Below, piece by piece: positions 1 to 64,000 of a DNA stretch of 64,000 nucleotides. The stretch lies in the NCBI GenBank assembly GCA_033816765.1, contig CM066291.1, forward strand, positions 5,394,001-5,458,000, written 5' to 3'. Source of the DNA: Nothopassalora personata (lineage: Eukaryota; Ascomycota; Dothideomycetes; Mycosphaerellales; Mycosphaerellaceae). Position numbers and translations under genes: made by a program. The notes below the pieces were generated by a model. That model saw only the letters and a list, made by a program, of their open reading frames with translations, was not told where the DNA came from and searched no databases. Numbering within the stretch: the stretch's first letter is position 1; each line of letters opens with the position of its first letter.

Positions 1-1870
1 TATTGTATTATCGCGTAGCCTTATCGCTCGCTTATGTTCGCTTATAGTCGCTTTAGCATCGGCCGGTACGGTTTAGCTAATAATATCGCGTTACTAAAGG
101 TACTAATAACTATCGATTAGGTAGGTAGTATTATCGGGCTAGTATTATCGGGCTAGTATTATTAAAGCGTCCTTACATAAGGTAAAGTATCGATAATAGT
201 ATATACTATACTATTATTAACTACATCTCGGACGCTCCCTAATAATAATAGACGGCTATAACTAGATCCTACCTAAGCTACCTTCGAAAGACACCCTACC
301 GGACGAGAAAGTAGTACGGAATGTAGTAGATAATAATATACTATTTTTATTGTTTAAGAATAGTATACCGACTAAGACGACTAGCTTTATTACTATAAGT
401 GTAGGCCTAAGCCCTACTAAGTACGGTAGTTACGTAACTCGTGTCGGAGTAAAGTAGTAGTATATTAGTTAAAGTCGTTAATAGGGTAGTAGCATTCTCT
501 TAAACTTCTTATAGGTAGGCCGGTATATTAGGTAAACTCGTCGTCGGGGTAGTAGTATCTTCTCGAAGGTCTTTACGGACGTAGCTATATATTAGTAAAG
601 TTATCGTTAGGGTAGTAGCTTTATCTTAAAGTAATTACGGATGTAGTAGCCTAGGTCCTTAAATAAACGGTACATATTAAGCTTAGTATTATAGGTATAG
701 ATATTATTAATAGTATTCTAAACTGCCTTAACTCCTACACCCTACGGATAAGCCTACGCTTCTTAACGCCTAGTAGGTATTAAGGCCGATCTTAATAGCC
801 TAACCTAATACATCGTTAGGGCGGACGGTTACCTAGCTAGCTATGCTTAGGTCAAAGTTTCTAGTATCTATAATTGGCTCGGTAGTAGATAGGTTACGTA
901 TCTAGGAAGATACAATACCCGCCTAAGAAGAAGGATTGCTAGAAGAGGAAAAGTATAGACTTTACGCTCTATATAACGGGATAGCTAGTCGGTCGAATAG
1001 GACGTATACGAGGAGCCTAAGGCTATAGTAGGGAAGCCTACTTACGGTATAGGAAGCTCGCGTAGGTAGCGGGTAGCTACTATTGTGCCTTACTCCTTAA
1101 TAAATAATATTATAAGGATTTATTATCCTTTAATACGATTTAGCACCGTTTAGCTAATAAGAACGCGCGCTAAGTCTATAATAGCACGGATCGTATTATT
1201 ACTTTATATACGTATATAAAGTTTAGCGCGAAATCTAGGGTCTAGTCGTACGCTTTATATCGATTTAGTACCGTTTAGCTAATAAGAGCGCGCGCGCTCT
1301 TATAATACATCTCTATACTATTATAAGAGAGAAGCCTTTACTCTACGGTACCTAACTAGAGCGTAGGACTCCCGAAAGAAGCCTCTACATTACTCGCGCT
1401 TTCCTATCGATAATAGTATACTTCCCGCTATTATAAGGTCGAGGCATATCTTTACGCTTCTTTCTTCTTTTACTTCCTCTTTTCTTTTACTTAATTTATA
1501 TCCTTTTACTTAACTTATATTACTTCTAACCCGTAAGCGATCTACGACTCCGCCTCCTTTAACGCCTTAACCCTAACCCGTAAGCTATATAAGTCGATTA
1601 TTAACTCTACCGCTAAGATGCCCGCCTTCTTTCCGCTCGGTTCCCGTAGTCGTTAGTACTAACATAGTAGTAGCGCCGCTAGCCGGTTATTCGTAACATG
1701 TCTTATGTCCGATATCGCTAAGCTAATATTATTAAAGGCCTACTCCTACTCCTCGCGTACTCCCTCCTCCGTAAGTTAAGATATATTACTTTATAATATA
1801 ATAAGCGTACTAACATAATTATAGTCTCTCTACTCGGTAGCACGCCCGTCGTACCGCCCTCCTCCTCGCC

Positions 1871-2023
<153 letters not shown>

Positions 2024-2229
2024 CTATAAGGTAGTATAACCCTCGCGTAGCGCCTAGCTACCGATATTACTAATAACCCCCGGCTCCCTTAGGTGTTCTT
2101 ACCTAGTAGCTACGACCCTCTAACCCGCGAGCCTTAAGTTAATAGTAAGTAGTAGTCTATAGACGTACTTAGTAGTAAGTTAAGTCTAGTTATCGCTATA
2201 TACTATATACTACAATGTACTAATACTAC

Positions 2230-2658
2230 CTTAGACGTCTATATTAAGCGTCGCGGCCGTACGAACTAGCGCCTCGTCGGTACTATTATAGAGACTAAGC
2301 TCGGCTAACTATACGCGCCTAAGCCTAGGTAGTCGCACGACCCTTATCTAGACTACGGATACGAGTACTAGGTCTTCTCTAACCTAGCTAAAGACTAGAT
2401 TAAGCGTACTAACTTCTCGTATACTCGCTACCGCCTTTACTCTAAGGGCTACTACTATCCTAATAAGCCCGGTCCTCGTAAGCGCGAGAAGAAGTCGAAT
2501 TCTAGTCGTCGTCCCGCGCCTAAGAACATTACTCCGGCTAAGAAGAGACCCCCCTTCGGGGATAACGGTAGTAGTTTCGGTAGTGGTTTCGGTAGTAGTA
2601 TAGGTAGTAGTATAGGTAGTAGTAGCTTCGGTAGTATAGCTCCTCTAGTAGTTATCTA
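2230..2658 (+). pseudogene. C-terminal remnant of an unrecognised protein with Gly/Ser-Phe-rich tail
   Basis: The plus frame ending with TAA at about 2658 reads as a plausible basic protein tail (motifs PGPRKREKKS and PAPKNITPAKKR) followed by repeats of the type GSSFGSGFGSSIGSS. Upstream the frame is broken by TAG codons that look like RIPed CAG. I do not recognise the family. The low-complexity tail suggests the end of a gag- or nucleic-acid-binding-type protein, but that is inference. Confidence 0.35.
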
Positions 2659-4330
2659 ATTTTTCTTATTTTTCTATAAGGCTTTATCGTTAGGGTATAG
2701 TCGGGTATCTCCTACTAGTCGGGTATCTTCTACTAGGTGTTACTATCTATAATAAACTTCTTCTCGGTACCGCTAATATCGTATCTTATCTCTCGTCTTA
2801 TGCCTCGTCTTATGTACTTTATTATCTTTTAATCGTTAAGATACGTTAGATCTATAATCTCTACGTCCTCTATAGCCTTAAGTACTTTAATATCGATAAA
2901 GTCCGATAGTATATCGTCTATAGTAGTGTCTAGTAGCTATCGGATTAGCCTTAAGTTAAACTTAGTAATATATGGGCCTACTACTCGTATACCTTCTCGA
3001 CGAATGTTAAAAGAGTCGTAATACTACTTAGGAGGATATAACACCTAGTCTCCTCGAATAGCTTCGAGCTTACTATTAAATAACATCTTCGCCTAAGTAA
3101 ATATATTAAGACGGGCGTCTTGAATAGTATAATCGTCTAGTATATAATTGCCGAATTCCTACTCGACGCTAGTATAGAGATAGCAAATCTAACGATTTAA
3201 CCGACAAATGCAATTAAATATCGTATCTATATCGTAGGTCGAGTTCTTAAAGTAGTTAAGTTCGGTCTTATAGCTACTATTTAAGTGTTCGAGACTTAGG
3301 TCGATAGGCTTAAAGGTTATTACCTTACCTTTCTAGTTAACGAGACCGGATGCTAGTGTTAATCGCTATAACTCCGGCGTGTATATAGCGTCCGAGAGAA
3401 GCTATCGATAATATAGCATCTCGCGACCGTAGTTATACTACGATACCCTAAAAAAGACTAGTATTAATAGGTCTACTACCCGCCGTAGTATACTAATGTT
3501 AGTATACTTAACTATATACTATATCGTTAATAGTAACTCTACCTCCTATAATAGCCGACATATAGTACGGAATTTGATATCGTTATATCTAATACCGGAG
3601 ACGGTTCTCCCTTCCTATACGTTCCGCGTAAAAGCCTCTAGTCGTATCTCCTTAACGATCTTATTAAACATCGCGGTAGTTAAGTTAGACCGTAGTATTT
3701 CGTCTACGGATACGAAACTATTAATATTAAGCTAGCTACTATCGATTTAGGATATATTAGTATTAACTCCTACCTATAGTATAATCTTACGTTACTCTAG
3801 TGCTTTATAAAACAATAATAAGACCCGCGAGTTAAAGCCGTACCGGACTAGAGGCTCTATAAGGTAATACTTAATGTTCTCGCGACTATATTAGGTCCGG
3901 TTCTAGGTAGTATAATTAGAGGAGATAGTGTAATAACAATACTTATTACGAGACGGAGGGTCCTAGTACGTACGAACGATAGTATAGAGTAGATTTATCT
4001 AGATATAGAACTATACTAGTACCCTAAGGAGCTATTCTCTATAATCGAATCGGCCTTAGGTATACTACTACTAAACCTTAGCTACTCGAATACGCTCCGA
4101 TGTAAGCTAATTACTATAGACGAGCTAAAGTCGCTTACCGAATATATCCTTAACGGACGACCTTAGATTAGCGTTAGACTTAAAGCCTAGTTCTGCTTTT
4201 ATAAGTCGCTCGTATACCCGTATATTACCTTCGGTAGTACCTTCGTCCTCGGGAATAGAGCTATACTATAGATAATCCGGCGGTCTAGTATCGGCGAGTA
4301 TATCTAGCTAAGGTATTACTAGGTAGGTAT

Positions 4331-4536
4331 TATTACGTTACAAGTAGTTAGAAGTCATAAAATGGGCTTATAAAGGTGTTTTAAAAGCAGGTAGTAGATT
4401 GTATGTATCTAAGCTAGAATTGAAAGGGCTGCTTATAAAAAGGCTATAGGTAACTAATTAATGTTACCTAATTCTTAGCCGCTACTACCTTAGGTTTAAT
4501 TAGGCTATAGCGCCGGTGTACGCTTAGATCGTGACA
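4331..4536 (-). repeat. 3' LTR of copia A
   Basis: 206 bp, matching 17106-17311 and, inverted, the LTRs of copia B. In element orientation it starts TGTCACGATC and ends ACGTAATA, where the canonical CA end has become TA, as RIP would do. The purine run GGGGGTG (complement of 4537-4545) directly inside is the polypurine tract. The LTR holds a short inverted repeat, AGGTGAC/GTCACCT in copy B. Confidence 0.93.
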
Positions 4537-4815
4537 CACCCCCTTAGCTCGTACGGCTTGTAGGTGAATAAGCTAATCGTATGTAATCGCGTGCACCCTA
4601 TCTATTACCCATTACCCTACCCACCTACCTATGACGTAAGGCGTCGTTACTATACGCTTATTAGAGCTCTATTGTGAGATACATAGTAGGGCGCTAAGTT
4701 AGCGTTTTAGGTAAGGCTATTATCCTAGCCTTACATCCCTATTTACAATCTTACTAAATCCCTTACACTGCAGTTAACCTATATAATAGGTTCTAAGCGA
4801 TGTGATTCTTGTCCG

Positions 4816-4917
4816 GTAGGGTAGCTAAGCTGTTCTTATAGTACTAAACGGTAAGGCGTACTATCTCCCTACATTTTAACGGACATGTAAGGTTATAGGT
4901 TCGAGTCCTAGGGGTTA
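4816..4917 (+). tRNA. tRNA-like sequence, antisense in the 3' region of copia A
   Basis: A perfect Pol III B-box/T-loop motif GGTTCGAGTCC (4898-4908) lies about 65 bases downstream of an A-box-like TAGCTAAGCTG (4822-4832). Spacing suggests a long-variable-arm tRNA shape. I could not pair the acceptor ends, so it is at best a decayed or partial tRNA. The same sequence sits at the same place in copy B, so it belongs to the element. It is on the strand opposite to the element's coding strand. Confidence 0.4.
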
Positions 4918-5689
4918 TTATATCTACTGAATTTATTGCTTAGCCTATCGTCCGCTTTAATGTCCGCTCCATTCTTAATTAAAATCCTAGGTGTTATAGT
5001 ACGCTATTACTTCGGTAATTAGGGTGCCTTACTACTATCTAATAACTACGTATATATAACTTCGGTTACGGTCTTAGAGAACTCCGCTTCCTACCTTAGG
5101 TAGAGATTACTATTTAGCTACGTCCTAGTAGGAACTCTTTTACCTAATGAAAGGTCTTTATAGCTTATAAAGGCCTTATCTTTCTACTTAGGGCAAGGAT
5201 GATCCTATCGACGGTAGTGCTATAGGTGCTACATACCTAGCGGGTAGAGATGTTATCTCTAAGTAAGGTAAGGACGATAATAGAGGGATTAACGATAATG
5301 TCATAGCGTTCGTTATAATATAGTAACGGAGGTAGTGATAGTAATGCTAATACTGCTAGCAGTAGGGAAGTTAATAGTATTTCGGCGCTCGTAATTAGCT
5401 ACGCCGTTACTAGTGCGCATGCGCTATACCGCTACTAGTAATAGGGGTGTTTCCGGTCCTTTTACTATGGGCTAATGGGAGTCCGAGAAACACCTACTAG
5501 TAATAGTAGTGCTAGGGCAGCGCCGGTGAATAGTAGACGCTTACTCTAGCGGTAGTACGGAGCCGGCGGCGCTAGGCGGTTAGAAGGATAAAAGGGAAGT
5601 CGCGCTTAGTAGTAGCTAATTACTATGTCGTTCTACATCGCTACTACGATGCGCCGAGGAGAAGAGTCCTATAGTTAAAGCCTAGTACT

Positions 5690-8600
5690 AGTAACTGTCG
5701 AGAAGAGCCACTACTAGTATAGTAGTAGGCCTACGCTTCTTAGGCGTTGTTATTACCCCCTAAGGTAATACGGCTAGTGTTAGCATCTATAGTAGGCGCT
5801 AAGGAGCGTAGGTCTACGCCTTCCTTAGCTATATTAAGTAGCTCTACGAAGCGCCTATGCTTTTGTAGTAGTAGTAGCTTAGTGAGCCTATCTATAGGCA
5901 TATCGTTAGTGTTAAGATACCGAATCTCGATATCTCCTCGCTAGTTTCTCTAGCGGAGCTAGTAGTAGTAGATGTTAACATAGCGTAGCTTAGTGTTAAG
6001 CTTTTACCCTTAATAGTTAACAAGTCGAATAGTCTAGGTGTTGTTATAGTATAGGTGTATATACTAGTTAAACTCGAGATAGATCTCGGCGAAGATACGT
6101 TCCTACTAGATTAGCTCTAATGCCGCTTATAATAGGCTAAGGAGTTCGGCTTCGGTTAAGGACTTAGTAACAGTAATCTACTTAGATGCTTTATAGTCGA
6201 CTAGTCCGCCGAAGAGCATAAAGATCCATCCGCTAGAGCTAGTCCTATCGACGTTTATGCCGTAGGAGGCATCTAATGCACCGAAGAACTTATAGTTCTT
6301 ACCGAGATATTTAGGTTAACTATGTAGGCTAGTAATGTACTTACTAGCGCTATATATAAGGTAGAGGTTCTTAGTCTCTAGGAGGTAGCGTAGGCACTAG
6401 TCTACAAGCTTTAGATGCGTGTCTATTAGCTTAGTTAGATACTACGAAAGCATTAATAGGGAAAAGGCAATATCCGGGCGTGTATATATTACTACGAAGT
6501 TAAGGGATCTAATGCGTTATTAGTAAGTAAGGATCTTAATAGCTTCTAGAACATAGCCTTTAGGCACCGTCTAGTTAAGGTGTTAATCTACTAGCACATT
6601 TGTCTTACGTGCGCTAGTAGATATGCTAAACTTAGTAGCGAGCTTCTTAATGTAGTCCTCCTATAAGAGCTATAGTAGTCTCTTCTACCGATCTCGTGTT
6701 ACCTTAATTCCTAGAAACTAGGTAAGATCTCTAAGCTCGTGCATCTCGTACTTAGTAAGTAGACGTTTCTTAATGCTAAGTGTATAGTCCTTATACTTAC
6801 GGTAATATAGTATAACTAGGTCGTCTACATAAAAGAAGAACATAACCTTATTATTATAGTAGATGCATTCGGAGTCCGAGAGAGGAACTATTCTAAGGGA
6901 GGCTAGCGTCTCGGTAAGCGAGTTGTACTATAATAAAGGGGACTCCTTTAGTCCGTAGAGGGCCTTAACTAGTTTAAGAGCGTGTCTATCGGCAGGGCGA
7001 TCGATTCTAGGAGGCGGCTATAGATACATAGTGTATAGTAGGTCTAAGTTTAAGAAGGCGTTAATAACATTAAACTGTTTAGCTTCTAGGTCGAAGCTCG
7101 CGGCTATAGTATAGTAGAGGCGAAACATACTTACTAGCAATGTAGCGGCGTATGTATCTAAGTGTGTGCCCTATAGATCGCCTCTTACGCATAGCCGGGC
7201 CTTAAAGCTCTTTAGTATACTATGCTTATCTAACTTATACTTATATACCTACTTTAGCGGTAATGGTAGCTAAAGTCCGTCCTCTTACTAAGCATTATAA
7301 TCCTTCTCTTAATGTGTAGTCTATTTAAACGTGCCGGTTAAGACTGCTTTAGTAAACTCTTTAGCTATAGCTTTACGCTATTATTAGGCGAAGCGGTACT
7401 TTATAGCGGCTCGGTAGTTTAGAGGTTCGGGCGGAAGGTTATCGCGGTACATCGACGTAATAGTGTTAATAGTACGTGTAGGGAAGGATCGGCGTATTCG
7501 TACGACATCGTAGTGCTTACGTCCTAGGTAACGAGGTCTCGGGCGGATGCCCGCCATCTAGCTAATAACAACGTTAGCGACTATAATATTATGTAGAGCA
7601 TGGTAGAAGTAGGCGGTTCGGAGCCTCTTCCTAGTATCGGTAAGGGTATAGTTAGAATTAGGGGAAAACTTATCTATTTAACTAAGTTCTTCGAAGGGGA
7701 TTACTAAAGGAGGAGCGGTAGCGACGTCTAGAGTCGTCGAAGCATCTATGTTCGAAGCATCTATGTTCGAAGCATCTATGTCTACTATAATCTCCTTACG
7801 GTCTTCCTCTATAAGTGTATCTATCAATTGCTACTTAAAGTCGTTAATGTACTGTTAAGACGCGTTACTGTTAACCGCGTTGTTTTAATAGCTATTGTTA
7901 TAGTCGGAGTTCTCTATGCTCTTATTAGTCGATAGTTCGACCCCGGATTTGACCTAGTCTCGTGAAAGTGTAGGGGTTGTAGCGTTATTTAATAACGGCT
8001 AATTAAGTGGCTAGAAACTGCTATTACCTTTAGGTTAGTTAAATGTTGCTAGCGCTCGGTGTTATAGCTAGTATAGTTCATGCCTAAGTAGTAATTGTTA
8101 ATAGGCGTGTTAACGAGGGTTTTAATAGAGCGGCTACTATTGAGCCTATTCTTCTACCCCCTCGGCCTATGCTATGTCCTGCTTATAGTAAGCTACATAC
8201 AGGTCGTAGTACTATTTAGGCTCTTTAGCCGGTTCTACTATTACGATGTTCTTAATAGGGGTTAAGTAACTAGTAGTAAGAATTAATAGGTCGTAGAGCG
8301 TAGTCTTATTAAAGAGGACGTCCTTTACCCGCATAACCCTATCTTTCGATAGGTCCTACACCCTATAGATGTTAGTAGAGTCGTATCCTATAAGGTATCC
8401 GATAAGTGCTCGTTCTTTAAGCTTCTTAGTCTTGCCTAGTTAAGTAGTGCCATAAATGTACACGTAGGCTAGGTAGCCGTATACTACTATGTAGCCTACA
8501 TTTAGTACCCTGCCTATTGCTAATTCGAAGGGAGTCTTCTAGCCTTTTAATTGGATTAGTGACCGCTAGAGAATGTAGACGGTAGCTACTATGCATTCAT

Positions 8601-9170
8601 TCTAGAGCTTTTTAGGTAGGCGAGTATAAATGCGGATTGTGCGAGACATCGTAATAATAACGCCGCCCGCTCGTTCTACTAGGTCCTAGTTAGACGCGTA
8701 ATTAGTAGTGTTGTGCTACTCAATTTAATTGTTGTTAATGGTTAAGCGGAAGGCTATGCTAATGGCTACTTTATTATCGCTATAGAAGTAAATAAACCTA
8801 CGCCTAATGAAATTAATAAAGCTAAGTAGGCTGTTAAAGCAAGCCAATACTAATAGTTAGTCCCTATTCTTAATAGTGAATTAAAAGTGCCCGTAGGTAT
8901 CTAAATCGTAGAAATGAACTAGGTAACGATCACTATTATATACTAGTGTAAACTTAGCCAAATCTATAGCTACGTGCCTATAGGGAGTCATTGCCCTAAT
9001 TCGCTTAGTTCTATTAAACACTTTATGTGCCTTAGCTAGGCTACATGCTCTATAATGTGTAGTAAGGGGTGCTTTAGGTGCATTAGGGTTAATAACTACC
9101 CCCTCAACTCTAAACGGAAGCTAGTTAATACGTTTAGCGCCAATATAGCCGAAGATTTAGTACTACTAGC
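5690..9170 (-). pseudogene. copia A pol remnant: integrase, RT, RNase H
   Basis: The minus strand matches the B copy at 48145-51700. The catalytic RT motif YVDD is read at 6820-6831, with RNase H further left (about 5880-6300). The integrase is around 8700-9100 and can be followed through many TAG/TAA codons of RIP type. Between integrase and RT lies a three-unit 15-bp repeat. Position 9170 corresponds to the point where element D entered copy B, so A provides an uninterrupted version of that junction. Confidence 0.8.
7738..7782 (-). repeat. 15-bp minisatellite, 3 units (encodes IDASN)
   Basis: Three tandem units of CGAAGCATCTATGTT (complement of the unit in copy B, where 13 units are present at 49532-49725). 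On the element's coding strand each unit keeps frame and encodes Ile-Asp-Ala-Ser-Asn between integrase and RT. Confidence 0.9.
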
Positions 9171-10112
9171 GGCCTAAGAGCTTACGGTGTTTAATAGGGG
9201 TCCTACTAGACGTTACTACGCCTTTAGTACCCCCTATGCTATTTATTACTACTATAACGGTACGGTCGCCGTTAGAGTCCTAAATAGGCGGTGTTTAGAT
9301 AGTATTACCCTTACTAATTGTGCTAATGAAGTGCGCTGTGCGCTACTTCTTAGTAATCTTTAGTAGGATGCTCCTATTATTGCTCGATGGCCATTTATAG
9401 ACTATCTCTAACTGAGGCGGTGTAACTACCTTAAAGAAGGGGATTGTGCTAGTAGGGCGGTGTAGGTCTATCAATTTCTTGTTATTATAATAGACTAAAT
9501 TAGTACGTCCGTGCTACTAAAGTCTAGCCGTCTCTATGCGTAAGTAGGAGATAACGTTCACATAAAAGCCTAGGCAATAGGTTACATCTAATAGGGTAAA
9601 CGGTATCCCCTCTATCTTTATGCAAACCTTGCCTAATGCGGTAATAGGGAATGTCGTGGTTCTGGCTTAGATTAATGAGGTGGTTAGGCGCTCTATAATA
9701 AATTCTACGCCCTACTAGTTATAGTAATTAATGACATAGGTGTCCGAGCAGTTATCGTATACCTAGCAATCCCTAAAGTTAAAGCTTAATTAGCTTATCG
9801 AGCTCGAAAGGACAGTGAGACTAGTGAAGCCGTACGGTACTACCTTACCCTTAGTAATTGCCTTATCTCGTTCCTTATCCGTACGCCTATTGCGGTTTAA
9901 TACGCCTAGTAAGCGTTTACTATTATCGCCTAAGTAGTAATTAATAAAGTGCTTCTAGCACTTCTTCCACTGCTTAGAGCGCTAATCCTTTAATGGACGC
10001 TTCTTAGGGTTAACTACATCGCATAAATAGAGGTTCTTATAACAACTCTCCTTAGGCTCGCCGGTAATGTTCTAGTAGCCGCTTAGCCTATCGTTATTGT
10101 TACTATTCTTTC
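9171..10112 (-). pseudogene. copia A gag/protease remnant, downstream part
   Basis: The minus strand matches 40250-41199 of copy B and is readable when TAG/TAA are treated as mutated Gln codons. It was separated from the upstream part of gag by copia C, whose duplicated target CTTTC lies at 10108-10112 and 15709-15713. It covers the C-terminal part of the gag-like protein with the Cys-containing segment, and probably the protease, whose active site I could not place with confidence. Confidence 0.65.
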
Positions 10113-10359
10113 TATTAAGATGTGGCATCTTAAGGGGAGCTAACAGTTAGGTTATGATCTAATAGCCTAAGGCATCTACGATGACTTAGCTTGTCGGAAG
10201 ACACCTTCTCTCCCCTTTAGCTTAGATAGACATCTAACACAATCAACACATTGGTTCCTAATATATTGCTGCATGCCCTGTGGCTATTAGCTAGTTAAAG
10301 ATTGATCTCTTACTCCACTCCGCTGCTAACTACGTATCCTATTAGGTCTTAACTTAACA
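10113..10359 (+). repeat. 5' LTR of copia C
   Basis: 247 bp; starts TATTAAGATG (the 3' LTR keeps TGTTAAGATG, so the TG end has been mutated to TA) and ends CTTAACA. It is followed directly by the primer-binding site. Confidence 0.93.
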
Positions 10360-10374
10360 GGTTATGAGCCCGAG
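10360..10374 (+). promoter_or_regulatory. primer-binding site, initiator tRNA-Met anticodon-arm type
   Basis: GGTTATGAGCCCGAG abuts the 5' LTR. Its complement contains GGGCTCATAACC, the anticodon stem-loop of initiator tRNA-Met, rather than a tRNA 3' CCA end. Priming by a half-tRNA of this kind is known for Drosophila copia, so this fits the element's copia-type pol. Confidence 0.8.
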
Positions 10375-10829
10375 TTTATGTAGGAGTAAGAGCAACCTAT
10401 ATCAGTACAGGTTACTTGTATCCCTTGCTATTATAGCAGAAAACATCTAGGAAGCAGAAGTCTACCCCATCTGTCCTATTAGGGAGCTTAGTTTAATACT
10501 AAGTAATAGGTAATCTAGAAAAGGACTCTATGCGGCTTACTATAAGCTAATACCTTAAAGACACTCTACAGGTAGAACTGCATCGAGATACTATTAAGAA
10601 GGACTTCAAGTAAGTTATTTAGAACTCTACTAGGAGAGATAGACCTATGTCCTAGCTCCGAGACCACACCGCTCTTTCTTCACCCTACTAAGTAGGCCTT
10701 AGTATCTATACCTACTATTCTACACTAAAAGCCTTAGCAGGACCTAAGCCACTTTAAAGCATATACACCTTGTTTCATTACATTCAATTCATTATAGATT
10801 CACACTAAGAGAAAGGAGAAGAGAAGGGG

Positions 10830-13800
10830 AACAAAATCCCAATTCTTAGGAGAGACAACTAGAAGAGATAGTTCAACCTTTAAAGATACAAGATAGAGAG
10901 CTAGTTAGCATTCTTTACAATTAATAACCTGTTAGAAGTGTTATTTAACAACATTAAGGGCAAAAACCTAAGACTCTAGGAAGAGACTAAGATTAAAGAG
11001 ATCCTTAATGTACTAACATAGACAAAACAAAATGCAGCTTGCAACTTTAGTATCCTAAGTAGGATTATAGAAGAAGATGAATTTAAGCTTAAGGGCTCTT
11101 ACGAATCTAGAAAAGCTACTAAGATATAGGTGCATCTCTAGAATAAGTATAGCTAGGTGTTACTAACCTATGTATATAAGCTCATAAAACAGTTTGTGAA
11201 CTTTGAGATAAGTGAAGAGTTCACCATTAGATCTACATAGGCACACCTAGTGTCTCTTAGAAGGAGGATTGCTAATGTTGACCTAGAGGGCCAGTACTAT
11301 AGGAAAGCTAATGTGAGAATAACCTAGCTTTTAAGCTTACTGCTACCTAACTACTATATAGCTAGGGATACTATTATAGCTTAGCTAAAGATAGATCATA
11401 AAAGGACCTTAAAGATCCTTAAGGCTTAAGAGGCTAGATTAAATCCCTCTAAGGCTAAGTATAGTATAGCAGCCACCTAGGTTAGGCCCTTAGGTTAGGT
11501 AAGATCACTTTCCTGCCTTCTCTATAAGAAGGACCATCTTATTAAGGACTGCCCTAGTCTCTCTAAGGTAAAGAAGGTCCTTAGATCTCATTCCTAAGCA
11601 CTATCCTCCTAGAATGCAATACATATTAAGAAGAGAAGATCTCTACTACTATCTTTAAGAAGAACACTAAGAGAGAAGTCCTCTATAGAGGAACTTAAGA
11701 AAATAGTGAAGAAACTTAGCTCTAACATGCTATTACTCTAGAAGAACTAGGCCTAGTCTCCTTCCTCTAAAACAAGGAAGACTAGGAAAGGTTTCTCTAC
11801 CCAAGAGCTACCTAACTTATGCAACTCATCCTAGAAGACAATGTCTAATGATAATAAGTATAATAAAGTAGCTCACTTAACTATAGAAGTCTAAGGCAAG
11901 TTCCCCTTATTAGAGTAGTTACTTAATTCTTATGCTTTATCCTATATAACTAACTAGAGCTGCCTCTTTAGATCCATGACTCCCTTAATAAAGAAGAAAT
12001 AGATCAAAGTAGGAGGTGGGCATTTGTTAGCCACTTATATTAGGACTGTAGAGATAAGTAGGAGATCTAGCATAAAAGTTGTTTTAGAAGATGTTCTACT
12101 TGTACCTAAGCTAGGAGTGAACCTGGTTTCTTAGAACTAGTTCAGCAAGCAGTTTAGTGTCTAACCTCCTTCATTTTCTCTTATATCCCCCTCTAGCTAA
12201 ACTGTTATCTAGACAAGGCTTATTAGGGGGGTTCTATTTATTAATAAGATTTCTCCTCTACTATAAGAAAGGGCACATTACTTATTATATGCACCACTAA
12301 TGGAGAATGCCTTTATAACTGCTAAATTAGAGACTAACCTAAAACAGTAGGAGCTTTAGTATAGAAGATTTGCACACTTTAGGAAGAACTTGCTCTAGAA
12401 TCTTTATAAGGTAATAGACTTAAAAGAACCTATTCCTGTTCCTAGGGATAGCTTCTACTAGTGTAGAGTGTATTCAATAGCAAAGATAAAGAAGTACAAA
12501 GGCAAAGTTACTAAGAGAAGACCTAAAAGACTTGCCCTTGTATCCATTAACATATGTAGTCCACTGCTAACATCAAGGCTAGGGTTCAAATACTAGCTTA
12601 AGATTATTAACAACTTCTCTAGAAAGAAGTGGACCTGTCCTCTTAAGAAAAGAGAAGATGCTCTAGTTGCTCTTTAGAACTAGAAGATTAAGGTAGAGAG
12701 GAAATCATTAGCACAGTTAAAAGCAGTTAGGCTTAATAATGTAAGGGAACTTATTGTATTAGTTAAGTAGTAGGAGAAGGGTTTGGAAATTAGGCTAGAG
12801 TATACTAAGGCATACAACTCGCTCTAAAATGGACTAGTTAAAAGGTTAATACAAACCTTAGAAGACTCTATAAGGGCAATGCTTAAAGAGGCTAAGATGC
12901 TAATTGAATTCTAGCATAAAGCACTAGAAGCCTAAACCTACATAAGGAACAAACTACTAAATAGTCTAGACTATAATAGGTTTAAGGTTTTACTAGATAA
13001 AGCCTTTAATGGTATTAAGCTAACTATTAACCATTTGAAGGTTTAGGGATGCAAAGCTATTGTCTACATGGACATAAGATCCTAGCCTTAATAGGCAAGA
13101 AGTGATAGACTGATAAATAGAGGCAAAGAAGCAGTGTTTGTTAGATACGTTAAAAACACAGCTAAGGCCTAGCTCTTTTAGGAACTAGACATAAAAGCTG
13201 TTAAACAACACACACATATAGACTTCTTTAAGGACTAACCTAGAGGTAATATAGATCTCAATATTACAAAATTGAATCTATTAAGCAATGCACTAGCTAG
13301 GAGACCCTTAGGAAGGCTAAGGAAGGACATATCCTTAGAGCAACCTGTTCACTATTTAATCATTTAGAGCCTAGTAACAGCCCAACTAAGAAAGCTGTTT
13401 ATGTAACTTCCCTAGCCTCTAAAGAATGTAGGGGAATTTCAGAAAATTGATGAGCTAATTAAGATGAGCTTACTAGATCCCTAGGAAAAGGATGTTACTA
13501 GGACATAAGTGACTACTCTTAGATTATCCCTTAGTAAGAGGAGGGCTAACTATAATGTTGAGGGCTATAAATAGAAACAGAAAGCCCTAAGATCTATAGT
13601 CCCTGTACCTAAACTAGCTACTAAAGTGGGAGAAGCAATAGACCTCTTAGAGAACCTTGCTGCTTACTACTAAGCTTTCTTTACAGCTATGCAATTAGTA
13701 GATGATTTAGTACTATAGGATAGTGAATTCCTAGAAGAAGTTAAGGAGATGGCCTTTATAGCAACTATAGAAGTCATTATATACAAGCAAGAGATCCCAA

Positions 13801-15425
13801 TTCTAAAGTCCTATAAGGATGCTATAAATAACAAGAAATAGGGACACCTTTAGAAGGAAGCAATCTAGAAGGAGCTAGATGCTCTATAGAGTAACAACAC
13901 CTAGGAGAATGCTGTTCTACTAAAAGGAGCAAACTTAGTTACGTTAAGATAGGTCTTTAATGTTAAAAGAAGCATTAGTGGAGCTATTGAAAAGTTTAAG
14001 GCTAGGCTAGTTGTAAGGGGCTTTTTATAGAAGTTTAGTGTTAACTTTATAGAGACATTTGCGCCTACAGTTAGATAGGACACCCTTAGGGTGTTTATGG
14101 CTATTATGTGTAAGAAGGATCTCCATCTTCACTAAGTAGATGTGAATAATACGTTTATAGAAAGCACCCTCTATAAAGACATCTTTATATTACTACCACT
14201 AGGAGTTGAGCTTCCACTAAACATAGTGTTTAAGATCCTTAAAAGCTTGTATAGACTTAAGCAAGCAGCTAGAGATTGGAATCAACTCTATGTGTTAAAG
14301 CTTAGAGAGATTGGATTTATATAGTTAGAGGTGGATCCATGCCTACTTATCTAAAAGGAAAAAGAGATTATGATTCTTACATATGTAGATGACATTCCAA
14401 TTACTACACTAAAGTTGACAGATGTTCTCTAGTTCAAAAGAGAACTTAGTAAAGTCTTCAAGATTAAAGATCTTAGTAAACCTAAAAAGATCCTTAGCAT
14501 AAGAGTTATAAGGGACAGGAGGAGAGGAATCCTAAAACTTAACTAGGGACACTTTATTAGGGACAACCTTGCTAAGATAGGGATAAACTATAAGAAGGCA
14601 GCACCTATACACTCACCTATAGACAGCTATAAGGCTCTTAAACCTTTAAGCTACATAGATAAGAGGTGTGACAAGGTAGAGTACTAAAGTATTAATAGTA
14701 CATAGATGTAGCTAGCAACAATTATAAGGCTAGATATTGCTTTTGCCCTAGGAAGGATAAGCTCATTTATAAGTAACCTATCCACCCACTATATAAAGGC
14801 TTTAAAGAAGATTATAAGATACCTAAGGTTATATCCTAATCTTAGCCTTATCTTCTCTAGGCATAGAGAAGGATGCCTAGTTGGATACTATAACTCTAAT
14901 TATGCAATAGACAAAGTAGACAGAGTCTCTATCCTTAGGTATGTCTTCTTCCTCTATAGGGCACTAGTCTCCTAGATGAGTAAGAAGCAAAAGTCTATAG
15001 CAACATCCACAATAGAAGCTAAATACATAGCTATAAATGCATGTGTAAAGCAATCCCAATTCCTAGCTTCACTGCTAAGGGAGATAGACTGTCTAGAGTT
15101 AGTAGGAGACTGTTCCTATTAACTAAGGATCACTAGAAACTAGGAGACTATGTTAAGCTTAAGACTAGTCCAATTAAGAGGTAACAACTAAGCTGCCCTT
15201 ACCCTAGTGAAGGACACACATGTTTATAACAAGTTAAAGCACATTAATATTGCCTATAATGCTATTAGGAAACTTTAGTAGAGAAGGCTTATTACTATTA
15301 AGTATACCCTAACATCTAAGATAGTTGTAGATAGGTTCACAAAGCTAAAGACTAGTCTACACTTCTAGAGGTTTGTAAGCTAGCTTAACCTATTATAGAG
15401 GTCTAAATACTACTAATAGGAGAAG
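10830..15425 (+). pseudogene. copia C gag-pol polyprotein remnant
   Basis: Reading through RIP-type stops gives the following. Gag has a damaged zinc knuckle near 11510 (C-L-L-Y where CxxC is expected, then KDHLIKDC). A protease segment lies near 11920, with Asp-Ser-Tyr where Asp-Ser-Gly is usual. GAG-pre-integrase and integrase follow at about 12350-13100. RT lies at about 13900-14500, with the open stretch 14142-14324 (LYRLKQAARDW) and YVDD at about 14386. RNase H is around 14870-15080 (SKKQKS, STIEAKY). Replacement of the second zinc-knuckle Cys by Tyr and of the protease Gly by Tyr is more than RIP alone needs for Gly, so other mutations may also be present. No functional protein can be made. 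Confidence 0.85.
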
Positions 15426-15461
15426 AGTAGACTGTGACCTCCTATGTAAGATAAGTGGGAG

Positions 15462-15708
15462 TGTTAAGATGTAGCATCTTAAGGGGAGCTAATAGTTAGG
15501 TTATAATCTAATAGCCTAAGGCATCTACGATGACTTAGCTTGTCGGAAGACACCTTCTCTCCCCTTTAGCTTAGATAGACATCTAACACAATTAACACAT
15601 TAGTTCCTAATATATTGCTGCATGCCCTGTGGCTATTAGCTAGTTAAAGATTGATCTCTTACTCCACTCCGCTACTAACTACGTATCCTGTTAGGTCTTA
15701 ACTTAACA
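15462..15708 (+). repeat. 3' LTR of copia C
   Basis: 247 bp, nearly the same as 10113-10359. Differences such as GTGGCATC/GTAGCATC and AACAGTTAGG/AATAGTTAGG are C-to-T or G-to-A changes in a CA/TG context, so the LTRs diverged mainly by RIP and not by time. Confidence 0.93.
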
Positions 15709-15713
15709 CTTTC

Positions 15714-16745
15714 CTTTATTTGTACCGTTACTACGGTTACGACTCTTATCGCCGCGGCTACGACGACGGTCGTTATTATTGTTATCGTTCCTACTAACTG
15801 TACCTACTGTAGGCGCTAGTAGTAGAGGCTCGTCCTCTACTAAGGGTTCGCCTATAAAGGTTACGAAGACTAATCGACCGTTCGTAGTAACTAGGGTAGT
15901 ATCGCGTATCTATTCGAGGTATCGCTCGGTAAGCTTACTAAGCGAGAGCTCATTACGCTTCTACTCGTTATATAGTAATGCTCTATAGGTAGGAGTTTTC
16001 TACTATATCGTAAGTAGGAAGTGTCCTAGTAGGTCTCCGTACTCGGTATAGTTACAATCTAGCATCTTAGTCTATAGTACTAGCTAGTCTAAACACTAGT
16101 CGTCGACCCTTTGGGCCTAGCTCTTCTAAAGCCTATTTAGCTCTAGTGTAAGCTATCGCTTACGTAATATGTCGTTTAGTCCGTACTGATCCTTTAGAGC
16201 CTAGACCTTGCCTCTAAGGGTACGTTTACTATGCATTAGCTCCTAGCCTAGCTCTATAGTAGTCCTAATTAGGTAGGTGACTAATTTAGACCTTGCGGAC
16301 GTAAAGATGTTATACATCCGCTACCTACGGTCGGCGTCTAACTAGCGGAGCTTAATAAGCTCCTTATCTTTAGCCGTAGCGTCTTTAGTAGTGTATACTA
16401 ATTGGATTTGCTCGAACGTTAAGTACACCGGCTCTATTGGCTCGGCAGTAGTGTCGTTCGGATCTACATACTTCTAGATGTTTAGAGACTTAGCGTAGAG
16501 CTCTAACTAACTGTTAAACTTGTCCTATTAGTTATAACTCTTAAGAACGATAGTAGCGTGCGGTAAAGCACCGGTACTACCGGGTATCTCGGTAGTCGCT
16601 ATAACGGTGTTAATGGGCCTAATGAAAGTTCCTATAGGTCTACTAGGGTTACTGCACTACTATGTAATAGTTGTTAATAGGATAATAATAGATCCCACTG
16701 GTTCTTTATAACGATGCAAAATCTACTCTAGGGCTTCGTTTTGTA
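15714..16745 (-). pseudogene. copia A gag remnant, upstream part
   Basis: The reverse complement matches 39250-40270 of copy B. The frame is coherent when TAG/TAA codons are read as former Gln, with a hydrophilic helical N-terminal region and a basic Arg/Asn/Ser-rich stretch near 15720-15780 that suits nucleic-acid binding. The 5' end is interrupted by the solo LTR at 16751. Confidence 0.7.
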
Positions 16746-16750
16746 TAGCG

Positions 16751-17069
16751 TGTTACGGATCGGTCTGGGGAAGCCCGTAGCCAACCAATCGATGCCAGCA
16801 GACCAGCGGATGCACCCGATATGCAGAGCGCTCTCAGTGCTCTCGGGTGCTCTCTCGAGAGAGCAGAGAGAGCAGAGAGAGCAGGAAAGATCACGCCAAG
16901 ACACGGCACTATATAGACGACGCTCTTTTGCAAGTAGATAGGAGCCTCGTGCTCAACTCATTTTAAGTATACACCATATACTGTTTGGGACCACTACCTT
17001 CTCAACGAGTCAGAGACATCACTGCAAAGATCCAAGCCCAGTTGGGATAACGTACAGCGGTTCCTAACA
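16751..17069. repeat. solo LTR, not RIPed, inserted in copia A leader
   Basis: 319 bp beginning TGTTACGG and ending CCTAACA, flanked by TAGCG on both sides (16746-16750, 17070-17074). Copy B has the empty site at about 39222-39240 without insertion, which confirms the boundaries. It has normal CA/TG content, a TATA-like CTATATAG near 16910, and a purine-rich stretch of GAGAGAGCA repeats (16855-16885) facing CTCTC repeats. I see no internal region, so it is a solo LTR left by LTR-LTR recombination, or possibly a short LTR-like non-autonomous element. It does not match the LTRs of A-F. Confidence 0.88.
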
Positions 17070-17091
17070 TAGCGAACGTTAGTAAGCGCCT

Positions 17092-17105
17092 GTCGGGCTC
17101 ATAAC
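17092..17105 (-). promoter_or_regulatory. primer-binding site of copia A (initiator tRNA-Met anticodon arm)
   Basis: On the minus strand, directly after the 5' LTR, the sequence is GTTATGAGCCCGAC, the same type as in copia C. Its complement carries CGGGCTCATAAC, matching the anticodon arm of initiator tRNA-Met. Confidence 0.78.
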
Positions 17106-17311
17106 TATTACGTTATAAGTAGTTAGAAGTTATAAAATGGGCTCATAAAGGTGTTTTAAAAGTAGGTAGTAGATTGCATGTATCTAAGCTAGAATTGAAA
17201 GGGCTGCTTATGAAAAGGCTATAGGTGACTAATTAATGTTACCTAATTCTTAGCCGCTACTACCTTAGGTTTAATTAGGCTATAGCGCCGGTGTACGCTT
17301 AGATCGTAACA
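17106..17311 (-). repeat. 5' LTR of copia A
   Basis: 206 bp, TGTTACGATC...ACGTAATA on the minus strand, flanked on its outer side by GGTAT. The differences from the left LTR are mainly RIP-type transitions. Confidence 0.93.
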
Positions 17312-19275
17312 GGTATAGAGTATCTCCGGATTTACGATCGCCTTAAGCTTTAGTATCTCGTTAATCGGCTTATTATAGACAGCCTTAATAGTATTAGTAA
17401 TAATAGCTCTTAATATCTCCCGCCCCGTAGTATCGTCTTATAGGCTAGGCGTATTGTAGATGTTATCTACATTAAGGGAAGTAGACGGAGTATATATATC
17501 TTATGTTAGGCTAGAAGCTAGAATTATAGAATAATAGACGACTTAAGTAGTAGTTATAGTACGCTACCTTACCTTATGCCCTAATACCTTATAGCGGGTA
17601 GGATCCTTAAAGTTTATATTATCGTAGTTAAGTACTATCTACTTATCGTAGCCTATAGTAGGGAGGTAGATCTAGATATACGTAAGCTACGGATTTGATA
17701 TAATAACGGCTTTATGTATCGAGAGTAGGGAAGTTAGGTCTAAAGTATACTAAAGCGTAAAGTCCTATCTACGAACGCGTCTCGATTTGCTTCGTAAATA
17801 GAGGATTACTATAGCTATAAAGCGTTCTAAACCGTACAGTTTAATCTATAGAAGCGCCTCGATGTAATACCTAGCTACTAGCTTTACTACTTAAAGAGGA
17901 CTATAGTTATAAGCGTTCTAAACCGTGCATCCTACCGTCTCGATACTAGTGTTATACCGTAGTAATTAAGCGTTCTAAACCGTATAAGGCGTAGCGAGCA
18001 TATAAATCGGTAGCTATACATATATAGATATAAGGTAAGACGGCGATTAAGCATTATAAAGACGTAGTAGCTATTTAATAGTACGCCTATAGCATACTAT
18101 TACGCATATTTATAGGCTTATTCTACGTACCTTACTATGTTCTATAACACTAGTTAATAACCGATTACTAGTAGTATAGCTCTAATAGATACCTAACCTA
18201 TATAGTATATCGATACACCGTCGCTTAGTACTAGATCCTTATAGATATATCGACACGAGCGAATAGAGAGTGTTAGATCGTTTAGCTATTCTCGAATGTA
18301 ATACCGACGCTATAATAAAGAACATACGCTATTATACTAACCGGTCTAGCGCGTTACTCTAAAATTAGCTCGTCTAGTGTAATCGGAAGTTACTTATAAA
18401 ATGTAGTAGTATTTAATGCTAGATAGGAGCATTAGTTTAGATAATCTTATATACTACCGTAAAATCTATATTATTTAAACTGTCGATGTTAGTACCGCCG
18501 GTTAACTAAAAGGTGCCGAACGGATAATAGCCTACTAGACTATTAAGCTCCTCTATAGCGTAAAAGGTCGGAGTCTAATTACGGCGGGACCCTCGTCTAT
18601 ATAGTATAGCGTTAATCGACCGATGTTTAATTAAACGACGTAATGCTTTCCGACGTAACTCCGTAGTACTATAGTACCTTAACTTAAGCGATACGCTATA
18701 GCTCGAGGTACTAGGCGCTACGCCTACCTAGGCCTATAGGAATTTATAAAGGCTCTAGTTATAGCTACGTAAGAGGTTTACGATAGACTATAACTTCTCC
18801 TACGCCGGTATACTATCGTCCTACCGTCGTATATACCTCCTTGTTAGTCTAGTCGGTCCGCGTACTACCTATGTTTATATTAACGTCGGGCGTAGGCGCG
18901 GGCGTGCTAGTATACTTAGAGGGAATCTGATATAATCCTCCTCTTTATTACTATCTAGAGGGTTAATATTAACGTTAGAGTAGCCCTCGGATAATCCTTC
19001 TAACTCTACGTCTTTAAATACGTGTAATAAGGAGTATTGTCGCGCGGATAGTAATTATAGGACGTTCTAATAGGCATTAGACGCTATTGTTAATTTAATT
19101 AAAAGCGCCGAGCGTGCGCTATCGAATATAGTAGTTATTAAGGCAATAGAGTAACTTAGTAATAGAGATATATGCCTTCGAATGTAATAGTGCTTGTTTA
19201 TATATAGGGCTAAATTCGTATATACTAAAACAGCCCTATTTAGTCTTAGACTCGCTACGCGAATTGGCACTCCTA
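17312..19275. other. RIP-saturated unidentified repeat DNA, right flank of copia A
   Basis: Same composition as 1-4330, and the two were contiguous before A inserted. The minus strand can be read as protein-like sequence in pieces, including a 67-codon open stretch at 19067-19270, but I do not recognise it. The composition changes sharply to normal near 19275-19290, which marks the edge of the gene island. Confidence 0.7.
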
Positions 19276-19338
19276 GCCCTCTAATTGGCTAAACGGTGCA
19301 GAACCGTGCTTAACGGAGCTAAAGCGAGCTTGAGCGAG

Positions 19339-19356
19339 CCTAGCGCGTGCGCTAGG
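19339..19356. other. perfect hairpin at the island boundary
   Basis: CCTAGCGC-GT-GCGCTAGG, an 8-bp stem, sits at the end of a short GC-rich segment that begins ATTGGC and ends GCCAAT. A hairpin at a repeat edge recalls transposon termini, for example Helitron 3' ends, but the rest of a terminus is not evident. Confidence 0.35.
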
Positions 19357-19445
19357 CGAAGCCAAAGCCAATTCCTGCGGCGAGTCTGAGTTTACTGAGG
19401 TAAGTACTCTAGGTAGGTATCCTGGAAACGTATGCCTGGCCTTAG

Positions 19446-19800
19446 CTGCAAGAGACCTGGCGACAAGAGCTCACGGAGTATCCTGAGGCCAAGTTGGTCA
19501 TGAACAATATGCACGCCGATGTGAATGAAGGCACCGTCATGCAACAGTACATCTCGATATAAATATGACCTTCACTGCGAATGTGGATCTGAAAGCGTTC
19601 GCGGAGCTGAGTGGATGAGACAGGGGAATGGAAAGTGAGTATTTTCTTTCGAAACAAAAGACCACTGCTTCTTCTGATCTTGGTACGATGGCCCGCTGGA
19701 TGTTGCCTGAGATGGGAGCTGGTAAGCATAATACGAGCTTTAGCATGCGCGCAGTACAAGGATTTTCTGGCAAGGGGGAGGTGTGCTCGACAAAACCTCT
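19446..19800 (+). pseudogene. unrecognised gene fragment at the island edge
   Basis: The frame from 19446 to a TAA at 19560-19562 reads as ordinary protein (begins LQETWRQELTEYPEAK) without RIP signature. After that, protein-like pieces continue in other frames (FAELSG near 19595; SMRAVQGFSGKG near 19740). Together they resemble a small, frameshifted domain whose 5' end was lost at the repeat boundary. The shape (EYP..., then a Phe-Ala-Glu strand, then a Met-Arg-...-Gly end) recalls NTF2/SnoaL-like proteins common in these fungi, but this is a weak impression. A GTGAGT donor at 19635 leaves open a spliced, intact structure. Confidence 0.3.
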
Positions 19801-19846
19801 CGACTGCCTGGAGACGTCGGCATATCAGATCAGACTGGGTCACATC

Positions 19847-20530
19847 ATGGAAGCCCAGGCAGACGCCGCTCTGCGAGTCTTCGCTATTGTGGAACTCACT
19901 GGACTCATTTGCCAACACCTTCCACTGGCAGGCCTTATCAATCTTCAGAATGCTTGCCGACAATTGCACGGCATCATCGCCCCGTCCAAAGTTCTATGGC
20001 AGACATCTTCTTGGTTGCAGAAGGAGGTATTGGACTCCCCGATACACGGCGACACGCCTCAAGTCAGACCCAACCTTGCCTTCAACAACAGCTACACTCG
20101 ACCAGGCCAATCTCACTTCAGATCACGAGGACCAGTCATGCACTACGACAGGGTCGCCATCGACTTTGTCGTCCGTCGCTGCCCGTCTACCACGTCGTAC
20201 GACGCAGTGCTGAAGCCCGGTCTGTCATCAACGCACGAGTGGTGGAGACTTTCGCGCATCGCGGAGTACAACTACAAGGTCATCGTGCAACTGAGCAGCT
20301 CCAACGATGAGCACTCTGAGATCTTTCAGCAATGCCTCATGCCAAGTGGTTCGACGATTGGGGAGCTGTACGACCTACTGTATGACATGGCTTTCGCAAG
20401 GGGCTCGCCAAGCCTGGATCGGTTGTACAGAATGCGACCTAGGTACGCACATTACAGCATGTATACCTCAAGCATCAGGCAGATCTCGTCTGTGCCTTTG
20501 CCTGGCGATGGCTTGAGGACAAGCATGTAA
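19847..20530 (+). CDS. F-box-like protein, 227 aa
   Basis: The N-terminus reads VFAIVELTGLICQHLPLAGL then LINLQNACRQLHGII...VLW, the pattern of fungal F-box domains (Leu-Pro at the start of helix 1, spaced Leu/Val, conserved Trp at the end, residues about 10-52). F-box proteins bind Skp1 and bring substrates to SCF ubiquitin ligases; the target here is unknown. The remaining 170 residues have no repeat domain I recognise. I chose ATG 19847 because the F-box follows it at the usual distance. The frame stays open up to an ATG at 19628, but that upstream part overlaps what looks like a broken neighbouring gene. No RIP signature is seen and codon use is GC-rich at the third position. It is on the same strand as the fragment before and after it. 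Confidence 0.72.
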   Translation: MEAQADAALRVFAIVELTGLICQHLPLAGLINLQNACRQLHGIIAPSKVLWQTSSWLQKEVLDSPIHGDTPQVRPNLAFNNSYTRPGQSHFRSRGPVMHYDRVAIDFVVRRCPSTTSYDAVLKPGLSSTHEWWRLSRIAEYNYKVIVQLSSSNDEHSEIFQQCLMPSGSTIGELYDLLYDMAFARGSPSLDRLYRMRPRYAHYSMYTSSIRQISSVPLPGDGLRTSM

Positions 20531-20651
20531 TGTGAGCAGTGGGTCCACATTAGGGCTTCCGGTTACTGTTCAGTGGGCATCGAAGGAGCTGCCATCTGCT
20601 TTCCATCCTCATCGAGGATGAGATTCTTAGTGTTCACCTCATGAGGGTTGT

Positions 20652-21536
20652 ATGGCATCTTTGTCAGCTAGATTCAACTCCCGCGTGGATGCAGATCACA
20701 GCTCCAGCTTCATCAACCCTCTGCACCCGCCAAGGCCTCTCCACCAAACATCTTCACCACCAGCTCAAACTACCACGTCCCATTTCGAAAACATCACCGG
20801 CCCACACGCCCTAGCATCCCGAATCCGCACCGTAACCCTCCAGACGTTCGACTTGTTCAACCACAACAACACCAACGAACCCGTCCTGCAATATCTAGCA
20901 CCCGACTTGACCTCCATATCGGAAAAGACGATATAGACGCCCGGCAGTGCATAAGGTCCAGCGATCACATGGACGAGCACGTGCGGATGCTGGACGAGAA
21001 TATGAGTTATACTTTCACGCTGATTGATTGCACTGTGGAGCTCGAAGATAGTGACCGCCAGGCCGTTGTGATTCTTAGCGCGCGGTCTGGAATACGACGA
21101 CTATGGAGCAGAGTTTGAGGGTGGAATTTACGAGTATTTGCAAATGGCAGCTGAGAGCGCAGAGTTGGAATGGGTGATGTGTAGTAGTAGGAGTATTCGT
21201 GGTACGGTGTCGGATATGGGGTTTTGTTTGAAAGTAGGCGCTTTTTCGAAGTGTGGTCTAGAGCTTGAAGTGATCGCCGCCGGGAAAAAAACAGTACACG
21301 ATATTGTTGCGCCTCTGACTGGATTGAACTGGCCGGGAGGATGGTACGTTATATGTGGAGCTTCCAGGAGCCCTGGGAGCACAGTCTCTGGACATCGCGC
21401 ACGTCTTGCAGAGACCTTGATCAGCGGATTCTCGATTGCCCCTTGTGTAGCCACTGCATTGGCAGCTTTTAGACAGAACTCGCAGGAAGCAGAGCACGTA
21501 CTCTCAGGTATCACCAACACGTTATCCATGAGCTAG
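20652..21536 (+). pseudogene. broken or spliced gene, unrecognised (small NTF2-like fold possible)
   Basis: Three protein-like segments follow one another. Frame 1 runs from ATG 20652 to about 20924. A different frame runs over about 20936-21080 (HVRMLDENMSYTFTLIDCTV). Frame 1 resumes from about 21085 to TAG 21536 (EYDDYGAEFEGGIYEYLQMA, later GGWYVICGASRSPGS). The two frame changes compensate each other, so it is either a pseudogene with two indels or a gene whose middle part is mis-read, for example through an intron. There is no RIP signature. I do not recognise the family. A small cone-shaped NTF2/SnoaL-like domain is possible from the pattern of a helix, Met-X-Tyr-X-Phe and a late Gly-X-Trp strand, but this is inference. 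Confidence 0.35.
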
Positions 21537-21824
21537 CTTGTAGAGTGGATCAGGGTTTATAGCTCTTCACGACGCGTCGTCGTTGGTCCGAAGGTATGTG
21601 CCGTTGTCCAGAAATGGCAGAACCGTACTTCTGGGATTGGTTCGCCATCGAGCTGGCCTTGGACCGTGACGATGTGCAGGGCATGTGGAGGTCGAGAAGT
21701 CGGCACCAGGTTCCGGATCTTCAAGTAGCGGCTGGACCACTAGTCATTGTATGGCGTGGCCCATGATCAATGCTGTTCTTTCGAGCGTATAGCCTCAGCA
21801 TCATCAACGAGGATATGCGCAATC

Positions 21825-22556
21825 TCAATCCGAATCATACATATACTCCTCCACCTCCACCTCTTTCCTCGCACTTCTACCCACTCCCCCACCTCCTCCT
21901 CCATATCGCCTCCTCAACTCCATCAACTCCTCATCGCTCTCCCCCATCACCTCCGTAGCCCTCTCCACCGCCATCCGAATCAAAACCTCATCCTCACTCC
22001 CCTCTTCAAGATCCTCATACCCACCCGGCAACTCTCCAACAGGCTCATACCCCTTCTCCCTCTCGCCCTGCTCAAACCTCCTCAGCACCGCCTTAAACTC
22101 CTCATCAAACCCCTCCCACACCCGAACCCCATCCTCTTTCGGCACTTGATACCACCCCGGACAATCCTCGACCCAGATCCTCGCCCTCGGCAAAGTCTCC
22201 GGTATTGTCCCTTCCACCAAACTTCCCGCCGCAACATGTACCCTCTCCCCCTTATAGCAGTCATACTGCATATTCAACGTACTCCCGCACGAATTGCAGA
22301 AGGACCTGGTCGCGATGGAGTCCATTCCATCGCTGATTAGGAGGCGCGTTGTGGTGATTGCGGCCCCGCCGTCGCCAGGGTCGTGGAAGTTTAGGGTGGA
22401 GGAGGGGAAGGCTAGCCAGGCTACGAACGGGGCGCCGGAGATCCGTTGGCATTGGGTGCAGTGGCAGAAGTCGAGAGAGGTGGGGGCGGAGGTGGAGGTC
22501 CAGGTTATGGTGCGGCAGGCGCAGGTGCCGCAGTAGGTGGTGGTGGTGGTGGTCAT
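21825..22556 (-). CDS. GFA/CENP-V-type zinc protein, 243 aa
   Basis: Zinc-binding cysteines are spaced as in the GFA (Mss4-like) family. CAC is at residues 12-14, CHCTQC at 31-36 and CNSC followed by GS at 87-91, with the typical QRISGAPFVAW segment after the second cluster. GFA proteins were named for glutathione-dependent formaldehyde activation, but most fungal members have no tested substrate, so only the fold is safe. The first eight residues are a Thr run (MTTTTTTY). The C-terminal 85 residues are extra compared with the usual 130-160-residue domain and are acidic and Glu/Arg-rich (EEFKAVLRRFEQGEREKG). Single exon, no RIP signature. A long frame on the opposite strand is only its shadow. 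Confidence 0.85.
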   Translation of the reverse strand: MTTTTTTYCGTCACRTITWTSTSAPTSLDFCHCTQCQRISGAPFVAWLAFPSSTLNFHDPGDGGAAITTTRLLISDGMDSIATRSFCNSCGSTLNMQYDCYKGERVHVAAGSLVEGTIPETLPRARIWVEDCPGWYQVPKEDGVRVWEGFDEEFKAVLRRFEQGEREKGYEPVGELPGGYEDLEEGSEDEVLIRMAVERATEVMGESDEELMELRRRYGGGGGGVGRSARKEVEVEEYMYDSD

Positions 22557-22559
22557 GGT

Positions 22560-22880
22560 ATGGAGTGGTGCGGAGAGCTAGGTGGGTGGTGGTGAGTGGG
22601 GAGGTATCAGATGGCAGTCACTTTGAAGCTTGATTTGTGAGGTGAGGTTTTTGAGAAGGGAGGTGCTACACGAGATGTAGAGTGTTGAGACTTAGCTGAT
22701 CATGCCATTGTCGGCATTGCTACAAGAAATGTGTGCATACGCTGTGTTTGTACAACATTGCTGAAGAAGTGACGAAGGATGTTGAACTTTCGAGGTGAAA
22801 CAGCTTCCTCGGACGGTGGCCTAGGCTTACAAAACCGGCAAATACCCGCATTCAAAATTCGCAATCCTCTATCCTTATTA
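22560..22880. other. upstream region of the GFA gene
   Basis: Balanced composition and no open frame of note. It should hold the promoter of the minus-strand GFA gene; I see no convincing TATA or CCAAT element. It ends where RIPed DNA begins. Confidence 0.5.
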
Positions 22881-22920
22881 TTATAGACTCGCTATTTGTC
22901 TTATAGACTCGCTATTTGTC
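22881..22920. repeat. 20-bp direct tandem duplication at the RIP boundary
   Basis: TTATAGACTCGCTATTTGTC occurs twice in a row, followed by the related TGTTAGCACACTCGCTATA. It sits exactly at the transition from the gene island to RIPed DNA and may be part of an element terminus. Confidence 0.85.
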
Positions 22921-24208
22921 TGTTAGCACACTCGCTATATATAATACTACGTCTAGCGATCGATCTAGAGCCCTTTCGTATCGATATCGAGCTATAGACT
23001 ACCGCTAGATTTATATAGGTAGCTATTCGAGATAACCTCTTTAATCTCTACGGTATTCGAATTAGTAAACGGACCCTCCGCTAGCGACTTATAGAGTAGC
23101 GAGGGACTCGCGAGGATAATTAGGCTTATAATTAGGCTCGCTAGCCCGAGCTACGCTAGCGAGTCGAGGAACTATTCTAGAAATATAGCCTCGACGATAG
23201 CGAGTCTTATACTATCCTCCGCCTCGATAGATTTGACCTTACCCTTCGCTAGTATTAAGAGCTACGAAGAGGTATTAGATTAAAGCGTAGTCTTAGTAAA
23301 GAATAAGCTTTAGCTATAGAGCCTAAGATATAGTAAGTCCTTTAGGAAGTTATAAGTAGTAGCTATTAGTAAGACTAGGGCTATCGTAAGCTAGTAAGAG
23401 AGCTACGTAAGAGTTATTATATTATTAGACGGTAGGATAGACTTAGTATCTATAGACTCGTAGACTAGACTCGCTAACTTTATTAGCGACCGTATTAGGT
23501 GTAAGGACCGTAAGGCTATAAGGGGATGTCGTAATGTATAGTACGCCTACGATCTTCTAATCGTAGATAAACTAAAGCTTACTTTCTTCTATAGACGCTA
23601 TACGCGTCTCCTAGTATACGTATACGCGTTACGTACGGTATGCTAAGCCGGGTATAGCCGCATTATATATAAGGGTTAGCTATAGGCTACCCTTATAACT
23701 ACCTTCCCTTCTAGGACGAGCTACCCTTAGCTCGCGGCTTTAGGAGGTTTCTATATAAGTGATCTATCTACTTCTCGTAGATTCCGTTACTATACGACCC
23801 GCCTACGGGTCTCGTACGTATCGTTATCGTAGTATAGGTAGGTATAAAGTTATAGTTACTAGGTTAAATAACTCGAGGGTTTAGGAAGCGTACCCTCTCC
23901 CTCCTTTTCCTTCTTTTCCCTTATACTACGTTCTCGTAGCGCACTATACCCGTACTACTAGCGATCTACTAGCTCCTCGCTAGCGACTATCTAGCGACCC
24001 GCTAGTACTACTATAGCTTTAGACGAAGCTATCTAAGACTAGCTCCGCTGGGAGGCCCTTATAGGGGGCCTATTAGTACTACTAATACTATTACTAGTAC
24101 TACTAGTATAGATGTCTAGCGCGCTTAGCGTACTAGACACGCTAGCGAAGCGTAAGTTTAGCGTACTAGGGCCGTAGACCCCTAAGTCCTTACTAGCTAG
24201 GCGCCTAG
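22921..24208 (+). pseudogene. RIPed plus-strand ORF remnant interrupted by element F
   Basis: Reading TAG/TAA as mutated Gln codons gives a long coherent plus-strand frame, with short readable runs such as YEEVLDQSVVLVKNKL and RCKDRKAIRGCRNVQYAYDL. It seems to resume after element F at about 35850-36700. I do not recognise the protein. It faces the gypsy H remnant in opposite orientation, so it could be an antisense gene of that element or a separate repeat. Confidence 0.35.
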
Positions 24209-24586
24209 TAATGTCTACCAACCACCCTATGTAGGCCTGTCCGAGTTGTGGTGGTATGGAGCGGTGCTTGCGTAAGCAGGGGTATTTGCCGGTCCTGGGA
24301 CCGGGAAATCAGGTCACGTGACGAGCAGCGCAGTAGCCAGGTAAAACAAGAGGATTGGCGGACCCTAAACCCCTATACCCTCTACTCGAGAGGTATGAAT
24401 TGAATTGTTGCCTTGATGCTACGCTTACAATACTCAACTGCGCAGTATATATCTCAATGGCCATACCAGGTCCTGCTGGCTTGCCCAAATGTCCAATCAA
24501 ACCTAAATGAATTTGGGCAAGTTGGACCCAAGGGACCCCTTCCCAAACCCAAACCCAAGGTCAACACAACCCATTAGTCGTCAATA
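24209..24586 (-). repeat. 3' LTR of element F
   Basis: 378 bp. The plus-strand ends are TAATGTCTACC and GTCGTCAATA, i.e. a short imperfect inverted repeat TAATGTC/TATTGAC with the canonical TG...CA three bases inside. It carries a copy of the long palindrome (24284-24309) followed by GTCACGTGAC, a perfect E-box-type palindrome. Confidence 0.95.
24284..24309. promoter_or_regulatory. 26-bp GC-rich palindrome, LTR copy 1
   Basis: Half-site ATTTGCCGGTCCT facing GGGACCGGGAAAT; near-perfect dyad with a CCCGGG-like centre. TCACGTGA follows within 6 bases. Three further copies occur in element F and nowhere else that I noticed in the window. Confidence 0.75.
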
Positions 24587-24600
24587 TATCCTCCCCCATT
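24587..24600 (-). other. polypurine tract of element F
   Basis: On the minus strand the sequence directly before the 3' LTR is AATGGGGGAGGATA, a purine-rich plus-strand primer site. Confidence 0.85.
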
Positions 24601-25059
24601 ACGAACCTGTCCTCAGGTTCCAAAGCAGTAAGCCCGGGCCTACCATTCAGCTTGACATACAAGATGTCAGGCAATCCGTGATGGTGACGTCAATAATCCG
24701 CGACTCGCGCCCGTCGCACTGCGTTGACGTATGCCACGAGACTGGCGAGGGGTTGGGCAGCTATGTCAGCATCAATCGAACAGGCCAGATGGTCGAACAA
24801 TGTAAGCGCCATTCATGAGACAAGTGAGTGTCAGTACCAGTAACCTGATAAATCCAAAGACGAGTCCATCGCGTGGCCAGAAAGTGAGTCAAGGGAAGAT
24901 AAGTGACCATAAGAAACAAGTAAGATCTAAGGACCAGAAGCACCCGTACCCGAAGCATCAACCAGAACCAGAACCAGAATCAGAACCAGAAACCCATAGG
25001 CTACAGCTGTAGCCGGAAATCAACCAGAAACCAGGAGCCCATAAACCCGCACCAACCAC

Positions 25060-27963
25060 TCAGTTCCACTCATTCTCACACAACTCCTTTGTCCAGACCC
25101 ACTCGTTGTCGTGGCCAACACCAATCTCACTAGACGCGTCCCCAAGTGGCTGGTTGGTGAAGTTCCCATGGTAGTTGCGGAAGACGCTCTCATCACGCCC
25201 TTCGCTTGTGAAGCACATCTGCTCGAGAGCAGTGACCAAGCTGAGCTGCTTGTCCATCAACTTCACAGCTCGGACGCGCCATTCATGCATCTTCTTGTGG
25301 AAGAGCTCCGAGTCTGGGCGGACCGCAGCATCAAGCCACCTTCTAGCATCAAGGATGACTTCGTTGTCGTTCCAGGACTTCAAACCCGCTAGGGCATCGG
25401 ACAGGGGGCTGATGCCACTGAGGTGTACGGCCGCAGGGAAAGGATGGCCAGGTACTGGGCGTCGATACTCAAACCCTGCAGCGCTCTCACTTGGCGTCTT
25501 GAAGTCACGATGGAGGTCCATCACCTGGTGCATGCTCCAGCTTCTCTGGAGTTCAAGATAGTCATCGTCGCGGATCGCGATAAAGCAAGGGTCAATCTGA
25601 CGCAGCGTCTTCTTGTGTGCGGCCTGCCTCATTGGAACGCCTGCAGTGGTCACCCGCATTTGCCCAGCGCTTAGGTCCTCTCTGAACCAGCTGATGCTGT
25701 TCTTGCTCAGGTAATTCTGAACCCCAACCGAGAAGAAACGCTTAAATCGGCCGTCTTCTATGCAGTCGTTGATCTGGCACCACTGGATGAACTCTGCAGC
25801 ATTCCCTTGCTTATGAAAACCGTGTAAAAACTCCGGCCCACTGGTGCCCTCTGAGTCAAGAGAGTACAGCATGTTGAGCCGGTTGCTAGTCCAGTAGTTT
25901 TCAATTTCGAGGTTCAAGTCGACCCCAGCATGCTGCACCATGGTGTTCGCATCACCCCCCTGATGAGCCCTGTCAAAGCTGAAAATCGTAGGCCTGGGGA
26001 AGGAGATGAACCGAGTGCAGTGTTGAGGGTGCAGCGCCACTTGCAAGAGCCACAGCCCGGGGTCTTGTCGCATGATCTGTTGGCTCAGAGAATACCACAT
26101 GTTCTGGCAGACGCCGCCGTTGCTGACCTTGTTCAACTCTCGCAGGTGCCATCGGTACACGTCGAATTCTCGACTCATCATCTCTCTGACTGTTTTAACC
26201 CGCGGCGCTAGTTCAGCGTCATTGTACCAGTACAGCATGTTGCCATTGATGTAGGTACCGGTGCTATCGAGATCGGCTTGGTCAGCTTCATCAATGCCAA
26301 ATTTGTCGAGGATCTGATTGTAGTTGGCATGCGTGACGATGCCACTCGTGGTGCCGGCTTTGCCTCGAACACGGAGGCAGCCAAGCGGGTTGACAGTCTT
26401 CTGACCACGCTTGTCAGGGCGAAACCACGACCCATTCTTCACCTTGATAGCTGAAAAACTCTTGCCTTCAAAGAGCCAGTCTTGGACCTTGAGCGCGCGC
26501 TCACACAGGGTATTGGTGGTGATACCGGGATTCGTGACGAAGTGGAGGGCCTTGTGGCAGAAATCTCGGACATGCTGATCGCACATCACAGCGCTAACCT
26601 TGCCATCCCTCTCAAGAACCTGCGAGACCGCATATTCGAGCATCTCAAGGCCCGCCATCCGGTGCTCAGGTAGCCAGTCAATGCCATCCACATCAATCGA
26701 GTTCCTGAACTTGATGCCACAGTACCGCTCATTGCAGGTGCAGTTGGCGCGCTTGATCCGGAGGGCCTCGTCTTCCTGCAGGATCTGATCCTTGAAGACT
26801 GATACATCCCTGATCACAGCCGAAGGTGACATGGTGAGTATCGGATTGCCACCCTCAGTCAGGGCCGGAGTGGATCGTGGGGTGCCAACCGGTGTACCCA
26901 GCGGACTGCCTTCGCGTATGGGTGCGCCGTCCAGCGTTCGGTTAGGCGAGGATTGAGCAGGCGCAGTCATGCCCTCACCTATGCTCTCGCTCATGCGGAG
27001 CTGCTCAAGTCGACTCGACTTGCGACCGCCTCTCGATGGGACTGCAGGCTGGGTAGAGGCTGGTGGAGTTGGCGTGGTAGTCTTTGCACGTCCTTTGCCT
27101 TTGCCACCCGGTGGTGGCTGAGTCTGTTGCTGGCCAGATGGTCCAGGTTGACCTGTGCTGTCCTCTGGGGACGCGGACTTCTCAGTGATAGTACCCTCCA
27201 TGAAGTATGGAAGGCCATCCTCATAGACGGCTAGGCGGTGTCTTCTGATGATCTCCCTGCTCTCAGCCGACTGCGGATCAATGCTGCGTGCTTCAGCCTC
27301 CCTGTCGCACCGGGTAAGATCACCAGGCTCCAGAATTCGCTTGCGATCTATGCCCTTGCGGCCGATCCTCATACGCCAGATCAATGCCCTCTGAATTCTG
27401 CCAACAGCCTTGCTGTAGTCTGGGTACTTGTTGATGAAGGCCGTGAACTGGCGGCGCCCACTGTCAGTGCTGCAAAGCTCGGAGATGACGCGTCGATCAA
27501 GAATCTTGTTGTCCATCTGCTGTGGCCAGTGGCGGGTAAGCGTGGCGCGAAGAGTCCTCTCTCGGTTACGAATCTCTGAACCGGTCTTGCGAATCTTGCC
27601 GACGATGGGAAACAAGACATCGAGCTTCCTGTTACCAAGGAATTCATCCTGGTAGGTCTTGCCCATGCCGCTCTCAACTTCCTCGAAAAACAGGTCAACC
27701 CAGACGGAGCAGTCTTCGAACACCTTCTCGAAGCCCTTGCAGAAGTCCTTCAACACCTCAACCCGCTTCTGAGGACTGAGCTCTCGGAACATGACATTAG
27801 CGGCGGACTTCGGCGTGTTCGTGTTGGCAAGGACATGCTTGACGTTGTCCGGCAAGCGAAGGGACTCGAACAAGGTCTGAGGTGGGCGGGTGAGCCCAGT
27901 AACAGTGCTAGTGAGCGCTGTGCTCGAGCCAGCCGGGCGTGACGATGGACCAGCTGAAGCCAT
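25060..27963 (-). CDS. third ORF of element F, 967 aa, unknown function
   Basis: A single uninterrupted frame in sense orientation downstream of pol, where env-like or accessory genes lie in other retroelements. Layout: helical N-terminal region (about 30-250), a Pro/Gly/Thr/Ser-rich, probably disordered linker with basic patches (about 260-390), then a C-terminal region (about 400-967) that looks globular. A Cys cluster CTCNERYCGIKF is at 408-419 and another CDQHVRDFCH at 461-470. In 655-860 the pattern FSFDRAHQGGDANT, GPEFLHGFHK, GQMRVTT, DPCFIAIRDDD recalls fungal double-stranded beta-helix (2-oxoglutarate dioxygenase-like) proteins, but a clean HxD...H iron site is not evident, so I do not assign it. 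No signal peptide or membrane segment is seen, which argues against an envelope protein. Confidence 0.8.
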   Translation of the reverse strand: MASAGPSSRPAGSSTALTSTVTGLTRPPQTLFESLRLPDNVKHVLANTNTPKSAANVMFRELSPQKRVEVLKDFCKGFEKVFEDCSVWVDLFFEEVESGMGKTYQDEFLGNRKLDVLFPIVGKIRKTGSEIRNRERTLRATLTRHWPQQMDNKILDRRVISELCSTDSGRRQFTAFINKYPDYSKAVGRIQRALIWRMRIGRKGIDRKRILEPGDLTRCDREAEARSIDPQSAESREIIRRHRLAVYEDGLPYFMEGTITEKSASPEDSTGQPGPSGQQQTQPPPGGKGKGRAKTTTPTPPASTQPAVPSRGGRKSSRLEQLRMSESIGEGMTAPAQSSPNRTLDGAPIREGSPLGTPVGTPRSTPALTEGGNPILTMSPSAVIRDVSVFKDQILQEDEALRIKRANCTCNERYCGIKFRNSIDVDGIDWLPEHRMAGLEMLEYAVSQVLERDGKVSAVMCDQHVRDFCHKALHFVTNPGITTNTLCERALKVQDWLFEGKSFSAIKVKNGSWFRPDKRGQKTVNPLGCLRVRGKAGTTSGIVTHANYNQILDKFGIDEADQADLDSTGTYINGNMLYWYNDAELAPRVKTVREMMSREFDVYRWHLRELNKVSNGGVCQNMWYSLSQQIMRQDPGLWLLQVALHPQHCTRFISFPRPTIFSFDRAHQGGDANTMVQHAGVDLNLEIENYWTSNRLNMLYSLDSEGTSGPEFLHGFHKQGNAAEFIQWCQINDCIEDGRFKRFFSVGVQNYLSKNSISWFREDLSAGQMRVTTAGVPMRQAAHKKTLRQIDPCFIAIRDDDYLELQRSWSMHQVMDLHRDFKTPSESAAGFEYRRPVPGHPFPAAVHLSGISPLSDALAGLKSWNDNEVILDARRWLDAAVRPDSELFHKKMHEWRVRAVKLMDKQLSLVTALEQMCFTSEGRDESVFRNYHGNFTNQPLGDASSEIGVGHDNEWVWTKELCENEWN

Positions 27964-28564
27964 GATAACTAGGATTCACTATCAGTGAGATCGTAAGAGC
28001 TGGCTATCTCGTGGTGCCACTCTGGAGTGTTGGTAAGCTTTGAAAGCTTGGTATCGGGGTGGGCTTTGAAGGTCAAGGTCGTGAAGAGAGAGAGGCCAGA
28101 GAACCGTCTGATGTGTGGTGGTAGGTGGATGTGTTGGTGGTTCTGGTGATGGTGCTAGTGTTTGAAGAAAAAGAGAGGAAGTAGCAGGCAGAGAGCTGCG
28201 CTTAAGGATGCCTCTCAGCGTATGTCCCTGTGACCGTTGCAAGGCAGCAGCGCCGAGACCGGTCTCATAAGTGGCAAGAGCAGTGCCATTGAGATCACAC
28301 TGAAGGTCCGATGGCCCTGCATGTGACCGAAAACCAGTGCTGGTGACCACCTAGGTGAGCATTCGGCAGGGGGCATGCCACGCTGTCACGTGATCCGATT
28401 TACCGGTCCCGGGACCGGTAAATGTGACTCTACTAACTGAGGTCCAACCAAGGCAAGAACACCCCATGAAGTGAAGTCCAGATAACCGAATCGGCTTAAC
28501 AAACTGAAGGGCATGCGCAACACATGCCTAAGGGAAGTGAACTCCGTACGCCATTGCCAACTGA
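27964..28564 (-). other. spacer between pol and the third ORF of F
   Basis: About 600 bases with no convincing gene; a 122-codon frame at 27982-28350 (minus) lacks recognisable features. It contains the perfect 26-bp palindrome and GTCACGTGAT. It may carry a promoter for the third ORF or splice sites that bring it onto a spliced subgenomic mRNA; the sequence alone does not decide. Confidence 0.5.
28398..28423. promoter_or_regulatory. 26-bp palindrome, internal copy (perfect)
   Basis: Half-site ATTTACCGGTCCC followed directly by its exact reverse complement. TCACGTGA lies 4 bases to its left, the opposite side to that in the LTR, so the two-part module is present here in inverted order. Confidence 0.8.
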
Positions 28565-31500
28565 TTAGTTCTCAGCCTCGATCCTGCTGAACTGTGAAAT
28601 TTCGGCTGCAGAAAGGTCATGAGGCCTGACCCATAGCTTCTTGGATTCCGGTTCAGGATACGATCCCCTTTCGTCAATTCCTACAGGTAGCACGTCTTCG
28701 TCGGCGATGGGCTCGATCTCGTTCGAATCACTGCTGTCTTCGCTATCAGCGACTTCTCCCTCCCCCATTACGAGATCGATCCCATCATCCAGGCCTGGTA
28801 CTCCTATGTTATCCGGGCGAAGCTCTGGAACTAGCTTAAGGTTTTCTCGTGCCTGAACTCCCTTCATTGGCGTGCCATCAAGTTCCTCAAGAATATAGGT
28901 ACCAAACTTCCTGGAGACACTGGACACCCGATATGGACCTTGCCATCGGTAACCGATCTTGCGTGAGAAGTCATCCTTATATGGCTTGTCGAACCTCATG
29001 ACAAGGTCGCCCTTCTGGAAACCAGCAAAGTCAACATTTCGGTGAGAATCGAAGTAGTCCTTGCTAAGTTCTCTTAGTCGCTTCCTTCGAGCATGCAGCT
29101 CTTCCAAACTAAGGTCTCGAGCCTGGAGTTGACGCGCACGTATGGCAAGCAGGTCCTCAGTCGTTCTCACCGATCCCCATTGATAATTCGCCCACGTCGG
29201 GTACTCAACCTCAATTGGCAGAATCGTGCGATGGCCATACAGGACCTGAGCCGGCGTCATTCCAGTAGTACGACAGGTCGTGGTCCTATCAGCCCATAAC
29301 ACAGCGGGTACCCATTGCTCCCATCCGCGGTATGTGTTCCTTGTAAGCTTTGCTAACGCTGCAAGAATCGGACGGTGCCCAACCTCGACCGGAGCATTAG
29401 ACTGCGGATGGTACGGTGATATTCGGATCCTTCGAACACCAAGTCCTACGAGCAACCGCTCAACCTCAGCCGCATGAACCGTAGCGTTATCAAGCACAAT
29501 TTCAGCACAGCAGCCGTGCCTACAGAAGACATCTTCGTATAGAAACTTGGCAACTGTCTTCGAGCTGGGAGGTGCCTTTGTCACTCTAGCCTCGATCCAG
29601 TTGCTGAGTGCTTCGCGCGCAACTAGGAGGTATCCATTTTTGTGCACCTGGACGGGGTCCGAGTACCACTTCTCACCAATGACCTGAGGGCTCGATGAGT
29701 GAAGCTCACCAGCGCGCTGGTTGCCTTCGCGAAACCTACAAGGAGCACAACTTCGAACCCACGCAGAGACATCGGCGAAGCACCCGTCCCAGTAATACCG
29801 ATCGGAAATAAGGTTGTACACGACCTCAGCGCTGCGATGACCGTGTCTTTCATGGCATTCTATGACGATCTCCTTCTGAGCCTCATCATCGTCAATCACA
29901 AGTTGCAACGGTGCTCCTCGGCGCTTCTGGAAGAACAGCAATTGGTCTCGGACAAAGAAGTTGACGCTCTTCTTCACCAGCCGCCGGTACTCAGCACGGG
30001 TAACACCATCGGGCCGGGTCCTGGTTTCTATAACCTGAGCAAGCTGCTGAGAGCCCTCAGAATATTGGTCCCCGAGATGTCGTGTTTTCTGGATTTCAAC
30101 TGGATAGGTGTCGACCGGCTCCGGGTACCTGAACAGCTTATCATCAATCATCTGGTCGACTTCGTCTTCGTCAGCTTTCCTGGGTCCTTGAGGTGTAGAG
30201 GGCCTTCGAGACAGGGCATCTGGGCCAGTGTGTCTAGTCCCCGCAACGTGCTTTACCTCGAACGTGAACAACCTGATCCATGCGACCCACCGGGCCATTG
30301 CCGAGTTTGGCAGGTCCGAAGCCGGCCGGTTAAGCTGCCATACAAGTGTCTTGGCATCAACCTCAAGGACAAAATCAACGCCAGTGATATATCTCTGGAT
30401 CTTCTTAAGCCCCTTAAGGACCCCAAGGCATTCCCGCTTCCCAGCATCATATCTGGATTCTGACGCGCTCCAGATTCCACTCTCATACCGCACCGGGTGA
30501 CGCCGTCGGGTACTGTCCATTGATTCTTGAGAAACGATACATCCCCATCCAGTGCCGCTAGCATCAACTGAGACAAAGATGGACCCAGCACCAGGTGAGT
30601 AGCAGAGGGTAACTAAGGCTGGAGCCTGCACAAGGTACCTAGCAACCTCTTCTTTTGAGAACTGCTCATTTTCTGTCCAGGTGAACTCGGCGTCCTTCTT
30701 CAGCAGTTTGTACATTGGTCGAGCGATGATAACGAACCAGGGAATCCATATCCGGAAGTACACACACAGCCCCACATAGGTGCGGACCTCCTTGATACAG
30801 GTAGGCGTAGGCCAATCCAGGATCTTGGCCACAACCTTTGGGTCAGGATAGCGACCATCCGGGCCAGTAACGTACCCAACAATCTTGAGCTTTTCGTATA
30901 ACCATTGGGATTTGCCTCCAGCAACTACCGCACCAGCTCTTTCCAGGTCAGCAAGAACCAGATCCAGGGAAACGATGTGCTCAACGACCCATTTTCTCAA
31001 CCCAGGCTCTAGTTCGGCATTCCCATAGTCCTCAGTTGGTCCCTTAATACCGATGTCATCGAGAAACGGCTTCGCTCGATGCGAGATATGATCAAGCAGA
31101 ATCTTTGTTACCGCACGCACGAACTGAGCAACTGAATTGGTAGCTCCTTGAGGCAGAGTCGTGTTGCGTACTAGGCCAAGAGGGGTCATGAAGGCTGTTA
31201 AGTCCCGGCAGGACTCATCCAAAGTAATCTGATCATAACCTGAAAACAGGTCCACAAGTGAAGCGACTCGGCACCCGGCAAAATCCTCTGAGAAGCTATC
31301 CGTGTCCGGTGGAATGTTAGCATCGCGCATAGTAACCTCATTCAGGAGCACAGCTGAGTTGATCAACCGATATGGCACATCGCTTCCAGAGGCATCAACC
31401 TTCTTTGCGACCAGGAACCAGCTATTGGAATATGCCCCTTGTGAGTATTCTAGGATGTTATTCTTGATCCGGGCTCTAATCATGCGCTCAACAATTGCCC

Positions 31501-32386
31501 TAAGACTTGGGTGCAACCGGATAGGGCGTGCCTGCCATGGCCTATGAGGGACCGTGTTAATCTTCTGAGGTGGCACGACGTCGTGCCTAATTTGCCTCAT
31601 GTGACTGAAATCCCAAGCGAGGACTGCCTCCCGGTTGTAGAGCATCTCATCGAATAAGGCCCTTTCCATTGGCAATAGCTTGATGCCAACCTTGATTGAG
31701 GTAAGTCGTTCTGGAGTGATCCGGCTACCTCGCTCAATACTTGAGAATTTCTTAGTCAAGTACTTCCCATCAAACGGACCTTGTCCTTCAGGCATCTTGG
31801 ATTCCAGGTACAGTGCCCTGCGCTTCCATTCCATATCTCCCTCAACTCGTGATTCTGGGCGTTCGTGAACGCTCGCGTCCACTGGCTTTTTCTTGTCCGC
31901 CTTACGCTTGTACATCGTGAAGACCTGCGGCATCCTAATGTTAGCTATATGTAGGCCTGCTTGTTGCTTCCGTGCCTGAGCATTCAATGCAGATTGTCTC
32001 AGGATCTCGGAGGGCCAGTCCCCTTGAACTGAATAAACGTTAGCAATAGAATCTCCCTCAAACGCGCCTGTTCCAATTTCTGCAACTCGTTCCTTTGCTA
32101 CAGCAGTCCTAAGCAATCCCAATAAGTGAGCTGAATGGTTGCTAGGCGTTAGAGCCTTGCCGGGTTCCTGCAGATGCGTCGTGTCGTGGTCGTATCCGTT
32201 TTCCTCACTATAGCTATTTACCGGTCCCGGGACCGGCAAATCAAAGTCCGAGGTTTCTCCGAGATAGTGCGAGAACCTCACTGATTTTGTCAAACCCGGC
32301 TTTAGCAAATCGGTGGGTTGAGCGCCGTAACTCAACCCACCATTCCATTTCCCGACGCTTTCAATAGTTCCTGAAGGGTTTTGCAC
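28565..32386 (-). CDS. pol: element F pol: reverse transcriptase, RNase H, integrase (1273 codons)
   Basis: Domains in order: RT with FLDDIGIKGP as the catalytic box (residues 441-450; FLDD replaces the usual YxDD) and LPQGATNS at 411-418; RNase H with SVDASGTGWG (606-615) and DALSRR (723-728); integrase with an HHCC zinc site (H845, H849 or H850, C880, C883) and catalytic D910, D966 (LDNAT) and E1001 (APVEVGH). This is the Ty3/gypsy order. No chromodomain is seen; the tail is acidic. The frame overlaps the end of gag by 55 bases in the -1 register and has no ATG near its start, so it is expected to be made as a Gag-Pol fusion by frameshifting. All catalytic residues I can place are present. 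The FLDD-IKGP style box recalls Ty3-type elements known from basidiomycetes, from memory only. Confidence 0.93.
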   Translation of the reverse strand: MQNPSGTIESVGKWNGGLSYGAQPTDLLKPGLTKSVRFSHYLGETSDFDLPVPGPVNSYSEENGYDHDTTHLQEPGKALTPSNHSAHLLGLLRTAVAKERVAEIGTGAFEGDSIANVYSVQGDWPSEILRQSALNAQARKQQAGLHIANIRMPQVFTMYKRKADKKKPVDASVHERPESRVEGDMEWKRRALYLESKMPEGQGPFDGKYLTKKFSSIERGSRITPERLTSIKVGIKLLPMERALFDEMLYNREAVLAWDFSHMRQIRHDVVPPQKINTVPHRPWQARPIRLHPSLRAIVERMIRARIKNNILEYSQGAYSNSWFLVAKKVDASGSDVPYRLINSAVLLNEVTMRDANIPPDTDSFSEDFAGCRVASLVDLFSGYDQITLDESCRDLTAFMTPLGLVRNTTLPQGATNSVAQFVRAVTKILLDHISHRAKPFLDDIGIKGPTEDYGNAELEPGLRKWVVEHIVSLDLVLADLERAGAVVAGGKSQWLYEKLKIVGYVTGPDGRYPDPKVVAKILDWPTPTCIKEVRTYVGLCVYFRIWIPWFVIIARPMYKLLKKDAEFTWTENEQFSKEEVARYLVQAPALVTLCYSPGAGSIFVSVDASGTGWGCIVSQESMDSTRRRHPVRYESGIWSASESRYDAGKRECLGVLKGLKKIQRYITGVDFVLEVDAKTLVWQLNRPASDLPNSAMARWVAWIRLFTFEVKHVAGTRHTGPDALSRRPSTPQGPRKADEDEVDQMIDDKLFRYPEPVDTYPVEIQKTRHLGDQYSEGSQQLAQVIETRTRPDGVTRAEYRRLVKKSVNFFVRDQLLFFQKRRGAPLQLVIDDDEAQKEIVIECHERHGHRSAEVVYNLISDRYYWDGCFADVSAWVRSCAPCRFREGNQRAGELHSSSPQVIGEKWYSDPVQVHKNGYLLVAREALSNWIEARVTKAPPSSKTVAKFLYEDVFCRHGCCAEIVLDNATVHAAEVERLLVGLGVRRIRISPYHPQSNAPVEVGHRPILAALAKLTRNTYRGWEQWVPAVLWADRTTTCRTTGMTPAQVLYGHRTILPIEVEYPTWANYQWGSVRTTEDLLAIRARQLQARDLSLEELHARRKRLRELSKDYFDSHRNVDFAGFQKGDLVMRFDKPYKDDFSRKIGYRWQGPYRVSSVSRKFGTYILEELDGTPMKGVQARENLKLVPELRPDNIGVPGLDDGIDLVMGEGEVADSEDSSDSNEIEPIADEDVLPVGIDERGSYPEPESKKLWVRPHDLSAAEISQFSRIEAEN
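32216..32241. promoter_or_regulatory. 26-bp palindrome inside the 5' part of pol
   Basis: Half-site ATTTACCGGTCCC facing GGGACCGGCAAAT, one mismatch from perfect. It is translated as part of pol (residues DLPVPGPVN, about 49-57) just downstream of the gag-pol junction. Confidence 0.75.
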
Positions 32387-35244
32387 CTGTCCGAGCCAAC
32401 TAGGGCAGTAAACATGACACTTTCACCTTTGCGGCTGGCAATAGTCCCCTCCCATGAACCATCATCGCAGTTACGGGCAGTGAGCCGCACCTTGCGGGCC
32501 CACGGACGTCCTAGGATTGTTGGCGAGTTTGGATCCGAGGAGATGAACATGTCCACTTGGCAGTGAACCCCAAATACCCAAACATCCAAATTGCCCACAA
32601 CACCTTTGAACTGGGCCCGCCCTCCAGCACCTCGAAAGGCAAGCTGAGCACTCGACATTACTGGTAACCCAAACCTATGAGCGTTCCTCTGGCCGATGAT
32701 ATTCACCTCGGAACCCTCATCAATTAGGCACCTGATCTGGTTCTTGTTCGTCCCAAATTCCGCTACTACCCAAGGACTAGGGACCATAGCAAAGTTGTCA
32801 AGGACACTAGAGAGCCCGATCTTCTCAACATCCTCATATAGCTCAGCAGCAGGGACCGCACCCTTGGAGCAAAGCATGGTTGAATACACTCCGACATACT
32901 GGGCCTGACCATCTTCGCGGAAGACCTCCTCATTATACTCAGGTTCATCTTCACAGGTGACCACTTGTCCAGTGCGAACCTCAGGGTCCTTTCCTGCAAG
33001 ACGTCGCACTGTAGCGAGCTTCTCCTGAAGAGCGGGGGTGTTAGCAACGCGACCGAAGAGGGCAGCCTCGAACCAGCGACCATATCGAAACCAATCTTGG
33101 GCGTTCACACTGGGAAACGTTGTCTGGAGGATCTGATCAATCCAGTAGATGATACCCTCTTCCTTTGTAACCGGGCCATCACCAGCTGAACCATACTGTC
33201 GGACGTAGTTGTCAATCCTCATAGTCTTGGCATTCTGCATACGCTTCCTTTGTGCGAAGGGGGCGTTCACGGGACCAACAGGCATATCCTTAGGCAGTCC
33301 TTTGTTAGCATCGTTCCCTGGTCTGTTCACTTGGGCATCACTTCCCCTTCCTAGGGTTACCCCGGATCCAGCTGATGACTGAGTTTCGCTCATTTGAGCA
33401 CTGACTTCGTCAATCATTTCAACCTCCTGCTGGTCAATCTCAGCTTGCCGGATCTCCTGTTCCAATTGCAGGCGAACTTTCTCAGCAGCCTCAGCTCGGG
33501 CTCGCAGATCCTGGGCTGAGGACCGGGTCCTCGGGTACGGATTCTTCAGAATACCTACGGGTGCCTTCCCTTTCACTTTGTCAGACTGCACAGGATAGGC
33601 AGATACCTCGTCAAGCTCGCCCAAGTCGGTTGCCTGCTCCGCTTCACTTTCTCCGAATGAGACCCAATATGTCCCAGCAGCCTTCTCCTTTTGGCCAGAC
33701 CGCGCGTCCTGAGGGCCATACTCCATTAAATGCCTGAAGTTAGGAGGGGGCTTAGAATGATCAGGAGGCGTGACCTTAGTCACCCCAGCGTAGTCCCTAC
33801 CCATCCATTGCTTACGCAGTGCGGGAATCTCATACTGGTTGTCAAACTCGATCGGTCCATAATGTTCTTCGAGCAGAGGGAGCATGCAGAGCAGTTTCGG
33901 TTTGCTGTAGTCCCTCCGAAAGTTGAACTTGGTGGGACGTGGATCGCCTTCTTTCCCTAGATACCACCAGTTGTTCGGGGCGAGGTATACGTAGCCCCGG
34001 GATATTAAGGACCTCATCGCCCCACAATTGCTGGCCTGGTGCTTCGAACTGCCACAGTTGTAGCAACAACCATCCATCGCTTTGGACTGTTCGCGATTTT
34101 GCGATGGGGGACGCTGCATTGCGTAAACCTGCAGTTCAGTGTCTGGGTCGTGCCTCTCCGGTTGCATAGAGCGTTGATTCTCGCTCGGGTAGAAGGCACC
34201 CGCGTCCGCGACGCGACCGCGCTGGTATGCACGTATGCTCATTTCAGCTACCTTCTGGATTAGGTCATCATCAACAACAGTCCTGGAGGTGGCCTTCTTA
34301 AGCGTGTCAATCTCAGGCTTGAGGCGCGGCATTTGCTTCACGACTGAGCGGTGCAGCTGAGGCAAAGCAAGAGGGAAATCTGTATGCACAGCTTTCCATC
34401 CCTCCTCACCATCTGCGATGCTAGCAGCTTCATCGAGAATCCTCTGAAAGTCCCTGAACTTCTCAGGTTGCTTTGGGTGAAGCCCGCAAGCCTTGTAGAC
34501 CGCTTTCGCGACTGCCTCTGGCAATCCCTGAAGGAGAAGGCGACTCCGGGAGCTGTTATCCAAATCCTCAGGTTCAATTAGGTCACTTGAGGATACAAAT
34601 AGGCGGATGAATTCCTTCACATCTTGTTCTTCAGGCCTCTTGCCTTGCTGCGCCCTAACAATCTCCTCAAGATATTCCCGACTCCCCAACATCGAGTGGG
34701 CGTCAAACCTTGAGAACTCTGACAAGAACGCCCTCCTGAAACGTGCCTTGCCGGTGAGCCACCCAGGCAGCCTCATGACCACACGCCGGATAGTAATTTC
34801 GCAATTGCGCTCAAACCTGCCCCAGAAATCATCCTTCTTAATGGATGCCCGAGGCGGATACTGGTCCATTAGGTCGCCAAACCGCTCCCAGAACTCAGTA
34901 GCATTGGTGCCATCAAAGAACGGATTCTCAGCACCTCCTGGAGGTGGAAAGCGAGGGCCAGCGTTTTCCATTGCTACTGCCAATCGTCTAAAGAGGGCAG
35001 TCATAGCATCCATTCCAATTGTGCTGTTCATTCCTACACCCATACCCAATTCAGCGGCGCTGGTTCCGCTTCTCCCTTCTTTACTAGATTCAGGTGTTTC
35101 CCCTTCCTCCGATTCCTCCATCCCCTCATGAGGGACAGAATCCCTGTAGACCCCTTCCATTTTCGTGGGGTTCACAGGCTGTTCGTAGCCTCTGCCTATG
35201 TCGGCAAAGGTGCTAAGTTTTTCTGGTGATGCAGCCGTATCCAT
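32332..35244 (-). CDS. gag: element F gag-protease, 970 aa
   Basis: Structural polyprotein that would form the virus-like particle. The capsid-like region lies at about 100-290, with FDGTNATEFWERF and the usual helical retrotransposon-gag pattern. A zinc knuckle CYNCGSSKHQASNC (CX2CX4HX4C, 394-407) binds RNA. A coiled-coil or charged linker follows (about 580-620). An aspartic protease fills the C-terminus (about 835-925), with active site LIDEGSEVNIIG (Asp842, DEGS instead of the common DSGA) and the flap partner ILGRPW. The protease thus sits at the end of gag and not at the start of pol. ATG 35242-35244 is the first in frame. The stop follows 12 bases after a slippery GGGAAAT. Confidence 0.92.
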   Translation of the reverse strand: MDTAASPEKLSTFADIGRGYEQPVNPTKMEGVYRDSVPHEGMEESEEGETPESSKEGRSGTSAAELGMGVGMNSTIGMDAMTALFRRLAVAMENAGPRFPPPGGAENPFFDGTNATEFWERFGDLMDQYPPRASIKKDDFWGRFERNCEITIRRVVMRLPGWLTGKARFRRAFLSEFSRFDAHSMLGSREYLEEIVRAQQGKRPEEQDVKEFIRLFVSSSDLIEPEDLDNSSRSRLLLQGLPEAVAKAVYKACGLHPKQPEKFRDFQRILDEAASIADGEEGWKAVHTDFPLALPQLHRSVVKQMPRLKPEIDTLKKATSRTVVDDDLIQKVAEMSIRAYQRGRVADAGAFYPSENQRSMQPERHDPDTELQVYAMQRPPSQNREQSKAMDGCCYNCGSSKHQASNCGAMRSLISRGYVYLAPNNWWYLGKEGDPRPTKFNFRRDYSKPKLLCMLPLLEEHYGPIEFDNQYEIPALRKQWMGRDYAGVTKVTPPDHSKPPPNFRHLMEYGPQDARSGQKEKAAGTYWVSFGESEAEQATDLGELDEVSAYPVQSDKVKGKAPVGILKNPYPRTRSSAQDLRARAEAAEKVRLQLEQEIRQAEIDQQEVEMIDEVSAQMSETQSSAGSGVTLGRGSDAQVNRPGNDANKGLPKDMPVGPVNAPFAQRKRMQNAKTMRIDNYVRQYGSAGDGPVTKEEGIIYWIDQILQTTFPSVNAQDWFRYGRWFEAALFGRVANTPALQEKLATVRRLAGKDPEVRTGQVVTCEDEPEYNEEVFREDGQAQYVGVYSTMLCSKGAVPAAELYEDVEKIGLSSVLDNFAMVPSPWVVAEFGTNKNQIRCLIDEGSEVNIIGQRNAHRFGLPVMSSAQLAFRGAGGRAQFKGVVGNLDVWVFGVHCQVDMFISSDPNSPTILGRPWARKVRLTARNCDDGSWEGTIASRKGESVMFTALVGSDRCKTLQELLKASGNGMVG
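32347..32353 (-). promoter_or_regulatory. candidate -1 frameshift site at the gag-pol junction of F
   Basis: In the gag frame the minus strand reads TCG GGA AAT GGA ATG GTG GGT TGA, giving the heptamer G GGA AAT of X XXY YYZ type 12 bases before the gag stop. A slip of -1 enters the open pol frame. Whether a downstream pseudoknot exists was not computed. Confidence 0.7.
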
Positions 35245-35456
35245 TGTTGCGTGGTGCTTGCTTCAGAATGTGCTGATACTAGTTGTTGCTTGACAGGACC
35301 TTGTGACCGTGATTGTTGCTGAATACCTTGGACCTTGAATGTTTTTCGACCTTAGTCGACCTTGACCGTGAACCTTGGACCTTGAACCGTGATTTTGACC
35401 TTATAAACTGGATGCTGATACGCCACCGGGTGTACACTTGATAACCCCCCCTCATT

Positions 35457-35464
35457 GACCACCA
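35457..35464 (-). promoter_or_regulatory. primer-binding site of element F
   Basis: Three bases inside the 5' LTR the minus strand reads TGGTGGTCAATGAGG. TGG pairs with the CCA tail, so a tRNA ending GACC-A-CCA is the expected primer. The tRNA identity was not determined. Confidence 0.65.
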
Positions 35465-35467
35465 AAA

Positions 35468-35845
35468 TAATGTCTACCAACCACCCTATGTAGGCCTGTC
35501 CGAGTTGTGGTGGTATGGAGCGGTGCTTGCGTAAGCAGGGGTATTTGCCGGTCCTGGGACCGGGAAATCAGGTCACGTGACGAGCAGCGCAGTAGCCAGG
35601 TAAAACAAGAGGATTGGCGGACCCTAAACCCCTATACCCTCTACTCGAGAGGTATGAATTGAATTGTTGCCTTGATGCTACGCTTACAATACTCAACTGC
35701 GCAGTATATATCTCAATGGCCATACCAGGTCCTGCTGGCTTGCCCAAATGTCCAATCAAACCTAAATGAATTTGGGCAAGTTGGACCCAAGGGACCCCTT
35801 CCCAAACCCAAACCCAAGGTCAACACAACCCATTAGTCGTCAATA
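35468..35845 (-). repeat. 5' LTR of element F
   Basis: 378 bp, read as identical to 24209-24586, with the palindrome at 35543-35568. It should contain the promoter for the three minus-strand ORFs. Confidence 0.95.
35543..35568. promoter_or_regulatory. 26-bp palindrome, LTR copy 2
   Basis: Same as 24284-24309 because the LTRs are identical; followed by GTCACGTGAC. Confidence 0.75.
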
Positions 35846-36950
35846 CTAGGTATAGACATTAAGATATGTATACGTTATCTCCTATACTTCGTAACTAGTA
35901 AGTATTCGCTACGCTCTTCGCTTACGATACGCTTACTAATAGTATAGTAGACGAGTAGGATACGTATAATAGTATTACTACCGGCGAGTTACTTAAGAAG
36001 TGTAGGCGCTATAGAGACATTAGGCACCCCTACGTTAGTAATACTAGCGTCGCTATCGCGTAGCTAGTAGCTCGCCTACGCGCTACTCGCGCCTAGCGCG
36101 ATAAGCTTATCTAGGAGCTTAGTAACCCTATTACTAAGTAAGAGTAGGATACTCTAGACTAGTAGTACGAGGTCTACGCCTAGCTAGGCGAGTAGATCCT
36201 AGAGGTAAGTACTACGCCTCGCTAGCGCTCCCTACGCTCGCCGTATACGGCGTACTATCGCTCCCTATATAAATCGGCTAATCTCTTCCTAGGCTAAGAG
36301 GCAGTTCTCTACCTATAAGAATAAGCGTATAGGGGACACCCGCGTACGCTTCGCCGGCGCCTCTACTACTACTACCCCCTCCTCCGCCGCCGCTACTACG
36401 TCCGTAGTTCTATAGTAAGAGTAGAATAGGGCCCTTAATAGGCTCTTCGAGCTCGGCCGTGCTATAAGTAACATACGTGTCGTATACGTGTCCTATACTA
36501 ACCGTAGTTATAGTTCCTATAGGCTAGAAACATTAATACTACTACGGCCGATAGGGCCTTCTTACTACTAGCCCTACGGGGCGAGTATAATAAGGAGGAT
36601 AATAAGGAGGGTAATAACGAGTAATTGCGCGCTCCGCGTATATTAGCCGCCTACTACGCGCCTATCTCCTATCTACGTAGCGCCGTTATACGCCTATAAA
36701 AGTTTACTTTAAATAAATAATCTTCTCTCTACTCTTCTCTCTCCTTACCTCCCTCTCTAATATTATTACTATCGGGGGTATTTACTTAACAACTAAGTAA
36801 GCGAGCCTTTTAATTAGATAGAGTATACTAAGAGTTAGTATCTTATATAGGTTATAGCTAATTTTGCTATCGGGGGTAGAGGCTACTATTAATATAGATA
36901 CTATCGGATAGGCCTCCCCCCGTATTATTAGTAGAAGGAGGAGGTTATAT
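35846..36950. other. RIPed DNA right of element F
   Basis: The first about 850 bases continue the plus-strand frame seen before F (readable run TGELLKKCRRYRDIRHPYVS), ending near 36720. It is followed by a pyrimidine-rich stretch (36723-36757) and two copies of CTATCGGGGGTA (36769 and 36872), which may belong to the 3' terminal region of gypsy H. No intact gene. Confidence 0.45.
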
Positions 36951-38985
36951 CTAAAGGGTAAGGTCCTTATATCCGGCTACCGAAGGATTAAGGCCTAAAT
37001 ATATAATCTATACCCTTACTTCTGCGCCTTATACGGCCTTCGTAGATACCTTATATTCGACTACTATACGCGTAGCCTTCGCGGATCCTTCCGCCGGCTT
37101 ATACTGTCTTTACTAACGCCTTATATTCGGCTACTATACGCGTAGTATTCGCGAGTTCTTATACTAGCTCCTAGCTATTATATTCCTCTAGCTAGCCCTT
37201 CTATCGTACTAGGTACTATACCTTACCCGTATACTTACGCTTTCCTAGTACTACCTCTACTTTATATTCCCCGTCCCTATTAGCGAGGGGTATAGTGCCT
37301 CTATCCTTCTTACTACCCGCGTATAGCTCGAGGAGGGATATATAGAATATATTATAAATTCTTAAGTCGGCTAGTAGTACTAGGCAGTACGCCTATAAAC
37401 CGATAGCGTCGATAATACGATACGGTCTAATAAACTTCGGACCTATCTTCTTCTTCGGTAATACTAACCTTAGGTTCTTCGTAGATAATAAGACTATATT
37501 GCCTACGCAATAGCTCTTAGCCTTATAAGTCTTATTATAGTAGCGAGTCTAGTCGGCTACTACGATCTTCTAACGCTTCGTAAGCGTAGCGCGTATTTCT
37601 CGTATACGGTTAACTAAGTCTACCGCTACTAGTACCTCCCCTTCCCGAATCTCGCCCTAAGATCCTATAGGTATTAGGGTAATCTTAGGTCTCTAACTAT
37701 ACGCTATCTCAAATAGGCTTATACGTAGCGTAGGGTAGACGCTATTATTACATACGAATTTAGTAATAGCTAGCTACTTAGCCTACTCTATCTAGTTCTC
37801 GCTATAGTAATAACGAAGGTACTATTCTAAGGTTTAGTTTACCCTCTTAGTCTAACCGTTAGTCTAAGGGTAGAAAGCTATAGATAGCTTACGCTTTACC
37901 TACGCCTCGAAGTAGAAGTTACTCTAGAACTTACTCGTAAACACTAACCCGCGGTTACTTACTATACCCGCTAGTATACTATAATACCGCACGACCTTAT
38001 CTCGTAAGATCCTCGTAAGCTCCGCCGCTATATATATCTTAGTCGTAGGAATGTATAAGTTTATTTTAGAGTAGCGGTCAACGATTACTAGGATTGCATT
38101 ATACACGCATTCTTCTCGCTTACTTAGCGGTAGGTCCGTAATGAAATCTATAGTAATTTCCTACTATAGACCGTCTAGCCTAGGTAGTAGCTATAGCTCG
38201 CCGTACGGTCGATAGCGCCTCGCCTTCGAGGTCTAATAAGCCCTACAGTTTCTAACATACTCCCTTACATCCTTACTAAGTGATTCCTACTAGTAATGAC
38301 GTCGTAGTAGCTCTTTAGTCTTTACCTTACTAAAGTGCCCTACTAGTAGGTCGTTATAATATATGTAGAGTAGCTATACTCTTACTATATAGTCTTCGGG
38401 TACTACAATTACGTTCCCGCGATAGACTAACCCGTCTTTTATATACTAGTCCTTAGCGTCCCCTTCGCTAGGCGCCTACGATAAGTATACGACGTACCTA
38501 TCGTCTCTCCCCTATATAATTTTCATTAGTAGTATAAGTAGTTTACCTAGGCCGCCCTACATTATTATAGCGTATACTCTTACTAGTAGCGATCGGGTCC
38601 CCTACGGCTCGTAGGCTCCTACTACTATTATCGTCGCCTTATCCTATATCTTCTCGTAGGTAGAGGTTACGCGCCTTACTATAGGCTCGTCCTCTCTTAA
38701 TAGGGATTCCTTCTAGAAAAATAGCTTACTTTATAGCGTAGGAAGCAAGTTCGACGTCTACTACGCTACGCGTACGTAGTTACTACGTCGCGATAGCGCA
38801 TCGGCTAGGTTACTCTTCCCCGACCTATACTCTACTACGAAGTCGAAAGATTATAGAAACGTCGCCTATCGAGCTTACCTCCCGTTTAGCTACTTTACTA
38901 TTATAAAACCCTATAGGTTCGTATAGTCGACTAGTACCTAAACCGTATACGATACGCCTTCGAGGTACGGTCGCTAATGCTTAAA
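36951..38985 (-). pseudogene. gypsy H remnant: RNase H end, integrase, chromodomain-like end
   Basis: On the minus strand, starting at the B insertion site, the frame gives the second half of RNase H (VDYTNLQGF, then NLADALSRR), an HHCC integrase, and the integrase core. The core is open at 37924-38106 (VIVDRYSKINLYIP, later IVSNRGLVFTSKF; the usual SDRG has become SNRG through a TG-to-TA change). The C-terminal region includes a sequence resembling a chromodomain (YLV.QKGQPEE). Stops are TAG/TAA of RIP type. The preceding part of the same gene lies at 60560-62080, because element B split it. Confidence 0.85.
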
Positions 38986-39191
38986 TGTTACGATCTAAGC
39001 GTATACCGGCGCTGTAGCCTAATTAAACCTAAGGTAGTAGCGGCTAAGAATTAGGTAACATTAATTAGTTACCTACAGCCTTTCTATAAGCAGCCCTTTC
39101 AATTCTAGCTTAGACACATACAATCTACTATCTGCTTTTAAAACACCTTTATAAGCCCATTTCATAACTTCTAACCACTTGTAACGTAATA
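38986..39191 (+). repeat. 5' LTR of copia B
   Basis: Starts TGTTACGATC, ends ACGTAATA. Same family as the LTRs of A. Confidence 0.93.
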
Positions 39192-39204
39192 GCTATGAGC
39201 CCGA
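39192..39204 (+). promoter_or_regulatory. primer-binding site of copia B
   Basis: GCTATGAGCCCGA directly after the LTR; one base differs from the A copy (GTTATGAGCCCGA). Anticodon-arm type of initiator tRNA-Met. Confidence 0.72.
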
Positions 39205-39249
39205 TAGGCGCTTACTAACGTTTGCTACATAAAACGAAGCCCTAGAGCA

Positions 39250-41199
39250 GATTTTGCATCGTTATTAAAAACTAGTAGGATCTATTATTATCCTATTAAC
39301 AACCATTACACAGCAGTGTAGTAACCCTAGTAGACCTATAGGAACTTTCATTAGGCCTATTAACACCGTTATAGCGACTACCGAGACACCCGGTAGTACC
39401 GGTGCTTTACCGCACGCTACTATCGTTCTTAAGAGTCATAACTAATAGGATAAGTTTAACCGTTAGTTAGAGCTCTACGCTAAGTCTCTAAACATCTAGA
39501 AGTATATAGATCTAAACGATACTACTACCGAGCTAATAGAGCCGGTGTACTTAACGTTCGAGTAAATCTAATTAGTATACACTACTAAAGACGCTACGGC
39601 TAAAGATAAGGAGCTTATTAAGCTCCGCTAGTTAGACGCCGACCGTAGGTAGCGGATGTATAACATCTTTACGTCCGTAAGGTCCAAATTGGTTACCTAC
39701 CTAATTAGGACTACTATAGAGCTAGGCTAGGAGCTAATGCATAGTAAACGTACCCTTAGAGGTAAGGTCTAGGCTCTAAAGGATCAGTACGGACTAAACG
39801 ACATATTACGTAAGCGATAGCTTACACTAGAGCTAAATAGGCTTTAGAAGAGCTAGGCCCAAAGGGTCGACGACTAGTGTTTAGACTAGCTAGTACTATA
39901 GACTAAGATGCTAGATTGTAACTATACCGAGTACGGAGACCTACTAGGACACTTCCTACTTACGATATAGTAGAAAACTCCTACCTATAGAGCATTACTA
40001 TATAACGAGTAGAAGCGTAATGAGCTCTCGCTTAGTAAGCTTACCGAGCGATACCTCGAATAGATACGCGATACTACCCTAGTTACTACGAACGGTCGAT
40101 TAGTCTTCGTAACCTTTATAGGCGAACCCTTAGTAGAGGACGAGCCTCTACTACTAGCGTCTATAGTAGGTATAGTCGGTAGGAACAATAATAACGACCG
40201 TCGTCGTAGCCGCGGCGACAAGAGTCGTAACCGTAGCAACGGTGTAAACAAAGGAAAGAACAGTAATAACAACGATAGGCTAAGCGGCTACTAGAACATT
40301 ACCGGCGAGCCTAAGGAGAGTTGTTATAAGAACCTCTATTTATGCGATGTAGTCAACCCTAAGAAGCGTCCATTAAAGGATTAGCGCTCTAAGTAGTAGA
40401 AGAAGTGCTAAAAGCACTTTATTAATTACTGCTTAGGCGATAATAGTGAACGCTTACTAGGCATATTGAACCGTAATAGGCGCACGGATAAGGAACGAGA
40501 TAAGGCAATTGCTAAGGGTAAGGCCGCACCGCATGGCTTTACTAGTCTTACTGTCCTTTCGAGCTCGATAAGCTAATTAAGCTTCAACTTTAGGGATTGC
40601 TAGGTATACGACAACTACTCGGATACCTATGTCATTAATCACTATAACTAGTAGGGCGTAGAATTCATTATAGAGCGCCTAACCACCTCATTAATCTAAG
40701 CCGGAACTACGACATTCCCTATTGCCGCATTAGGCAAGGTTCGCATAAAAATAGAGGGAATACCATTTACCCTATTGGATGTAGCCTATTGCCTAGGCTT
40801 TTATGTGAACGTTATCTCCTACTTACGTATAGAGAGGGCTAGACTTTAGTAGTACGGACGCACCAATTCAGTCTATTATAATAACAAGAAATTGATAGAC
40901 CTGTACCGCCCTACTAGCACAATCCCCTTCTTTAAGGTAGTTACACCGCCTTAGTTAGAGATGGTCTATAAATGGCTATCGAGTAATAATAGGAGTATCC
41001 TACTAAAGATTACTAAGAAGTAGCGCATAGCGCACTTTATTAGTACAATTAGTAAGGGTGATACTATCTAAACACCGCCTATTTAGGACTCTAACGGCGA
41101 CCGTACCGTTATAGTAGTAATAAACAGCATAGGGGGCACTAAAGGTACAGCAACGTCTAGTAGGACCCCCATTAAACACCGTAAGCTCTTAGGCCGCTA
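39250..41199 (+). pseudogene. copia B gag/protease remnant
   Basis: A coherent frame with dozens of TAG/TAA codons where Gln is expected. It covers a helical gag-like region (e.g. LVYTTKDATAKDKELIKL), a basic Arg/Asn/Ser-rich stretch near 40190-40280, and a Cys-bearing segment (SCYKNLYLCDVVNPKKR). The following part is probably protease (e.g. FTLLDVAYCLGFYVN). It is cut by element D at 41200, and resumes at 48145. Confidence 0.7.
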
Positions 41200-41560
41200 T
41201 GTTACGGAATGATTCCTATGGACCCTAGAATTATGATAATAAGATAAACACGTGACTTATCCTGCCTAAGCGCTTAGACTTGGAGCGATTAGACTGCTTA
41301 TGCTTAGACTAATTAGACTGCTTATACTTAGACTAATTAGACTAATCACCGAGATCTACGAATCTCCTTTGTATTTAAGAACGCTAGAAACCCTTATGGT
41401 TCTAATACGTTTAACTCATGTTACTATCTCACTAATTGGAATACAACTCTTATTCCTATCATTTATCTTCGCTTAGCTTACTTTAGCCTCTCTAAAGAAT
41501 ACCGCTACGTGACTTAACTTATCTCTCTTTTAAGACTAGCCCTAGAACGAGATAATAACA
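41200..41560 (+). repeat. 5' LTR of chromovirus D
   Basis: Begins TGTTACGGAATGATTCC, ends GATAATAACA. Contains tandemly repeated GACTGCTTATGCTTAGACTA-like 20-22-bp units (about 41285-41345). Differences from the 3' LTR are largely CA/TA and TG/TA changes. Confidence 0.93.
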
Positions 41561-41562
41561 CT

Positions 41563-41570
41563 TTAAACGC
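41563..41570 (+). promoter_or_regulatory. candidate self-priming site of D
   Basis: TTAAACGC, two bases inside the LTR, is the exact complement of GCGTTTAA at 47986-47993 in the 3' LTR (RIPed to ACGTTTAA in the 5' LTR). An mRNA beginning near that LTR position could fold back as primer, as in yeast Tf1. Only 8 bases support this. Confidence 0.4.
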
Positions 41571-41639
41571 CCTTAGGATAAGCGCTACTTAAGCAGCTAG
41601 TAGGGGAACACCCGCCCCTAGCGAAGTAGGAAGCATCCG

Positions 41640-44600
41640 CCGTACGCTACTATAACAGACCACTACGAAGGACGATAAGTCTAATAACGATAACGAGCCT
41701 ACTCTAAGGAAGAACGACGTTAAGGCTACTAAGCTAGACCTCTTCTATAGAGATAGGGCCAAGTTCGACGACTAGATTAATTAGATAGATATATATCTCA
41801 TGTTCAACCTAGTCGATGCCAATAAAAGAACTATCTTCGCTATTACGTACCTTCACGGAAGTGCGTAGAACTAGATTAAACCTTACCTTAAGGAATACCT
41901 TAAAGGTATAGGACGACAAGACCCCACCGGAATGTTTGAGAGCTACACCCTCTTTAAAGAAAAGATAAAATCGATCTTTAGAACCTCGAACGAAGTCTAA
42001 TAGGCCATACGAATTATTTAACACCTAAAGTAGAAGACGTCTACTTTAGAGTATACCGCTAAATTCGAAGAATACAGACAAATCACCGGATGGGACTAGA
42101 CGGCGTTAATAACTATGTTCCGACGTGGACTTAAAGACTCCGTTAAGGACGAGTTAATAAGATACGGGGGACGGATCGCTAACCTCGAAGAGCTAATAAA
42201 GGCGTTGATTAACATCGATGACTAGCTCTAGGAACGACACTAGGAAAAGAAATACAACTCTAAAGTAGGAGGAATAGTAGGATACGCTCCGGACCGTAGA
42301 CCCTTAGGAGGATACGTTACGAAGGGAGAATTCTTACGATAAAGCTAGCCCTACTATAGACTATAGCCAATGGAACTGGACGTTACCTAACGAGGACGGA
42401 GGATTAACAAGAGTAGGGGCAACGGAAAGCCCTTTAAAGGAAAAGGAAAACTTATATACTATGCCTATAGTAAGGAAGGTTACATAGTACGGGATTGCCG
42501 TAGTAAGAATATAGTGCGCCGCGAGCAATTTAATATAATATAACCCCGAACTAGTAAATCTAAGAGTAGCGTTAGATCTCGAGGAGATACCAACTATACT
42601 CGGAGAGTAGGGGAGAGAGCTAGTAATAGAAGCACGACGCCTCTCCTAGACCCCTTAGAAGGACGAGGAGGATACTATAGGCAGTAAATGGTGGTTATTC
42701 CATTTAATACGAAGAACTAACTACGACAGTTCAATATAATAATACGAAGAGTCGACTACGAGATCGAACCCGAATCTCGAAATAGTTATAGAAGCCTTCA
42801 TTAGCGATTCTGTTACTAAGACTCGTGTTAAGTTTACTACGCCGTAAAGTTAGGCGCAGGGTATTAGCCTTAGTAACCACGAGGAACCCTAGGAGTAACG
42901 TATAGGCAAAACGCTACGCTCCGAGAAGTGGACATCGACGAATCCTACTTCGACGAAGATAGAAGCGATAAAGAAAATCAGGACCTAGGATAGAACGGAT
43001 TATGGTTACTAGAACCATAGGAAGAAAGTTAAGAAACTACCGGGCTAGATACTATTAAGGAAGAATAGGATCCGGAAGAATTAAGCGAAGAAGATTCCTC
43101 CGAAGGAGAAGAGAGCGACACTAACGACGATAACGAATAGCTTACCTTTACGGTAGATGTACCTAAGAAACTGTACGATATAATTATCTACCTATAAAGA
43201 AGGCACGAGGAATTCCTACCTAAGATAGGTAGACGAAGGAAGCTATACTCTATTAAGTTTAATAAGACACTCGACACCCTACGAGGCATAGCCTAGGGAT
43301 ACCCACTTATAGAAACAACCGAGAATCTAGTAACCGCCGTTATAGAACGACTACCGATAGGAAGCCGAATAATAGGAACCGGATATCTTATACCGTTAGG
43401 AACATTTATATCGAATAAATTACGTAACATAGTGCAACACGCACGCGTACTCTACTTAGAAACGTAGAAGATCTAGGAACGCAATAGATTATAAGTGTAG
43501 ACATAGGGCAACGGGCTACAGGTTCTAGCCGAAGCCTCTAGGCACGAAGTATAGCGAACTACATACTATTCGGAAAAAGGATTAGCTCCCTAGGAATAAG
43601 CGACCGGAGGGAGTTATATAATACTTAGGCTTACGCATCGACATTAAACACAGTTTTCTAGACATAAGCGATCGTTAACAGACATAAGACTAGTGTTATA
43701 ATCGACTTAGGAGTAGCGGGGAATTTTATCTCCGAGTCTTTTATAAGAAGAAACGGGTTAGCTACCCTAAAGAAGAAATAGGGTTACGAGTTAATCGCGG
43801 TAAACGGATTATCGTTACCTAGCGTAGAATAGGAGACGACACCATTACTACTAGCTATCTAATAGTACTACGAGAATATTACCTTAGATGTTACTAATAT
43901 AGCTAGTTATAACATAGTATTAGGTATGTCTTAGTTAAGAAAGCACAATCTAGTAATCGACTAGAGAAGAGGAGTACTTACATTTAGGGAATGCGATTGC
44001 GTTGTCGACATTTAGCCTACGTAGTAGTAGCGTTTACTAGTAGATAAGGTAAGGAAATAGCTAAACGAGATACAGCTTACGCCGACTAGAAGGATAGAAG
44101 AACCGCCTTCGACCGGGATAGACACTAGCGTAGGGCCGCCGGGTTACGAAGTCACTAGAAGTAATAGAAGTAACGCACTATCGAAGAATACTAACATCTT
44201 AGAGTTAAGTATTCCTAGGGAGTATCGTAAGTAGTCGCGACTCTTTAAAGAGGAGAGAGGCAAAACCGCCTTACCTAAGTACCGTCTATAGGATTATAAG
44301 ATTAACATTTAGCTAGGGAAAGAGCCTCTATAGGGACCCCTATATTAAATGTCTAAGAAAGAGCTATAGACCCTACGAGAATAGCTAAAGGAGAAGCTAG
44401 CTAAAGGATAGATAAGAAGATCTACCTTAAGTGTAGGAACTCTATATATGTTCGTTCTAAAAGCAAACGGGAAGTTACGACTCGTACAAGACTATAGGAA
44501 GTTAAACGAGATCACGATTAAGAACCGATACCCGCTACCTAACATCGAAGAAGCATAAGATAGATTAACCGGATCGGACTAGTACACGAAGATTAACCTA

Positions 44601-46990
44601 CGAGATGCCTTCTATACTATATAAATAGTAGAAGGAGAAGAATAGAAAACCGCTTTTAGAACAAGATACGGACTCTACGAATTCTTAGTTATGCTAATAG
44701 GATTAACTAACGTACCCGCATCCTATTAGGACCTTATTAACGAAACACTTAGAGACCTACTCGACGTATACGTCATCGTATACATAGACGACATACTAGT
44801 CTATACGAAAGGATCCCTATAGAAACACATAAGACAAGTCTAAGACGTCTTCGAACGACTTACGCAATTAGGATTCAAGACGGCACCCGAGAAATGCGAA
44901 TTCTATAAGAAAGAAGTTAAATTCCTAGGCTTTATCATTAGCACTATAGGGATAACGATCGACCCTACGAAGACATAGTTAATTAGAGAGTAGCTAGAAC
45001 CGAAAACAGTTAAGGACGTATAATCATTCCTTAGACTAACGAACTATAACCGGAAATTCATTAAGGACTATTTAAAGACAGCAGCACTAATAACGATGCT
45101 TATAAGAAAGGACGTTACTTAGAAATGGGGAAAGGAATAGATTGAAGCATTTAAGAAACTTAAGGAACAATGCGCTTTAGCCCCTACGCTTTGACTATTC
45201 GATAGTAGTAAGGAAGTCTATATCGAGACCGATGCGTCTAATATAGCAATAGGCGCGTGTTCAATATAGATACACGATAGGTAAAGACACCTAGTAGCCT
45301 ATTACTCCCGGAAAATGACCATAGTAGAACAGAACTACGACATCTATAATAAAGAGCTTCTAGCCATTGTTACTACTATGTAACATTAGAGAGTATATGT
45401 CGAGGGCCCACCGAAGTTAACGATTCTTTCTAACTATAAGAATCTTACGTACTTCACGACGACGAAGGAACTTACCTAAAGGCAAGCCCGCTAGTCGGAG
45501 CTACTAGGACAGTATAAGTTCGAAATTAAATATACTCTAGGAAGAGAGAATAGCCGCGCCGACGCGCTAAGCCAAAGAAGCGACTATATAGAAGGAAAAG
45601 AACTAGTATAACAAAAAATACTAAAGATAAACCCCGACGGAAGTCTTAGTGTAAATACGAGAGAATTTAATAACATCGTACGGATACTAGGCGATAAGGA
45701 CGAACAATTCCCTATATCGTAAGGGAAATACTAAGTACCGAAGGATCGAGAAGAAGAATGTATACGATAACATTACGACGGACTAACTTATAGACACCCT
45801 AGAACTTTAAAAATAATAGACCTAATATAACGCAGTTTCTCATTTCTATAGATGAGACTTAAGGTGTTACGCTACATTAAACAATGCGTACACTGCTAAC
45901 AAAATAAGGCTACGAGACATGCAAAATACGGTTACCTACAGTTTAGGACACTACCGACGAAACCATGGGACGAAGTTATAATAGACTTTATTACGAAACT
46001 CCCACCGTTAAGAGATTAAGTTACGAAACAACTATACGACATAATACTAGTTATGGTTAATAGACTTACGAAATACGCACACTTTATTCCTACATTAGAG
46101 ACATATAATGTAGAGTAGCTCGGATACCTCGTACTAGATAGACTTATCCGATACTACGGATTCCCTTAAGTGTTTATAACGGATAGAGATAAGCTATTTA
46201 CATTAAATTACTAGAAAAGGCTTATAGGAACGATCGGAATCAAATATAAGCTATTAATAGCATATCATCCGGAAATAGACGGATAAACCGAAAGGATGAA
46301 TTAAACGCTAGAACAATACCTACGACACTACATTAACTACGCACAAGACAATTGGGTTTCATTACTACTAATAGCGCAGATTGTACTAAACAACCACAAA
46401 TTAGAGACAACTTCAACGACGCCATTTTATGCGAACTTTAGTAAAGATCCTAACCTATTCGAAACACCTAGATCCTATCTATAGGCCGAGAGAGCAATCG
46501 TAACGACGGATACTCTTAAGGAAGTATATAAAGAAACACGTAAGGCGATCGAAGATGCATAACGAAAACTGTCTTAATAACGGTAGGACACGAGAAAAAT
46601 AGCACCTCTACTAAAAGAGGGGGATAAGGTCTATCTCCTTATAAAAAACTTAAGAATAAGAAGATAGACTAAGAAACTAGATTACGTTAAGGTCGGACCA
46701 TTTTTAATCGATAAAGTCGCAGGACTAGTTAACTATCGACTACGACTACTACCTAACGCAAAAATCCACCTAGTCTTCTATATCTCTAAGCTAGAACCCG
46801 TAGACGCTAGAACACCTTACTAAGAGAGCTTCCATTTCGAGCTAGAAGTAGAAAACGAATTTAAAGTCGAAAAAATCCTAGATAAAAAGGGTTAGCGATA
46901 CCTTGTTAAATGGAAGGGATACGACGAATTAGAAAATACCTAGGAACTAAAAGAAAACCTACGAAACTGTTAGTAGAAGATTCGGGAATA
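41640..46990 (+). pseudogene. chromovirus D gag-pol remnant
   Basis: Gag segment near 41760-42540 (FNLVDANKRTIFAITYLHGS), with zinc knuckle residues lost (YYAYSKEGYIVRDC, where CxxC...H...C is expected, all TG/CA-context changes). Protease near 43690 has DLG where DSG is expected. RT is at 44340-44960 with YIDDILVYTKGS at 44781. RNase H lies near 45180-45580 (ETDASN, ADALSQ). Integrase is at about 45850-46520 (IIDFITKLP, ITDRDKLF, GQTERMNQ). A chromodomain follows at 46860-46960 (KVEKILDKKG, YLVKWKGYDELEN). Stops are almost all TAG/TAA. The chromodomain places it among chromoviruses. Confidence 0.88.
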
Positions 46991-47053
46991 TTAAAACGGC
47001 GCCTACTTAAAGTAACTACACTATAAGACATAGTAACTTTTAAGTAAACGGAC

Positions 47054-47126
47054 GACTAGAGTAGGAATCGAACCTACGACCTTAAGAGTATAGACAGCTT
47101 ACGCTCTACTACTAAGCTACCTAGCC
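47054..47126 (-). tRNA. tRNA-like sequence, antisense in the 3' region of D
   Basis: 73 bases on the minus strand with a 7-bp acceptor stem GGCTAGG/TCTAGTC (two G-U pairs), D-arm GCTTAGTAGTAGAGC with A-box TAGCTTAGTAG, and T-arm GTAGG-TTCGATT-CCTAC holding a perfect B-box GGTTCGATTCC. The anticodon arm is 19 instead of 17 bases with only TAAG/CTTA clearly pairing, so no anticodon can be assigned and RIP or drift has likely altered it. It probably is a tRNA-derived pseudogene carried by the element. Confidence 0.5.
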
Positions 47127-47165
47127 GATTAATGAGAACAGGGACACGACTTATAAATAAGTACC

Positions 47166-47639
47166 CTAAAGAGTCTCTACCCCTAGGGACTCGCCCTAAG
47201 GCTCCGCTCTAGAAAGCGCCGCCTAGTTATTTACGGGCATCTCTAGGATATCCGAGAAAGAAACTAGCGAAGGAGGCACCTCTACCCCCGACGCCTACTT
47301 AAGGGACGCTAGCTCCTCGCGCGCCTCTTCTTCCTCGAGCTCCTCTAACTCCTTAGCGACGGTATCATCGGTACGACGCTTAGCTAACCGTAGCTGTTTC
47401 CGAAGACGGATCTTGCGTATCATTAGCTACACCTCCTCCTCTTTAATCCTCTCGAGCTCTAGCTTAAGCTTATCGCGCGAATCGCGAAGACGTTCCTACT
47501 CCGGACGAGAAAGACGCATATCGCAATCCCTATAGCCTTTTCGAATATAGGCCGAACACTTCCTAGACCAAGAACCTACGATACACCTTACTACTACGCC
47601 CGAGGATCGAGACTTCTAACAATTCGTATATAGAGCCAT
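47166..47639 (-). pseudogene. antisense accessory ORF of chromovirus D (157 codons, RIPed)
   Basis: From ATG 47637-47639 to TAG 47166-47168 one minus-strand frame runs without frameshift. Its six internal stops are all TAG in places where Gln (CAG) or Trp would be natural, the RIP pattern. The protein would have a Cys-containing N-terminus (CIVGSWSRKCSAYIRKGYRDC, split here as CIVGSWSRKCS and RKGYRDC) and a strongly charged coiled-coil centre (DKLKLELERIKEEE, then KELEELEEEEAREEL). It lies convergent to pol, between pol and the polypurine tract. Function unknown; a short DNA- or RNA-binding coiled-coil protein is a guess. Confidence 0.65.
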
Positions 47640-47767
47640 TTCGATACCGGAAATTTCAGTATCTAGAGTAAGTTGATAACAGCGTTTATAGGAGGAAGAA
47701 GACATAGTTAATCATTACTATAAGAAATGATGACGACTTAAGAAGCTTCGGGACGAAGCTAGGCTAA

Positions 47768-47778
47768 GAAGGGGATAG
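47768..47778 (+). other. polypurine tract of D
   Basis: AAGAAGGGGAT-type purine run directly before the 3' LTR. Confidence 0.75.
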
Positions 47779-48139
47779 TGTTACGGAATGATTCCTATAG
47801 ACCCTAGAATTATAATAATAAGACAAACACGTGACTTATCCTACCTAAGCGCTTAGACTTAGAGCAATTAGACTGCTTATGCTTAGACTAATTAGACTAC
47901 TTATGCTTAGACTAATTAGACTAATTACCGAGATCTACGAATCTCCTTTATATTTAAGAACGCTAGAAACCCTTATAGTTCTAATGCGTTTAACTTATGT
48001 TACTATCTCACTAATTGGAATACAACTCTTATTCCTATTATTCATCTTCGCTTAGCTTACTTTAGCCTCTCTAAAGAATACCGCCACGTGACTTAACTTA
48101 TCTCTCTTTTGAGACTAGCCCTAGAACGAGATAATAACA
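47779..48139 (+). repeat. 3' LTR of chromovirus D
   Basis: 361 bp, TGTTACGG...GATAATAACA; same length as the 5' copy. Confidence 0.93.
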
Positions 48140-48144
48140 CGCTA

Positions 48145-51100
48145 GTAGCACTAAATCTTCGGCTATATTAGCGCTAAACGCATTAACTAGCTTCCGTTTA
48201 GAGTTGAGGTGGTAGTCATTAACCCTAATACACCTAAAGCACCCCTTACTACACATTGTAGAGCATGTAGCCTAGCTAAGGTACATAAAGTGTTCAATAG
48301 GACTAAGCTAATTAGGGTAATGACTCCCTATAGGCACGTAGCTATAGATTTGGCTAAGTTTACACTAGCATACAATAGTGATCGTTACATAGTTCATTTC
48401 TACGATTTAGATACCTACGGGCACTTTCAATTTACTATTAAGAATAGGGACTAACTATTAGTGTTAGCTTACTTTAATAGCCTACTTAGCTTCATTAATT
48501 TTATTAGGCGTAGGTTTGTTTACTTCTATAGCGATAATGAAGTAGCCATTAGTATAGCCTTCCGCTTAACCATTAATAACAATTAAATTGAGTGGCATAA
48601 CACTGCTAACTACGCGTCTAACTAGGACCTAGTAGAACGAGCGGGCGGCGTCATTATTACGATGTCTCGCACAATCCGCATTTATGCTCGCCTACCTAAA
48701 AAGCTCTAGAATGAATGCATAGCAGCTAACGTCTACATTCTCTAGCGGTTACTAATCCAATTAAAAGGCTAGAAGACTCCCTTTAAATTAGCAATAGGTA
48801 GGGTACTAAATGTAGGCTACATGGTAGTGTACGGCTACCTAGCCTACGTGTACATTTATGGTACTACTTAGCTAGGTAAGACTAAGAAGCTTAAAGAACG
48901 AGCACTTATCGGATACCTTGTAGGCTACGACTCTACTAACATCTATAGGGTGTGGGACCTATCGAAAGATAGGGTTATGCGGGTAAAGGACGTCCTCTTT
49001 AATAAGACTACGTTCTACGACCTATCAATTCTTACTACTAGTTACTTAACGCCTGTTAAGAACATCGTAATAGTAGAACCGGCTAAAGAGCCTAAACAGT
49101 ACTACGACCTGTATGTGGCTTACTATAAGTAGGACACAGTATAGGCCGAGGGGGTAGAAGAATAGGCTCAATAGTAGCCGCTCTATTAAAACCCTCGTTA
49201 ACACGCCTATTAACAATTACTACTTAGGCATGAACTATACTAGCCACAACACCGAGCGCTAGTAACATTTAACTAACCTAAAGGTAATAGCAGTTTCTAG
49301 CCACTTAATTAGCCGTTATTAAATGACGCTACAACCCCTACACTTTGACGAGACTAGGTTAAATCCGGGGTCGAACTATCGACTAATAAGAGCATAGAGA
49401 ACTCCGACTATAACAATAGCTATTAAAACAACGCGGTTAATAGTAACGCGTCTTAACAGTACATTAACGACTTTAAGTAGCAATTGATAGATACACTTAT
49501 AGAGGAAGACCGTAAGGAGATTATAGTAGACATAGATGCTTCGAACATAGATGCTTCGAACATAGATGCTTCGAACATAGATGCTTCGAACATAGATGCT
49601 TCGAACATAGATGCTTCGAACATAGATGCTTCGAACATAGATGCTTCGAACATAGATGCTTCGAACATAGATGCTTCGAACATAGATGCTTCGAACATAG
49701 ATGCTTCGAACATAGATGCTTCGACGACTCTAGACGTCGCTACCGCTCCTCCTTTAGTAATCCCCTTCGAAGAACTTAGTTAAATAGATAAGTTTTCCCC
49801 TAATTCTAACTATACCCTTACCGACACTAGGAAGAGGCTCCGAACCGCCTACTTCTACTATGCTCTATATAATATTATGGTCGCTAACGTTGTTATTAGC
49901 TAGATAGCGGGCATCCGCCCGAGACCTCGTTACCTAGGACGTAAGCACTACGATGTCGTACGAATACGCCGATCCTCCCCTACACGTACTATTAATACTA
50001 TTACGTCGATGTACCGCGATAACCTTCCGCCCGAACCTCTAAACTACCGAGCCGCTATAAAGCACCGCTTCGCCTAATAATAGCGTAAAGCTATAGCTAA
50101 AGAGTTTACTAAAGTAGTCTTAACCGGCACGTTTAAATAGACTATACATTAAGAGAAGGATTATAATACTTAGTAAGAGGACGGACTTTAGCTACTATTA
50201 CCGCTAAAGTGGGTGTATAAGTATAATTAGATAAGCATAGCATACTAAAGAGCTTTAAGGCCCGGCTATGCGTAAGAGGCGATCTATAGGGTATACACTT
50301 AGATATATACGCCGCTACATTGCTAGTAAGCATGTTTCGCCTCTACTGTGCTATAGCCGCGAGCTTCGACCTAGAAGCTAAACAGTTTAATGTTATTAAC
50401 GCCTTCTTAAACTTAGACCTACTATATACTATATATCTATAGCCGCCTCCTAGAATCGATCGCCCTACCGATAGACACGCTCTTAAACTAGTTAAGGCCC
50501 TCTACGGACTAAAGGAGTCCCCTTTATTATAGTATAACTCCCTTACCGAGACGCTAGCCTCCCTTAGAATAGTTCCTCTCTCGGACTCCGAATACATCTA
50601 CTATAATAATAAGGTTATGTTCTTCTTTTATGTAGACGACCTAGTTATGCTATATTACCGTAAGCATAAGGACTATGCACTTAGCATTAAGAAGCGTCTA
50701 CTTGCTAAGTACGAGATGCACGAGCTTAGAGATCTTACCTAGTTTCTAGGAATTAAGGTAACACGAGATCGGTAGAAGAGACTACTATAGCTCTTATAGG
50801 AGGACTACATTAAGAAGCTCGCTACTAAGTTTAGCATATCTACTAGCGCACGTAAGACAAATGTGCTAGTAGATTAACACCTTAACTAGACGGTGCCTAA
50901 AGGCTATGTTCTAGAAGCTATTAAGATCCTTACTTACTAATAACGCATTAGATCCCTTAACTTCGTAGTAATATATACACGCCCGGATATTGCCTTTTCC
51001 CTATTAATGCTTTCGTAGTATCTAACTAAGCTAATAGACACGCATCTAAAGCTTGTAGACTAGTGCCTACGCTACCTCCTAGAGACTAAGAACCTCTACC

Positions 51101-51700
51101 TTATATATAGCGCTAGTAAGTACATTACTAGCCTACATAGTTAACCTAAATATCTCGGTAAGAACTATAAGTTCTTCGGTGCATTAGATGCCTCCTACGG
51201 CATAAACGTCGATAGGACTAGCTCTAGCGGATGGATCTTTATGCTCTTCGGCGGACTAGTCGACTATAAAGCATCTAAGTAGATTACTGTTACTAAGTCC
51301 TTAACCGAAGCCGAACTCCTTAGCCTATTATAAGCGGCATTAGAGCTAATCTAGTGGGAACGCATCTTCGCCGAGATCTATCTCGAGTTCAACTAGTATA
51401 CACACCTGTACTATAATAACACCTAGACCATTCGACTTATTAACTAGTAAGGGTAAAAGCTTAACACTAAGCTACGCTATGTTAACATCTACTACTACTG
51501 GCTCCGCTAGAGAAACTAGCGAGGAGATATCGAGATTCGGTATCTTAATACTAACGACATACCTATAGATAGGCTTACTAAGCTACTACTACCATAAAAG
51601 CATAGGCGCTTCGTGTAGCTACTTAATATAGCTAAGGAAGGCGTAGACCTACGCTCCTTAGCGCCTACTATAGATGCTAACACTAGCCGTATTACCTTAG
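48145..51700 (+). pseudogene. copia B pol remnant: integrase, RT, RNase H
   Basis: GAG-pre-integrase and the integrase zinc region come first (open stretch 48209-48454, HCRACSLAKVHKVFNR). Integrase continues to about 48800, with a C-terminal piece at 48950-49132 (VMRVKDVLFNKTTF). Then come the IDASN repeat, RT with LVKALYGLKESPLLWY and YVDDLVML (YVDD at 50629-50640), and copia-type RNase H (51170-51400, e.g. SLTEAELLSLL). The frame carries many RIP-type stops. The order integrase before RT defines Ty1/copia. Confidence 0.85.
49532..49725 (+). repeat. 15-bp coding minisatellite, 13 units
   Basis: Twelve full and one partial unit of ATAGATGCTTCGAAC, all identical, encoding IDASN in frame between integrase and RT. 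Copy A has three units at 7738-7782. Each unit still contains TG despite RIP all around, which points to expansion after mutation of the surroundings or from one surviving unit. Confidence 0.95.
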
Positions 51701-52264
51701 GGGGTAATAACAACGCCTAAGAAGCGTAGGCCTACTACTATACTAGTAGTGGCTCTTCTCGACAGTTACTAGCACTAGGCTTTAACTATAGGACTCTTCT
51801 CCTCGGCGCATCGTAGTAGCGATGTAGAACGACATAGTGATTAGCTACTACTAAGCGCGACTTCCCTTTTATCCTTCTAACCGCCTAGCGCCGCCGGCTC
51901 CGTACTACCGCTAGAGTAAGCGTCCACCATTTACCGGCGCTGCCCTAGTACTACTATCACTAGTAGGTGTTTCTCGGACTCCTATTAGCCTATAGTAAAA
52001 GGACCGGAAACACCCCTATTACTAGTAGCGGTGTAGCGTATGGGCACTAGCAACGGCGTAGCTAATTACGAGCGCCGAAACACTATTAACTTCCCTACTA
52101 CTAGTAACATTAACATTACTATTACTACCTCCGTTACTATATTATAACGAACGCTATAACATTATCGTTAATCCCTCTATTATCGTCCTCACCTTACTTA
52201 GAGACAACATCTCTACCCGCTAGGCATATAGTACCTATAGCACTACCGTCGATGGGATTACCCT
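51701..52264. other. 3' non-coding region of copia B, before element E
   Basis: RIPed sequence matching the corresponding part of A (about 5220-5690) in inverse orientation. No gene seen. ACCCT at 52260-52264 is the target duplicated by E. Confidence 0.6.
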
Positions 52265-52425
52265 TGTGACGGCCCATGGCCGCACAGCGAGTGAACGTGG
52301 CGAGTTACGTGACCGGGCCCGGGCCGACCCGCGTGCCTCGGCTTGTATATTAACTTCTCGCGCCTCGCGCACCTCTTAGATAGCTTGTCTAACAACTTCG
52401 TACTACCTAAGCAGGTGCCCTTACA
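52265..52425 (+). repeat. 5' LTR of chromovirus E
   Basis: Begins TGTGACGGCCC, ends GTGCCCTTACA; contains GGGCCCGGGCC and a TATA-like TGTATATTAAC about 40 bases before the predicted RNA start. Confidence 0.95.
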
Positions 52426-52427
52426 CT

Positions 52428-52436
52428 TTGTTAGAC
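52428..52436 (+). promoter_or_regulatory. self-priming site of E
   Basis: TTGTTAGAC, two bases inside the LTR, is the exact complement of GTCTAACAA at 52387-52395 in the LTR. If transcription starts there, the 5' end of the RNA can fold back and prime, as in Tf1/sushi-type elements. No tRNA-like TGG primer site is seen. Confidence 0.7.
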
Positions 52437-52654
52437 CGTTCTTTTCCGCAGACAAGCTGCGAAGGATCTGCGAAGGGCAGATCAAGTAACGCGACAAGCG
52501 CGTTGAGTCCACAGGCCGAGTGCGACTCCAAGAAAAGTGCGACGACAAACGCACTCAAGTTAAGTCAACAAACGCACGCAGAGAAGACGTGCCCAAGTTA
52601 AGTCAACACCCCAAGTCAACAAGCGCGACACCCCATCGCGCCCAAGGTAACGAG

Positions 52655-54865
52655 ATGGTGCGTCAGAATGGACGCCAGTCGCTGCTGGCAATGCGACCAG
52701 TGGTGCAACGCGAGTCGGTGCTCAACACACAGACTCAAGGTCGCGATGCGACGCAAGAGCAAGAACAAGACCGCCAGTATCAGAAGATGATTGAACTAGG
52801 CAAGCCCGTCACTGATCCACAGCCATACCTCAACATCAGCGATTTCCTACACGACGACGAGATCATCGAGGAAGAAGGCAAGGAGGCTATGGTAGCCGTG
52901 GACTACATGGACGATGCAGCGACGGACGAAGCAGAAGAGGGAGCCGAGGAAGCACAACAAGTCGCGAAGACCTATCGAGCGACACTCAAGTCCCTCACTC
53001 AACTCGATATCGAGAAGTTCGAGAAGCTGTACGGCAGCGACGTTTCCGCACCTCCCGCCATCCACTTCATCCTCCGCCGCGGCGAACAGGAATACCGCAA
53101 CGTCTCGAAGCTTGCAGAGATGTTGTACACGAGCTGTCACCAGAGCCAAGAATATGGAGACAAAGTTCAGAAGGAACTCGACAAGGTTCAAAAGGATCTC
53201 GGGGATGCGAAGAAGCAGGTGTCGGACTTGGACAAGTTACTGAAGGCCTCCGATGCCCAGCAAAAGGACCTGCGCGACCACCTGGCTAAAGTCACCGCCG
53301 ATCGTGACACCGCCAGCGCTGAGCGCGACACAGTTATCAAGGACCTGGACACCGTCAAGATCGAACTCGATGCACTTAAGGCCCTGCCCATTCCAACTGA
53401 CTCCCAGAAAGCGTACGAGCATGCCAAGCAAGCAATGGTCTGGGTCAAGGAGCGAGAGGCTCGCATTGGAGAGCTGGAGCGTGAAGTGGACAACTACGAA
53501 GAAGCCGTTGCCGATCACGAGCGCGACATCCAAGCCCTTCGCAACGCGCATGCTAAGGAGCTCGAAGCAGCCGAGCAGCGTGGGCGCACCGAAGCACGAG
53601 GCAAGGATCGTCGCTCCTCGCTCTCACGTTCCATCTCTCGTCGACGTGCTGGAAGAGAGCCATCACCGCCGAAGGACCAAGGCAGGACTGGCAAGCAGTC
53701 CAGCGGCGGAGACTCATCCGATGAGTCAGGTGAAGAGGTTAGCAAGAAGGACAGGGCTGGCAAGCAGCGCAAGAGCAGGAAGCCGAGATACGATCCGGAT
53801 AGCAGTGACAGCAGCAGCAGCAGTAGCAGCGACGAGTCCTCAGACGATGACCGCCGCGCTCGCCGCCGCAAGTCCAAGAAGACCAAGAAGGTCACCAAGA
53901 TCAACTTCAACAACATCCTGGACATCGACGAGTCACTCGATCGTCCTTGGAAGACGGACCGAAGTGTCGAAGGCCCCAAGCATAAGTTTCAAGGCGACCT
54001 CAGCAAGGAAGGCGACCTGAAGGGACCATCGCTTGAGAAGTGGCTCAGCGCACTGGAGACCAAGCTCGCCGCCACCACGTTCCGTGACAAGGATGCCGTG
54101 CTCAAGTTCATACTGGATTACACCGACGGAGGCGCTTGGGTGCTGCTCAACCCGAAGGTTCCATCCATCGCAGGCATCATGAGCGGAAGCGAGCGCCCGT
54201 ATTCATCAGTCAACAAGATGATGAAGTCCCTTATCGAGTGGTACGGCGATCGCAACCCCGTCGGCCGCGCTCGCGACAACATGGCTGTGTTGAAGCAGCC
54301 AGAGGACAACTCCAAGGACTCCTTCGCCGAACTCTACCGCGAGTGGCGCCGTTATGCCAACTTGATGCGCATGACCGGAGAAGACGCTATGGACAACCTC
54401 ATGCGCAAGCTCAACTACCGCTATCTGATCCGCTATCAGCAAGCAAACCCTAAGACCCTCAGCGAAGCAGTCGATGCCCTGTTCAAGGCTGAGGAGGATT
54501 TCAAGGTCGCCGAGACTCTTCACCCGAAGAAGAAGTCTACGGCCAAGAAGGACGACAAGAAGGACGACAAGAAGGACGACAAGAAGGACGACAAGAAGGA
54601 CGACAAGCCCAACGGCACCACTCCAGCCGGATCTGGCGGAGGCGGCTCAAAGAATCGCCGCAAGGTGGACCGCCTGCCATGGGACTCTCGCCCAGCTGAG
54701 TTCAAGCACCTCACTCTTCTTGACGACGCTGAGACTGAGCGTTGCATGAAGGAGAGACTGTGCAAGAAGTGCCGCAAGCCAGGTCACCAGCTGACCGACA
54801 AGGAGTGTGAGCTCTGGAACTACCAGATGCCACCGCGCCCGACTACCCAGTCGGAAAAAGCCTAG
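52655..54865 (+). CDS. gag: chromovirus E gag, about 736 aa
   Basis: Structural protein of the virus-like particle. ATG 52655 is the first methionine; the frame stays open 45 codons upstream without ATG. Layout: acidic N-terminal part, a long coiled coil (about residues 165-315, repeats of KVQKELDKVQKDL type), an Arg/Ser and Ser/Asp-rich low-complexity part, and the retrotransposon-gag capsid domain (about 435-600, LEKWLSALETKLAATTF). Then come a run of KKDD repeats (five 12-bp units, 54546-54605) and a zinc knuckle CKKCRKPGHQLTDKEC (54761-54808) with six instead of four residues between His and the last Cys. The long coiled coil before capsid makes it larger than typical gypsy gag. Ends at TAG 54863. 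Confidence 0.9.
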   Translation: MVRQNGRQSLLAMRPVVQRESVLNTQTQGRDATQEQEQDRQYQKMIELGKPVTDPQPYLNISDFLHDDEIIEEEGKEAMVAVDYMDDAATDEAEEGAEEAQQVAKTYRATLKSLTQLDIEKFEKLYGSDVSAPPAIHFILRRGEQEYRNVSKLAEMLYTSCHQSQEYGDKVQKELDKVQKDLGDAKKQVSDLDKLLKASDAQQKDLRDHLAKVTADRDTASAERDTVIKDLDTVKIELDALKALPIPTDSQKAYEHAKQAMVWVKEREARIGELEREVDNYEEAVADHERDIQALRNAHAKELEAAEQRGRTEARGKDRRSSLSRSISRRRAGREPSPPKDQGRTGKQSSGGDSSDESGEEVSKKDRAGKQRKSRKPRYDPDSSDSSSSSSSDESSDDDRRARRRKSKKTKKVTKINFNNILDIDESLDRPWKTDRSVEGPKHKFQGDLSKEGDLKGPSLEKWLSALETKLAATTFRDKDAVLKFILDYTDGGAWVLLNPKVPSIAGIMSGSERPYSSVNKMMKSLIEWYGDRNPVGRARDNMAVLKQPEDNSKDSFAELYREWRRYANLMRMTGEDAMDNLMRKLNYRYLIRYQQANPKTLSEAVDALFKAEEDFKVAETLHPKKKSTAKKDDKKDDKKDDKKDDKKDDKPNGTTPAGSGGGGSKNRRKVDRLPWDSRPAEFKHLTLLDDAETERCMKERLCKKCRKPGHQLTDKECELWNYQMPPRPTTQSEKA
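54854..54865 (+). promoter_or_regulatory. possible -1 frameshift zone at gag-pol of E
   Basis: The last gag codons are GAA AAA GCC TAG. A slip of -1 on the A run gives the open pol frame. The site is not a canonical X XXY YYZ heptamer, so the mechanism is uncertain; termination-reinitiation is the alternative. Confidence 0.4.
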
Positions 54866-54873
54866 TCCACTCG

Positions 54874-57800
54874 TTGAGCGCAACAACCAGTGGACTGGAT
54901 ACGAACACGTCAACGTCAAGGCCGAAGTCAGAAGGGATTGGGGAAGGTGATCTCAGAATATCATCCCATTCCTTACGAATGGTGCACATAGAGCACAACC
55001 CTGTAATAGGATCACACCTAGTGGTGCCTTGCACAGCGAATGGAAAATATGCATTCTCATTCCTTGATGACGGAGCCAATTCAAACTACGTTGACATCGT
55101 ATATGCGCGAAAGAATGACCTGCCACTCTCGAAGCTGGACAGCCCATTGGCACTGGGCCTCGCCGACATGTCCACTGCAAAGGAAATGATCGAATACCGT
55201 ACGGAGCTCACCCTGGAGATCAACGGGCACTCCGAAGTGATCAATGCCTGGCTCACCAACCTCGAATACGACATCGTCTTGGGGAGACCATGGCACGACA
55301 AGCATCAACCAGGCCTGCATTATGAGTCCGGCACTATGACGCTCGATTCTCAACACTGCAAGGACAACTGCCTGTCCGGAAAGGAAGCGACGTGGGTGCA
55401 GTCAGTCAATGATCAAGACCAGAACCCAGTCCTTACGTTCCAGACCCACGAGGAGCTTCCTAGCAAGTACCGCTCGGCAACCGTGGAAGAAGATGACGAA
55501 GGAGATGTCACTTGGCAGCACGCCCGTCTGCCACTGCCGGCTGACGGCGAAGACACCATCAAGCGCATGACAACGCGCGGCCCTGGAAAAGTTCGCCGGG
55601 CTGCTAAGAGACTCGAAGCAAAGGAAGCAAAGGCCGCTGTGGCAGCAGCAGTAGCAGCAGCTGCCGAAGCCGCAGCTCAACAAGCAGAAGAGCCTAAGAA
55701 GAACATCGACATCAAAGAAGTCAATGCAGACTACTTCGTGCGCCTCGCCAAGCAAAAGGGCGCGCAAGTTCACCTGATGTATGTCTATGACCCCAAGGTG
55801 GAGCAGCAGCGAGCGGGCGACTCGCTTGCCGCTTGCGCCATGACGGCGCACAACATGAAGACAGTTGCTGGAGGCAACTGTAAGATGCTGTCAGACGAAA
55901 AGACGATCTCAAGGCTGAACGCGCGTGCCGCTGCATTCATACCAGCATCAGAACGTGTAGCCCCAACACTCCGTTCCTGCAAGATGCACGCACAAGCAGA
56001 CGTGGACAAGTTCATGAAAGTCAACGACCAAGAGATCGATCCAAAGGACCACCTTATGCCAACATACCACGAGTTCGCTGATTGCTTCTCGAAGAAGGCT
56101 TCAGAAGAGCTTCCGCCACACCGGCCTGGGATTGACCATGAGATCAAGCTGAAACCCGATGCCGTGCCACCCTTCAAGCGACCATACCGCATGTCTAAGC
56201 AAGAAGACGAGATCATCAAGCACTGGACTGACGAACAGATCGCCCAAGGCAAGATCCGCAAGAATGAAGGCCGCGCCGATGCTGCATCTCCGTGCCTTAT
56301 CGTCAAGAAGCCAGGAGGTGGGTTGAGAGTATGCGTTGATTACAGAGCCCTCAATGCACTTACCATCAAGTCAAGATACCCTATTCCCCTGATGCAGGAC
56401 ACCTTGAACCGCATCGCAGGAAAGAAGTGGTTTACGAAGCTAGATGTGATTGCAGCATTCAACCGCATCCGCATCGCAAAGGGGCATGAGTGGATGACAG
56501 CGTTCACTACCCGCTATGGGCAGTTCGAATGTCTAGTCATGCCATTCGGCCTATGCAACGCCCCAGGAACGTTCCAAGCTTATGTGAACGACACGCTACG
56601 GGAGTTCCTAGATGACTTTGCATCAGCCTATCTAGATGATATCCTCATCTTTAGCGACACGCTTGAAGAGCACATTGGACATGTGAAGAAGGTGCTAGGG
56701 CGCTGCAGAGACGCAGGCCTGCAACTTGATATCAAGAAGTGTGAATTCCACACCCAATCGACCAAGTACCTTGGCCTTATTATTGGCAAGGACGGCATCT
56801 CCATGTGCCCGGAGAAGGTGAGAGCAGTGCAAGAATGGGAAACACCTCGTAATGTCACGGATGTGCTTGCATTCAACGGATTCGCTGGCTTCTATCGACG
56901 ATTCATCAAGAACTACAGCAAGATAACACTGCCGCTTACCCGCCTCACCAAGAAAGACGTGCCATGGCAATGGACGGCAGAGTGCCAAGCAGCGTTCGAC
57001 GGCCTCAAGAAAGCATTCACCGATGCAGAAGGAGAAATCCTCGCAGTCTTCCAGCATGGGCTGGAGACAGTGCTTGAGACTGACGCTTCGGACTTCGTCA
57101 CCGCAGCGGTCCTCTCCCAACGTCATAATGGCATCTTGAGACCAGTGGCATATCTGTCTAAGAAGATGTCACCCCAGGAATGCAACTACGACATCTATGA
57201 CAAAGAGTTGCTCGCTATTGTCAAAGCGTTCGAAGAATGGCGTCCTGAGCTGGCAGCAGGTGACATCGATGACAAGGACTGCGTGGGCAGCGATTGCGAG
57301 AACTTCCTGGCCGACCCAAGTGGCAAGCCAGTGCTCGTCTACTCAGACCACAAGAACCTTGAGTACTTCATGACCACGAAGGAACTCAACCGGCGCCAAG
57401 CACGCTGGGCAGAATTCCTATCGCAATTCCACTTCAAGATCATCTACAGACCAGGAGTGCAGGGAGGCAAGCCCGATAGCCTTACCCGCCGCTCACAAGA
57501 TGCGATACGCAAGGACGAGGATGATCCCCGGCACACGCAGCAGCATCGCGTGTTGCTAGGACCCGAATTGTTTATGCCGAACTTGTTAGCCAGCAGAATC
57601 CTACAACTCGCGGCATCGGAAGCCACCGGCGTTGTGGATGAGGACCTACAACGCGACATCCGATCCCTATACGAACAGCAAGAACCACAAGAGGCCCTGC
57701 AACAGCTGGCAGCTGGCGACAAGGTGAAGATGCTCCACAGGCACAAGATCGACCCTAAGCACGCGATGGCAGTAGATGGAATGATCTACGTCAAGAACAG

Positions 57801-59643
57801 AGAAGGTGGCTACAGCCTGTATGTCCCAGAACCAGCTGAAGATGATGAAGGCAACACGGTGTATGCCCGCATAGTGAAAGCATTTCACGACGCCCCAGCC
57901 GCAGGTCACCCAGGAAAGACTAAGACCAACACCCTATTGAAACGCCACTATATCTGGCCAGGCATGACACGCTTCATACGCGAGTTCTGCAAAGGATGCA
58001 CGACGTGCACAAACGTGAACCCAGTGCAGGATGCCGAACACGGATTGCTAGCACCGTTGCCAGTGCCACTCGACACATGGGACGACATCGCAATGGACTT
58101 CGTAGTCGAGCTGCCCGAAGCACGCTGCACCGCAGATGGGCAGAAGTACAAAAACGTTCTCACAGTGACAGACCGCCTGAGTAAGGAGCGGCATCTGATC
58201 CCAGTGCTCAACATGAGCGCAGAGTACATTGCGTTCATCTACCTCAAGTACGTGTTCAGCCGCCATGGGCTGCCTAAGTCGATCGTTACAGACAGAGGAC
58301 CCCAATGGCTTTCCGCATTCTGGAAGCGCCTATGCCAGCTACTAGGCATCAAGCGCAAGCTGTCAACGGGCTACCACCCCCAAACAGATGGGCAAAGCGA
58401 GATCACGAACAAGGCCATGGAGAAGTACCTGCGCACGTATACCAACTATGCCCAGGACGACTGGCCGGATTGGCTGCCTCTAGCAGAGTTCACTGCGAAC
58501 GACCACGTGTCAGAATCTACCGGATTCTCCCCATTCATGGCAACGCTAGGCAAGAACCCGAGGTATTCAGACGCAGAAGTCATGTTGCCGCTGGAACTCA
58601 TGCCACACAAGCAACGCCTCGATGCACAATCGGCGACTGCATTCGGAGCCCGGATGAATGAACTCAGGCAGGCACTCAGAGACGCCATGCAAATGGCGCA
58701 AGATACACAAGCGGAGTATGCCAACCGACGCAGGACCATAGCACCAGCATACAAGTTAGGCGACATGGTGCACATTAGCACCAAGAACTGGCACACCACA
58801 CGCCCGTCTAAGAAACTGGACTACAAGTATGCGGGTCCTTACCCGATCAAGGAAGTGCTGCCACACGACACATATCGAGTCGCATTGCCAGACTCACTGA
58901 GCAACCTGTATGACGGGTTCCACGCCAATTACTTGCGACCAGGCTACGACCCAGTCACAGGACAAGTCGTCCCTCCGCCTCCGCCAATCGAGGTGGAGGA
59001 CGAAGATGGGTCTCACCAGGAATGGCACGTGGAGAAAGTCGTGGACTCGCACAGGTCGCTGCCGCCAGGGCGTGCGCCAGCAGGAGGAAAGGTCCCAATC
59101 TACAAGTACTGCGTGAAGTGGGTAGGTGATAACGAGCTAACTTGGGAGCCCGCAGAGACTATGATTGCAACAGCAGCCGCCTCTGTCGCCGACTTCCATC
59201 ACAACCACCCTACGGCCCCTAGACCAGCCGGCTTCACACCACCGCTAGGATGGATTGCGAATGAGGAAGCACCATCTGATGACGCGGGCACCCTCAGTGC
59301 TGCGATGATTACGTCCAACCCAGTAACCGCAGGAGGGCCACGCGAATTGATCGCGCAGGTGCCTGTGGCTCTTCTGGCAGAAGACAACGGCTCGTATGAA
59401 GATGATGACCCGCCAGGCATGGCACCAACAAAGGTAACCGATGACTGTGACCGAAGCGACAAGCGAAATGGACATCAAACTTCCCTTGACACGGTGCACA
59501 GGAGTGACCGTTTTGAAGGGGGGGGTGGTGTGACGGCCCATGGCCGCACAGCGAGTGAACGTGGCGAGTTACGTGACCGGGCCCGGGCCGACCCGCGTGC
59601 CTCGGCTTGTATATTAACTTCTCGCGCCTCGCGCACCTCTTAG
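54874..59643 (+). CDS. pol: chromovirus E pol: protease, RT, RNase H, integrase, chromodomain
   Basis: Frame -1 to gag; there is no ATG at its start (coordinates begin at a TTG), and it is open upstream into the end of gag, so a Gag-Pol fusion is expected. Protease FLDDGANS (residues 63-70) with DIVLGRPW (133-140). RT with KLDVIAAFNRI and YLDDILIFSD (586-595). RNase H with ETDASD (735-740). Integrase zinc site H1005/H1012/C1042/C1045 and catalytic D1075, D1140, E1176 (TDGQSE). Chromodomain near 1388-1435 (EWHVEKVVDS, YCVKWVGDNELTWEP), which may guide integration to heterochromatin. The last 38 codons lie inside the 3' LTR, after reading through the polypurine tract as a Gly run. All catalytic residues are present. 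Confidence 0.95.
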   Translation: MSATTSGLDTNTSTSRPKSEGIGEGDLRISSHSLRMVHIEHNPVIGSHLVVPCTANGKYAFSFLDDGANSNYVDIVYARKNDLPLSKLDSPLALGLADMSTAKEMIEYRTELTLEINGHSEVINAWLTNLEYDIVLGRPWHDKHQPGLHYESGTMTLDSQHCKDNCLSGKEATWVQSVNDQDQNPVLTFQTHEELPSKYRSATVEEDDEGDVTWQHARLPLPADGEDTIKRMTTRGPGKVRRAAKRLEAKEAKAAVAAAVAAAAEAAAQQAEEPKKNIDIKEVNADYFVRLAKQKGAQVHLMYVYDPKVEQQRAGDSLAACAMTAHNMKTVAGGNCKMLSDEKTISRLNARAAAFIPASERVAPTLRSCKMHAQADVDKFMKVNDQEIDPKDHLMPTYHEFADCFSKKASEELPPHRPGIDHEIKLKPDAVPPFKRPYRMSKQEDEIIKHWTDEQIAQGKIRKNEGRADAASPCLIVKKPGGGLRVCVDYRALNALTIKSRYPIPLMQDTLNRIAGKKWFTKLDVIAAFNRIRIAKGHEWMTAFTTRYGQFECLVMPFGLCNAPGTFQAYVNDTLREFLDDFASAYLDDILIFSDTLEEHIGHVKKVLGRCRDAGLQLDIKKCEFHTQSTKYLGLIIGKDGISMCPEKVRAVQEWETPRNVTDVLAFNGFAGFYRRFIKNYSKITLPLTRLTKKDVPWQWTAECQAAFDGLKKAFTDAEGEILAVFQHGLETVLETDASDFVTAAVLSQRHNGILRPVAYLSKKMSPQECNYDIYDKELLAIVKAFEEWRPELAAGDIDDKDCVGSDCENFLADPSGKPVLVYSDHKNLEYFMTTKELNRRQARWAEFLSQFHFKIIYRPGVQGGKPDSLTRRSQDAIRKDEDDPRHTQQHRVLLGPELFMPNLLASRILQLAASEATGVVDEDLQRDIRSLYEQQEPQEALQQLAAGDKVKMLHRHKIDPKHAMAVDGMIYVKNREGGYSLYVPEPAEDDEGNTVYARIVKAFHDAPAAGHPGKTKTNTLLKRHYIWPGMTRFIREFCKGCTTCTNVNPVQDAEHGLLAPLPVPLDTWDDIAMDFVVELPEARCTADGQKYKNVLTVTDRLSKERHLIPVLNMSAEYIAFIYLKYVFSRHGLPKSIVTDRGPQWLSAFWKRLCQLLGIKRKLSTGYHPQTDGQSEITNKAMEKYLRTYTNYAQDDWPDWLPLAEFTANDHVSESTGFSPFMATLGKNPRYSDAEVMLPLELMPHKQRLDAQSATAFGARMNELRQALRDAMQMAQDTQAEYANRRRTIAPAYKLGDMVHISTKNWHTTRPSKKLDYKYAGPYPIKEVLPHDTYRVALPDSLSNLYDGFHANYLRPGYDPVTGQVVPPPPPIEVEDEDGSHQEWHVEKVVDSHRSLPPGRAPAGGKVPIYKYCVKWVGDNELTWEPAETMIATAAASVADFHHNHPTAPRPAGFTPPLGWIANEEAPSDDAGTLSAAMITSNPVTAGGPRELIAQVPVALLAEDNGSYEDDDPPGMAPTKVTDDCDRSDKRNGHQTSLDTVHRSDRFEGGGGVTAHGRTASERGELRDRARADPRASACILTSRASRTS
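59515..59528 (+). other. polypurine tract of E
   Basis: GAAGGGGGGGGTGG directly before the 3' LTR; it is also translated as part of pol. Confidence 0.85.
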
Positions 59644-59689
59644 ATAGCTTGTCTAACAACTTCGTACTACCTAAGCAGGTGCCCTTACA
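59529..59689 (+). repeat. 3' LTR of chromovirus E
   Basis: 161 bp, read as identical to the 5' LTR; contains the pol stop codon at 59641-59643. Confidence 0.95.
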
Positions 59690-59694
59690 ACCCT

Positions 59695-60353
59695 TACCCT
59701 AAGTAGAAAGATAAGGCCTTTATAAGCTATGAAGACCTTTCATTAGGTAAAAGAGTTCCTACTAGGACGTAGCTAAATAGTAATCTCTACCTAAGGTAGG
59801 AAGCGGAGTTCTCTAAGACCGTAACCGAAGTTACATATACGTGGTTATTAGATAGTAGTAAGGCACCCTAATTACCGAAGCAATAGCGTACTATAACACC
59901 TAGGATTTTAATTAAGAATGGAGCGGACATTAAAGCGGACGATAGGCTAAGTAATAAATTTAGTAGATATAATAACCCCTAGGACTCGAACCTATAACCT
60001 CACATGTCCGTTAAAATATAGGGAGATAGCACGCCTTGCCGTTCAGTACTATAAGAATAGCTTAGCCACCCCACCGGATAAGAATCATATCGCTTAGAAC
60101 CTATTATATAGGTTAACTACAGTGTAAGGGACTTAGTAAGATTGTAAATAGGGATGTGAGGCTAGGACAATAGCCTCACCTAAAACGCTAACTTAGCGCC
60201 CTACTATATAGCTTACAATAGAGCTCTAATAAGCGTATAGTAACGACGCCTTACGTTATAGGTAGGTGGGTAGGGTGATAGGTAATAGATGGGGTGCACG
60301 CGATTACATACGATTAGCTTATTCACCTATAAGCCACACGAGCTAAGGGGGTG
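59695..60353 (+). other. 3' non-coding region of copia B
   Basis: RIPed, no gene. It carries the antisense tRNA-like sequence and ends with the polypurine tract CTAAGGGGGTG (60343-60353) before the 3' LTR. Confidence 0.7.
59970..60072 (-). tRNA. tRNA-like sequence, antisense in the 3' region of copia B
   Basis: Minus strand; B-box GGTTCGAGTCC (complement of 59982-59992) and A-box-like TGGCTAAGCTA (complement of 60058-60068). Same arrangement as at 4816-4917 in A, with fewer RIP changes (GAACGGCAAGGCG retained). Acceptor ends do not pair, so it is partial or decayed. Confidence 0.4.
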
Positions 60354-60559
60354 TGTTACGATCTAAGCGTGCACCGGCGCTGTAGCCTAATTAAACCTAA
60401 GGTAGTAGCGGCTAAGAATTAGGTGACATTAATTAGTCACCTGTAGCCTTTCTATAAGTAGCCCTTTCAATTCTAGCTTAGACATATGCAATCCACTATC
60501 TGCTTTTAAAACACCTTTATGAGCCCATTTCATAACTTCTAACTACTTGTAACGTAATA
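60354..60559 (+). repeat. 3' LTR of copia B
   Basis: 206 bp; followed by TTAAA. Confidence 0.93.
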
Positions 60560-62080
60560 TTAAATACCTCTACTACTGCTAGTAGCTCTTAGTTATAGGT
60601 CTTATAATTATACTCGGTAGGTATTATCTTACGAGAATAGAAGGCAATTAGATGCTACTTAGTCCTAAATAACTAAGAGATAATGCCTATAATCGTAAAA
60701 CCTAAGGTATCCGTTTTAACCCTCGTACGTAACGAAGGATCGAAGTGCCTTAGGATAGGTGCTCCGAGGAACCCGGCTTTTAGCCGTTAGAACGCTTACT
60801 CCTCGTAAGCGGACTATATAAGAGGCCCTTGCTTCTTACTATTCTTATATCCCTTTAGTAGGTCTATTAATAGCTTCGTAATCCTCGAGTATCCTTCGAT
60901 AAAGCGCCTATAGAAGTTATAGAATCCTAGGAAGGATTAAACCTTATAAAAACTTATAGGCGTAGGCTATTCCTCGATTGCGGCTACCCTACTCCTATCT
61001 ATCGATACGCCTACGACACTTACGATAAATCCTAGGAACTCGGTATTCTCCTAGAAGAAGCTATACTTCTTTAGGTTCGTAAATAGGGCGAACTTTCGTA
61101 GCCTCTTTAGTACCGCGCGTACGGCTCGTACGTGCTCCTTACGCGTTACGCTATAGATAAGGATGTTATCTAGGTAGACTACATAGATATTATCTACTAA
61201 CCTAGTAAGGGCCTTATTAATGTACCCTTAAAAGGTAGCTAGTACGTTAGTTAACCTAAAAGGCATAACTAAGTACTCGTAGTAACCGTATCGCGTGCGA
61301 AACGTAGTCTTCTACTCGTCTCCTCGCTTAATAGGAATACGGTAGTAGGTATCCTATAGGTCGATTATAGTAAAGAGCCTAGCGCCCTATAGCCTATCTA
61401 AGGTCTTACTAATTAGGGGTAGTAGATACCGGTTCTTTACTATAATCTTATTTAGGCCTCTATAATCTATATAGAGCCTAAGAGTACTATTCTTCTTTAG
61501 TACGAATAGGATAGGCGCACCCGCCTCGCTTACGGATCGCCTAATCTACCCCTTCTCTATTACTTACGTAAGGTACTCCTTTAAGGCCTCTAGCTTAGTT
61601 AAGGACTAGTAGTATAGCGGCTTAAAAGGGGGTTTCTTTCCTCTTTCCTTTAACGAGATCGATCGTATGCTTAACTCCGTCGAGCATCTTACGCTTCGCC
61701 TACTTATTAGGTACGTACATATCTCGGAAGTCTATAAATTCTTTAGGCTACGAGGGGCCCTCTCCTTCGGATACTACTATAGTAATAACCCGAACACTTA
61801 TCGCATAAACCTACTTTAAGCTCTCGAGATCCTTAAGAAACTCGCGTACATTACGCTACTAAATCGTAGGCGTCTCTATACCGTAGTACTACTAGTTATC
61901 CTTATCGGCCTTTACTATCCGATTACGATGCCGCTAGGGTCTACCTAAAATGACTAACGGCCTACCTATAGGCGCTATATAGTAGATAGCGTCGCTTACG
62001 CGCTCTACTCCTATATCGTTAGCTAGTCGCACGCGAACCGTATAGGCGCCGTAGTAATACCCCTAGTCCTACACACCCTT
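60560..62080 (-). pseudogene. gypsy H remnant: protease end, RT, first half of RNase H
   Basis: The minus strand from about 62080 gives the end of a protease (VILGRP.RHR), RT with [20 protein letters not shown], and the catalytic box read as YLDNILIYS (about 61152-61178). Here the second Asp has become Asn through a TG-to-TA change that alone would kill the enzyme. RT is followed by FLGFYNFYRRFIEGYSRI and RNase H up to AVVEVF at the B insertion point. The gene continues at 38985. Upstream parts (gag) are missing because the LINE begins at 62081. Confidence 0.87.
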
Positions 62081-62334
62081 ATTAGCGGCGGACTTCGGCG
62101 TGTTCGTCAAACACACCGCATTCGAAAGCCCTTATCGAGAGCAATCCAACGATCTACAAAGCAGGTTGCTGCCCCAAAAACTAAGAGGTTTCTACCTCAT
62201 TCAATTTGGAGCAGTTTGAAGTTCTCTTCTCCTGTCTTTCTAGCCCCGGCTGCGGACGACTTCCCCTCCCGGTTTAGCGCTCCCGAAGCCGAACCTGCAA
62301 CTCAATTCCAACGTTACTTCCTAAGGGAAGAGAA

Positions 62335-63573
62335 ATGGACGAAGAACCGATCTTTAATCCCCTAGGGGACAAAGACCAACTCTCCGACCCTTCTACGCCA
62401 ACCCAGCAATTTTCGAGCATCTTTCTTAACACGAATGAAGCGAACAAGATTATGCAAAGAAAATTTATCCCCGTTGTCGGTGCAAAAAGGCCAAGCCCGT
62501 TTGTCGAGACCGTATCGGATACATCGCCGCTAAAGCGCTACGAAGCAGTACGAACGTCCCAATCTAACGCCTTAGAGGCCGAATCCAAGCTTAACGAAGC
62601 CTACCAATTGGTAATCGACGCCGCCGCTCTAGCAAAGGGCGACCGAAAGAGGCAAGACAAGGTCCTCGAACTTGTAGGCCTCTTTAGGGCCTTCCGCGAA
62701 GACAAGGCACTCCCGACGGCAACAGCAAAGATTGAGAAGCAGGTGTACGCCCTAGAAGGGTCAGTCGCTAAGCTTACGAAGCTTATCGACAACAGGAACA
62801 ACCCTACCGGGACCCAAAAGGGCCAAAACCCAACTTTCGCAAGTATCCTCTCCGGAGGCGACCCGGCCGTCCGGACCCAAACTACGACACTACGCCAAAA
62901 CTCCACCCCTCCGACACTAACCTCCTCCCAACCGAGGGTAGGTCAAACTACTACAAACGGAACCAAGACCGATAGTAGGAAGGCCTATAGAAAGAGGAAC
63001 GGATGCCGGATCGTCTTCGGTATAGCAAACAATACTACCCCTCTCGACATAATCGCTACTCGCGATACGGTGAACCGGGCGTTCTCGGTAGCTAACCTAT
63101 ACCCCGGACACCCAATTCTCCTTGGAACTCGCCTCTCGGAAAAAGGAAACCTCGTCCTAACACTACGGGACGAGAAAGCAAAGGAAATACTCGAAAAGAA
63201 CCTTACTCTCCTTAGGACAATTGTCCCTGTCCTTCAAGTCCTCGAAGACAACTCTTGGCACAAAGTAGTTGTGCACGGAATCGACCCTATTGCCTTTAAA
63301 GAGGACGGACCGCAGAAGGTCGCCGCCGAGCTCGTAGCCTTTAACAAAGGCTTTAACCTCGCAAATACCCCTCTTTGGCTTACGAGCGAAGAAAAGCGCC
63401 TATCCCAAATGCAAGGTTCAATGCTACTCGCCTTTAAAACAAGCGAAGAAGCTACTAAGGCTAGGAAAGATGGCCTTTGGATCGGCGCAAAGCACCTAAG
63501 GGTGCAAAGAGCGTTATCGAAAGAAGAGAGAGAAGAAAAACAGAAAGGAAAACTAGCCTCCCCCGGATGTTAG
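62335..63573 (+). CDS. LINE G ORF1, gag-like RNA-binding protein, 412 aa
   Basis: Starts at ATG 62335. The N-terminal part is helical (about 75-160, SKLNEAYQLVIDAAALAKG and a coiled-coil-like KIEKQVYALEGSVAKLTKL), followed by a Gln/Thr/Pro-rich linker (about 160-215). A C-terminal region (about 225-395) has the pattern of the RNA-binding part of LINE ORF1 proteins (RIVFGIANNT, then WHKVVVHGIDPIAF, then KHLRVQRAL). No CCHC knuckle is seen, whereas many Tad-like ORF1 proteins have one or more; the protein ends shortly after KGKLASPGC. It is open throughout. Confidence 0.82.
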   Translation: MDEEPIFNPLGDKDQLSDPSTPTQQFSSIFLNTNEANKIMQRKFIPVVGAKRPSPFVETVSDTSPLKRYEAVRTSQSNALEAESKLNEAYQLVIDAAALAKGDRKRQDKVLELVGLFRAFREDKALPTATAKIEKQVYALEGSVAKLTKLIDNRNNPTGTQKGQNPTFASILSGGDPAVRTQTTTLRQNSTPPTLTSSQPRVGQTTTNGTKTDSRKAYRKRNGCRIVFGIANNTTPLDIIATRDTVNRAFSVANLYPGHPILLGTRLSEKGNLVLTLRDEKAKEILEKNLTLLRTIVPVLQVLEDNSWHKVVVHGIDPIAFKEDGPQKVAAELVAFNKGFNLANTPLWLTSEEKRLSQMQGSMLLAFKTSEEATKARKDGLWIGAKHLRVQRALSKEEREEKQKGKLASPGC

Positions 63574-64000
63574 TTACACCGTTACGTATCTTCCAAGCAA
63601 ACCTAAACCGGAGCGCGGCAGCTACCGAGTCCCTACTCGAGCTAGCAATCCGCGAAAAGGCCGACATACTAGCAATCCAAGAGCCATGGCTTTTTATAGA
63701 CGAAGAAAATAGTCTACGAAGATCTATAGCTCATCCGGCCTTTACGACTCTACTACCGACTAGTACGTCGAGGATTCGCACCCTCTTCTATATTAGTAGA
63801 CAAATCCAAGTCGAAATTACTCCGGTTCAAAACAGGGACCCGGATTTTCAAGTAATATCCGCAAAGGACAAGAAGGGGAATTCGATCCAAATTCTTAATG
63901 TCTACAACGAAAAAGATAGCGAGAATGTCTGGACGAACGAAAGAGCCCTATACCAATTTACGCCGGCAACAAATACGGTGTTACTCGGCGACTTTAATAT
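63567..64000 (+). CDS. LINE G ORF2, N-terminal endonuclease part (cut by window end)
   Basis: ATG 63567 overlaps the ORF1 stop as ATGTTAG, so coupled termination and restart is likely. The N-terminus reads FQANLNRS, then ADILAIQEPW, and near the window end TVLLGDFN. These are the strand and catalytic signatures of apurinic-type (exonuclease/endonuclease/phosphatase) nucleases that nick the target in LINE retrotransposition. The reverse transcriptase should follow beyond the window. No stop codon or frameshift is seen in the 144 codons present. Confidence 0.88.
   Translation, partial: MLVTPLRIFQANLNRSAAATESLLELAIREKADILAIQEPWLFIDEENSLRRSIAHPAFTTLLPTSTSRIRTLFYISRQIQVEITPVQNRDPDFQVISAKDKKGNSIQILNVYNEKDSENVWTNERALYQFTPATNTVLLGDFN

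Follow-up and report, generated by a model that had tools for sequence, protein, structure and literature searches.

A third open reading frame with a predicted oxygenase fold and an apparently lost iron site in a fungal Ty3/Gypsy retrotransposon

Introduction

The 64,000-nucleotide stretch of DNA analysed here (the window) contains a retroelement, F, with a third long open reading frame (ORF3) in sense orientation downstream of pol. A first-pass annotation had proposed that ORF3 is a captured host gene with an oxygenase-like C-terminal part, perhaps one that counters DNA methylation or silencing. The locus raises three questions: what ORF3 encodes, whether it is a regular part of the F family, and whether its product can still be an enzyme.

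Results

Element F occupies 11,637 bp on the minus strand (24209-35845 of the window), and CTAG abuts the outer sides of both LTRs as a target-site duplication. The LTRs are identical over all 378 bp, which implies that this copy is young, and the gag-protease and pol frames, which overlap in different frames, are both open (970 and 1273 aa), as the first-pass annotation had described (Table 1). Pfam searches matched RT, RNase H and the integrase zinc-binding domain in pol; matches to rve in pol and, weakly, to an aspartyl protease in gag fell below the cut-off. With two LTRs, a target-site duplication, gag, protease and then RT-RNase H-integrase (the protease and rve matches being sub-cut-off), F is classed among the Ty3/Gypsy-type LTR retrotransposons; its host is a filamentous fungus competent for RIP.

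Elsewhere in the window, a further LTR element at 52265-59689 is also young, its 161-bp end repeats being identical. It has an ORF of 781 aa and one of 1589 aa, the longer being pol, which matched a Tf2-1-type SH3 domain and, below the cut-off, a chromodomain; a third long ORF is absent. A 15-bp tandem repeat (ACATAGATGCTTCGA) of about 13 units lies at 49530-49724, and long inverted matches (93-97%) join AT-rich stretches within 4321-17311 and 38986-60569, consistent with RIP-mutated repeats.

Table 1. Features of element F and ORF3 (positions in the window)
Feature	Position	Strand	Remarks
3' LTR	24209..24586	-	378 bp, identical to 5' LTR
Palindrome in 3' LTR	24284..24309	.	TCACGTGA at 24314-24321
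ORF3	25060..27963	-	967 aa from ATG at 27963; between pol stop and 3' LTR
2OG-oxygenase-fold domain (predicted)	25366..26316	-	residues 550-866 by structural alignment
R788	25600..25602	-	aligned with conserved Arg of relatives
M778	25630..25632	-	distal iron-binding His in relatives
H678-A-G680	25924..25932	-	HxD iron-binding motif in relatives
Run of six G, codons 668-670	25955..25960	-	extra G in L043, L044, L045
C461-x-x-H464, second half of CxC/CxxH motif	26572..26583	-	columns at least 80% conserved in relatives
C408-x-C410, first half of CxC/CxxH motif	26734..26742	-	columns at least 80% conserved in relatives
Linker, low confidence, low complexity	26800..27195	-	residues 257-388; pLDDT < 50
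N-terminal helical region	27229..27873	-	residues about 31-245; alignable with longer relatives
TCACGTGA beside gap palindrome	28386..28393	.	upstream of ORF3
Perfect 26-bp palindrome, pol-ORF3 gap	28398..28423	.	0 expected in shuffles
pol ORF	28565..32386	-	1273 aa, open; stop at 28565
Palindrome near 5' end of pol	32216..32241	.	no TCACGTGA alongside
gag-protease ORF	32332..35244	-	970 aa, open; CCHC-like knuckle by eye
5' LTR	35468..35845	-	378 bp
Palindrome in 5' LTR	35543..35568	.	TCACGTGA at 35573-35580

Besides ORF3, no ORF of 150 aa or longer overlaps 24500-28500. Given the base composition of ORF3, 967 open codons would arise in one given frame with a probability of about 2e-17, and over most of its length, the linker excepted, G+C is higher at third codon positions than at first and second positions. 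Its position downstream of pol is all that speaks for an envelope-like gene. Hydropathy (Kyte-Doolittle, 19-residue windows) revealed no membrane segment, the top mean being 0.95 and that near the N-terminus 0.15, so that by hydropathy alone the signal peptide and transmembrane segment of an Errantivirus-like envelope are absent; together with the oxygenase fold predicted below, this makes an envelope-like function so improbable that we give it practically no weight. The earlier description of a third sense ORF without envelope features thus stood, as did that of two Cys clusters.

To learn how regular a part of F this frame is, we searched the genome (54.5 Mb, 40 contigs). Among the best 47 of 565 candidates found with the ORF3 protein query were 19 full-length stop-free places (the window's own included), two full-length places with one TGA each, 21 relics of 75-77% identity with at least 48 TAG and TAA codons each, and truncated or otherwise broken copies. 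In four relics aligned to F, the differences were mostly CA>TA or TG>TA, the RIP signature, and ORF3 length differed solely by one in-frame linker insertion of 3 or 6 bases. We conclude from the RIPed relics and the stop-free copies side by side that F is an old resident that has been RIP-mutated many times, with a young unmutated burst beside them. With a shorter query, 114 of the best 150 of 402 ORF3 places carried TAG or TAA stops; F has therefore not been protected from RIP.

Starting instead from gag, the best 131 of 439 candidates comprised 33 places without RIP-type stops and 98 RIPed ones. ORF3 sequence lay 9197-9274 bp downstream on the same strand in 30 of the 33, and the three exceptions run off a contig, one where C2 starts and the others where C25 (65,176 bp) and C23 (24,604 bp) end. 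Hence ORF3 is present in 30 of 30 testable non-RIPed gag copies, although in some of these it is split, truncated or stop-bearing, and the full-length copies lacking the ORF that would have spoken against the first-pass reading did not appear. The RIPed gag copies (37 paired with ORF3, 61 not) are uninformative because the ORF3 places used for pairing were the best 150 of 402. Five of the 33 non-RIPed gag places (C3:3015099, C3:4036297, C4:136090, C9:3082525 and C6:5294930) lie inside one open frame of 2230-2232 residues, and so gag and pol are seemingly fused in some F copies and split in others, such as the window's.

At C3:3976206-3993018 (L001-L003 of genome G000), a full F copy is followed by apparently two tandem 5456-bp partial units, each consisting of an LTR and the 3' part of the element from within pol, ORF3 included. 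We rejected an ORF3-only non-autonomous family as the source of these 5456-bp-spaced copies, which look like a local array. A candidate divergent ORF3 on contig C24 likewise proved to belong to an F copy, with 98.3% identity and 31 gap positions.

The C-terminal part of ORF3 was predicted to adopt a double-stranded beta-helix fold, in agreement with the oxygenase-like jelly roll that the first-pass annotation had supposed; a prediction devoid of any globular domain, which it had named as adverse, did not result. The closest structural matches of both models were the DUF1479 proteins YbiU/YPO2976 and Candida GIG2 (PDB 4rgk, 7twe, 6akz), so that ORF3 has, in its predicted model, a DUF1479-type fold; identity to these proteins is about 9-13%, and the alignment is limited to the C-terminal domain of F. 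At the sequence level, neither F (E <= 1) nor any of 77 relatives (E <= 0.1) matched the Pfam models for DUF1479 or Tet_JBP, whereas PhyH, unmatched by F at E <= 1, was matched by 37 of the 77 relatives at E <= 0.1. Searches of PDB sequences with the ORF3 family gave no match. No TET/JBP structure was named among the matches listed in the PDB fold searches, which does not exclude TET/JBP, and a search of viral structures listed proteins of giant viruses, phages and a nimavirus, some of them PhyH-like, with no retroelement among the matches listed.

The relatives, from other fungi and compared as proteins apart from their genomic setting, were found with a C-terminal piece of ORF3; the full-length query gave none among 7,984 scored candidates, and we suspect low-complexity words of crowding its list. 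Scans of viral contigs (queries ORF3, P0003, A1, pol and A3) and of genome contigs (A1 and A3) contained no relatives. Of the 78 sequences, 14 were too short for the tree and were dropped; among the 64 retained, F had an end branch of 5.78 changes per site compared with a median of 0.52, and its place is unsure. As judged from sequence and prediction, the family combines an N-terminal helical domain, a CxC/CxxH motif, which probably binds zinc, and a C-terminal PhyH/DUF1479-like 2OG-Fe(II) oxygenase fold.

The HxD...H triad of PhyH-type 2OG-Fe(II) oxygenases was not found in F, which has H-G-M where 64 of 70 scorable relatives have H-D-H (the other 7 of the 77 had a gap in a triad column and were not scored). 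The remaining six scorable relatives (P0016, P0017, P0046, P0056, P0064 and P0073) also miss a ligand. P0016, P0017 and P0046 have Tyr at an iron-ligand His, and since His can become Tyr by RIP of CAT or CAC, these genes may be RIP-hit repeats. By alignment, ORF3 of F thus appears to be without two of its three iron ligands, and the enzyme with iron ligands expected by the first-pass annotation was not borne out. R788 aligns with the conserved Arg of the relatives and, by analogy, may be the basic residue that binds 2OG.

The alignment near HxD is ambiguous in that a two-residue insertion (H-AG-V-D) is possible; if it is real, His and Asp would be retained at the wrong spacing. Frame scrambling was rejected as the cause of the lost motif, the other two frames there containing no HxD. 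Confidence in the F domain model is lowest over the HxD stretch, and pLDDT is about 43-65 in the CxC part, so that the iron and CxC sites are both poorly modelled. The triad-site codons are the same in all 20 unmutated copies compared, and the four relics have ATA at codon 778 and AGG at codon 680, the products that RIP would make of ATG and GGG, respectively; the relic codons thus fit RIP of those in F, which implies that the iron site was gone before the relics were mutated. The iron-binding form seen in relatives from other fungi is presumably ancestral. Of the residues at least 80% conserved, 47 fall in the two catalytic strand regions, where F has kept 17, and 72 lie outside them, where it has kept 45 (p 0.008), C408, C410, C461 and H464 being among these 45, showing that the loss is local.

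These results bear on whether ORF3 could be an active, atypical oxygenase that uses other ligands, or a respaced H678 and D682, to oxidise a nucleobase and so counter cytosine methylation, RIP or RNA marks. The predicted fold and the aligned Arg are retained, and oxygenases are carried by other mobile elements, namely TET/JBP enzymes by fungal DNA transposons (PMC12730594) and AlkB by orchid Gypsy elements (PMC9289625). The genome is heavily RIPed and has C5-methyltransferase (PF00145) matches at three gene places, so that cytosine methylation is possible in this host. Against such an activity stand the H-G-M triad, the concentration of losses in the catalytic strands and the RIP-mutated state of most ORF3 places; nor are unmutated copies special to F, as the best 150 of 1,916 RVT_1 candidates in the genome were all stop-free (in a ranking that favours intact frames). 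We therefore regard an active oxygenase as unlikely.

The first-pass annotation had further argued that a frame still open in an element of this age must be under selection. Comparison of 19 intact loci and one stop-bearing locus (20 in all, entered as 21 sequences since the window's locus was included twice, as F and L005; the TGA-bearing copy C4:1640647 lay outside the set) revealed 21 nonsynonymous changes, 11 synonymous changes and one stop, and the synonymous share did not differ from a neutral expectation of about 0.275 (p 0.43). In addition, at least 10 places share a break of ORF3 near residue 669 that leaves an upstream frame of 674 residues and a downstream frame of 341 or 284; three further places have the same break together with a TGA, and 14 places with the 674-residue upstream frame were listed among the best 90 of 376 candidates for the P0003 query. 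The three split copies that were sequenced (L043, L044 and L045) each have one extra base in the six-G run, from which we infer an extra G in the other split copies also. L045 differs from F over 3,601 bp by that base and one substitution, and in 8 of 10 frameshifted copies the gag piece is 100% identical to the window's, indicating that the spread of the broken form is about as recent as that of the window's copy. With identical LTRs, near-neutral change and frameshifted copies, the argument from the open frame is unsupported, and for recent copies dN/dS is indeed near 1, a result that the first-pass annotation had itself named as adverse.

Over a longer span, we compared F with the four relics, counting those differences that RIP of the relic would not produce. 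At sites with A/T in F and G/C in the relic, the ratios of synonymous to nonsynonymous differences were 11:2 for gag, 51:18 for pol and 18:10 for ORF3, a synonymous lean in gag and pol and a lesser one in ORF3 (expected 41%, p 0.012), whereas for transversions they were 2:2, 16:16 and 5:20, respectively, with ORF3 behaving as if neutral. Overall, ORF3 (23:30) is under less constraint than pol (67:34; p 0.0095).

A strong rival has to be weighed, according to which ORF3 is a decaying passenger, a once-useful oxygenase-family gene that is now dispensable and is open because its copies are young. The loss of two iron ligands, the changes among the 20 loci, the break shared by at least 10 copies (one extra base in the three sequenced, and mostly with a gag piece identical to the window's) and the low synonymous share relative to pol all favour decay, which the near-neutral change in recent copies and the 20 nonsynonymous to 5 synonymous transversions against relics fit equally well. 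However, ORF3 is still an open frame at the tip of a branch 5.78 changes per site long, F retains the Cys/His motif together with 16 of 26 conserved pre-core residues, the A/T-in-F sites lean synonymous, ORF3 length in relics changes by a single in-frame insertion of 3 or 6 bases, and every gag copy that could be tested has ORF3. On balance we judge decay to be a serious possibility, with odds clearly below even.

The gap between pol and ORF3 contains a perfect 26-bp palindrome, centred around CCGGTCCCGGGACCGG, 435 bp upstream of the ORF3 start. Across the genome as a whole, 652 forward matches to the palindrome were counted; its reversed control had zero. All three occurrences of TCACGTGA in the window are separated by 9 bases from the core of a palindrome, with the order on the ORF3 side opposite to that in the LTRs; the shared modules span 28386-28423, 24284-24321 and 35543-35580. 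This arrangement suggests that ORF3 may have an internal promoter under the same control as the LTR.

With regard to origin, neither the P0003 query nor the PhyH model revealed a close host homologue of ORF3 in this genome. Judging from where they lie and which stops they carry, the P0003 matches (best 90 of 376 candidates) resemble F copies and relics, and the PhyH model marked six places elsewhere, none of them an F copy. Capture of ORF3 from a host gene is possible.

Discussion

Taken together, these results uphold the earlier reading of this locus in part: the third ORF, its lack of envelope features, its predicted jelly roll and its constancy in the family stand, whereas the iron-ligand enzyme and the argument for selection do not. 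The explanation that we favour, at about even odds, is that ORF3 encodes a non-catalytic pseudo-oxygenase, a binding protein that supports F from its own promoter and in trans. Such a protein would be fast evolving and no working oxygenase, and would serve the element by binding a host protein, 2OG, nucleic acid or a modified base. It would be made from the internal promoter with its LTR-type palindrome and TCACGTGA module, and its product would act in trans, which the multiplication of copies with a broken ORF3 suggests that it can do.

Extra ORFs are known from several LTR retrotransposons. Ty3/Gypsy elements of Phalaenopsis are reported (PMC9289625) to carry an AlkB-type 2-ODD ORF with conserved cofactor-binding residues and demethylase activity in vitro. 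Like F, they are LTR retrotransposons with an additional ORF of the 2OG-Fe(II) oxygenase superfamily; they differ in being plant elements with AlkB, whereas F is fungal, PhyH/DUF1479-like and apparently without two of its iron ligands, and has extra N-terminal domains. The TET/JBP dioxygenases of fungal DNA transposons and Helitrons, whose HxD/E and downstream His are described as conserved (PMC12730594), share with F a fungal mobile element, a 2OG oxygenase fold and RIP, there discussed as an opponent, but F is a retrotransposon whose top structural matches are DUF1479 and PhyH proteins. Bdelloid rotifer LTR retrotransposons (PMC5408684) also have a non-envelope ORF3 besides gag and pol; it encodes a GDSL esterase or a DEDDy exonuclease and, unlike that of F, has no oxygenase fold. 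Complex fungal LTR transposons with added domains are attributed (PMC3248453) to multiple insertions into one locus; F resembles them in its further domains and differs in being a repeated unit of constant structure. In titles and abstract openings, mostly from outside subscription journals, we found no description of a PhyH- or DUF1479-like ORF in an LTR retrotransposon of a fungus.

A more specific idea, which we put forward as a long shot, is that F and the relatives are retrotransposon-borne, nucleobase-directed oxygenases acting against cytosine methylation or RIP, and that the F version has become a non-catalytic reader, guarding or marking the element's DNA or RNA, for example at the palindrome.

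In a genome subject to heavy RIP, an oxygenase-fold gene is thus a fixed part of a fungal LTR retrotransposon, its iron site apparently lost and its other parts kept. If functional, ORF3 would be a retroelement pseudo-enzyme, and because relatives with a complete triad exist, both forms can be tested side by side.
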